Below are positions 1 through 64,000 of a DNA stretch of 64,000 nucleotides, piece after piece. Under the pieces are notes generated by a model. It searched no databases. It saw only the letters and a program-made list of their open reading frames with translations, and was not told the origin of the DNA. How positions within the stretch are numbered: position 1 is the first letter of the stretch; each line of letters opens with the position of its first letter. Position numbers and translations under genes: made by a program. Origin of the DNA: Mactra quadrangularis (taxonomy: Eukaryota > Mollusca > Bivalvia > Venerida > Mactridae); NCBI GenBank assembly GCA_025267735.1, contig CM046294.1, positions 38,501,570 to 38,565,569 of the forward strand. The letters run 5' to 3'.

Positions 1-347
1 TTTTACCAATACATGATTTTTACCCAGTGGTTAAATTTGACCAACGTCTATACAATCGGCCGCTGATGTATTGCATTTTATATAATCTTAGTTCAAATGT
101 ATGTCAATGACAAACTAGATATCTAATCGCATCTTTAAAAGTATAAATATACCCATTTTAAGATATCTTTCTTTAATATTGTGCTATTACCTTAATGTTA
201 ATGGTAAAGGTTACTGAATGAAATTTAAGTATGAACAAGTAAATGAATAAATGCTATTTTCACAATCGTTTTTGTTAAGTTGGAATGGACGTATATGTAC
301 TTATAATAAATATTATTTCAAATCACGTGAAGGTTTAAACAAACAAT

Positions 348-2639
348 ATGGCGACGGGAGGGTTTGATTTTAGAGGCGCATCAGATGAAGTATTTGTTCA
401 TTTGTGTTCAGTTTGTATGATGACCTACATATTTAATGAAGCCAGTGTATACTGTGAGGATTGTAAACATTACTATTGTGATAATTGTGTAGACCTTCAT
501 AAAACTGTTCCAGCGTTAAACGATCATGTTCTATTAACTACCAGAGATCGAGGAAAGTTACCAAGTCTACCAACTTCAAGATGTGCCAAACATACAAAGA
601 ATGTTATTGATATGTATTGTCAATATGACGATGAAGTGGGATGTATTAAATGTATGACCATAAATCACAGGTAATTCGTTATTTTATTATCCATAACTTT
701 TTTATTTCACCAATTGTCATTTTTTCATATTACTTCTGCATTAAAATGTCATGTTTTAGTAAACCGTGTTTTTGAGTCAATACAAAGTTTTTTTACAGAT
801 TCTATACATTTGAACTGTACTGTGTAAATATCAGAGTTAGACACCCTGTCATCATTGAGCAATTTGCATGTTATGTAAAAACGTCCGTTGGCAGCTTGAT
901 CAGATGGTTTAAAAATGCACATGTATGCAAAAGAAGTTATTTTACGCATTTGTAAAACGCCATTTTATCTATACAAATACATGTCATTGTTTGTGAATAA
1001 CATTGGGTTATGTTACGCTAATATTGGGTTATAATTATAAATCTGAAGAAAAAAATAGCAAGTAAAATGCCATACATCAACAGCTTTATATTTCCTATTC
1101 AGGTGAACATACACATGGCACTTTTCGTACACCAATATTGTTTTTAATTTTCAAATGCTTTGACTGTTTAAGGCTTAACTAAAACTAGGCTATAGGGAGC
1201 TTACTAAAGCTAGTGCAAGAATATCGAGTATGCTTGGTAATCGAATTTCCCATTTCTTCTAGTCAGGAATGATATTTCAGGGTTTTTAGTCAGTATTGTA
1301 GAATGTTATGAATACTTTACGTATACATGTACATATAAACATGTCATGTATGTGGTTTTACTTTCAGTGTAAGAACTAACATATTATAACGGACTTTGTT
1401 AAGGACAATACGCATATCGTCCCTGACTTTCTACGAGCAGTAAAGCAAACTCAGATTGATCTAATATCTCGGCTGGTCGTTTTTCATAAAGAGCTTACCG
1501 AGTTACGACAAAACAAAAAAAGATGTCATTGATAGCATTGAGACAACATGATACAAGCTCATAAATATAATTATAATAAATATAAATAATATAATATAAC
1601 AATAATAAGGAAACAAAACGCAGATACTATTCAGAAAGTTGAGGCAAAATTTGATGACCTTAAGGATGATTTGAAAGCTAAGATAACTGTCTTAAACAAT
1701 GAAATACACAAAATTAATAACCTGCTAAAAGACGTAAGGTCAGTGTCCAATAATATTCCTGAAGTTTTAGTTTTGTCATGGCAAAGTAAGGAAGTTGTTT
1801 CTAAAGCTGAAAAACTAAAAAGTGACATAGAACGTGTAAATATTGGTACAAGATTGGCATTTGACCTTGACAGTTCATATAAAACAGTTCTAAATGGGGA
1901 AATATCTAGTCTAGGCAATGCATATAAAACTCCATATCTATATAGGTTTAATATGATCATGGATATAAACCATAATGGTTTTACGAATGATTCATGTTGT
2001 TCGCCTGATGGTTCAGTATTCTTTACTGATATGAACAGCAAGTAAATACATCGTATTTGTCCTACAACACTTAAAGTTGTTGAAAAACTAAAACTTCGAT
2101 CTTTAACAGGAGCTGTGTGTTGTGTATCAGATTATAAAATCGCTGTAAGTCTCGATTCAACAAGTCAGATGATAAATGTTTTTGGTAAACTTAAGGGTTT
2201 ATATTATTTTAAAGATATGTTCTACGCTACAAGTTTTGACAGTGAATATAAGTATGGCACGGATGGTAGACTGCTGACACTTTATTTAAAATATCCAGAT
2301 GGAAAAAATATATTTTCTGAAATTTATAATCTAGTAGTAAATCCAATAAACGATTGTATACATGTCGCTGACATTAAAAATGCTGTTATTACCATGAACG
2401 TTGTTAAAGGCAATATATGGGGACACTGGGGTATATGTGTAGATCAGTATGGACATGTGTTTGCTAGTGGTAGCGGGTCAAACAATATTATACAACTCAG
2501 CTGTGATGGTAGATATATTACAACTGTTATCAGTGAAGGACTGGGTGGACCACAAGGAATATGTTTTGATATAACAAGAAAAAGATTTTACATTAGTGAA
2601 TCTATTAAACTTTATGAAGTAGAACATGTAAGAATATGA
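348..2639 (+). pseudogene. Broken B-box / coiled-coil / NHL (TRIM-like) gene
   Basis: Exon 1 (348-670) is intact and encodes about 108 residues with two B-box zinc-binding modules: an N-terminal Cys-rich box (C20, C23, C36, C39, C44, C47) and a B-box2 of the C-x2-H...C...C-x2-C...H type (from residue 79). It ends at a clear GTAATT donor. A matching acceptor lies at 1365-1367, but the following coiled-coil segment is broken. There is a frameshift near 1384-1392, another near 1515-1550, and an AT-rich insertion at about 1555-1620. The frame then stays open from about 1622 (coiled coil, then beta-propeller repeats) except for an in-frame TAA at 2043-2045. Downstream of that stop the same frame continues to 2639 with NHL-like blades (GICVD...G, GPQGICFD). 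The layout matches the large B-box/NHL families of bivalves (TRIM56/TRIM71-like, no RING seen). Alternatively exon 1 could still be used by a transcript. Family assignment is by motif reading only. Confidence 0.72.
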
Positions 2640-2796
2640 GTTCATCACTACTTGATTTATATACATGCATATTCATTGTATATTAAATTGGGATTGCTAA
2701 TGAACTTGAAATATTGTTTGACTTTTAATGATGAAAAAAATCCTGTTTAAGAGGTAGAATGACTTTTGTACAAATACATATATTCAGTAATCAAGA

Positions 2797-3290
2797 TTCT
2801 AACATAGGCACGTGCGTTTTCACTCTTTATTTAATGTGACGTGATCTATGCTTTATTATTTAACAAAATATAGCTCGTGACGGCTGTTGAAATTTTACTC
2901 CCCACGTTAAATGTGCAAAGCCGAAAATGGCGCCCGAGTTTATAAGGGTTGACTTTTACAATTTGGTTTCTATTCTATAATTAAGATTCTAATATTTTTT
3001 GTTCGGAATAAGAAACACCTATCCGTGAGAATTGTGTAAATAAAAACTATTTTCGGCCTTTGCACTGGGGTGGATTTCAACAGCATGACTTTTCTGACAG
3101 TTAAAAATAGTTCTGTAAATATATCTTTTCTACGGATGTATTTTACGATGTTAGAATAGAAATAACTTACAGTTGTCTATATTTTGCTAAAGCACTCGTG
3201 ATTTAATCTTACGCGCATCGAAACTCGTGCCTATATTTTATTAGACAACAAAATATAGACAACTGTAAGTTATTTCTTAAATAAAATATG
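2797..3290. mobile_element. Dispersed repeat family A, copy 1, with terminal palindrome
   Basis: About 490 bp that recur almost base for base at 42085-42620. The element opens with TTCTAACATAGGCACG and contains a matching inverted ATGTTAGAA near 3148. It ends in a palindrome (about 3159-3277) whose arms read AACTTACAGTTGTCTATATTTTG and its reverse complement. This copy has lost about 70 bp of the left palindrome arm compared with the copy at 42 kb. No coding capacity; non-autonomous DNA-element character is inferred. Confidence 0.8.
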
Positions 3291-3299
3291 CATATTTAC

Positions 3300-6200
3300 A
3301 TATGATCGTTTATACATTCATTTTTTATAGGTTGTGGCAGTATCATTATTACTGTTTTCTAAAAATGACCGTCTGGTATGAATACATACACATTTGCATG
3401 CTTTACTCTGTCAAAAAACTAAATAAGGGATAATAGTAAAAAAATTATTTGCATATTCTTCTTATACATCAACAAATATATCACATTACTGCGTCTTTAA
3501 GGAAATGTTTATTAGACAATCACTTAGTTTATTACATGCCTTTATTACTGTGAAGCTGTTTCTGACTATTTTGTCGCGGTCCTACCTATTTTACGACAAA
3601 ATGTTCTATCTACCATAGCTGACACATTGAACATTCACATAAGGGAGGTAAGTACTTAGTATATTAAATGCTTAGTCAATAGTCAAATTGTCAAAACTAA
3701 TGAACATTTTATGACGTCGTTGATTTCTTTAGTAACTGCTGTAGTAAGTTCGAATGACTTGATTGACGTTTCGTTTTCTATTTCCCTTTTGCATGTTTGC
3801 TTCATTTAATTTTTTTACTACATGTGCAAACTATCTAGATATTTTTAATTGTAAAATTGCGTTGTCCTATAATGGAATTTAAACTGTGCAGATATATTTA
3901 TTTATTACGCAATGGTAAATATATATAAGTATATACAACATTTCTGAGTATATATCTTGATTATTAATAGAAGACATAATTTTTGCTTGTTATCTAATCC
4001 AATATTTCAAAAACACATAACCAACTTAACCAATGTAACAAATTTTAACACATCATACACCCAAACAGTGTTTTGTATAGGACAGTTAACACTTAAAAAC
4101 GCAAATTTCTTCATAGATTTTGTTAGAGAACTAGTCCAATGGAAGAACGTTGGCATAGGGAATTCAGTTGCCCAAGTGCCGAACGCCTGTAAGAGCACTG
4201 CTAATTTACTTGAAGAAGAAACTTACCTGAAATTGTGTCAGTCCACTAAGGTGTAAATACAGATACCAGCTATAATCGGATACTTCCATTGCAACTCAAT
4301 AGAGGCTGCAAATAAGCAATGCCAAATACTAGAATCCACATGATAAGCGATAATATCTGTTAAGATAGTGGATGTGCATTAGCCCAAAACATATACTTTT
4401 AACCCTACTATCCATAAGTAATGGCAAAACCCTGATCGGATAGTTCTGTCCTGTAAATGTAGGAGTTGGAATGAAGGTTTCCATAATAAATTGTCTTATA
4501 GCTATCCATGTCTTAATTAGTAGTATGTAATTGCCAATACATGATATCACACTTAGTCATCTATCCAATTTAGCATGCAATTAGAGATCATTAAAAAGTA
4601 TTAAATATCGCCTTTATCATGATTATATTCATCTTTACATTTAATAATATCAACTCAATTCATCCCTAGTGTCGTTTTTGAAATATGCTTTATTTTTTTA
4701 ATCAACAGCATTGTTGTCATAAAAAGTATTTCAAAGACAACTATGTATTTGTTTGACCGTATATTAAAAGAAAACTTAAATACCGATCGAGAAGCACTCA
4801 ATGGAGTTGACTATGATTTTTTAAAACTTATTTAGATTGGTCCCTAATATTTTAGAAAAATGATGACAAATACATCAATCAGGAAGCTATATAGCGTGGT
4901 TAAATTCTACTAAAATGGTATTGCTGGTTTTTGATTATTCATTTTATAAATTGATATTTAGCCGCTGAATATAACTTTGTGAAAGCCGCTTCAACTTAAA
5001 TGGTGAAACTTAGCAAAGTCCTCCATGTATACATCTGCTTTCGTGGAGATGCGTTTGTAGCAGTGTTTCGTATCAGGGGATACGCACCGATTTCGGTCGT
5101 AGAAGGATGAATCCGTTCCAGTGCCTTCAATATTTAAATAGTTAATATCAAATGTCTTGGTATAGGAAAAAGTTGATGATGATGAACCTTTTTTCGGAGG
5201 GTGAGTCAAATTGTAAAATAATTGTCCAGAAAAAAAGAGAAAGGCGAATAAGACACCGTTCTTTACCTATCTAAATGTTGATAAATTGCGCCACATCGAG
5301 TTTAACATAAACAATGTAATATCACTAACTTTGCAAAACAATCTATGAGGTAAATATGCAATGTTTATGTATCATCATTTACAAAATGTAACTTTATATT
5401 TACATTGTAACATCACGTTTATTGAGTTTCTTACTGTTTTACTGTCTTACTGTTACTGTAACATCATGTATATGTATAAGCGAGGTAATACGTACTTTGC
5501 AAATGTTAAAGTGTGTACTGCATTACTCCCCTGATAATGCATTAAATATTGTAGCTCGATCACGTAAAATGTTCTCAACAACTTTGATGAATCAATCTCA
5601 AGTTAACACTTGTCACCTATTCTGCATTAGCATGTCTGTTTCTTGCCGAAGGGAACGACGAGGTGTTTTTTTGGATGTGGATCTAACCATGCGGAGCTGA
5701 CCATCTAAATATTACTAGTTTAACGCCGTTATGTAATGGTAACGGCTGCTGAGCTGAATAGTCATTCCATATTGTATATACATACATTAATAAACATGTA
5801 TATTATTCATAAAACAAGCAAGTTTACTTTGTTATTTATTTCTGAATAAACAGTGACAAAGCAGTGTACAGCAATAGGTCAAACAGTGTCAAGCAAATAA
5901 CAAATTAGCAATTAAGGAGACCCGATTAAAGGAAAATACATAGTAACATAATGTCATAAGATTAATTAATAATTACGTGAAGCAAACTATTGTAACATAT
6001 GGTACTTTACGTGACAATTAAATGATGATTAAGTCACATTGCGAAGGTCATCTTGTCGTCCATTTCACTGTCGCTGGATAACATAATTGACAATTCGCCG
6101 GACCTGCCATTTCTGAATATTCATACTCCGATCACCAAAGAAAGGATGGTCGTATTATTGGAAAAAAATAGTCGCTTGTCTTTGGACTTAGGACTCCTTT

Positions 6201-7340
6201 TCTGCACATATAAGCCGCTTGTCTGTGGGCATGGGTATTGTAGCCTCAGCGTAATGACAGAGCTAACGATAGAATTACCGTATTCTTGCACAAAAACAGT
6301 CGTTTGTCTTTGGACTTAGATTTACTTTGCTATACAGATTAGCTGCTTATCTGAGGTCGTGGGTATACTAACTCCGGCGGAATGACAGTGCTATACCACG
6401 GTTTGAAACTAGTCCTTTGTACATATACACATCAGTGCCTTACTGGATAAAAAGTTAGGTAAAGGTGTTTCCGTAGAACATGATTAATATTCAACTCAAA
6501 GAAGATAAACATTGTTAAATTTACATGTGGCATACTAATAAAACATTACATAACATTTTTGTTGCATCAGTCACAACCATTAGCTTGACCGGATAGAGAT
6601 AATAAAAATTGAACAATGGTCTAGCCTCGTTTTCAGGCTTTTTAAAAAAAAAGTTTTGATTATCCGTTTTTTTATTCTAAATTGTGTCTGTAAGTCTTTG
6701 GCAGGTATAAAAACCCTCCTTTTTGCATAATTATAATGCGATAATCTGTAAATACGATTACGTATAAGTAGACGAAGATCCACTACCGTGACAGACCTGA
6801 ATCATCACAAACATTTACACAATATCAAAACTAAAAACAACTAAATAAAGACATTAAAATCAAATATACAAAGAATAAGCATCACAATGAATTAGTTCTT
6901 TTTTAACAATATCACAAAATATCTTAAGGTGCTATAACATAAAACATAATAAATATTACAACGCATACACTATGTTACTGAATAGTATCATTTAATTTTA
7001 ATTTAAACTTGTCCAGAGTTCAATGTTGATTGAATTATTACCAAGTGTCCAGTTGCATTATTGTGTTGAATAAAACTAATGTATTGTATAATCTTTAACA
7101 CTATATTATGTCACGGAATTTACTGTTTATAGTTTCAATTAATTATACAACATTTTTAATCATATCAAAAGTAGACTTAAGCATTGCAATATATTAAGAT
7201 CATATTTGTTTAAATTGTAATGTCATAAGAAACGATCATCTGAAAAAAGTTAGTTCATACCATGTATACACAATTTAGTTAAGTATTATTTGTTATTTAG
7301 ACAAGCGAAACTTTTATCACTAAATGCTCTAATACAGATG
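3300..7340. other. Non-coding DNA downstream of IgSF-1, duplicated at 32.6-36.8 kb
   Basis: No convincing gene. The short open frames here (for example 3957-4256, 5422-5700, 6053-6319) are not kept open in the duplicate unit and show no recognisable domain. About 5.0-7.3 kb is very similar to 34.4-36.8 kb, including a pair of ~125-bp direct repeats (about 6170-6295 and 6297-6405) sharing TCTTTGGACTTAG and GGAATGACAG-type cores. A stretch ending in AACGCCGTTA (5713-5730) resembles the 3' tails of the SINEs in this window, in reverse orientation. Confidence 0.6.
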
Positions 7341-7357
7341 TTTAAATTTGATACATG

Positions 7358-7363
7358 TTTATT
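7358..7363 (-). terminator. Candidate poly(A) signal of IgSF-1
   Basis: AATAAA on the minus strand about 320 nt past the stop codon. The same hexamer is kept at the matching place in IgSF-2 (36757-36762). No transcript evidence is available, so this is only a positional candidate. Confidence 0.35.
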
Positions 7364-7682
7364 ACAGTTGGTTATCGAGGTAAATATGTAAAAACAAAAC
7401 AAACAAAAAAATAAACACACGTATATCACTTAACAAAACCAGTAAAAAATATTGAAAACCTTAATACAAAGTAAAATACAAATAAAACATAGTGCAAATA
7501 TGAAAAGATGAAATACATGTTTGAAATGTATTAGTAATAAAAAGTTAATAGGTTGCACTCTATAAGCGAATTAAGTATAACACACATACATCTATATTCA
7601 GTAAAAGTTCGTCAAGTTTTTACTCTTCAATTCATACTCATTGTACGCGCTGATTACTACACAATATATTATGTTATGCGTT

Positions 7683-7853
7683 TTATTTCTGTTCCTCTTC
7701 ATCACTTTCAGGAAGTGGTTCAGCTTTCTTTGTAAAATCAACAAGATCATACGGTGTAGGATCATCACCAAGAATAACCATCTTCTCCCCTGGTGGTTTA
7801 TCTTTGAATATAAGATCAGCATAAATCAAGCCATCTTGGTTGACAATCTTCAA
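7683..7853 (-). CDS. IgSF-1 exon 17: ITIM and ITSM-like C-terminus
   Basis: Residues 1106-1161, stop TAA at 7683-7685. The exon contains LIYADL, which fits the ITIM consensus (I/V/L/S)xYxx(I/V/L), and TPYDLV, which fits the ITSM consensus TxYxx(V/I), 24 residues apart, then an acidic ESDEEEQK end. The spacing and order recall vertebrate inhibitory receptors (PD-1, Siglec type). Function is inferred from motifs only. Confidence 0.9.
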   Translation of the reverse strand: MKIVNQDGLIYADLIFKDKPPGEKMVILGDDPTPYDLVDFTKKAEPLPESDEEEQK

Positions 7854-10800
7854 CTGTAAATTAGATTATAAATTTTGATCATAAAATGTGTGATACTATA
7901 AATTAGTTTTACAGCGATAACTCAATCAAAAGCATGTACAGGTTTTTGAATGAATGTTAGTTTCGATATATTACGATATTTAAAACAAAAAACAATGCAA
8001 CCAAATCATTTAAAGTATTTTCTGTATTGAAATAAGATGAGACAAATGGATAAATGGAAGTTAATGGTCAACACAAATTGGGATTTGCAACTTACTCTTG
8101 GATCATTCAAACATGGTATTTATATATCAGATTGTTTACCTTTGGTTGTTTTGCTGGTGGTTTTGGTGGAAGTTGTTTGCCAGCATCTTTCTTATTTGGA
8201 TTATTCTCAAGTTCCACATTCTCGTATACATCACCTATTGTTGTATTATATATGTATAATATAACATAAGATATATACCCTTATATACCTAAATTAGAGT
8301 TGTAAATTTAGACACAGTTATTTGAGAAAAAAATGCAGTGTGTTTACTCCATGTATTAAAAAGATTATTATTTGCATAAGCCAATACAGTAAATTTTTGT
8401 CAAAATATTATGAATGGGTTAAAAATGAACGATTTTGTTAAGTTGCTTGTGTTTTATGCATCGTGTGTGCTTAGATACTATTTAAGACTAAATACGCGAA
8501 CAATCCACCTACGTATCTACAATGGATAAGTCCAGAACTCTTGACTAAGTTATAACTTTAAAATGTACTTAACATTGTACTTTGATGCGATTGTGAAAAA
8601 CATAATTTACGTCTATCATCTTATATTACAGAAAATGATAAAATCTATCATACATACCTTCCTTTTGTTTGCCTTTTTCGATTGTAGATTTACCTTTTCC
8701 TCCCTTACCTAAAACAACCCATCATACAATTATAACATTCAAACAAAATATGTATTCATTGTATTGTCATGTTACATGATACTCAAACTTAAGAATTTAA
8801 ACAAAAGAAATTATCCGGATGAAATTTGGAGAACTCTAACAAAGCAAATTTAAAGTAGGAATATATATTTATGTACAGTTTGTTTACATCTCCATTCAGT
8901 ACAATTACTGCATGAATAGATATGACCTTTCAATTCATACGTATGACACGGAAGATTAATAATATACCTTGTCCCTTTGTCTTGTTCACGACAGAATATA
9001 TGTCTCCATTACCCGCGGCATTGGTTTTATTAGGTTTTACTGGTTTAGAGTAAATATCAGTTGTTGTTGAGGCTGATGTTGAGGCAACTGGTGCAACATT
9101 ACTTGATGATGCATACATTGGATTGTCTACTAAACCTGTAAATATAAATACATAATTTTGGAGAACATAAATTTACGTTTAGGTATGCTGAAAAGAAATA
9201 TCTTCCTCAAAGTACAATTAATCATTTATGTGGTATTTATGAGGCAATACCTTTAGAAAAATGTAGAGCGCAGGATTTGTAATTTACATTTAGATTCTTG
9301 ATGATGTGTTATAATATGAAATGTGAATATTTAAGATAGATTTACATCTGAAGATAGAAAAGCAGTTTGCTGTCAAAACTGAAGTTTTCCAGTCATGAAA
9401 ATGCAATTCTGTTACATTATTGGAAAAATAATGGTGCTTTAGATTTTGTATTTAAGTATTAGTAAAAGTACAAATGCAGAGATTGATGTTTATGAAAAGC
9501 ATTTGTTAACTTTTTACGCATGCTAATTCTTAAAGAAAACTGGCAGTAATTTCCTACCCAAACCATTCATGTTGTTGTTTTATACTTACCATCTTCATCA
9601 TCCGAGTCATCAGAAACAGATCTACAATAGATATGAAATAATATATACAGCGTGTATAGTAAAATATAACAGATATTCAATAGAGAATTAGCAATATCAT
9701 AGGTTGAAAATAAATAAGATAGAAATAGCAATGCAATAATTACAAAATGTGTATAGTTCATATCAATTGTATAAAAGTATAGAATTGTTGTACAAAACCA
9801 GTAGTTTTTGATCGGTATTGTTCCATTATTTGTTTTCTTTTGTTGGGTTTAATGCCGTAGCGACACATGTTATATGTCATATAACGGCGGTCAGTCTACC
9901 TAATCACTCCTCTTGGAAAGGCTAAACCTATCTCTGGATTTAGCTGTTAACCAACTACTAAGCGCTTACTTTCGTCAGTGCCTGACAACTGCCCTACATT
10001 ATTAAAAATCATTAGTAGTATGAAGAATGACCGTAGAAATAATTTCATGACCAAGCTCCACGAAAGTATGCCCCGCCTGGGAATCCAACCCACGACCCCT
10101 CGTTCAGTAGACTTGCGGCTTATTGTTACAGTAGATCATTTAAAAATTTATTATACAATCAAATAAACATTGAAATTATTAATTTTATTTAGAATTACCT
10201 TCGAACGTTTTGCCTATCAGCGCCATTTCCTGCAATTTTAAATTATATGAGATATAACAAAATACTATTACAATACTATTCGTATAATATTACAATCAAT
10301 CAAGGAACAAGGAAAATAAAGAAACTCAAGCACACAATGAAACGACAAGATGTATAACTATGGCTATAGTATTTTTTTTTTAAAATGTCTTTTTAAATAT
10401 AGGGTCAACTTGATGTCAACATTTATTGTATTAACGTTGCGTGTAAAATCAGATCTATTGAGTTTAAACGACTAAATACGTGCTTCATTAACAATGACTT
10501 GTTTAGCGTCTATTGTTCAAAAGTGTAGGTACTGTTTCAATTGTTATCTGATTTAGCATTACCCTTACATAGTAAATATTTCTTTACATGCTGTTTACAA
10601 GGAAGAAGAAATAAAATACATAACAATAAAGTAAAGTCTGCCTGTATATAAACTGTTCTTTTAAAATATCTTGTGAATATTCTTTTATTGCGTATCTATT
10701 GTGATATTACAATAGGTAATTATTGCGATGTTTTGCATAAACATTAACATAAATAAACAGGAAGAGAAATTCAGAGTTTTGATCTTATCTTCATACCACC

Positions 10801-13800
10801 AGATAATAATGCAATCTTGCAATTATAGTATACTATGTTTCAGGTTAAGCTTAGAGACGATGTTTTAAAACAAATTTTGAGATAAACAATTGATAGCAGA
10901 TGACTTAGCAGTAAATGTTGATATTGTATTCGTGCATTTGTCCACGCATATAGAACGTCATGTTTGTTTTATACAACAACTGTTAGAGGAAGAAAAATGA
11001 CGTTTTAAATCACAAAACATAGGTGTGCACATCTAACTATTGCATGTAACTTAATACTAGTAAATATCTAAATGAGACAATGGCTTGACTACAAACAGAC
11101 TTTAAAGCACATAGAAAATTGAATGTAACTATTTATATTGCCGAAACGTCTACATACCTTTAAACAGTGGATACCTTCTAATAATGAATACTATAACTAT
11201 AACAATCACAACACAACCAGTAACACCACCAGCAATACCACCGATCAATGCTCCAGGTATAGGTGTAGGATTATCAATGGCTGGAATAAGAAATTGCAAA
11301 TATGTAATACAATAAATGATGCTAATATACAAACATTAACATACTGCGTTTGAAGCTATAAAAACAATTATAACAGCTACATACCAGTGTTTTACATTAT
11401 TACATTTAAGTTGTATGTTGATTTTTTAGAATGTTGTATTGGCCATTTTTTACTCCATTTTTAGGTCATTTGTTATAAATGTATTTACGGGTATATTTAA
11501 ATGAACATTATTTTTTTAGAAGTAATATGTATAGTTATGCAACATCAATTTGTGTACTTTAATTGTATATGCCAGCCTATTTTCGCGTCGGAATTATCAC
11601 AAACAAAGAAACATGCAAACAAACTAGATTCACAGCCAACTATATAAATATGTTTATTTAATTTTATTAAAGTACTTTTAACATAAATTACCCTTTGTTC
11701 TAGTGATTAAGACATTTGACTCAGTCGAATTTCCTTTAACATTAGAAGCATATATGATCACATGATATTGTGTGTTCTCTAGTAAACCAATCAGTGTGAT
11801 GTTCATTGTGGGTAAACCATTATCAGACACATTGAGATAGTTCCACTCTGTATCTGAACTCTTCCTATACTTGATATAAAACGTTTGAGGAGGTCCATTA
11901 TCAAATCCTGGTTCCCATTCTATATGTATAGATGATGTTGTCGTTAGACCTTCAATGTGTCTTAAACTTTTCGGCGAGTCAGGTTTATCTGTTGATAATA
12001 AAGTAATGTATAAATTAATGAGAATATGTTTTTATATCATGAACAATAATTTAATGTGAAATACTGTTTAGTCGCATCATAAATGTCATAATCGCAAATT
12101 TATTTCCTGGTTAATTTTCTACAGTTACGTGTTAGATGCCCTCATGTTCTTAAAAAGTTTGATTATGATCAATGAGGTAAAAGCATTTACCAATGTTTAA
12201 TCTAAGCTACAAGCAGTAAAACCATTGACAAATGTAAACATAGAAATAATGAAATAATCATAAACGTAAATAAACAAGAACAAATGATGTGCTACATCTT
12301 ACCGTACGGTGACAGGGTATAAACTTGTTCAATTTGACCAAAATCATTTTCTACAACCACCTTATATCTTGTAAAATCGTTCATGCCAACGCTATGAATA
12401 GTAAGGTTACACTGTAGGTTTGTTGACTCAATGAAGTACTTATCACGGTCGTCTAGAATAATCCAATTACCATCAACAAGCTGATACCAAGTAAATGTTG
12501 GTGGTGGATAGGCGATAACATTGAATACAATTACCACTGTACTTTTCTTTTCACTTGTAACATTAACATCTATTTCTTTGCCTACTCTCGGTAAACCTAG
12601 ATAGTAAAATGATTCACATACATTATCAAAGCAAATGAATTAGTTGGCTATTCATTGGATCATCAAATGATGAAGGTGAAGGTCGTCTGAGACCATACAC
12701 ACTTTATTTGCTCAGATGTTTTTGGATATTTATTCAAATTAACAACAGAGTTTTGTGAATATTTTTGGATGTGCATGTTCATGAACACTTCAGCTAAGTG
12801 CATCTTTAATTATATTTTTATTTTTTCAATCATGGGTTTAGTTATTCTTAAAAACAATATACAAAATTTTGATAATTTTTATCATAAAAAATCACACCTT
12901 TTACCAAATTCATGTTGTTCATTGAAATATGACCGTGACCAATTATTGGATTTAGGCTTAAATGTTTACAATAATCCTTGTTTATACAAAGTTGATACCG
13001 CTACACTAAGTGTTATTAATTCATTCATTAGCTCCTTACCGATCACAAAGAAAAAATAGATGTGTTGTGAAAAGTTCTGTTAAAACCCCTCAGGGCGTTA
13101 ATAAAAACAACTTAATATACCCTAAAATATGTAACATTGTAAGTCAGATGAGTGAAAATGTAAATTGCTTGACTTTAAACTGTAGATCTGCTGTAAATAA
13201 AAATTTTGTAATAGGTCAATATTTGAGGGAAGAAAACAATAGATTTTGCCTTATTAACAGAAACTTGGTTTTCAGATGATGAAATATATTTAATCGATAC
13301 CTCTTATTTAAACCAAAATGGGTACAGATTAACAGTATCCAATAGACAAAATAAAGTAGGAGGGGGGATAGCTATAGCTTGTTGCATTGCAATTGATATT
13401 AATAAAATTAAGATCGGGAATACAAGAAGCTTTGAATATGGTATATGGAAATTAATTGCCCTTCATTGTATTGGAATTTACAGACCCCCAGCATTAGCCA
13501 CTGTTTCTCAGTTTGTAGAAGACTTCAATCAATTTATTGAAGATTTAATTCCTAACTACTCTAACCTGTTAAGAAAACTTAAGCTTTAAAGATCACATCA
13601 AAACAAAAAGTAGAACTGTCATGTTCAACTGTTTACGTATCAAAAGTATTAAAAAATATTTGGATAAAGAAGCAACGGAAACACTAGTCCTATCTTTGGT
13701 CATGTCCCACATTGATTACTGAAATCTAATCTTGTATGGAATCTCAAAATGTGATCTTAACAAATTTCAGCGAATTCAAAACATGTGTGCCAAACTAGTA

Positions 13801-16800
13801 TTAAGGCTAAACAATCAGACAGTTCAAAGGATGCTTTGTACTCACTTCACTGGTTACCAGTCAAAGCAAGAATCAACTTTAAACTATGTACTTTCATGTA
13901 CAACTGTTTTTCTGGAACTGCACCTGCATACCTGACTGAAATTCTTCAAAAGCCTGAACAAAGCAGACCTGGTCTTAGATCTGCAAAATCCAAAGACCTG
14001 ATATTTTTTATACCAATAAATAAGAAAAAAACATTCAGTGACAGAAGCTTTAGTACAGTTGGTCCCATGCTATGGAATAAGCTACCAGATGATATAAAAT
14101 TATCACCTACTTTGGATGTATTCAAAAAACGATTGAAAACTCATTATTTCTCTACTTTCTATGATCTATTCGAAAACTGGCATGGCTTGTTAATGCCTCA
14201 CCTTACAATTACGGTAAACATACTAAGTGATTGAGTGAGTGCAATATGACATGGGAATGAGGATTGCCTCGCTCTCAGTCATCTTATACCTTGTGTCATT
14301 TGACTGCAATGACAACCTTAATAAATTGTCCCTTTAAAGGTGATGTTTCGATACCTTTGGGGATGTATTAAGGGCCCTTTAAAGGTGATGTTTCGACACC
14401 TTTGGGGAAATGTCTGGTTAACAGTGGCGTTTTGTTACACTGTTCAGGACATGTCCGGTTAACAGTAGCATCATGTTATACTGTTCAGGACAACTGTTTT
14501 CAATATCAAATAGATAGAAATAAATAAGAAATTAGTGATACAAATGTAAAATTAAGTGGAATCATGATCTATGAAGGATGTAGGTCCAAAAATATGAAAT
14601 ATAAAGGCTTTTTTATTTTGTTTTGTGTTATTGTATATACATTATGTTTTTATGGTGGAGGGTTTTTACTTACATGTATTTATTTTTTATAACATTTTTG
14701 TACAACGCCATTGAATATTATGTAATATAGATATAGGCGTTTAACCAAATGAAAAAGTTTAAAGTTTAAACAAAAATGTCAAATATCTATCAATGGATAA
14801 TTGTGAAGTTCACTTTATCATAAAATCTGAATTTAATACAACACGTTTAATCATAATTATCGCAGAGCACCATGTATTATACATGTAGTTTATGCTAGAC
14901 TTACATGCCATGCGCAACTAATTCAATTTAACATTTAAGTACCTATCGTACCTGACCTGATCTATGTCGCTCATCTATTCAGCAAACTGAACATTAAGGA
15001 TTAAAGACAAAATTGAATGGACTGGAAAATATTAGTAAGCTTCAATGAATATATAATAAATCCGGAATAAAGTTACTCACAATTGACGAAAACCTGCACT
15101 GTGTTTTGATCTCCATTTTCATCATTATACATATTTTGTGCAGAACAGAAGTAAGTTCCTGCATCTAAACATCTTGCCTCAACAATGTTGTACTCTATAC
15201 TGTTTGATGTCACAGTATTCAACGTTTTTCTTTCATAGCTCAATGTCATCACAGCTGTAGGATTACCATCAGCATTACATTTAAATCTAGCTGGGTCACT
15301 TTCGTTAACAGTTACTGTCTGAGTCGTAAATCCGGTAATAGTAAATGATGTAATACTTGCTGCATCTGATAGATAAATTAATACAGATGTCATTTAGATT
15401 GTACATGTAAAACGTATTTATCGCTTTGTTACCTATGAAAGGACCATAACAAATCAATACGCGTTAAGTAAAATTTTAATGTGCATTTACTTTACTGTCA
15501 GTTTTAATTATGAACATGCTTATTGAAATAAGGTCGTATGATCATAAATACAAACCTAGTTGTGATGAAATGTTAACTAAAGTTATGTATTAAACGATAT
15601 ACTTACATTGCACATCAAGATGGAAACTTTGATTATGTTGACCAATGTACGATGTACTATCTTCACTTTGTATCATGATATTAGATGCTGAACAAGTATA
15701 TATCCCACTATCACTGTTTTTAAGAGACTCAATGTTTAATGTTGCAGTAGTCCATTCTCTATTGTCACTATCTTGTGTCCATTTAATTGACGTGGTCTCA
15801 GGCATTCCTATTGAGAAGTTACACACCACGTTTAGCCGTGACCCAATTTTTTTTGAAATATCAGTTAAAGGCAATACTTCAGGTGGATCTGCAATGTCAA
15901 AATTATTCAAACCAATTTTATCAACAAAGCAGTGTTCATCAATTGAGGTTATGTATTTAACTAGTTATTTAATTACATAATCACAGCTTACATGTTCCTT
16001 CTTTAGACTATTTCGACACCAATTATAACCTTTCCTAACCGTCCTTCTCACATCAATGTCTAATTACGAGAATATGTTGCCCTTTACATTACACTTACGA
16101 AACATAAGTTAATCAAAAACATAACTATGCTATCTTATATCAACAATATCAAAACTAGAGGAATGTTAATAAAATAACTTACATAATACAACAACATTCA
16201 CGACATTACTGTTAATACCAGCAACCGGTCCACCGCCAGATGGATGCATTGTGTTATGTACACTACAATTATATTCTCCAGCGCCCAACTTATCTATATT
16301 AATTAGTTGAAGTGATTGTTTATATTCAGCACCAGCTATTGTAGGTCCTGTCCATGTATATCCATCTGGTGATGGATTACTTTCTGATGTACACTCTATA
16401 CTCCTGGTATTACCTTCTATAAATGAAATATTTCCATCAACACTTTTACCATTTACTCTAAACTCTGGTTTTGATGGTGGATCTGTAATTGTATTGTTAC
16501 AATCAATTTGCTATCAATCATGTTCAATTTATGATACGTTCCTTAAAGGGGTTTTTGTTATACCTTTATAAATTATCATAATCATTATATATTTCATAGA
16601 CAAAACTCTCTTAGAATATCAATAATTGTCGTGCGTATTTTATATGAATTGTTAAATGATAAATGTCTTTTATTGATAAACACATTAATATAACCGTTTT
16701 TAATTGGGAAATTACAACTCATTACAAATAACCGATTTTAAAAGTCAAATTTCAAAAATATCGAGTTTTAAAGAGTCTCGAAAAGTAAAATCGTTCTATT

Positions 16801-19800
16801 AAATACTATTTTGTGATAATTAATTAAAACCTGCCTCGTACTGTTTTCCATTATCAATTGAAAACTTACATAAAACAACCAAGGAAACCTTTGTTGTTGT
16901 ATCATTAAACCCTGTTTGTTGAGACGTACATGTACAGTTTTCTTCATGACTTCTTGATGGTGTCCATGTTATCGTTGTAGTGACATTTCCATTAGAGTTG
17001 ATAGTTGTTTGATTAGTTGGTGAGATATTAATACAACTCCACGATAATGTTGGTGTAGGATTTCCACCTCTTGTAGTACAAGATAACGTCCCTGGAGTAT
17101 TTTCTATCACACGATATTTATTACCTTGAAGTATGTACAGATTTTCCGCCTTGTCTGAAATACGTAAAATCGATTTCAATCTAAAATCAGTATTATTAGT
17201 TTACAATTATAAGCATGGGAAAAATATTTACAGTAGATGTATTATGGTAAATTCCTATGCAATTTGAAAACGATATTTACTACGAATATTTATACTATTG
17301 AACACTAAATCGCTGATTAATGAAACTCATCAATGCCATGGTCAGTTTATGTTCTATTTAATCCATAAGATATGGAAATGATACATAATTCTTGTAGATG
17401 TGTTTAAAGCTCACAGATCTTACTTTTAAACTTCAAACTAGTTGTAATAAGCATATGATTTACCATCATGATATTTTACTTGCATTATGTTATTCAGCTG
17501 TAATGTAATAGCTATCCAAACATCCTACTTCGTACTTACATAGGACATTTAGTAAAATCTTCTTGTTGGTCCGCACCGGACTCTTATTGACATTGTTCTT
17601 TGCAGTACAGTATATCTTTGTATCATTGTCTTGTCGCGTGGGAACAAAACGTAGTATACTTGTTGTTATACTTAAATCATTGTAATCAGTCATTGAAGCA
17701 ACGTTGTTTGTTATCTGGGTTATATCGTTATTGCTCCTATTTGGATGTCTATACCAATATACAGAGGCAGCAGGTCTTGCTGTTGATGCTGTACATGTTA
17801 ACTTTACCACTGTGTTTTCTTTGACCTCAACCGAATACTTAGATGATGTAATTGTCACTGATGTTACTGGAGCTGAAATACGTCACAAGTATCAATATCT
17901 CTTTGTGTCAATCGAATCATATAACTGCACAACTTAGATAATATTTTCAAAATTAAAATCAATAACATGTCTTAACTGGAAGTTTATTAATTAAAATTAC
18001 TGTTAACAGTCTAAAGTGGATGTTTGTGGTTTCCTGTATATGTATTAAATCGAAAGAAATCGGCATTATACATGGACACCCTTTCGTGGATTCACGATGA
18101 ACACTAACTCTGCTCCGATAGAGCTTTGTGTTATTTCTATAGCGGAGCACATTTAACTATGATTATGAATACAAGCATTAACTTTGCTCCGGCATAGTTC
18201 TATAATTTGCTCCGGCGGAGTCCTATTACTTTTGCCCGGCAGAGCCTACTTTAATCCATGCTTCGGCGGAGTTCAGGGTACTATATAAAATTCGGTTTTT
18301 TTTGTAACCAGTGGTAAGATTTCTGTAGTTTATTGTGTTGTTAACATATGCGTTGCACTATTCGGAATATTCACAAAGTATGAAATTAAAATTAGATAAA
18401 AGTAAAATTTTCGTTTGTCTTCAATTAAATATCCGATGTGGTGGATTTGTTTGAATTTTACAATTTAAAGAAGTTTGCTACACATCTTAGACATGGACAT
18501 GCCCATCAAACTGCAATACAGTCAATTTTGTCGGCCCTAAATACTACATTGTGAACGTCATTCATATATAACAAATTACGCCAACACATGAAATTTATTA
18601 TGTCCAATTATTTGTCGAATATAAACTTCATTTTATGTTATGTTCTTTCATCCACAGCAGATCTTAATATGAATATTATTTTTATCATTTATCTTCTTGT
18701 GAATTTGTTAATGACGTTGATGTAATGTTTTCTAACATTTCCGTCTATCTAATTATATCGATGCTAAAAATGTACTTATCGTAATCATGTTATAATTATT
18801 ACCTACCTTTTACTTTAATCATCCAGTTTGATCCTGTCTGATTTACTGGTGTACACAAATACATGTCGTTATGTTCACTTCTTTGTACATTTAATATTGT
18901 AACTTGATATACTGTATTGTTACATGTGTATATATATTTACTTGTGTCATTTAGAAATGATGTATTAGGTGAAGTAGTACATCGTCTATTCTGTACACCC
19001 ATAGCTGCTGTTTTGGATCCAAAATTAACATTCCAGTTGACATATGCCACATCATATTCTAATCTACATATAAACGTTACATTATCTCCTTCAGTTACTT
19101 CTTGAACATTAAATATGATAGGTGGTCTACAAAATGTACATGGACTGCCTGTATTTAAATAAAAATTATGTACTTAAAAAGTTAATAATATACGCACACA
19201 GATATTAAAAAAAATGATTTTAGGTATTCATAACTGCCATTTTGAAAAAACAACCAGACACGCTCAAGCTTTCACTTCTTATATTTAGTACGGGGGCCAG
19301 AGGGGTCCACCGTGCAACCCCTCTAGACTTTTTGCCACCTATGCTAAATTGTTCCTTAGGGTCCACTTAAGCAGAATCTGCGTTGTTCTCAAAAATAAAC
19401 TCTTGCGCACAACCTGAAATGTCACAGTTTCCATAGCAAGCCCTTGTTTTTTTTCGAAATTATCCATGTTTGTAAAATCATTCATAACTTAACAAACATT
19501 ACGCTAAAATAATATAATTAGTGTCAATTCAAAGCTGAGACACTGACCTTTAGAAATATGTGTAAAAATATCCGCTAAAATACAGTTTAATTATTGAAAT
19601 TAGCCGAATAAACATAAAGAATGCAGAAAAATATCATTTTTTTCAATTCCATGCATATCTTTTTTTGGAGAAATAATACAATTATGTTTTACAAAATATT
19701 TCAGGAAGGTCTATTCTATCATATTTAAAATTCTTTCTATGACAGTAGTACTATTTATGTATGTGAACATCGTTTCCATACCAACCGCTATTTTCAAGTA

Positions 19801-21810
19801 AGACATACTTTTTGGTGATTAAAATTGATTTTTGTGCTTAGATGTAACGGTAGGATTGCAATATTGATATTGAATGATATCTGAGACTCATGTCAATAAT
19901 ATTATTGTTGTTATCAATAAATTCAGTATCGAAACCTTCATAAATATTGTTAAGAAATCTTAATCAAAGCACCGAAAGCACTGATTTTTTTTCGGTTTGA
20001 CAGTATTAAGGTGGTTCACGTATTTAGAACGTTTGAAGACGATGGTTATTGTGCATTCGTGGTCTGTTGAATAAAGAAATAATATAAAAAAGATTAAACA
20101 TATTTTGTTGTTTTGTTTTTGCTTTTTCTAAAATAGAATTATGCAGGGATATGATTTTGTAATTTAGATTTAACGTTGTACATGTGTATCATTACATTTA
20201 AAAGGTTTTATGCGGCGGCAGACTTATTTAACCAACTTTCCCGGAATTGTTTCTTTATTATTAATCGGTTTAACGTCTTATCCTCACATATTAAATGCAT
20301 AGAACTGTCAAAACGTATATTTTTATTTACTTAATGACAGTTAAAGTAAAATAAAAGAATGACCAACTTATATAACAATGTGTCGTAAAACCAAAACCAA
20401 TTTTTACGTAATATTTGTTCATTAGTTTACATCGACCAACTTGTTAAGCAAGTTTTCATATGTATAAAGAGTGGAATATATAAAGAAAAACACACGTAAA
20501 CAGTTATTTTTTTGAATTTATTAGTCTTTGATGTAATAATACATGTAAGTTTTTGCTGCTGAATATCACACATGCATGTAGAAGACTAATACATTCTTTA
20601 TGTGAATATATTAATTTACATTTTTTTAAATTTTACATTAGCATTCCACAATATTATATTAAGAAATTAGAAAGTGTGGGTAATAACTTGTGTTTGAAAT
20701 AGTTTTAACATCAATATTTATAATTCACTTATGTTTGTGTGGCTTTAAATAAAAACTATTTTATAATACACATTAATTCCGTTTACGTATCACAAGTATA
20801 TGACATGTGATTTTCCTTTGATTTCCAAACAAATCGAGTAGATATAAAAAATATAAAGGGTAACAGCCGGGTTAAGTAGAATTGTGACTATGTGACACAC
20901 AACCAATTCTAATACTCTGATAGCACTTTATTTCATCATATGTTATATTAATTTGATATAGCCATAGCCATCTGTGATTATATGAAATCCATCCTAATCA
21001 ACAATTCACTTTGCCAAAGCCATTATCACTCTGGGAACTTGACAAAGTTATGCCTCGCATAAAACACGACTATGACGATATGTAGGGACAAGTGTATAGA
21101 TTCCCCTTACAATAACTAGAATATAGACTATATACAAAATTCATCTCATTAAATGATAAAGTCTTTTCAAGTAGATAACTTATTTACCTGAGATTTTTCT
21201 AATGATCCATGTAGATCCTGGTCCATCGAGTTGTACTGTGTCTCTACAAGCTATTATGGAGTTTATTAAGTGCCCATCATTATTTAGATGTACGGTTACT
21301 TGAAACATCGTACCATTGCACGTAAAAGAAAATCTTCTTTCAGTAAGAAAAGAATCAGATGGTGACGCTGTACATTGTCCATTCTGATAACTCATCAATG
21401 ATGTTCCTGTAGGTCCCGCTAAATATGTCCATCTTGTTAAATTAGTTGATGACTTATAAAGACAATCTAAATTAAAAGATCCAGTTCCGTTCATCTCAAC
21501 AACATTTAAAACCATTGTTGACGACTGACATAATTGCCAACATACTGAAATAAATAAAACGTGTTAAGAGACAACAGATAAAAGCTTGATTTATTAGATA
21601 CAAATTAATTATTTGGGATCATTAAGAAGGTACAATCAAATTGAAATTGTAACCAAGTTTTCATAATAACAATGAAATGTGACAAATGAAGCATTATGTT
21701 TTATCTTTGTTAGTGTTTAACTTAAACCAAAAATAACGAAATATAACATTTACCTATATAAATCACTTACCATGTATAAGTACTATGTCTGACCAAAAAG
21801 CAATATGCAT
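7683..21810 (-). CDS. IgSF-1: transmembrane Ig/FN3 receptor with ITIM and ITSM-like tail
   Basis: A 17-exon gene encoding 1161 aa, rebuilt from splice sites. Exons, 5' to 3': 21771-21810, 21188-21544, 18807-19148, 17540-17872, 16870-17154, 16183-16482, 15607-15888, 15081-15365, 12303-12596, 11692-11988, 11158-11280, 10199-10229, 9590-9621, 8968-9135, 8658-8708, 8140-8234, 7683-7853. All junctions are GT-AG, and one Ig domain per phase-1 exon is typical of animal IgSF genes. Order: signal peptide (about 1-25), eight Ig-like domains (14-839), FN3 (840-938), transmembrane helix (about 948-972), tail (980-1161). Tail tyrosines: Y1008 (NPMY), Y1029, Y1047, Y1077 (YENV), Y1116 (LIYADL, ITIM), Y1140 (TPYDLV, ITSM-like). 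Expected role, by family: cell-surface recognition with phosphotyrosine signalling through SH2 proteins. The 8 Ig + FN3 layout also resembles nephrin, so adhesion is the main alternative. No stop or frameshift was found. Confidence 0.88.
8140..10229 (-). CDS. IgSF-1 exons 12-16: proximal cytoplasmic tail
   Basis: Exons 10199-10229, 9590-9621, 8968-9135, 8658-8708 and 8140-8234 (residues 980-1105). They encode a short linker, an acidic SDDSDDED stretch, an NPMY motif (PTB-type NPxY), a Ser/Thr-rich region with DIYSKPV and DIYSVV, a Lys/Gly-rich 17-residue exon, then DVYENV (YxN, Grb2-SH2 type) and the proline-rich PPKPPAKQPK (SH3-ligand type). A SINE lies in the intron between exons 12 and 13 in both genes. 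Confidence 0.85.
9830..10135 (-). mobile_element. tRNA-derived SINE in IgSF-1 tail intron
   Basis: Runs on the minus strand. The head near 10120 carries a pol III B-box-like GGTTGGATTCCC. The body is about 300 nt, and the 3' tail reads GTCGCTACGGCATTAAACCCAAC. A copy sits at the same intron position in IgSF-2 (39222-39525), so the insertion predates the duplication or was carried by gene conversion. Confidence 0.75.
11158..11280 (-). CDS. IgSF-1 exon 11: transmembrane helix
   Basis: Residues 939-979. A single helix with a glycine zipper (GALIGGIAGG) then a Val/Ile run, a positive stop-transfer (RR) and YPLF, a YxxPhi-type sorting motif just inside the membrane. It differs from IgSF-2 at three residues by my reading. 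Confidence 0.9.
11692..11988 (-). CDS. IgSF-1 exon 10: fibronectin type III domain
   Basis: Residues 840-938. FN3 hallmarks: Pro-rich A strand (KPDSPKSL), SIHIEWEPGFDNG, FYIKYRKS, and the LLENTQYHVIIYASN G-strand block ending in STES. A membrane-proximal single FN3 is also the plan of nephrin-type proteins. Confidence 0.9.
12303..12596 (-). CDS. IgSF-1 exon 9: Ig-like domain D8 lacking the core disulfide
   Basis: Residues 742-839. The fold signature is kept (FTWYQ, LTIHSVGMNDFTRYKVVVEN), but both disulfide cysteines are replaced (VIVFN and YKVVV). The same loss occurs in IgSF-2 exon 11, so it is ancestral. Confidence 0.85.
12640..14830 (+). mobile_element. Internally deleted non-LTR retrotransposon in IgSF-1 intron 8
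   Basis: Antisense to the host gene. Reading frames, split by frameshifts, give an ORF start region (12830-13070), an APE-type endonuclease part (about 13140-13585; LTETW, GGGIAI, YRPP), then directly the post-RT C-terminal region of CR1/L2-like elements (13585-14235; HWLPVKARI, LWNKLPDDI). The reverse-transcriptase palm is missing. The 3' region has imperfect tandem repeats (14325-14400 and 14410-14490). The matching IgSF-2 intron (45497-45861) is only 365 bp and lacks it. Confidence 0.82.
15081..15365 (-). CDS. IgSF-1 exon 8: Ig domain D7
   Basis: Residues 647-741. Cysteines at FKCNADGNP and TYFCSAQN. The core Trp is replaced (MTLSY), and an extra Cys sits in EARCLDAG. It matches IgSF-2 45862-46146. 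Donor GTGAGT. The following intron is 2.5 kb because of a retrotransposon fragment. Confidence 0.86.
15607..15888 (-). CDS. IgSF-1 exon 7: Ig domain D6
   Basis: Residues 553-646. Canonical core NVVCNF, IKWTQ and GIYTCSASN, followed by a well kept YIGQHNQSFHLDVQC end. It is orthologous to IgSF-2 exon 9 (46805-47086), same length. Confidence 0.88.
16183..16482 (-). CDS. IgSF-1 exon 6: Ig domain D5
   Basis: Residues 453-552. The frame is fully open but contains no early ATG. It starts with the PPSKPEF linker; core ECTSESNP, YTWTG, GEYNCSVHN. It matches IgSF-2 48722-49030. Downstream, IgSF-2 has two more Ig exons that are missing here. Confidence 0.88.
16870..17154 (-). CDS. IgSF-1 exon 5: Ig domain D4
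   Basis: Residues 358-452. The core is GTLSCTTRGGNP...LSWSC and NCTCTSQQ, with extra cysteines beside the core pair (SWSC, CTC). Several N-x-T/S glycosylation sites. It matches IgSF-2 49792-50073. Confidence 0.88.
17540..17872 (-). CDS. IgSF-1 exon 4: Ig domain D3
   Basis: Residues 247-357. Canonical Ig core: VKLTC, VYWY and TKIYCTAKN supply the disulfide cysteines and the core Trp. Linker LNVLC at the exon end. It matches IgSF-2 50425-50757, which has the same length. Confidence 0.88.
18100..18275. repeat. Short GC-rich direct repeats in IgSF-1 intron 3
   Basis: About six imperfect copies of TTTGCTCCGGCGGAG, spaced 20-35 bp and including one inverted copy, stand out in a very AT-rich intron. 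No counterpart was noticed in IgSF-2. Confidence 0.5.
18807..19148 (-). CDS. IgSF-1 exon 3: Ig-like domain D2
   Basis: Residues 133-246. The pattern is VTFICR...VNW...GVQNRRCTT...YIYTCNNTVYQVTIL...MYLCT...GSNWMIKVKG, with the same four-cysteine plan as D1. Extra cysteines precede the domain (PCTFC). Phase-1 borders; donor GTAGGT. Confidence 0.82.
19160..21120. other. Expanded IgSF-1 intron 2
   Basis: Non-coding. The matching IgSF-2 intron (51799-52188) is 390 bp, so about 1.6 kb was gained here or lost there. A short GC-richer stretch at 19285-19340 looks like part of a dispersed repeat, but I cannot name it. No ORF of interest. Confidence 0.5.
21188..21544 (-). CDS. IgSF-1 exon 2: signal peptide end and Ig-like domain D1
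   Basis: Residues 14-132. An unusual Ig-like domain with four cysteines and the pattern LTRW...SYQNGQCT...DSFL...FTCN...IACRD...GSTWII. It is clearly related to D2, so the two arose by internal duplication. It is among the most diverged domains between the two genes. Confidence 0.8.
21771..21810 (-). CDS. IgSF-1 exon 1: start codon and signal peptide
   Basis: ATG at 21810, chosen because it directly precedes a hydrophobic leader, ends at a GTAAGT donor in phase 1 and matches IgSF-2 exon 1 by position. The leader runs into exon 2 (VCWQLCQ-SS) with cleavage predicted around residues 22-25. An acceptor-like CCTTTCAG just upstream (about 21830-21837) suggests a separate 5'UTR exon. Confidence 0.75.
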
Positions 21811-21968
21811 CTTTCTAATAAGTTTATCTGAAAGGACATAATATGATGTGTATTATATTAAAACAATGTTAAGAATGTGTGTATATCAAAAAGTAAAGGA
21901 ATCATTGAAATATATACGTGCACATTAACATGTTATTAACCGTTTATTAGTATGTGTATAGTAAAATG

Positions 21969-22215
21969 TGTAACTCTAAAATAGCTTGCACTTACTATTT
22001 AGAGCTGTGGAGATCTAAAGTTCAAGACGTACGTCCGTTCAGTATGAGTATCCAAAGCCAAGAGAGTGAAGAGCAAGTTCTGTGGGTGGGAAATAGACAG
22101 AGCTTGCTTCTGATTGGTGGTGCAGCTCACGTGACAAGATTCTGCCTTCTGATTGGCTGGCTGCACCGCTGGTTGCCGCTAGGCGAGCACCTGAACTATT
22201 CAGGTTTTCACTACA
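21969..22215 (-). mobile_element. Probable 3' LTR of a Ty3-type retrotransposon
   Basis: Read on the minus strand, a purine-rich tract (GGACGGGGAAGAG, 22216-22230) is followed by TGTAGTG and the segment closes with GAGTTACA: TG...CA ends with a short TGTA/TACA inverted repeat, 247 bp. It contains two CCAAT boxes and a CACGTG E-box. It lies downstream of integrase remnants in the same orientation. No second LTR was recognised, so the borders are inferred. Confidence 0.6.
21984..22180 (-). promoter_or_regulatory. Candidate LTR-derived promoter and 5'UTR exon of IgSF-1
   Basis: On the minus strand, CCAATCAG (twice) and CACGTG lie 100-190 bp upstream of a consensus donor, GTAAGTG, near 21990. 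This faces the acceptor CCTTTCAG at about 21830, some 20 nt before the IgSF-1 ATG. The LTR could therefore start transcripts spliced into IgSF-1. Sequence logic only. Confidence 0.4.
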
Positions 22216-22749
22216 CTCTTCCCCGTCCTAAATGGTTGGATGATTTCCCTACCCCAAGTTAATTTAGAAAAAGCCAAATTAAACACCCAAATTTAGTCCA
22301 AAAAGATAACAGGATAAATTTAGAAAGAGCCAAACTTAATACCCAAATTTAAGTCAAAATATTATAACACAGAGGCTTCATGGCATAGTCCATACTTTTG
22401 CTAATGAGAACACTCGAAAATAGGAAATCATATTTTCAGCATACAAGTTAATAGCCAAAAATAATCTAACAATTTCAAATGCATTGACATAATTTACAAG
22501 TGTAACTCTCAATACCCAAAGAGTTGGTAGCAATTATGTTTATGCAAACACCCTGGTACCACTGGGATCAATTGTCACATTGCATTATGAATTCTTCCCG
22601 GTATGGTTTCCTAGAAACACAATAAATGACAGAATCATATAATTCTATGGGCTGTGGAACAAGGTGTTCAAGCCTTTTTGTGCCATCCATGCATCTTCAG
22701 AGCCCAATAGGGAGTGACCTGTCAAGACATCATGGTGGGCCGTGAATAT

Positions 22750-23225
22750 GGAATTTTTTAAACTTCATTTTTAAAGTGTTGGAGACTTTTCAAGCCTCAC
22801 CCTTTCCAAATAGGAGATAGTTTTACTAGTTATTTTAGGTATGCTGGAGTTGAGAACATAAACCAAGTCCCCTAGAGTGTATGGTTTCTCCAGGGCCCCT
22901 AGATCTTGATCCCTTCTTATATTATCCTGACTACATCTCAAAAGTTTCCCTAACAATCTTATGGTTTAGCTTAATTTTTCCCTCCAACCTGGCTTAATAC
23001 CACTCCTGTATTCCGCCCTCCCTAGCTTGGACTTAGATAAGAGAATGAACCAAGTCAGCAGGTTAGAATACTAATTTCTTGGGAGTGAATCCGGTCATCC
23101 AATTAACACGTGAACGGATGGCTCCCGCTGTCTAGGGTTGGTAGATATCCCAAGTATTAGGAGATTTATGGACGAAACACCTCAAAGAGTCCAATAAGGT
23201 CCTAAATAATCTTTCTACTTGACCT
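22750..23225 (-). pseudogene. Ty3-type integrase C-terminal remnant
   Basis: The minus-strand frames, with several stops, recall the end of a retroviral-type integrase core (TGFTPKKLVF region) and the following domain (LEKPYTLGDLVYVL at 22870-22900). Broken by multiple stop codons; not functional. Confidence 0.65.
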
Positions 23226-23286
23226 TATGAATTCTTTTTAATTTAGAAAAACACAAATATAAAAATACTAAAAAACCTATCCCACT

Positions 23287-23465
23287 AGAATTCATGCAAC
23301 CTGGTAGCATTCTCTTAAGATAGATGGATAAACTCCTCTAACTTCATGCCTCTTATATCAGCTGAGAACTTGCCAACATCTCCCAAAAATAAAGGATGAT
23401 TACAACCTAAATCCGATCTGGGAGACAGGTACGGTGCATCAGTTTCCAGCAGGATTCGATCATTC
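23287..23465 (-). pseudogene. TatD-type deoxyribonuclease C-terminal fragment
   Basis: Reads NDRILLETDAPYL...NHPLFLGD...ENATRLHEF with one internal stop. The ETDAPYL block is the hallmark of TatD/TATDN metal-dependent nucleases, closest in feel to TATDN2. It lies between gag-like and integrase-like remnants in the same orientation. Only the last ~60 residues are present. Confidence 0.65.
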
Positions 23466-23689
23466 ATTTTGGACTTTAAATTTATATAATTTTGTTTTTA
23501 GTCCCCCAACATTACTAATAATATGTCCAATTCTATTTCTTATTTGGTTACTTTTTCCTAAATGTTGTTTTGCGTGTTGGGGTTTTTGAATGTTTGGTCA
23601 TTTGATCCATTCGTGGTCAGGGCTTGATTGGCAGGAATGAGGCACGAATCTTCATATTCATGAAGGACAAGGTCATACCCCTCCCAACA

Positions 23690-23960
23690 GCTTTGACCGA
23701 TTCAGACTGACGACCAAATATACCTCTTTGATTTAGTTGGAACCACCTATTTCCTCTTAGGCTGACTGGACCGAATTTGGATGAGTGGACCCGGTAATAA
23801 TGTGGTGTCCGGCCTCCCTGTCCAAGCATTCTTGGCATAAACGCATAATAGCTTATTGCACCATGCGTTCTTGAGGGAGTTCCGGGAATGCCTTATAAGC
23901 CAGGTCCTCAATCCTATCTGCCCAATCATCTAAACTTTCATCAGGATTTTTGTTTTTCCA
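23690..23960 (-). pseudogene. Retrotransposon gag-like remnant
   Basis: Contains ESLDDWADRIEDLAYKAFP and, after stops and a frameshift, CLDREAGHH and WFQLNQ...IFGRQ, a pattern of molluscan Ty3-type gag capsid regions. Several in-frame stops and at least one frameshift. Confidence 0.6.
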
Positions 23961-24559
23961 TCTGAAATTCAGTCATAAGGGTTTCCACTAAATCTTTCCT
24001 ACCATTTCTATTAGTTTTGGTGTAAATTAGGATCGGTGACCGTTTTCCTTGGTGTAGCAGTGATGCCAGACTCCGAAGGACTAGCCCTGGTATCAATGCC
24101 CTAGGCTAGCTTTAACTTCTGGATATAGGAATCACTTTCTATGTCACCTCTATCTAGATTTACCTCCTGAATAACACCAAAGTCTAATAAATCAATTATT
24201 TGAGGCATTACCCTTAACTGTTTAATTTCAGTTACATTTTGCCGGGTAAATGGAAGATGTTACCTAAAATTAATTATAATCTAGTTATATTTTCAGCAAT
24301 TTTGGGGCCCACACCAAGAATATTCTTAAGTTCTTTACTACTTGCCTCATTAATTTTGATTAATTTAATTGTTTTGGCCATTCCGAAAATTTCAATCCAA
24401 AATTGATAATAATAAATATAAATTGATACTACAGTGAAATGTTGTTAAGATTTAATATCCCTGTCCTATTCCAAGTAAAAATAGCTGTTATTTATGAAAC
24501 GTGACCAGTCACAGGACAAAGAATCAAGGCCAAGAATTGACAGGAAGTATATTGACGAA

Positions 24560-25230
24560 ACGTAAACAAGTCCCAGATCACTGAACAGAGCGAAACGTGG
24601 GGTGTCTAGATCACTAAGCAATGTCCAAACCCAAACCAGATCACAAAAAATGAGCACAATGATTACTTCTAGATCGCTATGCGAAACAGTAGAAGCGTAC
24701 CACTATGCCTATTCAAGCGAAACGTGGTCAAATCCGGATTGCAATGAGTGAAACGTAAACAGTACCCAGATCACCCTATAAAGCAAAACGTGGGGTGTCT
24801 AGATCACTAAGCAGTGTCCAAATCAAAACCAGATCACAGAAAACGAGCAAAATGATTACTTCTAGATCGCTATGCGAAACAGTAGAAGCGTACCACAATG
24901 CCTATTCAAGCGAAACGTGGTCAAATCCAGACTGCAACCAGTGAAACGTAAACAATACCCAGATCACCCAATACAGCAAAACGTGGGGAGTCTAGATCAC
25001 AAATCTGTGCCCAGGTTCAAACCAGATCACAAAAAATGAGCACAATAGTTACTTCTAGATCGCTATGCGAAACAGTAGAAGCGTACCAAAATGCCAAGTC
25101 AAGCGAAACGTGGCCAAGCCTGAACTGCAATATGCGAAACGTAAACTAATTCCCAGATTACAGTACCAAATGAAACGTGGGCAGTCAAGATCATCAACTA
25201 TCCTTGGTCAAACCCTATGGCACAGTGAAA
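24560..25230. repeat. ~193-bp tandem repeat array
   Basis: About 3.5 copies. The core ACTTCTAGATCGCTATGCGAAAC recurs near 24664, 24858 and 25051 (spacing about 194 and 193). Each copy also holds internal GCGAAACGT motifs. It sits at the 5' side of the LTR-element relic and may be its leader region or an independent satellite. Confidence 0.85.
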
Positions 25231-25269
25231 TAACACCTGGGTCCAACCAGATCACCAAACAGCCTCAAA

Positions 25270-26090
25270 TATAAGCACTAAATCATAAATAGGGATATAA
25301 TTACAATGACAAAACAATAAAAGATGTCCAGATTGTTGGTCACAGACCCAAAGCTAAGTGATATCTAAGTGGTGGTTGTAAACAAATAATGAAAATACAA
25401 CCCACTGTTATCACCTTGTATGGGTCAGCAAGTCCTATCAAATTGACAAGTTGATATTAATTTGAATTATTTTTTTTATAGGTATTATTATTGAAGGTCC
25501 TATTTCCTTCCCTGTCCCAATTTCGTCACGATTTTTGTTTTTGTTGATATTTTAACAGGTGTTCGTAAGTTGCCAAGGAAAATTAATCTATGCATAGAAT
25601 TAAGTTCTAAAACGCAATTGCAAATATAGATCTATTCCTGCTGTTTTTATTTTTTTTCAATTACATCCTTGGGGTGACGAAATAAGGACACCGGAGTGTA
25701 TAAGCCCGAAATTTAAAAAAAAACGGACAATTTTCTCATTTTATTTATTTTTCGAACGGAAGTGACGTTTGGTCACGGCTAAACACCACGCATCTCACGG
25801 GATTTTTCACCGCCAAAATGCACTTTGTGTTTCTTAACCAACCTTCCAATTCTGTCCAAAAATAAATAAAAAGACCTAAATGTGATTTCAATTGAATCGG
25901 TTTAGAAACATCGACAAGTATAGAAACGTTTAGCACAAATGCTGTTTACGATTTTTGGATTTGGCTATAAACTTAGAACTAAAGTTTAGATTTCATCGTA
26001 TATCTAATTAGTCGAATTACTGTATAGTATTTATTTCGCCGATCTCCGATTATATAACATATGCATAGTTTCCTTTTCTCAACGGTCTAC
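25270..26090. other. Unassigned non-coding DNA
   Basis: AT-rich DNA between the LTR-element relic and the unit-end repeat. I see no gene and no repeat structure I can support. Confidence 0.5.
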
Positions 26091-28590
26091 AGATATATAA
26101 TTTCACAATGACTTCGTATGTTAAAATGTTCGCATTATAACACTCTTGATATCGTGATAGCATGTATTTAGTCTCCGTTAAACCATTTAAACGTTGTCAG
26201 CTGAGGCAAAAATTGAATATATATACATAAGCCGTAATTGTAAACTATGCCTCCCCGTGCAAAAAGTAAAATAAATATTATAAAATGAGTACATATATAA
26301 ACATTGCGTGCAATGTAATATGAATACGATTGTATTTGTTTAACAAATATGTTCTACATATCCATAGCTCATTTCAATAGTTCATAGATTTATTACAAGG
26401 TCCATTAATATATTTTCTTTTGACTCTGTCATGAGCGATTGATTTTTATTGAAATGTGAAAAGAATATAAACTTGTTCTTTAATTTGTAAGATTTTGATA
26501 AGAGTTTATTCAAAACACAAAATATTAACTTCCTCAATTATGGTTTATGCTTTAATAGAAAACTATTCAATATGTACAGCATAACGTTGCTTTAAGAGAG
26601 ATAATAATTGTTTACTTTTGGAGGAAAATAAACTCTTGAAATTCAAATTTTAATTTCAACTGCCTACTTATAATATTTAAATCTTTTTGTGAAGTTTTTG
26701 TTTGATTTAAGAGCATATCATTCAAAACTTTCTACAATTGATACGATAGTTAAGCATTTGTATACCAGTCAAACCAATGTTAAGCGATTTAGAGAAACTC
26801 CTTTATCTTCTCCTCGTTATCAATTTAAATAAATCATTACTAATGTAGTGTAACGTGAACTTAACGCCACAGAATGGCAATTGTTTTTGGATATTATGAC
26901 AGTCAGTTATCATGAACATACTCCCTGGAATGACTAGATTTCTTAAGATTTACTAGTAATAAGCATATAACCATGCCAATGTCTGTAATCTATGCTGTTT
27001 GTCATTGAGGGAAAGGAGACTGAGGCGTAGGAATATTCAAAACATAAAAAAAAACAAATATTAATTGATAGTAAATATTATCTAGATTTTTTCAATGTAA
27101 AAATAATTCATTAAATGTCGTAAATAATTGAATCAATTATATCGAACAAAAAGGCAGAGTATTTGTTAGCATTTGTGATTTATTTAATGTTTTCATGCGT
27201 TACATTTTGTAGCATTACATTTTCTAGCCGATGTTTCCTTTTTTAAAACAAATTGCATACATTGATTTTATTAGAACGAAAATAGAAAAGCGTCTGCCAG
27301 TTTAATTTAATTTGTAGTAGTTCGATAACATGACCGGCATGCGTTTGTTAAAACATATACAAGAGGGCCAATTGTATTATAAACATATAAACTGATACAT
27401 GTAAAATGACACATGAACTTGGTGTTCGTACCAGTACCTCAAATTCTGCCGTACTAAGTGAGCTTCGGCGCTTTCCACTATATATTTTTGTAAAGAAAGA
27501 GCTTTAAAATATTGGAAAAAAAAATACCCAGAATTTATTAGCATACCAAATTTAAAGAGAACACTGTAACATTAATGAAATAAATAATACAAAACTCGTG
27601 TTAACACTCTCCAACACAAATTTGAGAATTTAGGATTTGCGTATCTGTTTAACAGTAATATTCTAAATAACAATCATGTAAATTTATTGAAGCTAAGACT
27701 GCGCTATAAATATATACAAACTTGGAATAATAACATAAACAATCAAACAAAAATGACATATGTTTTAAAATGTATACAACATAATATACTTTCGAAAAAA
27801 TATTGACTTCATTAAAATATAGTAATTCGAAAATAACTTACTCGATTCAAACTTGGCTCACATAATTTAGAAATTGAAGTTGGTCGCCATGATGGAACAA
27901 TTATACAACAAAGAATATGTAAATTATGCTCACAAAACGCCATAGAAACATTTCATAATGTGTTGCTAATCAGCTCAAACTAAATGTTTTTAACAAACAT
28001 CTTGGCCTTCTCTAAATAAATTTTTCTATTTAATGGCGAATAAAAATGAACATACAATGGACAAATTGTCATAATTCAATTACTTTTCTATGACATTTAG
28101 GATAGGCAAGTTACCATCTATTTTTTAATAATGCTATAATGTATTTGACTCTATTCCAATTTACATAATACACACACGTACACACATTGCAAGTTTAGCT
28201 TATTTATACTTGCCAATGTATGCACTTTTATTTGTTTTAAACTGACTATGGACTAAACGCAATTTACATGTCACCCTGTCATCTAAATAAAATTGTTAAT
28301 CATTTAAACAGTTTTAGTTACTGAAACGTATAACACCCTGTCGTCTAAATAAAATTATTAATCATTTAAACAGTATTTAGTTAATGAAACAGGTAACACC
28401 CTGTCATATGAATAACATTAATCATTTAAACAGTATTTAGTTACTGAATCGGGTAACATTATGTCATCTGAATAAAATTAATCATTTAAACCGTATTTAG
28501 TTACTGAAATTGGTAACACCCCTGTCATCTAAATAAAATTAATCATTTAAACGGTATTTAGTTACTGAAACGGGTAATGGTTGGATCTGT
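26090..28590 (+). repeat. Unit-end repeat U1 with RT-tail remnant and minisatellite
   Basis: Aligns along most of its length with 58230-60560 and, for its first part, with 61310-61397 plus 62590-63310. Part of it (27560-28150) is a decayed post-RT region of a non-LTR retrotransposon (HNLEIEVGRH...RICKLC signature). It ends in about five copies of a ~60-bp minisatellite (28271-28585). Confidence 0.8.
28271..28585. repeat. ~60-bp minisatellite, unit 1
   Basis: About five copies of a unit built on CACCCTGTCATCTGAATAAAA, TTAATCATTTAAACAG and TATTTAGTTACTGAAACGGG. The same array occurs at the end of unit 2 (60281-60560). The repeats are contiguous with no spacers, so this is not a CRISPR array. 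Confidence 0.9.
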
Positions 28591-29050
28591 CTCAGACCAT
28601 TTAGAAAACAAAACCAAATGTAAATTAATATTTCTAAGGTTTAAATATATTTTATTGCAATTTGCTTAATGTGAATGCATTATATGTGAGTGTTACCTAT
28701 GTTTTGCTGCTTGATATATATTTTGTTTTGTTCGTTTAAATATTTGATCAGTGTGCTTTTTATCATGTTGATGTAATAAAATCATGAATTGTATAATTAT
28801 GTTTATAGCCATACGTACTATGTACTGAATCATATAAACTGTAAAAAATAGCATTCATGATAATGTATTTGAAGTTATCAGATATATGTAAAACATCCCT
28901 GAGTTAACTCTATATTCAAGTATTTATACTTTTAGGGAATACATTATGCTTATTTTGCATTTATATAACACAAAATAAATTCTACCTTCCCTGATATGTA
29001 AAAACGCAACAAAATAATCTAGTTGCAAAGTTAATTTTACTAAAGTTATA

Positions 29051-29260
29051 TTAGGCCACAACAAGTTGATCATATGTTCTACGTTTTTTTTCTGAATTGA
29101 GGCGAGCTAAAAAAACAACCTTTTTTATTCACTTGCTTTATATAGCGGTTTGACCAAATTTTTATGGGCGAGCGAGGAAATAAATTTTTTTTTGTAAAAA
29201 CCATCAACATTAAAGTGCGAACGAATCCATAGAACATATGATCAATTTGTTGTGGCCTTA
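29051..29260. mobile_element. MITE with ~30-bp terminal inverted repeats
   Basis: Left end TTAGGCCACAACAAGTTGATCATATGTTCTA and the right-end reverse complement match over about 30 bp with two or three mismatches, enclosing 210 bp with no coding frame. A TA or TTA target duplication is possible. Transposase family not assigned. Confidence 0.8.
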
Positions 29261-29269
29261 GATCTTTAA

Positions 29270-30350
29270 ATTAAATAATAAACATTTGTGTAACATGTTA
29301 GTAATCCTTACATATTAAAACAATTTGATTGTATGCAGATAGAGTCTAAATTATAAACATAAGAGATGCAAGAAGAAATTAAAAAATGAGAAATCAAAAA
29401 TATTTAAATAAAAAAGTGAAATAAATAAATTAAGTTTACCTTACAGTAAAACGATATCCATATAAGTAGCGCACTCATCGAATGTTCGTCAGACTATGAA
29501 TAATTCATGCGTTTATATTTGGGTAAACACATTTTATCTTCCGGTATACGGTTGTCTTTTACGTCTTACTTTAGTAAAAGAGGATCATGTTACTAGATCG
29601 TTCACCTGAGTTCATAAGTATTATGTAACTTTCAGATATTTGCGGATCGAGCGTATGCCAATGCTTATATAAGATTCATCCAAATGACCTAGTTAATGCT
29701 TCTTGTTACCCATGACTGAACTCTTCAAAACTGGTCTGTCTTGAAGCAATTTATTTTCTAACTACATGTATTGAAGATTTTGGCGAAGCTATGACATTAA
29801 GATTGTTCATGAGATTTTTTGTTCAATATAACAACCTTGCATATGATCATTACATAACTCATTAAAAGCTTGTTCAAGGTATTTATAAAACTAAAGTAAA
29901 TGATAAAAAATGTTGAGAATTTAAGCAGGTATCTTACCTTTACCATATTCAGAGGCCTTTAAATAAATAATTGAACTAGTAACCACATTTCAACAAAATG
30001 ATCAATTTACCATTACAATTTACCATTACAAAATTAATAACAATTATAATGACCATTGGAGTAAAATACTTGAACGTAGTGTTCATATTTTTAATGACTT
30101 GACCTAGCGATCCTAATCGATGACCCCAATATAATACATCTCACCTTAAGTTGCTTTGATACAGAGGTTCTGTGAAAGTTTGGTAAGAAGAAAGTAAACT
30201 GTGACATCTAAATGACTGTTGATTGATGTCGCTTAAGATAGACCCGACAAAAGAAGGAAATCAAGCGTTTATAACTTCATATTAAGCGTAAGTTTAAATA
30301 CACAACTTCATATTGACACATGTATTGCATGCTTTTTCGAGGCTAGACAT
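29270..30350. other. Unassigned non-coding DNA
   Basis: AT-rich, with no gene or repeat that I can support. Confidence 0.5.
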
Positions 30351-30364
30351 AACGGTAGAATTTC

Positions 30365-30426
30365 ATCTACTGGTTGAAGGTTTTAAGATTCTTAGCAAAA
30401 AAATCTTTTAACCTTCAACCAGTAGA
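30365..30426. repeat. 26-bp stem hairpin
   Basis: Arms 30365-30390 and 30401-30426 (ATCTACTGGTTGAAGG and its reverse complement at the outer ends) pair with about two mismatches around a 10-nt loop. Weaker pairing continues outside. It could be a small foldback element or a structured RNA; no evidence decides. Confidence 0.7.
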
Positions 30427-30493
30427 TATCAAATTACCAAGCAGTGACTTCAAATGTTCAATAAACACGTTAATTAAGTCAAAATAGCAAACA

Positions 30494-30935
30494 ATGTGGA
30501 ACAATGCAATTTTCAATAAGTTACATGACAGAAAGCCAACATCTTCGTCAATAATATGTCCTAATCGCCGAGATCAAATAGTGATTTCGCGATGTAGAAT
30601 TGGTCATACCAGATTAACACATCCATACCTTCTCAAAAGAGAGGAAGCACCTAAATGTATACCATGTGACGAGCATTTCAATGTCAAACACGTTCTCCTT
30701 GACTGTCATGACATTCGTGACAAACATTTTAAAGTTAACTTACTTAAAGAACTTTTTGAGTCTGTACCATTATATGCGATACTTAACTTTTAGAAGGAAA
30801 TTAATGTATATCATAAGATAAAGAGTTTTACATTACTAATTTTGTTTGAAACATTAATATCATTGATTGCTTTCGGCGCGATATGACCTTGTTGTGTTGC
30901 TGCGCCGTAAAACCCAAACAAAACAAACAAACACA
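30494..30935 (+). mobile_element. 5'-truncated non-LTR retrotransposon 3' end
   Basis: An open frame of 99 codons recalls the RNase-H/C-terminal end of jockey-like elements (RCRIGHTRLTH, then C-x2-C...H...C). It is followed by a 3' tail TTGCTGCGCCGTAAAACCCAAACAAAACAAAC. The tail core is shared with SINEs elsewhere in this window. Confidence 0.75.
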
Positions 30936-30939
30936 ATTT

Positions 30940-32560
30940 CAGTGTGTCACGCAAAATGGTTATAATAATTGAGGCTCTGCAGTGAGTGCATGAACCTGGT
31001 TCAAATGTAGCGTTTATATAAATAAATATTTGTATCGAACTAGAAAATACTTACATGTCCCTAATTTACTACATTTTTGCTGATAGATTTTAATTTAAAA
31101 TCTTGACACAATTGAAACAATCAAAGTCTGCCGAAACAAACGATGAGACATCGGATACCAACATACGAGTGACAGTAATAAGTTCAATACTTCTATGATT
31201 TTTTTGTTGAAATTCATGGACAAATGTAGATGGAATTGTAAATAAAAAAATATTTCCCTATGTATAACATATGTCTAATCGTTGACCAGCTACGTAGAAA
31301 CATGTCGTCTGCTCAATTAAATGTTGCCTGCTAAATCAATATTTTATCTATTGTTTAAAAAAATGGTGGAAATATTGACGGATTGACATACAGTTTGGAA
31401 CCAGGCGCAGCAAAAACAATTTACTTACTCAATTTTGTCAGAGATATTCATAAATACAGTACTAGTAACATTATCAATAACTATGAATGGGCCTCAATTT
31501 ATTTCCTTTGCTAGCAAACATAAAAAAGAAACATGTGATACTTGAAGGTTTCACCTCTTTTATGATTAAATCACTATACTACAATTTTCTTTTGATGTCC
31601 AAGATTTATAAGTTGTGTCTTTAAGTGAGATAAATTGCAATATGTAATTTTGTCATGAAATACAGTGTATGCATCCACTTATGTTGAAATACAGATGCGT
31701 CGCTTATCAGGAAGTTATAAATAACTCTGCGTAATTACTATTTACAATGAACCCTTATGTGTTTTGCCGTGAGATAAACTTGTGTAAATCCATCATTCAA
31801 AAAAGAGTGAGAATTTATATTTATATCACATATTTTAAATCACCAGCATACAGCTGCTTGTACAAATATGTGTCTTTTGATTAAACGGATTGGCTAATTA
31901 AGAAACAAAAACATTGGCAAAAATTAGCTATATATTAAATGACATTAAAATGTTATACATGCTTAAATGGTTGTGTTGTAACGTTGAAGTTATCGAAACT
32001 TTGCTTGAATATGTTCTTTGGCTATGATTATTATCGATGTATGAACAACTATTTTGTCAAATTATATTCCATCTGATACAATTGTACATGTATACTCTTT
32101 TGGGCAACTGCTCTGACACTATTTCAAATTTAATTATTACAGGTCGGTCAAGTGATGTTCTTAATGTCCTTAGAAATGGTTGGCGCTCCAGATTAACCCT
32201 TCTGAATCACACACTAATCGATGGCTGACAACTTTCCTTCCTTGCAAAACGATAGAAAACATTCATAAGGTAGTACTTCAAATCCGGCAGTCGGTTTCCT
32301 TAGACAGTTATGTATGCCGCAGTGCCATTTTACTTCATATGTTAATATATTTTTTTAGTTGTTGTCCTTACCCATAAAGTTGTGTTACGATCTTCCAAAT
32401 AATATAAAACAATCTGGTTCTATACACCAATTATGTAAACTTTAAAAGCTAACAACAACATTTTATATCCCTTTTTAAATTGTTCACTTGGCAATAGGTG
32501 AGACTATATCATTCTCTGCTAAATTGGAAACAATGATGGGTATTTAAGGAAATGTGTTAT
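30940..32560. other. Spacer between the two duplicated units
   Basis: AT-rich with short spurious frames only. No homology to other parts of the window was noticed. Confidence 0.5.
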
Positions 32561-32579
32561 TTGACCATACTTAGCTTAT

Positions 32580-35500
32580 AACACCTGTGATTTCATGCCT
32601 TTATGACAATTAAGAAATTTCGAACTATTTTGTCACCGTCGTACATATACTATCATAACTGACACATTAGCCATTAATATGAGGGAAGTAACTACGTAGT
32701 TATTTCAATGCAGGGTTGATAGTCAACCTATCATAAGTAATGAACATTTTTATGACGTTGTTGCTTTCCTTTATAAACTGTTCTATGAGTGGCTTAGTAC
32801 ATATTTTACTTTTTCTGTTTTGCGTTTGCATGCTTTTGCTTTACTCTTTTTTACACTACATGTGCAAACTATCTTTATATTTTTGAACTGTAAAATAACG
32901 TTGTTCTATAATGAAATTTGAAGTGTGCAACTATTCACAGCTTGTATATATATGTGTTATATATAAATCAATCGTGATTGTTAATCTTGATATAAAGAGG
33001 GGTATATAGGAATTTTATGGCTGTTATCTAATCCAATATTTCCGATATATATTACCAACTTACCATTTAACAGAGTATTGCAGTGAGGAGTGGTGGCAGT
33101 GGAGAGTGGTAAATAAATAGTACTGTAGAAAATCACGTTAAATAATTATGACTCTATCCCTTAACATACTTACCATTCAAAATTACATTTAATGATATCA
33201 GCTCAATGTTTTTCAGCTGTCGTATTTGAAAAAAATGTTTTATTTTTTTAAATCAACAGCTTTTTGTCACAAAAAGGCATTTCAAAGATAACTATATTTG
33301 TTTGGCTGTGTAAATCAATAGAAAACTGAAATACAAATACAGAATTGACTATAATGTTAAAGAGTCGAATCAGACATTTACTCCCGGAAAGACGATGATA
33401 ATTCATGCTTAATATAATTCGCCATTAGCAGGCATAAAACAAATTTGACGGTAACAGAAACGATTTCTCTAGTGTATTGTTTTTTCTGCGTAAAACTAAC
33501 CATCATGCTAGGATTTTTTAACGGTTATAATGATTTAAAGTTAAAACTTTGTAATCATATTAAAACGTTTTACTTTTGTCGGTCAGAGCCCGCTAATACC
33601 TGTAGTTACGTTACGGAACAGATAAAGACCAAAATTCCGTACCGAAAACGGCCGTTTTTCATGATCAGTAGAAAAAGTCTACCTCTGCAGAGCAACACCT
33701 CTGCAGAGCGACACTTTTTTCGAACTCCGCCGAAAGTCGCTCTACAGAGGTTACACTGTACCACATACAAGAATCCCCATGACAAGTGATAATGACTGTA
33801 AAGCCAGTGAATGTGCATAAGCACAAAAAATATATTTTAACCCTATTATTCATAAACCGGATTGGACAGTTATGTCATGTAAATGCAGGAGTTAATAAAA
33901 GGAGAAATAAAAATATCCATTATTAAATGTCTTATAAACATCAACGTGTTAACTATTGGTATTGAAATGACAAATGCATGATATTCCATTTAGTCATTTC
34001 TTATTAAATATGCAATAAGTGACACGTAAAAAAGTATTAAATATATCCATTATCATAATTACTATTCATCTTTACATGTAATGATATCAGCTCAATTTAT
34101 CCCGGGGCCGTGTTTAAAACATGTTTTATTTTTTTAATCAACAGTGTTTTTGTTACAAAAAATATGTCAAAGATAACTATATTTATTTGACTAAGTATTC
34201 AAAAGAAGATTAAAATACAAACAGAGTAGCACTCAGTAGAATTAACTATGATTTTTAAATTATCAGCTTAGATTGGTCACTTATTTTTTATGAAATTCTG
34301 ACGAACACACCAAACATAAGGCTAAATAGCGTCGTTAGATTCTTCTAAAATGGTAGTGTCTGTTTTGATTATTCATTTTAGGAATGGATATTTGGCCGCT
34401 GAATAGGATTTTGTGAAATACACTCCAACTTCAATGGCGAAAATTAGCAAAGTCCTCCATGAATACATCTACGTTCGTGGAGATGCGTTTATGGCAGTGT
34501 TTCAAATCAAAAGATATGCAACGATTTCGGTCGAAGAAGGATGAATCCGTTCTGGTGCCTTCAAAATTCAAATATTCAATATATAAATTCTCGGTATAGG
34601 AAAACGTTGATGATGATAAACCTCGGAGGGTGAGTCAAATTGTAAAATAATTGTCCAGAAAAAAGTGTAAGGTGAATAAGACACCGTTCTGTACATATCT
34701 AAGAGGTGATAAATTGCGTCACATCGAGTTGAACATAAAAAATATAATATCACCAAGTTTGCAAAACAATGTATGAGGTAAATATACAATATTTGTGTAT
34801 CATCATTTTCAAAATGTAACTTATTATTTACATTGTAACATCACGTTTGTTGAGTTTCTTACTGTCCTTGTAACACCATGTATTATGTATAAGCGAGGTA
34901 ATACGTATTTTTCAAATGTTAAAATGTGTACTGAGTTACTCCCCTTTGCTAAATGCATTAGATATTGTAGCTCGACCATGTAAAAAGTTCTCAACAACTT
35001 TGATGAATCAATCTCAAGTTACACTAGTCACCGGTTCTGCATTAGCATGTCTGTTTCTTGCCGAATGGAACAACGAGGTGTGTTTTGGATGTGGATCTAA
35101 CCACGCGGGGCGGACCATTTAAATATTTCTAGTTTAACGCCGTTATGTATTGGTTACGGCTGCTGAGCTTAGCTGTATTGTATAGGCACAATACTGAATA
35201 GTAATACCATATTGTATATACATACATTAATAAACATGTATATTATTCATAAAACAAGCAAGTTTACTTTGTTATTTATTTCTGAATAAACAGTTACAAA
35301 GCAGTGTATATCAATAAGTCAAACAGTGACAAGCAAATAACAAATTTGGCAGTTAAGGATAATCGATTAAAGGAAAACACTAAGTAACATAATGTCATAA
35401 GATTAATTAATAATTACGTGAAGCAAAGTATTGTAACATATGGTACTTTACGCGACAATTAAATGATGATTCAGTCACATCGTGAAGCCCACCTTGTCGT

Positions 35501-36740
35501 CCAATTCACTGTCGCTGGATAACATAATTGACAATTTGCCGGACCTGCCATTTCTGAATATTCGTACTCTGTTCACCAATGAAAGGATTGTCGTATTATT
35601 GGAAAAAATAGTCGCTTGTCTTTGGACTTAAGACTACTGTTCTGCACATATAAACCGCTTGTCTGAGGGCGTGGGTATTGTAGCCTCGGCGTAATGATAG
35701 AACTAACGAAAGGATTATCGTATTCTTGCACAAAAACAGTCGTTTGTCGTTGGACTTAGATTTACTTTGCTATACAGATTAGCTGCTTATCCGAGGTCGT
35801 GGGTGTAGTAACCTCGGCGGAATGACAGTGCTATACCACGGTTTGAAACAAGTCCTTTGTACATATACACATCAGTGCCTTACTTGATAAAAAGTTAGGT
35901 TGAGGAGTTTCCGTAGAACATGATTAATATTCAACTCAAAGAAGACAAACATTGTTAAATTTTCATGTGGCATAATAATAAAACATTATATAACATTTTT
36001 GTTGCATCAGTCACAACCATTAGCGTGACCGGATAGAGCGTCGTTTTCAGGCTTTTTAAAATACATTTTTTTATCCGATTTTTACTCTAAATTGTGTCTG
36101 TTAGTTTTTAAGCGTGTATAAAAACCCTCCTTTTTGCATAATTATAATGCAATAATCTGTAAACACGATTACATATAAGTAGACGGTGATCCAATACCGT
36201 GACAGACCTGGATAATCACAAATATTTACACAATATCAACACTAAAAACAACTAAATGAAGACATTAAAATCAAATATACAAAGAATAAGCATTACAATG
36301 AATTAGTTATTTTATAACAATATGACAACATATTTTAAGGTGCTATAACATAAAACATAATAAATATTACAACATATACACTATGTTACTGAAAAGTATC
36401 ATTTAATTTTAATTTAAACTTGTCCAGAGTTCAATGTTGATTGAATTATTACCAAGTGTCCAGTTGAATAAAACTAATGCATTGTATAATCTTTAACACT
36501 ATATTATGTCACTGAATTTACTGTTTTATAGTTTCAATTCATTATACAACATTTTTAATCATATCAAAAGTAGACTTAAGCATTGCAATATATTAAGATC
36601 ATATTTGTTTAAATTGTAATGTCATAAGAAACGATCTTCTGAAAAAAGTTAGTTCATACCATGTATACACAATTTAGTTACGTATTATTTGTTATTCAGA
36701 CAAGCGAAACTTTTATCACTAAATGCTCTAATGCAGATGT
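32580..36740. other. Non-coding DNA downstream of IgSF-2
   Basis: Duplicate of 3.5-7.3 kb. It contains an extra internal direct duplication: 33150-33310 and 34060-34210 both align to 4610-4770 (shared block TGATATCAGCTCAA...TTTTATTTTTTTAA). A small inverted repeat lies at 33690-33745 (CCTCTGCAGAGCGAC / GTCGCTCTACAGAGG). No gene. Confidence 0.6.
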
Positions 36741-36756
36741 TTAAATTTGATACATG

Positions 36757-36762
36757 TTTATT
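36757..36762 (-). terminator. Candidate poly(A) signal of IgSF-2
   Basis: Minus-strand AATAAA about 320 nt past the stop, at the position matching the IgSF-1 candidate. Confidence 0.35.
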
Positions 36763-37078
36763 ACAGTTGGTTATCTAAGTAAATATGTAAAAACAAAACA
36801 AACAAAAAACAAACACACGGATATCACTTAACAAAACCAGTAAAAATATTGAAAACCTAAATACAAAGTAAAATGCAAATAAAACATTGTGCAAATATGA
36901 AAAGATGAAATAAATGTTTGAAATGTATTAGTAATAAAAAGTAAATACGTTGCACTCTATGAGCGAAGTAAGTATAACACACATGCATCTATGTACACAA
37001 AATGTTCCTCAAGTTTTTACTCTTCAATTCATACAAGTGTACGCGTTGATTACTACACAATATATTATGTTATGCGTG

Positions 37079-39609
37079 TTATTTCTGTTCCTCTTCGTCA
37101 CTTTCAGGAAGTGGATCAGCTTTCTTTGTAAAATCAACAAGATCATACGGTGTAGGATCATCACCAAGAATAACCATCTTCTCCCCTGGTGGTTTATCTT
37201 TGAATACAAGATCAGCATAAATCAAGCCATCTTGGTTGACAATCTTCAACTGTAAATTAGATTATAAATCTTGATCATAAAATGTGTGTTACTATAAATT
37301 AGTTTTACAGAGATAAATCAATCAAAAAGCATGTTCAAATTTGTATAAATATTAGTTTCGATATATTACGATATGTAAAACGAAAAACAATGCCAAGCAA
37401 ATCATTTAAAGTATTTTCTGTATTGAAATAAGATGAGACAAAAGGATAAATGGAAGTTAATGGTCAACACAAATTGGGATTTGCAACTTACTCTTGGATC
37501 ATTCAAACATGGTATGTATATATCAGATTGTTTACCTTTGGTTGTTCCGCTGGTGGTTTTGGTGGAAGTTGTTTGCCAGCATCTTTCTTATTTGGGTTAT
37601 TCTCAAGTTCCACATTCTCGTATACATCACCTATTGAAGTATTATATATGTATAATATAACATAAGATATATACCCTTATGTATCTAAATTAGAATTGTA
37701 AATTTAGACACAGTTATTTATGAAAAAAAAGAAAATATGCAGTGTGTTTACTCCATGCATTAAAAAGATTATATAAGTATTTTTTTGTCAAGATATAATG
37801 AATGAGTTAAAACAGAACGATTTTGGAAAGTTGCTTGTGTTTTATGCATCGTGTTGGCTTAGATACTATTTAAGACTAAAGACTAAGTATCTACAATTGA
37901 CAAGTCCAGATCTCTTGACTAAGTTATAACATGTAAAAGTACTTAACATTGTACTTTGATGCGATTGTGAAAAAACATAATTTACGTCTATCATCTTATA
38001 TTACAGAAAATGATAAAATCTATCATACATACCTTCCTTTTGTTTGCCTTTTTCGTTTGTAGATTTACCTTTTCCTCCCTTACCTAAAACAATCCATCAT
38101 ACAATTTTTACATTCAAACAAAATATTTATTCATTGTATTGTCATGCTACATGATACTCAAACTTAAGAATTTAAACAATAGAAATTATCAAGATGAAAC
38201 TTGAAGAACTCTAACAAAGCAAATGTAAAGTAGGACAATTTATATTTCTGTACAGTTTGTTTACATCTCCATTCAGTACAATTACTGCATGAATGAATAT
38301 GACCTTTCAATTCATACGTATGACACGGAAGATTAATAAAATACCTTGTCCCTTTGTCTTGTTCACGACAGAATATATGTCTCCATTACCCGCGGCATTG
38401 GTTTTGTTAGGTTTTACTGGTTTAGAGTAAATATCAGTTGGTGTTGAGGCTGATGTTGAGGCAACTGGTGCAACATTACTTGATGATGCATACATTGGAT
38501 TGTCTACTAAACCTGTAAATATCAATACACAATTTTGGAGTACATAAATTTACATTAAGGTATGCTGAAAAGTAATATCTTCCTCAAAGTACAATTAATC
38601 ATTTATGCGGTATTTATGAGGCAATACCTTTAGAAAAATGTAGAGCACAGGATTTGTAATTTACAGTTAGATTCCCGACGATGTGTTATAATATGAGATG
38701 TGGATATTTAAGATAAATTTACATCTGAAGATAGAAAAGCAGTTTGCTGTCAAAACTGAAGTTTTCCAGCCATGAAAATGCAATTCTATTACATGATTGA
38801 AAAAATAATGGTTCTTTAGATTTTGTATTTAAGTATTAGTAAAAATACAAATGTAGAGATTGATGTTAATGAAAAGCATTTGTTAAGTTTTACGCATGCT
38901 AATTCTCAAAGAAAACTAGCAGTAATTTCCAACCCAAACCATTCATGTTGTTGTTTTATACTTACCATCTTCATCATCCGAGTCCTCAGAAACAGATCTA
39001 CAATATATATGAAATAATATATACAGCGTGTATAATAAAATATAACAGATATTCAAGAGAGAATTAACAATATTATAAGTTAAAAATATATTAGATAGAA
39101 ATAGCAATACAATAATTACAAAATAATACGTATGTGTATAGTTCATCCATTGTATGAAAGTATAGAATTGTTGTACAAAACCAGTAGTTTTTGATCGGTA
39201 TTGTTACAGTATTTGTTTTCTTTTGTTGGGTTAAACGCCGTAGCGACACATATTATAGTTCATATAACGGCGGTCAGTCAACCTAATCACTCCTCTTGGA
39301 AAGGCTAAACCTATCTCTGGATTTAGCTGTTAACCAACTACTAAGCACTTACCTTCGTCAGTGCCTGACAACTGCCCTACATTATTAAAAATCATTAGTA
39401 GCCGGGAGAATGACCGTAGAAATAAGTTCATGACCAAGCTCAACGAAAGTATGCCCCGCCCGGGAATCCAACCCACGACACCTCGATCAGTAGTCTTGCG
39501 ACTTATTGTTACAGTAGATCATTCATAAATTTATTGTACAATCAAATAGACATTGAAAATAATAATACTTAGAAATACCTTCGAACGTTTTGCCTATCAG
39601 CGCCATTTT
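37079..39609 (-). CDS. IgSF-2 exons 14-19: cytoplasmic tail
   Basis: Exons 39579-39609, 38966-38997, 38345-38512, 38033-38083, 37536-37630 and 37079-37249. The tail has NPMY, DIYSKPV, DIYSVV, DVYENV, PPKPPAEQPK, LIYADL (ITIM) and TPYDLV (ITSM-like), with stop TAA at 37079-37081. All tyrosine motifs are identical to those of IgSF-1. Confidence 0.88.
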
Positions 39610-42600
39610 CTGCAATTTGAAATTATATACATATAAGATATAACAAAATACTATTATAATACTATTCGTATAATATTACAAGCAATCAAGGAACAAGGAA
39701 AATAAAGAAACTCAAGCACACAATGAAACGACAAGATGTATAACAATGGCTATAGTATTTTAAAAAAATGTATTTTGAGTATAGGGTCAACTTGATGTCA
39801 AAATTTATTGTATTAACATTGCGTGTAAAATCAGATCTAATGATTTCAAACGACTAAATACGTGCTTCATTAACAATGACTTGTTTAGAGTCTATTGTTC
39901 AAAAGTGTATTGTTATCTGATTTTGCATTACCCTTACATAGTAAATATTTCTTTACATGCTGTTTACAAGGAAGAAGAAATAAAATACAAAACAATAAAG
40001 TAAAGTCTGGCTGTATACAAATTGTTCTTTTAAAATATATTGTGGATATTCTTTTGTTACGTATCTATTGTGATGTTGCAGTAGGTAATTATTGTGATGT
40101 TTTGCACAAACGTTAACATAAATAAACAGGAAGAGAAATTTTAGAGTTTTAATCTTATCTTCATACCACCATATAATAATGCAATCTTGCAATTATAGTA
40201 CATTATGTTTCAGGTTAAGCTTAGAAATGATGTTTTAAAACAAATTTTAGATGTACAATTGATAGCAGAGGACTTAGCAGTTAATTTTGATATTGTATTC
40301 GTGCATTTGTGCACGCATATAGAATGTTATTTTTGTTTTATATAGCAACTGTTTGAGGAAGAAAAATGACTTTTTAAATCACAAAACATAGATGTGCACA
40401 TCTAACTATTGGATGTAACTTAATACTAGTAAATATCTAAACGAGACAATGGATTGACTACAAACTTACTTTTAAGCACATAGAAAATTGAATGTAAATA
40501 TTTATATTGCCGAAATACCTACATACCTTTAAACAGTGGATATCTTCTGATAATGAATACTATAACTATAACAATCACAATACAACCAATAACACCACCA
40601 GCAATACCACCGATCAATGCTCCAGGTATAGGTGTAAGATTATCAATGGCTGGAATAACACAAAACAAAAGTTCGACGTGCAAGTATTGTTAGTATGAAT
40701 ATATTACAATACTACTGACATAAACGCAATTAAATATATATATATATATATATATACCAGTGTTCAAAGATTGAGTACTAAGTTATTTTTTCAAAATCTT
40801 TATTGAAAATAAAATGTTTTACATTTGTTTACTTCAATTGCACTCATTGGCATATATTCAAATTAATACAGCAACTAAAATTGAAACGCAATGCAATGTC
40901 ATATCAATTGTTTTGTCTTAATTGTACTAGGGGGGGGGGTTGTTAATTTGACTTTTTTATGGGACCCTGTTTAAAAAATGCTACATGTACTGACATGTAA
41001 GGAAAAGCATATCTTTTTAATTTCTGACCCCATTAACCCCCCTGTACATACCCTCTGAAGGTTGGCCACGCCCATGTTCACATAAATTACCAGTTTTTTT
41101 ACATTTAATTGCAATAAGTTGTATGGTATTGGACTGCAATACGTAATTTTATAGGTTTATTAAGGTGTTGAGTTCAAATATGAAGTCAAAAACAAAATTA
41201 ATCAAACCAATATGGCTGAAAATTCAAAATGGCCGCCAAAAAACCATAGTACAAACATATTCCGGAGTTTATTTATCCTGGACATTTAATATGTTGAATC
41301 ATGCCTGCAATATGTCTAGCTATAGGTTTCTTTGATAATGAATTCAGATATGAAGTAAAAAAACTTAATTTAAGAAACCACTATGGCGAGAAATTCAAAA
41401 TGCTGCCAAATTAAACCCATTTTTGGGCATATTAGGGTAATTATTTATACTGGACATTCAATATGTTGATTCATACATGCAATATGTCCAGAAATATGTT
41501 TTTTTTAAGGTGATGAATTCAAAAAGGAAGTTAATTTAAGAAACCAAAATGGCGAGAAATTCAAAATGGCTGCCAAAAACCTAGTTTGTTTTAGCATATT
41601 CGGGTAATTACTTATCCTGGCATTCAATGTGTTGAATCATTCTAACATTATGTCATAAGTTTGTTAGGGTAATTAGTTCAAATATGAAGTCAAAACTAAT
41701 TTAAACAACCCAATATGACCAAAAATTCAAAATGGCTACCAAAATAACACATTTTCAATGTATACTGATTATCAATGGTCAAATCTATATGTTGAATCAT
41801 GGTTTGTTATCACTCTTAATGCAATTGTTTAGATTATTTGTAAAATAATAAAGCAAATAATCATATATAGCATATAATAATCTGTTTTGCAAGAATTTGT
41901 ATCTTAATATTTAATGAGGTATGTCAGTTCAACACGAAAGTCAGACCTGACATTGCTCAAATAAATTTTCAGATTGGTGGCCTACACTTTCAAAGGCTAT
42001 CGTAAAGATCCATTAATTTACATATTTTCCATAGTCCAATAGTGTAATGTTAAATTATACATCATCAGGCAACTCATATATATATCTAACATAGGCACGC
42101 GCGTTTTTACTCTTTTTTTAATGTGACGTCATCTATGCTTTATTATTCAACAAAATATAGCTCGTGACGGCTGTTGAAATTTTACTCCCCACGTTAAATG
42201 CGCAAAGCCGAAAATGGCGCCCGAGTTTATAAGGGTTGACTTTTACAAATTGGTTTCTATTCTATAATTAAGATTTTAATATTTTTTGTTCGGATTAAGA
42301 AACACCTATCTGTGAGAATTGTGTAAATAAATGCTATTTTCGGCCTTTGAACTGGGGTGGATTTCAACAGCATGACGTTTCTGACAGTTAAAAATAGTTA
42401 TATAAATATATCTTTTATACGGATGTATTTAACGATGTTAGAATCGAAATAACTTACAGTTGTCTATATTTTGTTGTCTAATAAAATATAGGCACTCGTT
42501 TGATGCGCTTATTAAATCACTCGTGCTAAAGCACTCGTGATTTAATCATACGCGCATCACAACTCGTGCCTATATTTTATTAGACAACAAAATATGGACA

Positions 42601-45600
42601 ACTGTAAGTTATTTCTTAAATATACGAGTAGTCAAATGACCATGGAAAATAGCTGCACATTTGGTTAAAATATGTAATCTTAAAGGTTTTGTGTTTAAGT
42701 TCTTGTAGTATTGTTTCTATAGAAAATGTACCAAATGTTTTCTGCTCATCCTGATCAGTAATGGAGAAACCATTTTTTACCTGTTTGTATTTATAAGTTT
42801 ATGTCTTTACATAAAAATTATCATTAGTTACAAAGTGTATGAAATTTGAGCTAAAAAGGATTCCTGTCTGTTTTAGCATTCATGAGAGATTCAAAGGTTT
42901 AATCAATTAACACATTGGATTTGGCTTGGTTTGGCTGTGGTTGTATAAACCACCGCTCAAAAAAGTAATTGCCTATTTCAATTATTGTTTTCTTTACTTT
43001 TCTTTTACTCGGTTGTCACTTAAGCAATCTCATTTTCTAATCATGGAATGTCTTGCATTTGTTTCAACCGTGCACAGTTGGCCAAATAATTGAACACTAT
43101 CATCTCAAGCATTAGTTTTTAGGGCTAGTTAAAAGAAATGCAAGTAAGTATAAACAAACTAATAGAGATATAACCAAAATTGCAAATAAGAATTAAAGGG
43201 AATGACACAATTGCTATAGTGATATTGGAAAATTGGAGAATACAATTCTTTGAATATCTGAAAGCTATTGTTGGTTCATTTACTTTCTGTGAAGATTTTG
43301 ATACATACATAAGCCAAACTTAATAAAAATAGAAACAGAGAAAGTAAATTAATTGCATCTAGAAATCTGATAAGCTATAAAGTCATTATTTACCAAGAAA
43401 TCATTGCTTTATTATATTTTCAGAATTTAACAACACAACACAGTCTTGTTAAAAAAAGTCGCAATCTATATTGTAGCTTAGATTCTTGATACAGGATAGC
43501 ATACAGCCATCACCCATGATGATCATTTGGTTAATAATATCTATAAAATTTCCTGGGAATTTTAACTCTACTTTTCAAACAAAGTGCCAAGACATTTCCT
43601 ACGCACATACTCATCAACACCTTAATGAAGTAAAGCAATCAAAGAAACATTTTTCAATCAAGACATCATGTGTGCCGCTGGTGAGGTTGGAACGAATGAC
43701 CTCTCAGACCTTAACCTCTAATCATATCTCCAGAGCTCTACCTCAGCTACATAATGAATAAAATATATTTGCACACTAATAATCAAGTGTCATAACTTTG
43801 GTCTTCTGTTAAGATTTTATTAACTAGAGTTAATTTATAAGTTGCGTAACATGTTTAAAGTGTGCCGTTTATAACTGAAATATGATTTATTTTGGCGGCC
43901 ATTTTGAATTTTCAGCCATTTTAGTTTGTTAAATTTAGTTTTCGAGTTAATATTTGAACTAAGCACCATAAAACACATTTAGATTGCTATATTGCAGGCA
44001 TGATTCAACATATTAAATGCCCAGTAAATATAATACCTAAATATGTCCAAAATTTGGGTCATTTTGGCAGCCATTTTTAATTTTCTGCCATATTAAGTTG
44101 TTTAATTTAGATTTTGACTTTATATTTGAACTCAGCAGCCTAACAAACATACATATTGATATATTGAAAGCCTATAAGAATTGATTTATAACAGTTGGAT
44201 ATAAAAAATTGTTATTTTGTGTAAAATGGGCGTGTCCGACTTTCAAGGGGTATGTACAGGGGGGTTAATGGGGTCACGCAAAATTGTTTGTTGTTGATTC
44301 TATTATCATATTGATGGCACCATATTTCAAGTAGGGTCTCACATTGTTATATTTAAAAAATGAAATTAACACCCCCCCCCCCTAATTGTACCGATATAAG
44401 TCAGTCATCGTGTATAGAATAATGACAAATAAAATAAATATGACAATTTAAATTTTTACATCCAATACATATGTGTATTGATATGTATTAAGACCACAAT
44501 AAAAATGAGTTACCTTTTGTTCTGGTGATTAAAACACTTGACTCAGTCGAATTTCCTTTCACATTAGAAGCAAATATGATCACATCATATTGTGTGTTCT
44601 CTAGTAAACCAGTCAGTGTGATGTTCATTGTAGGTTCACCATTGTCAGACACACTGAGATAGTTCCAGACTGTATCAGAACTCTTCTTATACTTGATGTA
44701 AAACTGTTGAGAAGGTCCATTATCAAATCCTGGTTTCCATTGAATATGTATTGATGATGTTGTTGTTAGACCTACAATGTGTCTTAAGCCTGTTGGGGTG
44801 TCGGGTTTATCTGTTGGAAACAAATTCATATAATATTGTTAATTATCTTTAATTGTTGTCATTTCTGGAATAGATGAAATTATCCCAGTCGTATCATTGA
44901 TGTTAAAATTCCAAATGATAATGCTATATAGCAACACAATGATATGAAATAAATTGAACAATTGTAATTCATTCCTCTTTTGCAATAATATGAACCTATT
45001 TTTGAAGTTGAAGTTTTAACAAATACGATGCATTTAGTAAAACTTTTGTTCTAAGTTTGTTGTATAACTTAATAGATATTAATTTTCAATAGTGACACCA
45101 AAAGCTACTAGTATAGCACATTCCAATGAAACATTAAACAATAAGTTAACCTGACACAAACAAAAGCCATCGAAATAGATATTTTAATAAATTACATCTT
45201 ACCAAATGGGGACAGAGTGTAAATCTGTTCTATGTGCCCAAACTGATTCTTTACAATCACTTTATAATTTGTAAAATCGTTCATACTGACACTGTGTATT
45301 GTCAGGTTAGACTGTAGATTAGCAGACCTAATGGCGAAGTTATTCCCTTCATGTAGAGGAGTCCAATTGTCATCATGAAACTGATACCAGGTAAAGTTTG
45401 GTAATGGATAAGCGATACCATTGAATACTATTGTTACTGTGCTGTTCTTTTCACTTGTAACATTAACATTAATATCGTCTCCTACTCTCGGTAAACCTGA
45501 ATAGTTTAAAATACATTGAAAATTCAGTGCTGATTAATAAAACTGTTTCAACTAATGTTAAGTTCACTGTGTCTGATTTTAATACAACACTTACTATTCA

Positions 45601-48600
45601 TAATTACAGAGCAGCATTTATAGTAAATGTAGATTTTGCTAGACTCAAATTTTATAAGTAATTTACTTATTATGTTCAATACCGTAGCTTACCGGAGATA
45701 CGTTACTTATCTATTCAGCAAACTGGACACTATTTTTTTGCAGGAAATCTAGAAGTCAATTTATAAATAAATTGATTATCAAGCATTAGTGAGACAACAA
45801 CGTTTCTACCAAAGGTAACGCAATAAAATTTTAATAATATGATAAAGCTACATTTACTTACAATTGACAAAAAGCTGTATCATGTCTTTTACTCTAATTT
45901 TATCATTATGCACATTCTGTGCTGAACAGGAGTAAATGCCTGCATCCGAACAACTTGCCTCAGCAATGCTGTATTCAACCCTGTTTCTCAAACCATCCTT
46001 TAACGTTTTACTTTTATGGCTCAATATCATCTCAGCTGTTGGATTACTATCAGCATTACAAACGAAATTAATGGTTTTACTTTCATTTACAGTAACAGTT
46101 TGAGTTGTATATTCGTCAATAGTAAATGATGTAATACTTGCAGCATCTGATAAATACAGTAATGAAGATAACTATATATAAAATAATGTTAATAATTCGA
46201 AATATTATCAATTAGGAATTTATTACATTTTTAGCCAATATAAGTTTATAAAATGTTGATCTTGTAGAAATAAATCAATAAACATGAAGTAAGTGAACTT
46301 ATCTCCGTAAACAGATATCTTGTAGAGCATTTTCGTACACGATCTCTTATGTTCGCTCGGAGGGTCAAATCCAGATTACTTTTGGCCCGACCAATCACCG
46401 AGTAGCTTCCATTTAGACGAACTACTATTTATTGCTTTTGATTTCGTAATTGTTATATTTAGACCAAGATTTGCGAGCTAATTTGAAGGTGATGTAATTC
46501 ACAGACTGAGATTGAACGGCTCAATTCAAATTGCTTGATGTAGATTTTGTAAACAAGTTACTAAACATAATGAATGTGTCATGGAAATTATGATACGAAA
46601 AGATGATTCTTATAAGGTAACTGCCACATCTAAATTAGCGAGTAGACGAGTTGAAATTTTAATCAGATTGAGAAAACCCCCACTTTACTGTCAATTGCAA
46701 TAATGTAAAATTATTATTACAACAAGGTCAATTATTCATAATAAAAAAAAAACTCAATAATACTGAGATGTTAAATTAAATTGTATCGTCTATAATATAC
46801 TTACATTGAACATCAAGATGAAAACTTTGATTATGTTGACCAATGTAAGATTTATCATCTCCACTTTGTTTCATGATATTAGATGCTGTACAAGTATATA
46901 TCCCAGTGTCATTCTTCACCAAAGATTCAATGTTTAATATTGCAGAACTCCATTCTTCATTACCAATGTCACTTGTCCATTTAACCGACGTGGTATTAGG
47001 CATCCCGGCAGTGAAGTTACATACCACGTTCAACCGTGTCCCATTTTGGTTCGATATGTTTTTCATAGGCAATACCCCTGGTGGATCTGCAATGTCAGAA
47101 TAATTTAAACCAGTGTTATCAACACATTACTATTCGTCAATAGAGGAAATGTATCTCATCATTTACTAAACTATATACTCTCTAGGTACATTGCTGAACA
47201 GTTTTAAGCCGATATCGAGTTTAGATAAAGATAACCGTCAATATCACAAATTTTACGCCAACAAAAACATATAAAATACTAATTTCATTGAATGATGTTG
47301 GAACTCACAAAGCACGATTCTTATGAAAAAGCTAGATCAGGTGGCTATATTTCACTATACCTTTTGTATTGGGGCAACAAATATCAACAAATTTAATCCG
47401 ATAAAACAATGCTACATACTTACATAAAACTTGTACTGATAGAGTTTTATTAACTGTGATATTTTGTTTGTCTTTAAATGATGGTTCAAGTAGACTGTTT
47501 GCTGTAAATACATAATCTCCTTTCATCTCTCTGGTTAGATTGTTAACAGTAAGTAATGATGGTGATGCCAATGAACTCTGGGGTGTGTTCCACCAAACTG
47601 ATGTTGTTGGGTTACCCTCTGTTGAACATTCCAAAGTAATTGATTCATTCTCTATAATCATTAGTTGATAAGAATTATCATCAGTCAAATTGATTCCAGT
47701 GGCTGGTCGATTCGTATAATGCAATCTACAGCTTTTGATCGTTGGACGAACTAACAAGAAGAAAAAAATACGTGTTACGAAAATGTTACATCTTTCATTT
47801 TTAAAACTTATATTGAAAATAGTCAATCATCTTATTAAGGTAAATAGTTCCTTATTCAATATATATGTAATTCATAAGATAGTTTAAGCTGTCTTACCAT
47901 GCTTAGTCAATCTTTCCAAAAGTAGTAATTAATATTGACATTTTAACCCCAACAACATTAATTATATTACTTTTTTATTAATCAATTGTATGTCAAGGTA
48001 ATTACTGAAGTGTTCTAACGTTGACATATACGTACAATTGTTTTTTCATGTTACTATAAATACCAGCGTTATTAAATTTTTACATGAAAAAATATGATCT
48101 TCTAATTACTGTATGGTAGTAAGATTTACTTACCTAGAATATTGAATTGTATTGTATCTGAAATAGTTCCTTTTACAATTGCTCTGTTTGTTTCTTTCAT
48201 GTAGTTTGTAGCAGTACATGTAGCACGATTTCTAGATGCTGTGACATTGTTAACTGTTAGTACAGAACCATTATCATTTTTTCCATTCCAACTGATTGTA
48301 GGTAAAGGGTTTCCATCCATTACCTTACATACAATGTTAAACGTGTCTCCTTTAATCACGTCAATAACATTGTTGGAAATGCTTTGTCCATTTGGATTAC
48401 CATACACAAAATATAACGCACTCGGAGGATCTGAAAGAAACAAGATTCATACAAAAATAAAACAATATATTTTACACTTGAAACATGACACAAAATATAT
48501 ACGATATAGTATGAAATCAATTCAAATATATAGCATTTATCTTCTTGCGTCAGACAATTTTGCCACCTCTTATAAACTTTTCCAACCAGTGTTTGTCTTG

Positions 48601-51600
48601 TCAATGCCATATTTCGAGTATTTGAATGCCTAAACACTAAACGTTCGAAAATTAAGTAAATCCAATACATAAACATGCTATCTCGTTATTGACACTAAAT
48701 ATTGTAAATAAAATAACTTACATTGTACGACAACATTCACCGTCCTACTGTTAATACCAGCAACAGTTCCTACAGTTCCTACATTAGATGGATTCATTTC
48801 ATTTTGTACTGTACATTTATATTCTCCAGCATCCATCTTCTTTATATCACTAAATTGAAGTGACTGTATATCTATGGAGCCAACTATTTTAGGTCCTGTC
48901 CATGTATATTTATCTGGTGCTGGTTTACTGTCTGTTGTACAATTAATTGCTCTGTTTTTACCTTCTATAAATGAAATATCTCCATCAGCTATGTTGCCTC
49001 TTACTCTAAATTCTGGTTTTGAAGGAGGATCTGTAATAGATGTAATCATCACAATATCATTAACATTCATTTACTTACACCCATGTCAAACATAACGTAC
49101 ATTTTCCATAGAATATCAAATAAAAATAGTTGTATAAATAATATATCCACAAGCGAATCTAGGGTAGTGTTTATTAATAATAATAATTATGTTATTCTTT
49201 GGAAACTTAATATCTCATAACATGTTAAAATAAAGTACGTGCCTAGTTTGTATTTCAGTATCAGTTAACCAATAACCGGGTGTAAAATTGTTCTAATGTC
49301 CATTCAATATTACAAAATTGTACCCTTCTTCATAAGTCAGCCGGCTACAAGTGCCCAAGTATTTGACATGACAGGGAATAAACATTTTGTCATGGTTTTC
49401 AATAATTATATAAAACACAGAACAAAGTCTGGATTTCGATGGAATGTTTTGTATTGATTATTTTCATTTAAATGGCCATGTTTAATGAACACATAGTTGA
49501 ATTCAATTTAAGTGCAGACTAGGAAAATGGTATGCATTAGATGAAGTGTAAACTTAATTAAGATGCATTATCAAATAACATGAAATATGGATCAATGTCA
49601 ACGTCCATCAAATACAATCAATTTAGCATCACATGAAAGGAATGAAGTATATGTTTTTAACATCATCATCAATCTAAGCACAAGCAGAGATTTAAAACTG
49701 TTCACAAAGTATAAAAGTTAATATGTTTGATTTGTTCTATTCAATGATCGGTAATTACAATTTGTTTTATAGTGGATAAGTGAATACTTACATAAAACAA
49801 CCAGCGAAACATCTATTGTTTTTTCTTCAAACTGTGTCTGTTGAGATGTACATGTACATTTACCATCATTACTTCGTGATGGTGTCCATGTCAATGTAGT
49901 CGAGGTATTGTCATTGGATGTAATAGTATTTTGATTTGTCGGTGAGAAATTAATACAACTCCAAGATAATGTTGGTCTAGGGTTACCACCTCTAACAGTA
50001 CAAGATAATGTTACATACGTATGTTCTATCACACGATATTCACTACCTTGTATGTACGGATCATCTGCTATGTCTGGAATATATTCAAACGCATATACAT
50101 GTATTTATATAAAATCAAGTGAAACATAAAATAAATTTTAAAATTTGTTATACGTATTTGAATGAACATGCATCAATTGTACTGCTCTTGCTTCATTATT
50201 ACGCAATTCGATATATGTTTTGCAGTAAATAAACACATTATTAAACGTAGGCATATCGCACAAAACCTGAATGAATAATTATTCTTTTCAAGTCCGGAAG
50301 TAGTTCATTTTTAAGTAACCCATGAGTTCAAAATGTATTAAGCTTATTTATTTTCAATTAAAACTAACAAACCTTGATTAACACTAACTTATTTACTTAA
50401 ACTTGTCACATACATTGTACTTACATAGAACATTTAGTAATCTTTTATTGTTACTCGGCACAAGACCTGTATTCACAGAGTTGTTTGCTTTACAAAATAT
50501 CTTCCAATTATTGTCCTGGCGTGTTGGAACAAGACGTAGGATACTTGTTGTTATACTTAAATCATTGTAGTCAGTTGTTGAGGTAATGTTGTTAGTTATA
50601 TGAGTCATGTTATTACTGTTACCATTTGGATGTATATACCAATATACAGAAGCTGCAGGTCTAGCTGTTGATGTTATACATGTAAGCTCTGCTGCTACAT
50701 TTTCTTTGACATTAAGTGTAGAGTTTGCGGGTGTCAATGTCACTGATGTTACTGGAGCTGAAATTTATACATTTATTTTGAGTTATTTGTATAATGTGTT
50801 TTCCTTAGATAAATAATTGTATGAACTATTAATTACTATGAACTACACGAGATAATAACTACACACTGTTTAAAGGTATGCACACCAAACACATACCTTA
50901 TATGATAATAATTTGTATAATTTTATATGTTTTTGTAAAGCAGTAAGTGTCATATTTTATTTGACATATAACAAATTATTAAACTTCATTAATTTGTTCA
51001 AGTAGTTACTTTGGAACACTAAATTGTTATCATAGTTTGTGTATTGGTAATTTAACTAAGTGAAATGCTTTACACTTAATGATCTTATCCTCTCTGATGA
51101 TCTCACGCTGTCCATCACTAATGTACTGTACTCAAGTATTGAATAAATTTCACGTAATTGTCTAAGTACTAGCAAATTAAAAAAACATGATTCGAGACTC
51201 AGCACACTCCCCCGGTGTTCTCCAACATAATATTTAACTATATCTCTGTGTTTAAATTGTCCTAAAATTCCGAAGGTTTTATATTATATTAATCAAAATT
51301 TAGCTCAAACTCCGATATTTGAATTATACCTTAAATATTAATTTTTATTTTATTCACAACTACCGATTTAAATACAAATGAATACGTACGAATAAATGAT
51401 GAATTAACACAAAATAAATAGTATAATAGTGGCGAAATATGTTTTAGTACCTTTTACTTTAATGATCCAATTCGATCCCGTTCCCTCGTTCTGACCTCCA
51501 GGTATACACATATACATGTCATTATGCTCACTTCTTTGAACATTTAATATTGTGACTTGATATACTGTTTGGTTACATGTGTAGATATATTTACTTGTGT

Positions 51601-52919
51601 TGTCTAGAAATGTTGTACCTTGTGTAGTACATTGTCCATTCTGTACACCCATAGCAGATGTGTTATACCCTTTATTCCTATTCCAGTTGACGAACGTTAC
51701 ATTAGGTGCTGCTCTACATATTAATGTGACATCATCTCCTTCTGATATTTCCCTAATACTAAATGTTATAGTTGGAGCACAATTACACAGCTTCCCATCT
51801 GTAACATCATTTGTAATATATTTACATTTATTACGACACATCGCAATTTTATCATAGCAGCAATCTTAAAACAATATCATTTGAATTTGCGTGAATATGC
51901 GTAACTATGAATAACATGTTTTAACATTAGGTGGAGTCGTCGAATATTAAGGTAATTATAAGCGGTCTAAAATGTCGTTTCCGGATTGTAATACACTAAT
52001 ACCCAGTTATTTAAATATATAGAAATAGCGTAGAACTGGTCCTTTCAAATAATGTGTCACACGAAAATGTTCATACATGTATGATAATTAATGTAACAAA
52101 GGAGTTCATACAATAAGTAAGATAAGTGAGGATAAAGCATTGTGTACGCATCATTGATATAATTTGTTATCTTAGTTAAACAAGTTACCTTCAACTATTT
52201 TAATCATCCATGTAGATCCTGATTTATCAAGTTGTTTTGCATCTCTGCAAGCCAAGATTTCATTGTTCAAATTTCCATCACCATAAGGTTGTACTTGATA
52301 CACAGTACTGTTACATGCATATGAATATAAACTGTTCGTATGAAGAAAAGAATCAGGCGGTGACACTGTACATACTTCATTCTGATAACTCATAAATGAT
52401 GTTCCTACAGATCCTGGTAAGAATGACCATCGTGTTAAGTTAGTTGTTGGTGTTACATTGCAACGTAATACGCCAGTGTCCAAGTTTTTTACCTTAACAA
52501 CAGTGATAACCATTGTTGAAGTTTGAGAAAAGCAGAACGTAACTGAAATATAAAACTTAAAACGATATATTTCCAGTTTTTAAGTTTTGATAATAATGGC
52601 AAACCAGCGTATACGTGTTGTAAATGGTTACCAGAGCAGTACAATCAAGTGGTGGACAATGCCACTAACAAAAATTTTAGATTTTCATGTTAGTATATTA
52701 TTAAGAATAGGATGGCATTAACTTAATACGGTATTTGAAATTATGATAAGAACCAGTTGTATCTGTTTAATTTGTGTTATTTCTATTTCCAAATGACTAG
52801 CGTGATGTATTTTTCTAAACATATTTTGCAGACGAACAAGTGACCGTTTGTTTATCTTGTGACTTACCTAGTGTTGATATTATAATGTACCATACCATAA
52901 ACCTTATGTCCATCTTCAT
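37079..52919 (-). CDS. IgSF-2: transmembrane Ig/FN3 receptor with ITIM and ITSM-like tail, 10 Ig domains
   Basis: A 19-exon gene encoding 1376 aa. Exons, 5' to 3': 52868-52919, 52189-52542, 51451-51798, 50425-50757, 49792-50073, 48722-49030, 48134-48430, 47424-47750, 46805-47086, 45862-46146, 45203-45496, 44514-44810, 40527-40649, 39579-39609, 38966-38997, 38345-38512, 38033-38083, 37536-37630, 37079-37249. All junctions are GT-AG and in frame. Layout: signal peptide (MKMDIRFMVW start), ten Ig-like domains (about 18-1054), FN3 (1055-1153), transmembrane helix, and tail (1195-1376) with the same NPMY, YENV, LIYADL and TPYDLV motifs as IgSF-1 (about 7 differences in 182 residues). Probably a surface recognition or adhesion receptor signalling through SH2-domain proteins; nephrin-like adhesion is the alternative. 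Ligand unknown. Confidence 0.88.
39222..39525 (-). mobile_element. tRNA-derived SINE in IgSF-2 tail intron
   Basis: Copy of the SINE at 9830-10135, in the same intron and orientation. Tail core CGCTACGGCGTTTAACCCAAC. Confidence 0.75.
40527..40649 (-). CDS. IgSF-2 exon 13: transmembrane helix
   Basis: Residues 1154-1194. Glycine-zipper helix (GALIGGIAGG) with RRYPLF on the cytoplasmic side. The intron on its 5' side carries the 3.45-kb foldback insertion. Confidence 0.9.
40736..40757. repeat. (TA)n microsatellite
   Basis: About ten TA dinucleotides in the IgSF-2 intron beside the transmembrane exon; absent at the matching IgSF-1 position. Confidence 0.9.
42085..42620. mobile_element. Dispersed repeat family A, copy 2, with full palindrome
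   Basis: Copy of 2797-3290 nested in the foldback element. Its terminal palindrome (about 42447-42617) is complete, with arms of roughly 75-80 bp, making it a strong hairpin. Confidence 0.82.
43676..43752 (-). mobile_element. Degenerate tRNA-derived SINE head
   Basis: On the minus strand TAGCTGAGGTAGAG (A-box-like) is followed about 35 nt later by GGTCATTCGTTCCAACC (B-box-like), the spacing of a tRNA-type pol III promoter. The flanking body is not clear. Confidence 0.45.
44514..44810 (-). CDS. IgSF-2 exon 12: fibronectin type III domain
   Basis: Residues 1055-1153. KPDTPTGL, SIHIQWKPGFDNG, FYIKYKKS, LLENTQYDVIIFASN. Clearly paralogous to IgSF-1 exon 10. Confidence 0.9.
45203..45496 (-). CDS. 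IgSF-2 exon 11: Ig-like domain D10 lacking the core disulfide
   Basis: Residues 957-1054. FTWYQ and LTIHSVSMNDFTNYKVIVKN are kept, and both disulfide cysteines are absent, as in IgSF-1 exon 9. The frame is open without an early ATG. Confidence 0.85.
45862..46146 (-). CDS. IgSF-2 exon 10: Ig domain D9
   Basis: Residues 862-956. The frame is open throughout but has no early ATG. NFVCNADSNP and GIYSCSAQN core, with Trp replaced (MILSH). An extra Cys lies in EASCSDAG. Confidence 0.86.
46805..47086 (-). CDS. IgSF-2 exon 9: Ig domain D8
   Basis: Residues 768-861. NVVCNF, VKWTS, GIYTCTASN, SYIGQHNQSFHLDVQC. Orthologous to IgSF-1 exon 7. Confidence 0.88.
47424..47750 (-). CDS. IgSF-2 exon 8: Ig domain D7, absent from IgSF-1
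   Basis: Residues 659-767. ITLECSTEGNP and VWWN are kept, but the F-strand cysteine is replaced (GDYVFTANS). An extra Cys lies near the start (IKSCRL). The domain may lack the core disulfide. Confidence 0.86.
48134..48430 (-). CDS. IgSF-2 exon 7: Ig domain D6, absent from IgSF-1
   Basis: Residues 560-658. PPSALYF linker like that of D5, FNIVCK, ISWNG, ATCTATNY core. No counterpart between IgSF-1 exons 6 and 7, where the intron is only 294 bp. Confidence 0.88.
48722..49030 (-). CDS. IgSF-2 exon 6: Ig domain D5
   Basis: Residues 457-559. PPSKPEF linker, INCTTD, YTWTG, GEYKCTVQN core. Confidence 0.88.
49792..50073 (-). CDS. IgSF-2 exon 5: Ig domain D4
   Basis: Residues 363-456. VTLSCTVRGGNP, LSWSC, KCTCTSQQ core with additional cysteines, as in the paralogue. 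Confidence 0.88.
50425..50757 (-). CDS. IgSF-2 exon 4: Ig domain D3
   Basis: Residues 252-362. Canonical AELTC, VYWYI and WKIFCKANN core. Same exon length as in IgSF-1. Confidence 0.88.
51451..51798 (-). CDS. IgSF-2 exon 3: Ig-like domain D2
   Basis: Residues 136-251. VTLICR, VNWNR, GVQNGQCTT, YIYTCNQTVYQVTIL, MYMCIP, GSNWIIKVKG. It begins with an LCNC cysteine pair like the PCTFC of IgSF-1. Confidence 0.85.
52189..52542 (-). CDS. IgSF-2 exon 2: Ig-like domain D1
   Basis: Residues 18-135. Same four-cysteine plan as IgSF-1 D1 (LTRW, SYQNEVCT, SYACN, ILACRD, GSTWMIK), strongly diverged elsewhere. Confidence 0.82.
52868..52919 (-). CDS. IgSF-2 exon 1: start codon and signal peptide
   Basis: ATG at 52919 with a second ATG two codons later. 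The hydrophobic core FMVWYIIISTL runs into exon 2 (VTFCFS-QTS). Donor GTAAGTC, phase 1. An acceptor-like ACCATTCAG lies just upstream (52924-52932), implying a 5'UTR exon. Confidence 0.8.
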
Positions 52920-53159
52920 GTTTCTGAATGGTAAGTCTAAAATTAAAATCATAACCTACATAACCATTAAATCTATGAAAAAAATCTAGAAAAATCACAG
53001 TAAGTAAATAAACATGATTTTGACGCAGTAAAGTTTCCAAGTTTAAAATATTTATGAATATACGTTGATCTATGTGACAAAAAATGTTGATATAATGCTG
53101 GTTAAAGTTTAGTTGCATTTGAAAAAAGCTCTGCTTATTCATCTTTGCCAAAAAGTGTA

Positions 53160-54730
53160 GCTAAAAGGATACTCACAAATATGTGCCGTAATATGACGTA
53201 TATCAAGGCAAATTGATCGCATTGACCTTCATGAAACATTGTTTAATTAGACGTTATGACTATTTATGTTTAAATCAAATCGTTTATAGCCCTTTTTCAT
53301 TCAAATATTTTATCATTATTTGACAATCTTCCTCTTTTATGTAAAAATATGACAGCATATTTTAAACTTCATATGTTTTAACGTTGGACATTATAAATGT
53401 TATCATATTACCAAATTGATAGTTTCACGTTAACTGTTAAGCATCTTACAACTGAAAACCCTCTTGAAAAAATAAGGCTCCTTGATGACATTTTATTTAT
53501 TTATATTTACGTAGTGTGTTGAAAGCATTTTATTTCCCGGGTCTTATATGAAAGGACAATTTTATCATTCTTATGCACGATAAAGGTAATGCCAAAGTCC
53601 ATAACTTTCTTCATTTTGAGAGTAAAGTTATCTTGCAATTATGCCATTTATGCTTCAAGATTAACAGTGCCTTTTTGAAGCATTGATCATTGCATCCTAA
53701 TACATTTCGATACTTCATAATGTGTCATTATATAATTTAACGATATTGTGATTATATAATATTTATAAATTTAAGGTATAAAAGTTATGGTAATTCTATG
53801 ATTTATCGGGTCCTAGGCTTGAACTTTGATAACATAAACTCGTTTAGTTCTAAACATTTCAATACAGAAACATCAAATAACGCAAGATAATGACACAGTT
53901 GTTACACAATACGAACCTTAAATGTTTGTTGCGTCATACTATGCGTACTCTGCTAAGCTAAATATTTACAAAAACTTTCCGACGCGTGGAGTGTGTGATT
54001 TTAAAAACTATAGTTACCTTTTTATACATATTTAGTGACATATTTTCATAAGGACGCACTTTTCAATTGTGCTATAGAATATTTTCAATGTTGAACAGAA
54101 AAATATTTATTTCTTAAACAATTGAATAGATTTCTAACAAACTTATGTTAGACTAATTCAAACTTAGGCTTGAATTTTTATCACAAAAAAAGAACAAAGT
54201 CGTACATATGCAAAGATTCCAATGATTTCAAATCATATATTAATACAGTCAATTAGTATTGTCTCGACTACGCTTGAGTCGACATTTTGTTTTCTCGATT
54301 AAAAATCGAAAGTCTCGATTTTACCCTTCTTTATCTATATGAAAATGCATGTTTATTTCGATTTTTTTCTCTCGACTTTTTCCATATCTCGATCAACAAT
54401 TTCGAACCAAAACGTTTGTTTCACTCTACAATCATATTGTTTACCGCGACTATTCGAAGATGACATCGGCAATCAATTAGCAATCAAACAGTGAAACTGA
54501 TACATAGGGGTCAATTTTAATCAACATGTCATTTAACAATAGTGAATTAACAAAGTGCCAGCTTTTCGATTCACAGTTTCATAATTGAATGAATTAAGCC
54601 TCGTAGGCTCTTTACTTGTTACATACATTTTTATGAAAAAATATGTGATAAAATAAAATAAAAATAACGAATCATCTTGTATATTCCTATTTTGTATTCA
54701 ATGTCGTTATTTAGCAGATTGATATGTTTA
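53160..54730. other. Unassigned DNA upstream of IgSF-2
   Basis: AT-rich. It should contain the IgSF-2 promoter and any 5'UTR exon, but I cannot point to one. No coding frame of interest. Confidence 0.45.
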
Positions 54731-54732
54731 TA

Positions 54733-54917
54733 CAGTAAAACTCGGATATAACATACTCGGTTATAACATACACTCGGTTAAAACATACCATTTTTTCTGG
54801 CCCGTTTTTCATACTTATACATTACATACTTAGTATGCTATATGGATATAACATACCTCGGTTATAACATATCTTTTTTCTATGGCCCAGCGAGTATGTT
54901 ATATCCGAGTTTTACTG
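54733..54917. mobile_element. Pogo/Tigger-like MITE
   Basis: 185 bp bounded by TA dinucleotides. The ends CAGTAAAACTCGGATATAAC and the reverse complement at the other end form a perfect inverted repeat of about 27 bp. The CAGT...ACTG ends, TA target and internal GGTTATAACATA repeats match pogo-type Tc1/mariner MITEs. No coding capacity. Confidence 0.88.
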
Positions 54918-55839
54918 TACTCAATTTCAAAGCATACCCTTAATAACTAAAATTAATCCCTCCACGCGCTTTAGAAAAATGCCAGTTGGACATAAAGTTG
55001 TTAACTACTTGATTATATTTTTGTTAATAAAGTATCTATATCTATATCTGTAACAACTCAATTTCACTTAGTGATCTTCTTAGTGTGACGTGGCATTGAT
55101 TGATTGCTGAAAAGCCGACATTCCACGAGTTGTATGACGAGCAATGACGTCACAACACACGTACACACACCCAGGCTGTAATATTTAATATATAACTGTT
55201 GATTGGCTATAAAATGTAAAAAAATAAACGCTCGATAAGTTTGCTTCATCGAGACATAGTCTGTGTAAAATGAGAAATCAAAAGTAGATTTTCGGAAAAT
55301 ACGCGAATTGTTTTTTAACTGGTCGAGGGGAACACAACACAACAACTTTGGAGTACATTTGTGATAAAAATAGTAAAACCCTATTTACAGTTGAAATAAA
55401 GCAAACATTTTAAACTACACGCTCTGAACAGATAAAAAGTGCTACTGAATACCTCTTACTTATCTCCCTTCGTAAGTTTTGTTTATCTCGACCATTCGTT
55501 ATCTCGACTATTGTCCAACAGTCCCAGCAAATTCAAGATAACGAGAAATGACTGTCAATAATGTGAAACAAAAAATATATATAACCTTTGTTATTATATT
55601 TACAGACTTAACTTCCTTACTTAGGTATTGAAATGTTAAACTGTCTTAGCCGTCTGCTTACTGCAAATTTATGTCGCTGCTTATGGAAAGAGTGTTTTTC
55701 ACATTAAATATTTTTAATGCTGCGTAAAATGTTACGTTAAATAGAATATGAAGTAGAAGATTTATTTTCAAATCAATAGGTGAATAGACCCGAGTGAACA
55801 TACAATATATTACATAAAATATACAATCACGTGTCAATG

Positions 55840-56151
55840 ACATTATACATATAACCCGGGTCGATAGCGCAGTTGGTAGCGCGCCGGGATTTGGAATCTC
55901 ATGCCCGAGGGGGTGCGGGTTCGAATCTCACCCGGAAAGGTTATACTTTTCCATGACAATTTGACAATAATGTCGATTTTCCTCCATTGATTAGATAATA
56001 TGGAGAAGTTTCCGGCCTTGTGGAAGGGTTAGTAAGTACAAGTTATAGACAATGGTCCAGGAAAGCTAGGTTAGGTGCGCTGGATGCCGTGAAATGACAT
56101 AACTTGTGTTGCTATGGCGTTAACTCCAATAAATAAACATTATACATATAA
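55840..56151 (+). mobile_element. Young tRNA-derived SINE with perfect target duplication
   Basis: The SINE body 55855-56136 is flanked by an exact 15-bp repeat, ACATTATACATATAA (55840-55854 and 56137-56151). The 5' head is tRNA-like: A box TAGCGCAGTTGG, B box GGGTTCGAATC, with paired CCGGGT ends. The 3' tail is TTGCTATGGCGTTAACTCCAATAAATAA. The intact promoter and uneroded duplication indicate a recent insertion. It is not counted as a host tRNA gene because the body extends far beyond the tRNA part. Confidence 0.9.
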
Positions 56152-56159
56152 TCAATACT

Positions 56160-58225
56160 ATACATTTGAAAAAGAGAGGACATTCAAGCATAATGTATAC
56201 TTAAATATAAATATACAGAATAGTAATTTTGTATAATGCTATAAGAGTAATTTTTTGAATAAAATTCAATCGAAACACAAGCAAATATCACAGATTACAA
56301 GGGTTAAAATGACTATATATTAAATATTATTAATTAAATTAAAAGTAAAGACAGGTACGCAAAAAGGCGACAATTAATAGTTGTGTGAATATAGAAAAAG
56401 CAAGCGCTTTAACTAAATGTGGCAAAAATAGAATATAACAATTAAAAGACACCTGACAACTAAATTATAATGCTATTCTAAGTGTTTTGGGAAAGAAAAT
56501 TTGAATGAAAGGAATTGGATTGGAAGACTTTAATTGTCAACATTTCACATGTGACAACGGATTTATAATGCATGTAGGCGTGTCAGTGACAAAATATATA
56601 TCAATATATACATTATACTCTTAATTTGAAATAAGTATAGATACAAAGATACAAATAAATATTAACATACAATTATACATATTCAGAGTTGAAATATATT
56701 TACCAGCACTAATATATATAGTACTCGTTATTTTTACAATTAGCATGTTCAAGTACGTATCTAGAGACACAATACAAGAAAGTATCATTATATAAATTAC
56801 TCACAGGTTTTAACTGATTAAAATAAATATCTGTAATACTCACAAGTTAACTTAAGGAAGTGTTAAAGCAAGAATAAGTTATTTGCGATAAATCACGTAT
56901 TTGTACGTGAGGCATAAACCTATTTGCAAGATTGGGCAAAAGCATGTTGTTTTTAAATTGCACATATTTGTACACTTTTAAAGTAAAATACATTAATTAA
57001 CAATACACACTAGTCAAATGTTCTAAGAATAAACCTTATAAATTATATTTTGTTGTGGTAACCACATGATGAATTTTCATACCAATTTAACTAATGAAAA
57101 CTGCAACTATCTAATAATGTTGAACAAAGTCTGGTCTAAAAGGCAACAAAATTGTTCGTTTAACGACATTATATTACAAAATATGTTACATTTAAATCTG
57201 CGCGCCAAAACCATAAGCTTAGCCCACTGATTAAAAAGTTAGTTCAAATTATTGAAAGGAAAATGAAGATCACTTGTGTTGTATGAAGGCTGCTAGAAAT
57301 TATCATACAAGTTGGTATGCTTAAAGAAAATGCGACAGTTTGTATGATTTTATCGTTTGCATGTAAAACTGTAATAGTACATTGTTATTCGGACAAAACA
57401 GCTAAGTTTAGGGCATTTTAACGATAAAGTTTGGCTTCTTATAAAATTCGTAAAAATAGAATGTCTATCCAAATAAGCAATGTTTATCATGAACTGATGT
57501 GAAATGAACAAAATCATGCAAGCGTTTTCTCAAGCTCGATCATTAACGTCAGTGACGTAGAAAAGAACGTAACGCTATGTAACGTAACGCATTAGCAGCG
57601 TAATAATGGAAATTAGTTTTTTCTACTCGAATTCGTTGAAGAAAACATTTCCAAATATATTTAGGTACATTTTGTCAAAATTGGCCCAAACAATGTCAAT
57701 AAATACATGCCTCTCATACTGACATGCCAGGTTCAAGCATTCCGGTTGCGTATGCGCTCTCTGAAAGCACTAGAAAATCATAAAAAAGCACATTTTCTCG
57801 TTCCAGATCAATGATTTTGACATTGAACCGGGTTGTAATATTACAAGTTAAGGTTAACGTATGGATGATATGTAGTTAGAATACGATTAAGATTTGACTA
57901 TTTCTACTATGCTTTTCTTACTATCAAAAAGTGAACCTTAGACGAGAGTATATATTATACTGATGATTTAAAATATGGCATATACTTAGTAAAAAATGTA
58001 TAACCTATTTGTACGTATTTAAATACAGATAAAATGAATTACATTTGCGCATTAAATGATTCGTGTATCTTAAAAGCTTAAAAATGTAAACACTTAGGTT
58101 TCTTATGTAAGGATCGTTTTTGCATTTAAAAAAGTTGCATAATTTTAAACATACTGGGATGTAACCAAAAGTACCTGTCATTATACGTTTGTCTTAAGTC
58201 ATTATACATGGAAAATTCTAGTATC
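56160..58225. other. Unassigned non-coding DNA
   Basis: AT-rich; no gene or repeat that I can support. Confidence 0.5.
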
Positions 58226-58229
58226 AAAT

Positions 58230-60560
58230 GATATTCGTTATGTTAATATGTTCGCACTCTAAAACTCTTGATATCTTGATATTATAAAATGAGCACATGT
58301 ATAAACGTTACATGCAATGTAATATGAATACTATTGTATTTGTTTAACAAATATGTTTTATATATTCATAACTCATTTCAATAGTTCATAGTTTAATTAC
58401 AAGTTCTATTATCATTTTACTTTTGACTGTTAGGAGCGATTTATTTGTATTGAAATATGAAAAGATTATAAACATGTTCTTTAATTTGAAAGACTTTAAT
58501 AAGAGTTTATTCAAAACGCAAAATATTAACTTCCTCAATTATGGTTTATGCTTAAATAGAAAAGTATTCAATATGTACAGTATAACGTTGATTTAAGCGA
58601 AAGAATAATTGTTTACTTTTGGAGGAAAATAGAAATTCAAATTTTAATTTCAATTGCCTACTTATAATATTTAAATCTTTTTGGGAAGTTTTAAATGAAT
58701 ATAATTCAGAAAATTTCATCAGCATTTTATACCAGTCAAACCAATATTAAGCGATTTAGGGACACACTTATATCATCTACTCGTATTCAATTTAAAGAAA
58801 TCATGTCTAATGTAGTGTAATGTGAACTTAAAGCCACATAATTGCAATTGTTTTGGGATATAATGACAGTTATCATAAACATACTCCCTGGAATGACTAG
58901 ATTCCTAAAGATAAACCAGTTACTAAGCATATAACCATGCCAATGTCTGAAATCTGTCCTGCTTGTCATTGACGGAAACGAGAAAGAGGCGTAGGAATTC
59001 AAAATATAAAAAATATCTATTGATAGTAAATATTCTGTAGATTTTTTCAATGTAAAAATAATTCATTAAATGTCGTAAACAATTTAATAAAAAAATCGAA
59101 AAATAGGTAGAGTATTTGTAAGCATTTGTGATAATTTATTTGATGTTTTCATGCGTTACATTTTGTAACATTACCTTTTAGAGCTGATTACCCCTTTCTG
59201 AAAAACCAATTGCATACATTGATTCTATTTGAATGAATATAGAATTGCGTCTGCCAGTTTAACTCAATTTGTAATAGTTTGACAACATGACCGGTATGCG
59301 TTTGTTTAAACAGTAAAAATATTAATGTAATATATGCAAGAGGGCCAATCGTTTTATAGACATACAGACAGACAAATTTCATATACAATTTTGTAACATG
59401 ATACATGTACATGTGTTCGTACAAGTACCTCACATTCTACCGTACTAGGTGAGCTTGGGTGCTTTCCATTATATATCATTTTTAAATAAATAGCTTTAAA
59501 ATATTGGATCAAAATTAATAATACCCAAAATTCATCACCATACCAGGCTTAAAGAGATCAATGTAACATTAATGAAGTAAATAATAAAAAAACTAGTGTT
59601 AACACTCTCCAACAAACTTTAGAGAATTTAGGACTTGCGTATCTTTTTAACAGTAATATTCTAAATAACTATCATGAAAAGTTACTGAAGCTAAGACATG
59701 GCAAAATGATATAAAAAAATAACTAAAATAGATATATTGCAAAATGTATACAACTGAATATACTTTCAAAAAATAGATTGACATAGTTAAATTGGATGTA
59801 TTCGAAAAGAACTTACTCGATTCAGACTTGGTTCAATTTAGAAATTGAAGTAGGACGCCATAATGGAACAATATTGCAACAAAGAATATGCCAAATATGC
59901 TCACAAAATGCCATAGAAACTGAATTCCATTTTTTAATGTGTTGCCAATCAGCTCTAACTAAATGTTTTAAACAAACATATTTGCCTTCACTAAATAAAT
60001 TTTACTATTTTACGGCGAAAAAATGAACCTCCATTGGACAAAATGTCAAAATGCATTTACCTCTCTATGACATTTAGGATAGTCAAGTTAGCATCTATTC
60101 TTAATGCCTGGACATTTTAATGTAATAATGCAATAATGTATTTGACTCTATTCCAATTTACATAATACACACACGTACACACAATCAACGTTCAGCTTAT
60201 TTTTAAGTCTTATTGTTTTCTTGCCAAATATGTATTTCTATTTATTTAAAACTGACCATAGACTAAACACAATTTACATGTCACCCTGTCATCTAAATAC
60301 AAGTATTAATCATTTAAACAATTTTAGTTACTGAAACGGGTAACACTCTGTCATCTGAATAAAATTAATCATTTAAACAGTATTTAGTTACTGAAACGGG
60401 TATCACCCTGTCCTCTGGGTAAAATTAATCACTTAAACAGTATTAAGTTACTGCAACGGGTAACACCCTGTCATCTGAATAAAATTAATCATTTAAACAG
60501 TATTTATCCACTGAAAGGGGTAGCACCCCTGTCATCTGAGTAAAATTAATCATTTAAACC
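58230..60560 (+). repeat. Unit-end repeat U2 with RT-tail remnant and minisatellite
   Basis: Colinear with 26090-28590. It includes a clearer post-RT remnant at 59570-60030 (FNLEIEVGRHNGT, RICQIC, TEFHFLMCC), the C-terminal end of a non-LTR retrotransposon reading frame, and the ~60-bp minisatellite at 60281-60560. Confidence 0.8.
60281..60560. repeat. ~60-bp minisatellite, unit 2
   Basis: About five copies, same unit as at 28271-28585, directly abutting the next minisatellite. Confidence 0.9.
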
Positions 60561-61100
60561 TTCTTGGTGGAGGCAGACCTTTGGAGTAGGCAGACCTTTG
60601 GTGTAGGCAGACCTTTTGTGTAGGCAGACCTTTTTGGTGTAAGCAGACCTTTGGTGTAGGCAGACCTTTTTGGTGGAGGCAGACCTTTGGTGTAGGCAGA
60701 CCTTTGGTGTAGGCAGACCTTTTGTGTAGGCAGACCTTTTTGGTGTAAGCAGACCTTTGGTGTAGGCAGACCTTTGGTGTAGCAGAACTTCTTTGGTGAA
60801 GAGGACCTTCTTTGGTGAAGCGGACCTTCTTTGGTGAAGTGGACTTTCTTTGGTGAAGAGGACCTTCTTTGGTGACGCGGACCTTCTTTGGTGAAGTGGA
60901 CTTTCTTGGTGAAGAGTACCTTCTTTGGTGAAGTGGACTTTCTTTGGTGAAGAGGACCTTCTTTGGTGAAGCGGACCTTCTTTGGTGAAGTGGACTTTCT
61001 TGGTGAAGAGGACCTTCTTTGGTGAAGAGGACATTCTTTGGTGAAGCGGACATTCATCGGTGAAGCGGACCTTCTTTGGTGAAGCAGACCTTTCTTATAG
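60560..61100. repeat. Two-family 17/19-bp minisatellite
   Basis: The left part (60560-60785) uses TTTGGTGTAGGCAGACC-type units and the right part (60785-61100) uses CTTCTTTGGTGAAGNGGAC units of 19 bp. Because 19 is not a multiple of 3 and the unit has no stop on the minus strand, all three minus frames are open for over 160 codons. Confidence 0.9.
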
Positions 61101-61309
61101 GCAGACCTTATAAAACGGCTGACATAGCAAAGACCTCAGAAAGATAGTCATAATATACTCACACAAATAGCTTGTTAAAGTATTTACACCGAAATTCTTG
61201 ACACTGGGGACATTCGTGAATATGTGTTTACGTAATTTTTAAGTATAGTTTATGATACGTTGTACCAACAGAACAGTAATGTAATGATTACACGTTCATA
61301 TAGTTCATT

Positions 61310-63310
61310 TTTCTCTCAACCGTCTACACATGATTACTCGCACGGTGACTTCGTATGTGAAAATGTTCTTATTTTAATAATCTCGATATTGCGATAGGCC
61401 CGTATTCCATTCATACGGAAGCGGAGTGAACTTTTAGCGTGAGTTTGAAGCTTGAACGAGAGACGATCACATTATTCACTTCATCCAGTTAGCGTGTAAA
61501 CAATTGTTTCCATGTGTAAAGTCATCCGTAATGGCATAATAATTTAATATTTGAAATTTGGTATAACATCAGAATGGTCATAAGCATGCTTGCTAAAAAG
61601 TACACCCACATAAATTAAATTGGTTGCAACTAATATTAATTTTTGTTAGGGGTTCCTTTCATGCCTGGAATGTAAAGAGAGTCAGAAAAGTCTGCAACAA
61701 ATGGTCTTCGATGTCTGTGTCCCTGTACTCCATTAAGGACTAGTCGTACAGAACAGGGCATTTGCTGATGAGTTCAATTAGTTTTCTGTTGCATCTGGCG
61801 TAGATAGAGGACCTTTCATTGTGGCAATGTTAATGACGCGCGTGAACGTGAAATCACTTCATTTAGCGATCGGTTTCACGCTCGCGTTACACGGTCACAT
61901 GTCATAAATTTGCGTTTCTCGATCACGTCGCACTCACGCTGATGAGGAAAACGGCCGATATTCCATTCATACGGGAGCGCGACATGAAAGTTTAGCGTGA
62001 GCGTGAAACTTGAACGTGAGGCGTGAGTATTCACGCTCACACTATTCCATTCATCAGGTTAGCGTGAAAACAATTGTTTCGTCCATTTTTATTGGACATG
62101 TAATGGCACAATAATTTAGTAGTTAAATTTTGTAATTGCAACAGAATAGTATTGTAGTGCTTGCAAAACTGCACACACTTAAATTGATATTGTTTTGTAA
62201 ATGAAAATAATTCTTGTGTGGTGTACCTTTCAAGCCAGAAATGTTAAGGGAGACATCAATTGTCTGCTACACCCGGTCTTTGATGTTTGTGTTCCTGTAC
62301 ATCTTTAGAAATGGGTCGTACAGAATAAGGCATTTTCTAATTGCTTCAAAGTTTTTTATTTGCATCCGGCAAAGACAGAGGACCTTTCATGGTGACTCTC
62401 ATTCGTGAATGCCGTGCGTGAACTTGAAAAATCGCTACATGTAGCGTTCGGTTTCACGCTCGCGTTACACGGTCACATGTCATAATATAGCGTTTCACAC
62501 TCATGTCGCGCTCATGCCGATAAGGAATACATGCAATAGAAAAGTGTGTGTTTGTTTTTTCATGTTTGTGCTGCACGTGTACGCTACACGTTCCCCTATA
62601 AATGGCCATAGCATGTATTCAGTCACTGTAAAATTATTCATTCGTTGATAGTTGAGAAAAAAAAAACAAAAAAAAACGGATTACATACATAAGTCGTACT
62701 TGTGAACTATGCGTGGCCCTTACAAAAAGTAGATTTAATATTATAGAATGAGTTAAAACGTTGCTTAATATGTAATATGAATAAGAAAACCTTTTTTAAA
62801 TAGGTATATGTCATGTATCCATATCTCATTTTAAATTTGCATAGATTTATTTAACGATCCGTTGATATATTTTCTTTTGAATTTGTCAGGAGCGATCGGT
62901 TTGTACTGATGTATGAAAAGATTGTACAACTTGTTTTTTTTATTTGTAGGACTTTAGTAAGAGTTTTTTTTCAAAACGCACAATATTAACTTCCTGATTT
63001 ATGATTTTATTTTTTAATAGAGAACATACAAGTAGTCAATATGTACAGCATAACGTAGTTTTAAGTGAAGTAATATTTATTTACCTTTGGTGGAAAAATA
63101 TCTTTAGAAATTAACTTAAATTTTAATTGCTTACTTACAATATTTAAATAAATCTATTTGTTTTTGAGAGAATATAATTCAGAAAATATTATTAATTGAT
63201 ACAAAAATTAAGCATTTTAATACCAGTCAAACCAATTTTAAGCGATTTAAGGTAACTTTTATATATTCTACTCGTAATCAATTAAAAGAAATCATTACTA
63301 ATATTATGTC
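61310..63310. repeat. Third, interrupted copy of the unit-end repeat
   Basis: 61310-61397 and 62590-63310 align with 26080-26900 (GACTTCGTATGT...AAAATGTTC, GCATGTATT-AGTC, and the CAGCATAACGT block). The two parts are separated by the tandem ~560-bp elements. Confidence 0.65.
61398..62530. repeat. Tandem pair of ~560-bp elements
   Basis: 61398-61952 and 61953-62530 align to each other throughout (CCATTCATACGG, GTTAGCGTG, AGAGGACCTTTCAT, GGTTTCACGCTCGCGTTACACGG). The ends of each are imperfect inverted repeats around ATTCC...AGCGTGAG. Probably a non-autonomous DNA element present as a tandem dimer. Confidence 0.7.
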
Positions 63311-64000
63311 GGCCCAGTAGAGAAAAACGTCTAAAAAATAGGTTCGCTCTACTCATCGGTATAACAGCAATATTTTGATGTTTTTATAGAAAAAAATATG
63401 CTCTTTTTCAAATTTTGGGACAGGAAGATGCTATTGGCCAAAAACCGAAGACGTCTATAATTTCTAAAAACTCGCCTTTAAATTTTAAAACGCATTGCGC
63501 GCTTATTTTTTCATATCTCGAACAAATAAATATGCTTCTAATTTGTGATATTCTTTGACTTTAAGATTTTATAAATGTTTTAAAAATAATCTGGCGCTGG
63601 AAACACTGATCATCAAAACAAACGATTACGTCACAGTTTTACCATTTTCTGAAGTATAAGTTTTAAACGTCATTAATTCTATATTCTAAATTACTTTTCT
63701 AAAAATCGAATGCATGGAAGTTTTGACGACATTATGAAGGTTAAAAATATAAATTTGAAAAATACTTTATGATAAAAACATTAGCGAATACCAGCTCCCT
63801 AACCAACCCTTACCAGTCGCAGTTTTTGCATGTAATCCTGCAGTAAAGTGCCATATGTAAGGTGAACCCTGTACTTGAGTTCCCACAAAGTTTTTTTGCA
63901 GTGTACATGCCTAGATTTCGATTAATGATATCTTATCTTTCTTGAAAAAATTGCATAATATGCTAATTAAGTCCGCCATTATCGAAATTCCGTTTTCCCT
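63310..64000. other. Unassigned non-coding DNA at window end
   Basis: No gene recognised. It may be the start of another repeat that continues beyond the window. Confidence 0.4.

Follow-up and report, generated by a model that had tools for sequence, protein, structure and literature searches.

CD33-type Siglecs carry an ITIM and then an ITSM near the C-terminus, and the PD-1 ectodomain is a single IgV domain. The nephrin/SYG-2 (IRM) family combines a multi-Ig array with one FN3 domain and one transmembrane segment (TM), and the nephrin-type Nck site reads YDx[V/P/D]. The ITIM is given in PMC8631942 as S/I/V/L-x-Y-x-x-I/V/L and the ITSM as T-x-Y-x-x-V/I, and the same source has a medium nonpolar residue at ITIM +1, such as Ala, favouring SHP1. 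For PD-1, PMC12151841 places the two tyrosines (Y223 and Y248) 25 residues apart and gives a jawed-vertebrate consensus with F at ITIM +5 and F or Y at ITSM +5; F at pY+5 is described there as aiding both SHP-2 SH2 domains, and T at -2 as one of the residues for which the C-SH2 domain alone has a preference. Siglecs are described as having a sialic-acid-binding V-set domain with a key Arg (PMC5877582).

ITIM-bearing IgSF receptors have also been reported from invertebrates. The oyster Crassostrea gigas has two on its haemocytes, CgIgIT and CgIgIT2, which are cited as inhibitory in PMC11999971; they resemble the genes studied here, as compared by description, in being bivalve transmembrane multi-Ig receptors, but CgIgIT2 differs in the 5 Ig domains and the ITAM described in that source. 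Further ITIM-bearing IgSF receptors act in allorecognition in Hydractinia (Alr) and Botryllus (FcoR), and are likewise clustered receptors with ITIM-type tails (PMC12065747). As described there, FcoR differs in having V, sushi and two C2 domains in 520-610 aa, and Alr and FcoR are allorecognition receptors, whereas our genes are known solely from the sequence of one haplotype. In amphioxus, an ITIM-bearing LRR receptor is described (PMC8211107). The view of an earlier note on this DNA, that receptors of this kind had not been described, was thus too strong. We found no paper on an ITIM with an ITSM in molluscs (open-licence full text, spelling 'mollusc'), and no description of a bivalve ITIM/ITSM multi-Ig family in the listed titles and abstracts on Mya, hemicentin and nephrin. 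What appears to be new is a family of nephrin-like multi-Ig proteins whose ITIM/ITSM tail is conserved and is homogenised between paralogues.

Two tandem receptor genes

The window (the whole stretch of 64,000 nucleotides from Mactra quadrangularis) contains two such genes (Table 1). Gene 1 is modelled as 17 coding exons on the minus strand, with all internal borders AG/GT and a single terminal stop, and encodes 1161 aa in the order signal peptide, Ig1-Ig8, one FN3, one TM and a 190-residue tail. The spliced product bears out the architecture proposed in the earlier note (1161 aa, eight Ig domains and FN3), and its Pfam domains above cut-off include Ig_3, I-set, C2-set_2, V-set and fn3. The interval 7683-9135, from which the tail had originally been read, corresponds exactly to tail exons t3-t6, the last four of the 17 GT-AG exons, and two small tail exons (t1 and t2) lie upstream of it.

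Gene 2 lies on the same strand, from 52919 to 37079, and comprises 19 exons, again with GT-AG borders and an unbroken reading frame, encoding 1376 aa with 10 Ig domains. Its layout is that of gene 1, and its tail is nearly identical (97% amino-acid identity). Seven residues differ between the two tails, none of them a tyrosine or a motif -2 or +3 position; one falls at ITIM +4 and one within the proline segment. The least conserved domain of gene 1 relative to gene 2 is Ig1 (49% amino-acid identity). In both genes, a hydrophobic signal seen by inspection at the N-terminus and a single TM point to a type I single-pass protein with the tail inside.

Table 1. Features of the two receptor genes in the window
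Feature	Position	Strand	Basis or remark
Gene 1 exon 1: start codon, signal peptide, phase 0 to 1	21771..21810	-	GT donor, in frame with next exon
Gene 1 signal-peptide end and Ig1 (V-like by eye)	21188..21544	-	AG/GT, phase 1-1; 49% aa identity to gene 2
Gene 1 Ig2 (V-like by inspection)	18807..19148	-	AG/GT, phase 1-1
Gene 1 Ig3 (C2-set_2, CD80-like)	17540..17872	-	gene model; Pfam PF08205
Gene 1 Ig4	16870..17154	-	gene model
Gene 1 Ig5	16183..16482	-	gene model
Gene 1 Ig6	15607..15888	-	gene model; Pfam Ig_3
Gene 1 Ig7	15081..15365	-	gene model
Gene 1 Ig8	12303..12596	-	gene model; I-set
Gene 1 FN3	11692..11988	-	gene model; Pfam PF00041
Gene 1 TM exon; 21-residue hydrophobic stretch without charged residue	11158..11280	-	gene model
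Gene 1 homogenised block, TM to past 3' end, matching gene 2 40658-34435	5001..11289	-	90.7% over 6351-column alignment
Gene 1 tail exon t1	10199..10229	-	gene model
Gene 1 tail exon t2, acidic SDDSDDED	9590..9621	-	gene model
Gene 1 tail exon t3: NPMY, DIYSKPV, DIYSVV	8968..9135	-	gene model; AG/GT, in frame
NPMY	9124-9113	-	gene 1 exon t3
DIYSKPV	9058-9038	-	gene 1 exon t3
DIYSVV	9004-8987	-	gene 1 exon t3
Gene 1 tail exon t4, basic linker, none of the listed motifs	8658..8708	-	gene model
Gene 1 tail exon t5: DVYENV, PPKPPAKQPK	8140..8234	-	gene model; AG/GT, in frame
DVYENV (YxNx, Grb2-type)	8232-8215	-	gene 1 exon t5
PPKPPAKQPK	8169-8140	-	gene 1 exon t5
Gene 1 last exon t6: ITIM, ITSM-type site, TKKAEPLP block, stop	7683..7853	-	gene model; in frame
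ITIM LIYADLIF (contains LIYADL)	7829-7806	-	gene 1 exon t6
ITSM-type TPYDLVDF (contains TPYDLV)	7757-7734	-	gene 1 exon t6
TKKAEPLP block	7733-7710	-	gene 1 exon t6
Gene 2 exon 1: start codon, signal peptide	52868..52919	-	gene model
Gene 2 Ig1	52189..52542	-	AG/GT
Gene 2 Ig2	51451..51798	-	gene model
Gene 2 Ig3	50425..50757	-	gene model
Gene 2 Ig4	49792..50073	-	gene model
Gene 2 Ig5	48722..49030	-	gene model
Gene 2 additional Ig (IgX), shared with Mactra P0001 and lacking in gene 1	48134..48430	-	gene model and comparison
Gene 2 additional Ig (IgY), shared with Mactra P0001 and lacking in gene 1	47424..47750	-	gene model and comparison
Gene 2 Ig6	46805..47086	-	gene model
Gene 2 Ig7	45862..46146	-	gene model
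Gene 2 Ig8	45203..45496	-	gene model
Gene 2 FN3	44514..44810	-	gene model
Gene 2 TM exon	40527..40649	-	gene model
Gene 2 tail, motifs and stop as gene 1	37079..39609	-	exons 39609-39579, 38997-38966, 38512-38345, 38083-38033, 37630-37536, 37249-37079

Tyrosine motifs of the tail

Seven elements had been listed in the gene 1 tail, from NPMY to TPYDLV, and all are present on the minus strand, in the order and within the interval claimed. Motif matching agreed that LIYADL fits the ITIM consensus and TPYDLV that of the ITSM, and both sites lie within the single last exon. An acidic residue at -2 disqualifies the other tyrosine sites DIYSKPV, DIYSVV and DVYENV as ITIMs. The tail is predicted to be disordered (pLDDT 20-27 in most blocks), which suits a docking tail.

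The ITSM expression is weak by itself, as it also matches TQYHVI within the extracellular FN3 domain. Among 20,000 shuffles of the 190-residue tail of gene 1, an ITIM arose in 22%, an ITSM in 3.6%, the two together in 0.6%, and the ordered arrangement, with the ITSM 15-35 residues after the ITIM, in 0.075%, indicating that a lone ITIM match is near chance level and the ordered pair is not. With F/Y/L/I/M/W at +5 of both sites, the ordered pair occurred in 0 of 20,000 shuffles for gene 1, in 0 for the database protein P0008 and in 1 for P0024.

Distribution and conservation in bivalves

We identified homologues in Mactra antiquata, Mya arenaria, Ruditapes philippinarum and Pecten maximus (25 database proteins, none of them from oyster). 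The closest were from Mactra antiquata (best 67% over the query region), followed by Mya arenaria, and tail-directed searches added further Mya proteins and a single protein each from Ruditapes philippinarum and Pecten maximus. Mactra belongs to Heteroconchia and Pecten to Pteriomorphia, so the family is probably older than that split. Six of the seven Mactra matches each lie on a 35.4-Mb contig and all 16 Mya entries on an 80.8-Mb one, which suggests that the members in both lie in clusters, several Mya entries being isoforms or partial models, so that entry numbers are not gene counts.

Twenty complete tails were compared, drawn from the 25 database and two window proteins by leaving out P0009, with the same tail as P0008, and the incomplete P0006, P0012, P0015, P0016, P0017 and P0025. 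Two of the three homology searches chose their matches by tail similarity; with a query that also spanned Ig8-FN3-TM, a complete tail was present in eight of nine matches, with the ITIM in 8/8 and the ITSM in 7/8, although P0008 and P0009, both among those eight, are isoforms with identical tails.

The tyrosines of the NPxY/NxxY, DxYxxV, ITIM and ITSM sites are invariant in all 20 complete tails. The earlier note would have abandoned its reading had LIYADL and TPYDLV not been conserved in orthologues, and we find them conserved among these relatives: the ITIM consensus holds in 20/20 tails and that of the ITSM in 19/20, the exception being P0007, in which V replaces T (VPYDAV). The ITIM reads L-x-Y-[A/E/S/L]-[D/E]-[L/I/V]-x-[F/L], with L at -2 in 20/20, A at +1 in 16/20, L/I/V at +3 in 20/20 and F at +5 in 19/20. 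The second site reads [T/V]-x-Y-x-x-V-D-[F/L], with T at -2 in 19/20, A at +1 in 13/20, and V at +3 and D at +4 in 20/20; its +5 residue is F in ten tails and L in the other ten. NPxY was found in 17/20 tails and YxNx in 18/20, and neither an ITAM (paired YxxL/I) nor YxxM in any of the 20.

These proteins form a bivalve multigene family with several Ig domains, usually one FN3 and one TM, and one shared layout of phosphotyrosine-type sites, which is tandemly duplicated in the window and has several members in Mactra and in Mya. From the motifs kept in related proteins of other bivalves, both window genes are candidate signalling receptors.

Homogenisation of the tail between paralogues

Between genes 1 and 2, the tail has been homogenised while the Ig domains diverged. 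The TM and tail exons are identical at 655/671 positions and their introns at 2675/2871 (93.2%), the exons being the more conserved (Fisher p 3e-6). In the ectodomain half, by comparison, the Ig exons show 49-70% amino-acid identity and the sequence outside exons is alignable in patches only. The pooled tail exons have a dS of 0.034, against 0.36-0.84 per Ig exon. A similar contrast was found among Mactra P0003, P0004 and P0006 (tail exons t1-t4 94-100%, Ig domains 43-79%), and was not seen in other Mactra pairs. Since dN/dS exceeded 1 in none of the ten exons tested nor in the pooled tail (range 0.23-0.69), positive selection is not shown.

We inferred trees from nine rows (two window and seven Mactra proteins), with the ectodomain tree based on Ig2-Ig8. 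Genes 1 and 2 are sisters in the ectodomain tree (100/99), which led us to reject a duplication of the ectodomain predating the split from Mactra, and the tail tree joins them too; a grouping of gene 2 with P0001 in the tail tree was rejected (p-AU 4.4e-07). The path between genes 1 and 2 is 0.045 in the tail and 0.55 in the ectodomain, versus 0.44-0.45 and 0.72-0.77 to P0001. Homogenisation is thus argued from the difference in dS, the identity of the introns and the path lengths, and not from conflicting tree topology. Because both trees join the two genes, the simplest account is a duplication after which the 3' half was homogenised or was replaced through unequal exchange. The matching tail of gene 2, the +5 residues and the homogenisation itself did not figure in the earlier note.

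Comparison with PD-1, Siglecs and nephrin-type proteins

The tails resemble that of PD-1 in that an ITIM precedes an ITSM by about 25 residues near the C-terminus, with fitting -2 and +3 residues and F at ITIM +5. The two tyrosines are separated by 24 residues in gene 1 and by 23-26 across the 20 tails, against 25 in PD-1, in agreement with the order and rough spacing of vertebrate inhibitory receptors that had been proposed. A difference lies at ITSM +5, where half of the bivalve sites have L instead of the F or Y of the PD-1 consensus. Because the tails follow the PD-1/SHP rules at several positions outside the short consensus as well, SHP docking is the leading candidate mechanism. To our knowledge SAP-type adaptors are found in vertebrates only, and we therefore favour a C-SH2 docking role for the 'ITSM' over that of a switch.

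Orthology with PD-1 was rejected, as an ectodomain of 8-10 Ig domains with FN3 stands against a single IgV, and no protein named PD-1 was among the 25 matches; the comparison with PD-1 does not extend to kinship. Generic matches to the ectodomain included the Siglec MAG (E 7e-09), CEA and CEACAMs, alongside titin and contactins, and MAG (mid-list), CEA/CEACAM1 and FcRL5 were among the best 60 of 178 structural matches, none of them being the best in either comparison. By sequence, kinship with Siglecs or CEACAMs may still apply; the resemblance of the tail to those of PD-1 and CD33-type Siglecs is best read as convergence.

The build of the ectodomain is nephrin-like, not PD-1-like, both window genes sharing with nephrin, SYG-2 and Rst (IRM) the combination of multiple Ig domains, a single FN3 and a TM. 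Four Ig domains of the ectodomain align collinearly with D1-D4 of SYG-2, and other Ig chains score equally high. What sets the bivalve family apart from these proteins is the ITIM/ITSM pair, the copy number and the homogenised tail.

Possible functions

On balance, we consider it probable that this is a bivalve multigene family of IgSF receptors whose tail recruits an SHP-type tandem-SH2 phosphatase, with a damping or gating output. The ectodomain would bind a ligand on another cell or surface, upon which a Src-family kinase would phosphorylate the tail. The SHP-type (corkscrew-like) phosphatase would then dock at the ITIM/ITSM pair, Grb2 at the YxNx site, and an endocytic or PTB adaptor at the NPxY site. 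Most likely, the net effect would be to damp or gate the activation of haemocytes or epithelia, one output module serving different ectodomain readers. In oyster haemocytes, CgCLec lectin receptors are described as acting via hemITAM, Syk and ERK (PMC13027682), so a bivalve pathway exists that a putative inhibitory receptor could oppose. That paper on lectins describes neither an ITIM nor an ITSM.

A family of nephrin/SYG-2/Neph-type (IRM) adhesion proteins might instead have expanded in bivalves, its tail being neither immune nor inhibitory in function but recruiting Nck, Grb2 and the like to organise actin and junctions. A relationship to nephrin, SYG-2 and Neph is compatible with the phosphatase-recruiting receptor that we prefer, so that this alternative concerns function, and the probabilities of the alternatives overlap. 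Against it, the Nck-type YDx[V/P/D] occurs in only 6/20 tails (including both window tails), in contrast to the conserved T at -2 (19/20) and V at +3 (20/20) of the ITSM; structural scores as high as that of SYG-2 are reached by other Ig chains, and the copy number and tail homogenisation would be unusual for a structural junction protein. We regard a purely adhesive role as rather unlikely. The same tail could also drive phagocytosis or ERK signalling in an activating or dual-output receptor, a possibility to which we give limited credence. SHP2-type phosphatases, like Grb2, have a positive role in Ras/ERK signalling too, and YxNx stands alongside the ITIM/ITSM in 18/20 tails. The text of PMC11999971 moreover gives CgIgIT2 an ERK-activating role and an ITAM, while the paper it cites is titled as inhibitory. 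Against an activating receptor stand the lack of an ITAM in all 20 tails and a gene 1 TM stretch without a charged residue. That the motifs are chance matches in a tail under low constraint, or that the gene is unexpressed, we hold to be very improbable: a lone ITIM does appear in 22% of the gene 1 shuffles, but the ordered pair in only 0.075%, the ITIM is kept in 20/20 and the ITSM in 19/20 tails from the four named bivalve species and that of the window, and the gene models are intact and the exons constrained. Chance motifs were rejected on the ordered-pair shuffles and the conservation.

If the preferred reading of phosphatase recruitment is right, the ordered ITIM/ITSM pair and the F at ITIM +5, shared with PD-1 and kept from clams to scallop, would be a precise convergence on tandem-SH2 phosphatase docking, and diverging ectodomains on one homogenised tail would make the family a candidate for the checking of self or microbes in bivalves. 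More speculatively, and in our judgement improbably, a chromosomal cluster of receptors with diverging ectodomains and one homogenised PD-1-like ITIM/ITSM tail, in which members without an ITIM could serve as activating or decoy partners, might constitute an independently evolved checkpoint or self-recognition system on haemocytes. Such a system might be relevant to the transmissible cancer of Mya, one of those described in bivalves (PMC8955499).

The predicted members that lack the ITIM/ITSM end are the six with incomplete tails, and are either truncated gene models or real tail variants. P0013 and P0022 had no TM segment recognisable by script, and fn3 (PF00041) was assigned to 17 of the 25 database matches. 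Tail lengths across the family are about 173-229 residues, and the most conserved tail 8-mer among nine representatives is TKKAEPLP, directly after the ITSM.

The end of the tail and the outer Ig domains

Within the last tail exon of gene 1, the 17-exon Ig receptor gene, the block TKKAEPLP (7733-7710) follows the second, ITSM-type motif, TPYDLV, and was the most conserved 8-mer of the tail in a comparison of nine representatives. To our knowledge, this block belongs to no known motif. The ITIM/ITSM end was absent from six predicted family members from Mactra and Mya (P0006, P0012, P0015, P0016, P0017 and P0025). Either these gene models were cut short, or the family may have variant tails of the kind found in paired receptors.

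At the other end of the receptor, each of the Ig1 and Ig2 exons places four of its cysteines inside the Ig fold and two ahead of it. Because the in-fold cysteines comprise the usual Ig pair and two more, the sequence suggests an extra disulphide in these outermost domains.

Repeats and other features of the window

Additional features identified in the window
Feature	Position	Strand	Content
Ig1 exon, gene 1	21544-21188	-	six cysteines
Ig2 exon, gene 1	19148-18807	-	six cysteines
60-bp-unit arrays	28272-28577; 60282-60559		nearly the same unit in both
Compound tandem array	60558-61096		units of 17/19/38/53/94/106 bp
128-bp tandem repeat	6151-6393; 35581-35825		3' of gene 1; 3' of gene 2
TRIM-like gene fragments	339-674; 1590-2639	+	B-box zinc finger, then coiled-coil-like and NHL-like stretch
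LINE-like remnant	about 13010-14234	+	open frames; LINE-like by eye

The two arrays of the 60-bp unit stand far apart in the window. The 128-bp repeat occupies matching places downstream of gene 1 and of gene 2, its tandem paralogue, within the duplicated block. Three long overlapping open frames remain on the minus strand of the compound array; the one compared with Pfam gave no match, and the region has the appearance of a repeat rather than of a gene.

In the TRIM-like fragments, the sole Pfam models above the cut-off were those of the B-box; the NHL-like stretch was called by eye, and 2046-2636 gave no match above the cut-off. The two frames of the LINE-like remnant that were compared with Pfam had no match. 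By eye, it looks like the remnant of a LINE-type reverse-transcriptase element, and it sits within the Ig7-Ig8 intron of gene 1, on the opposite strand.
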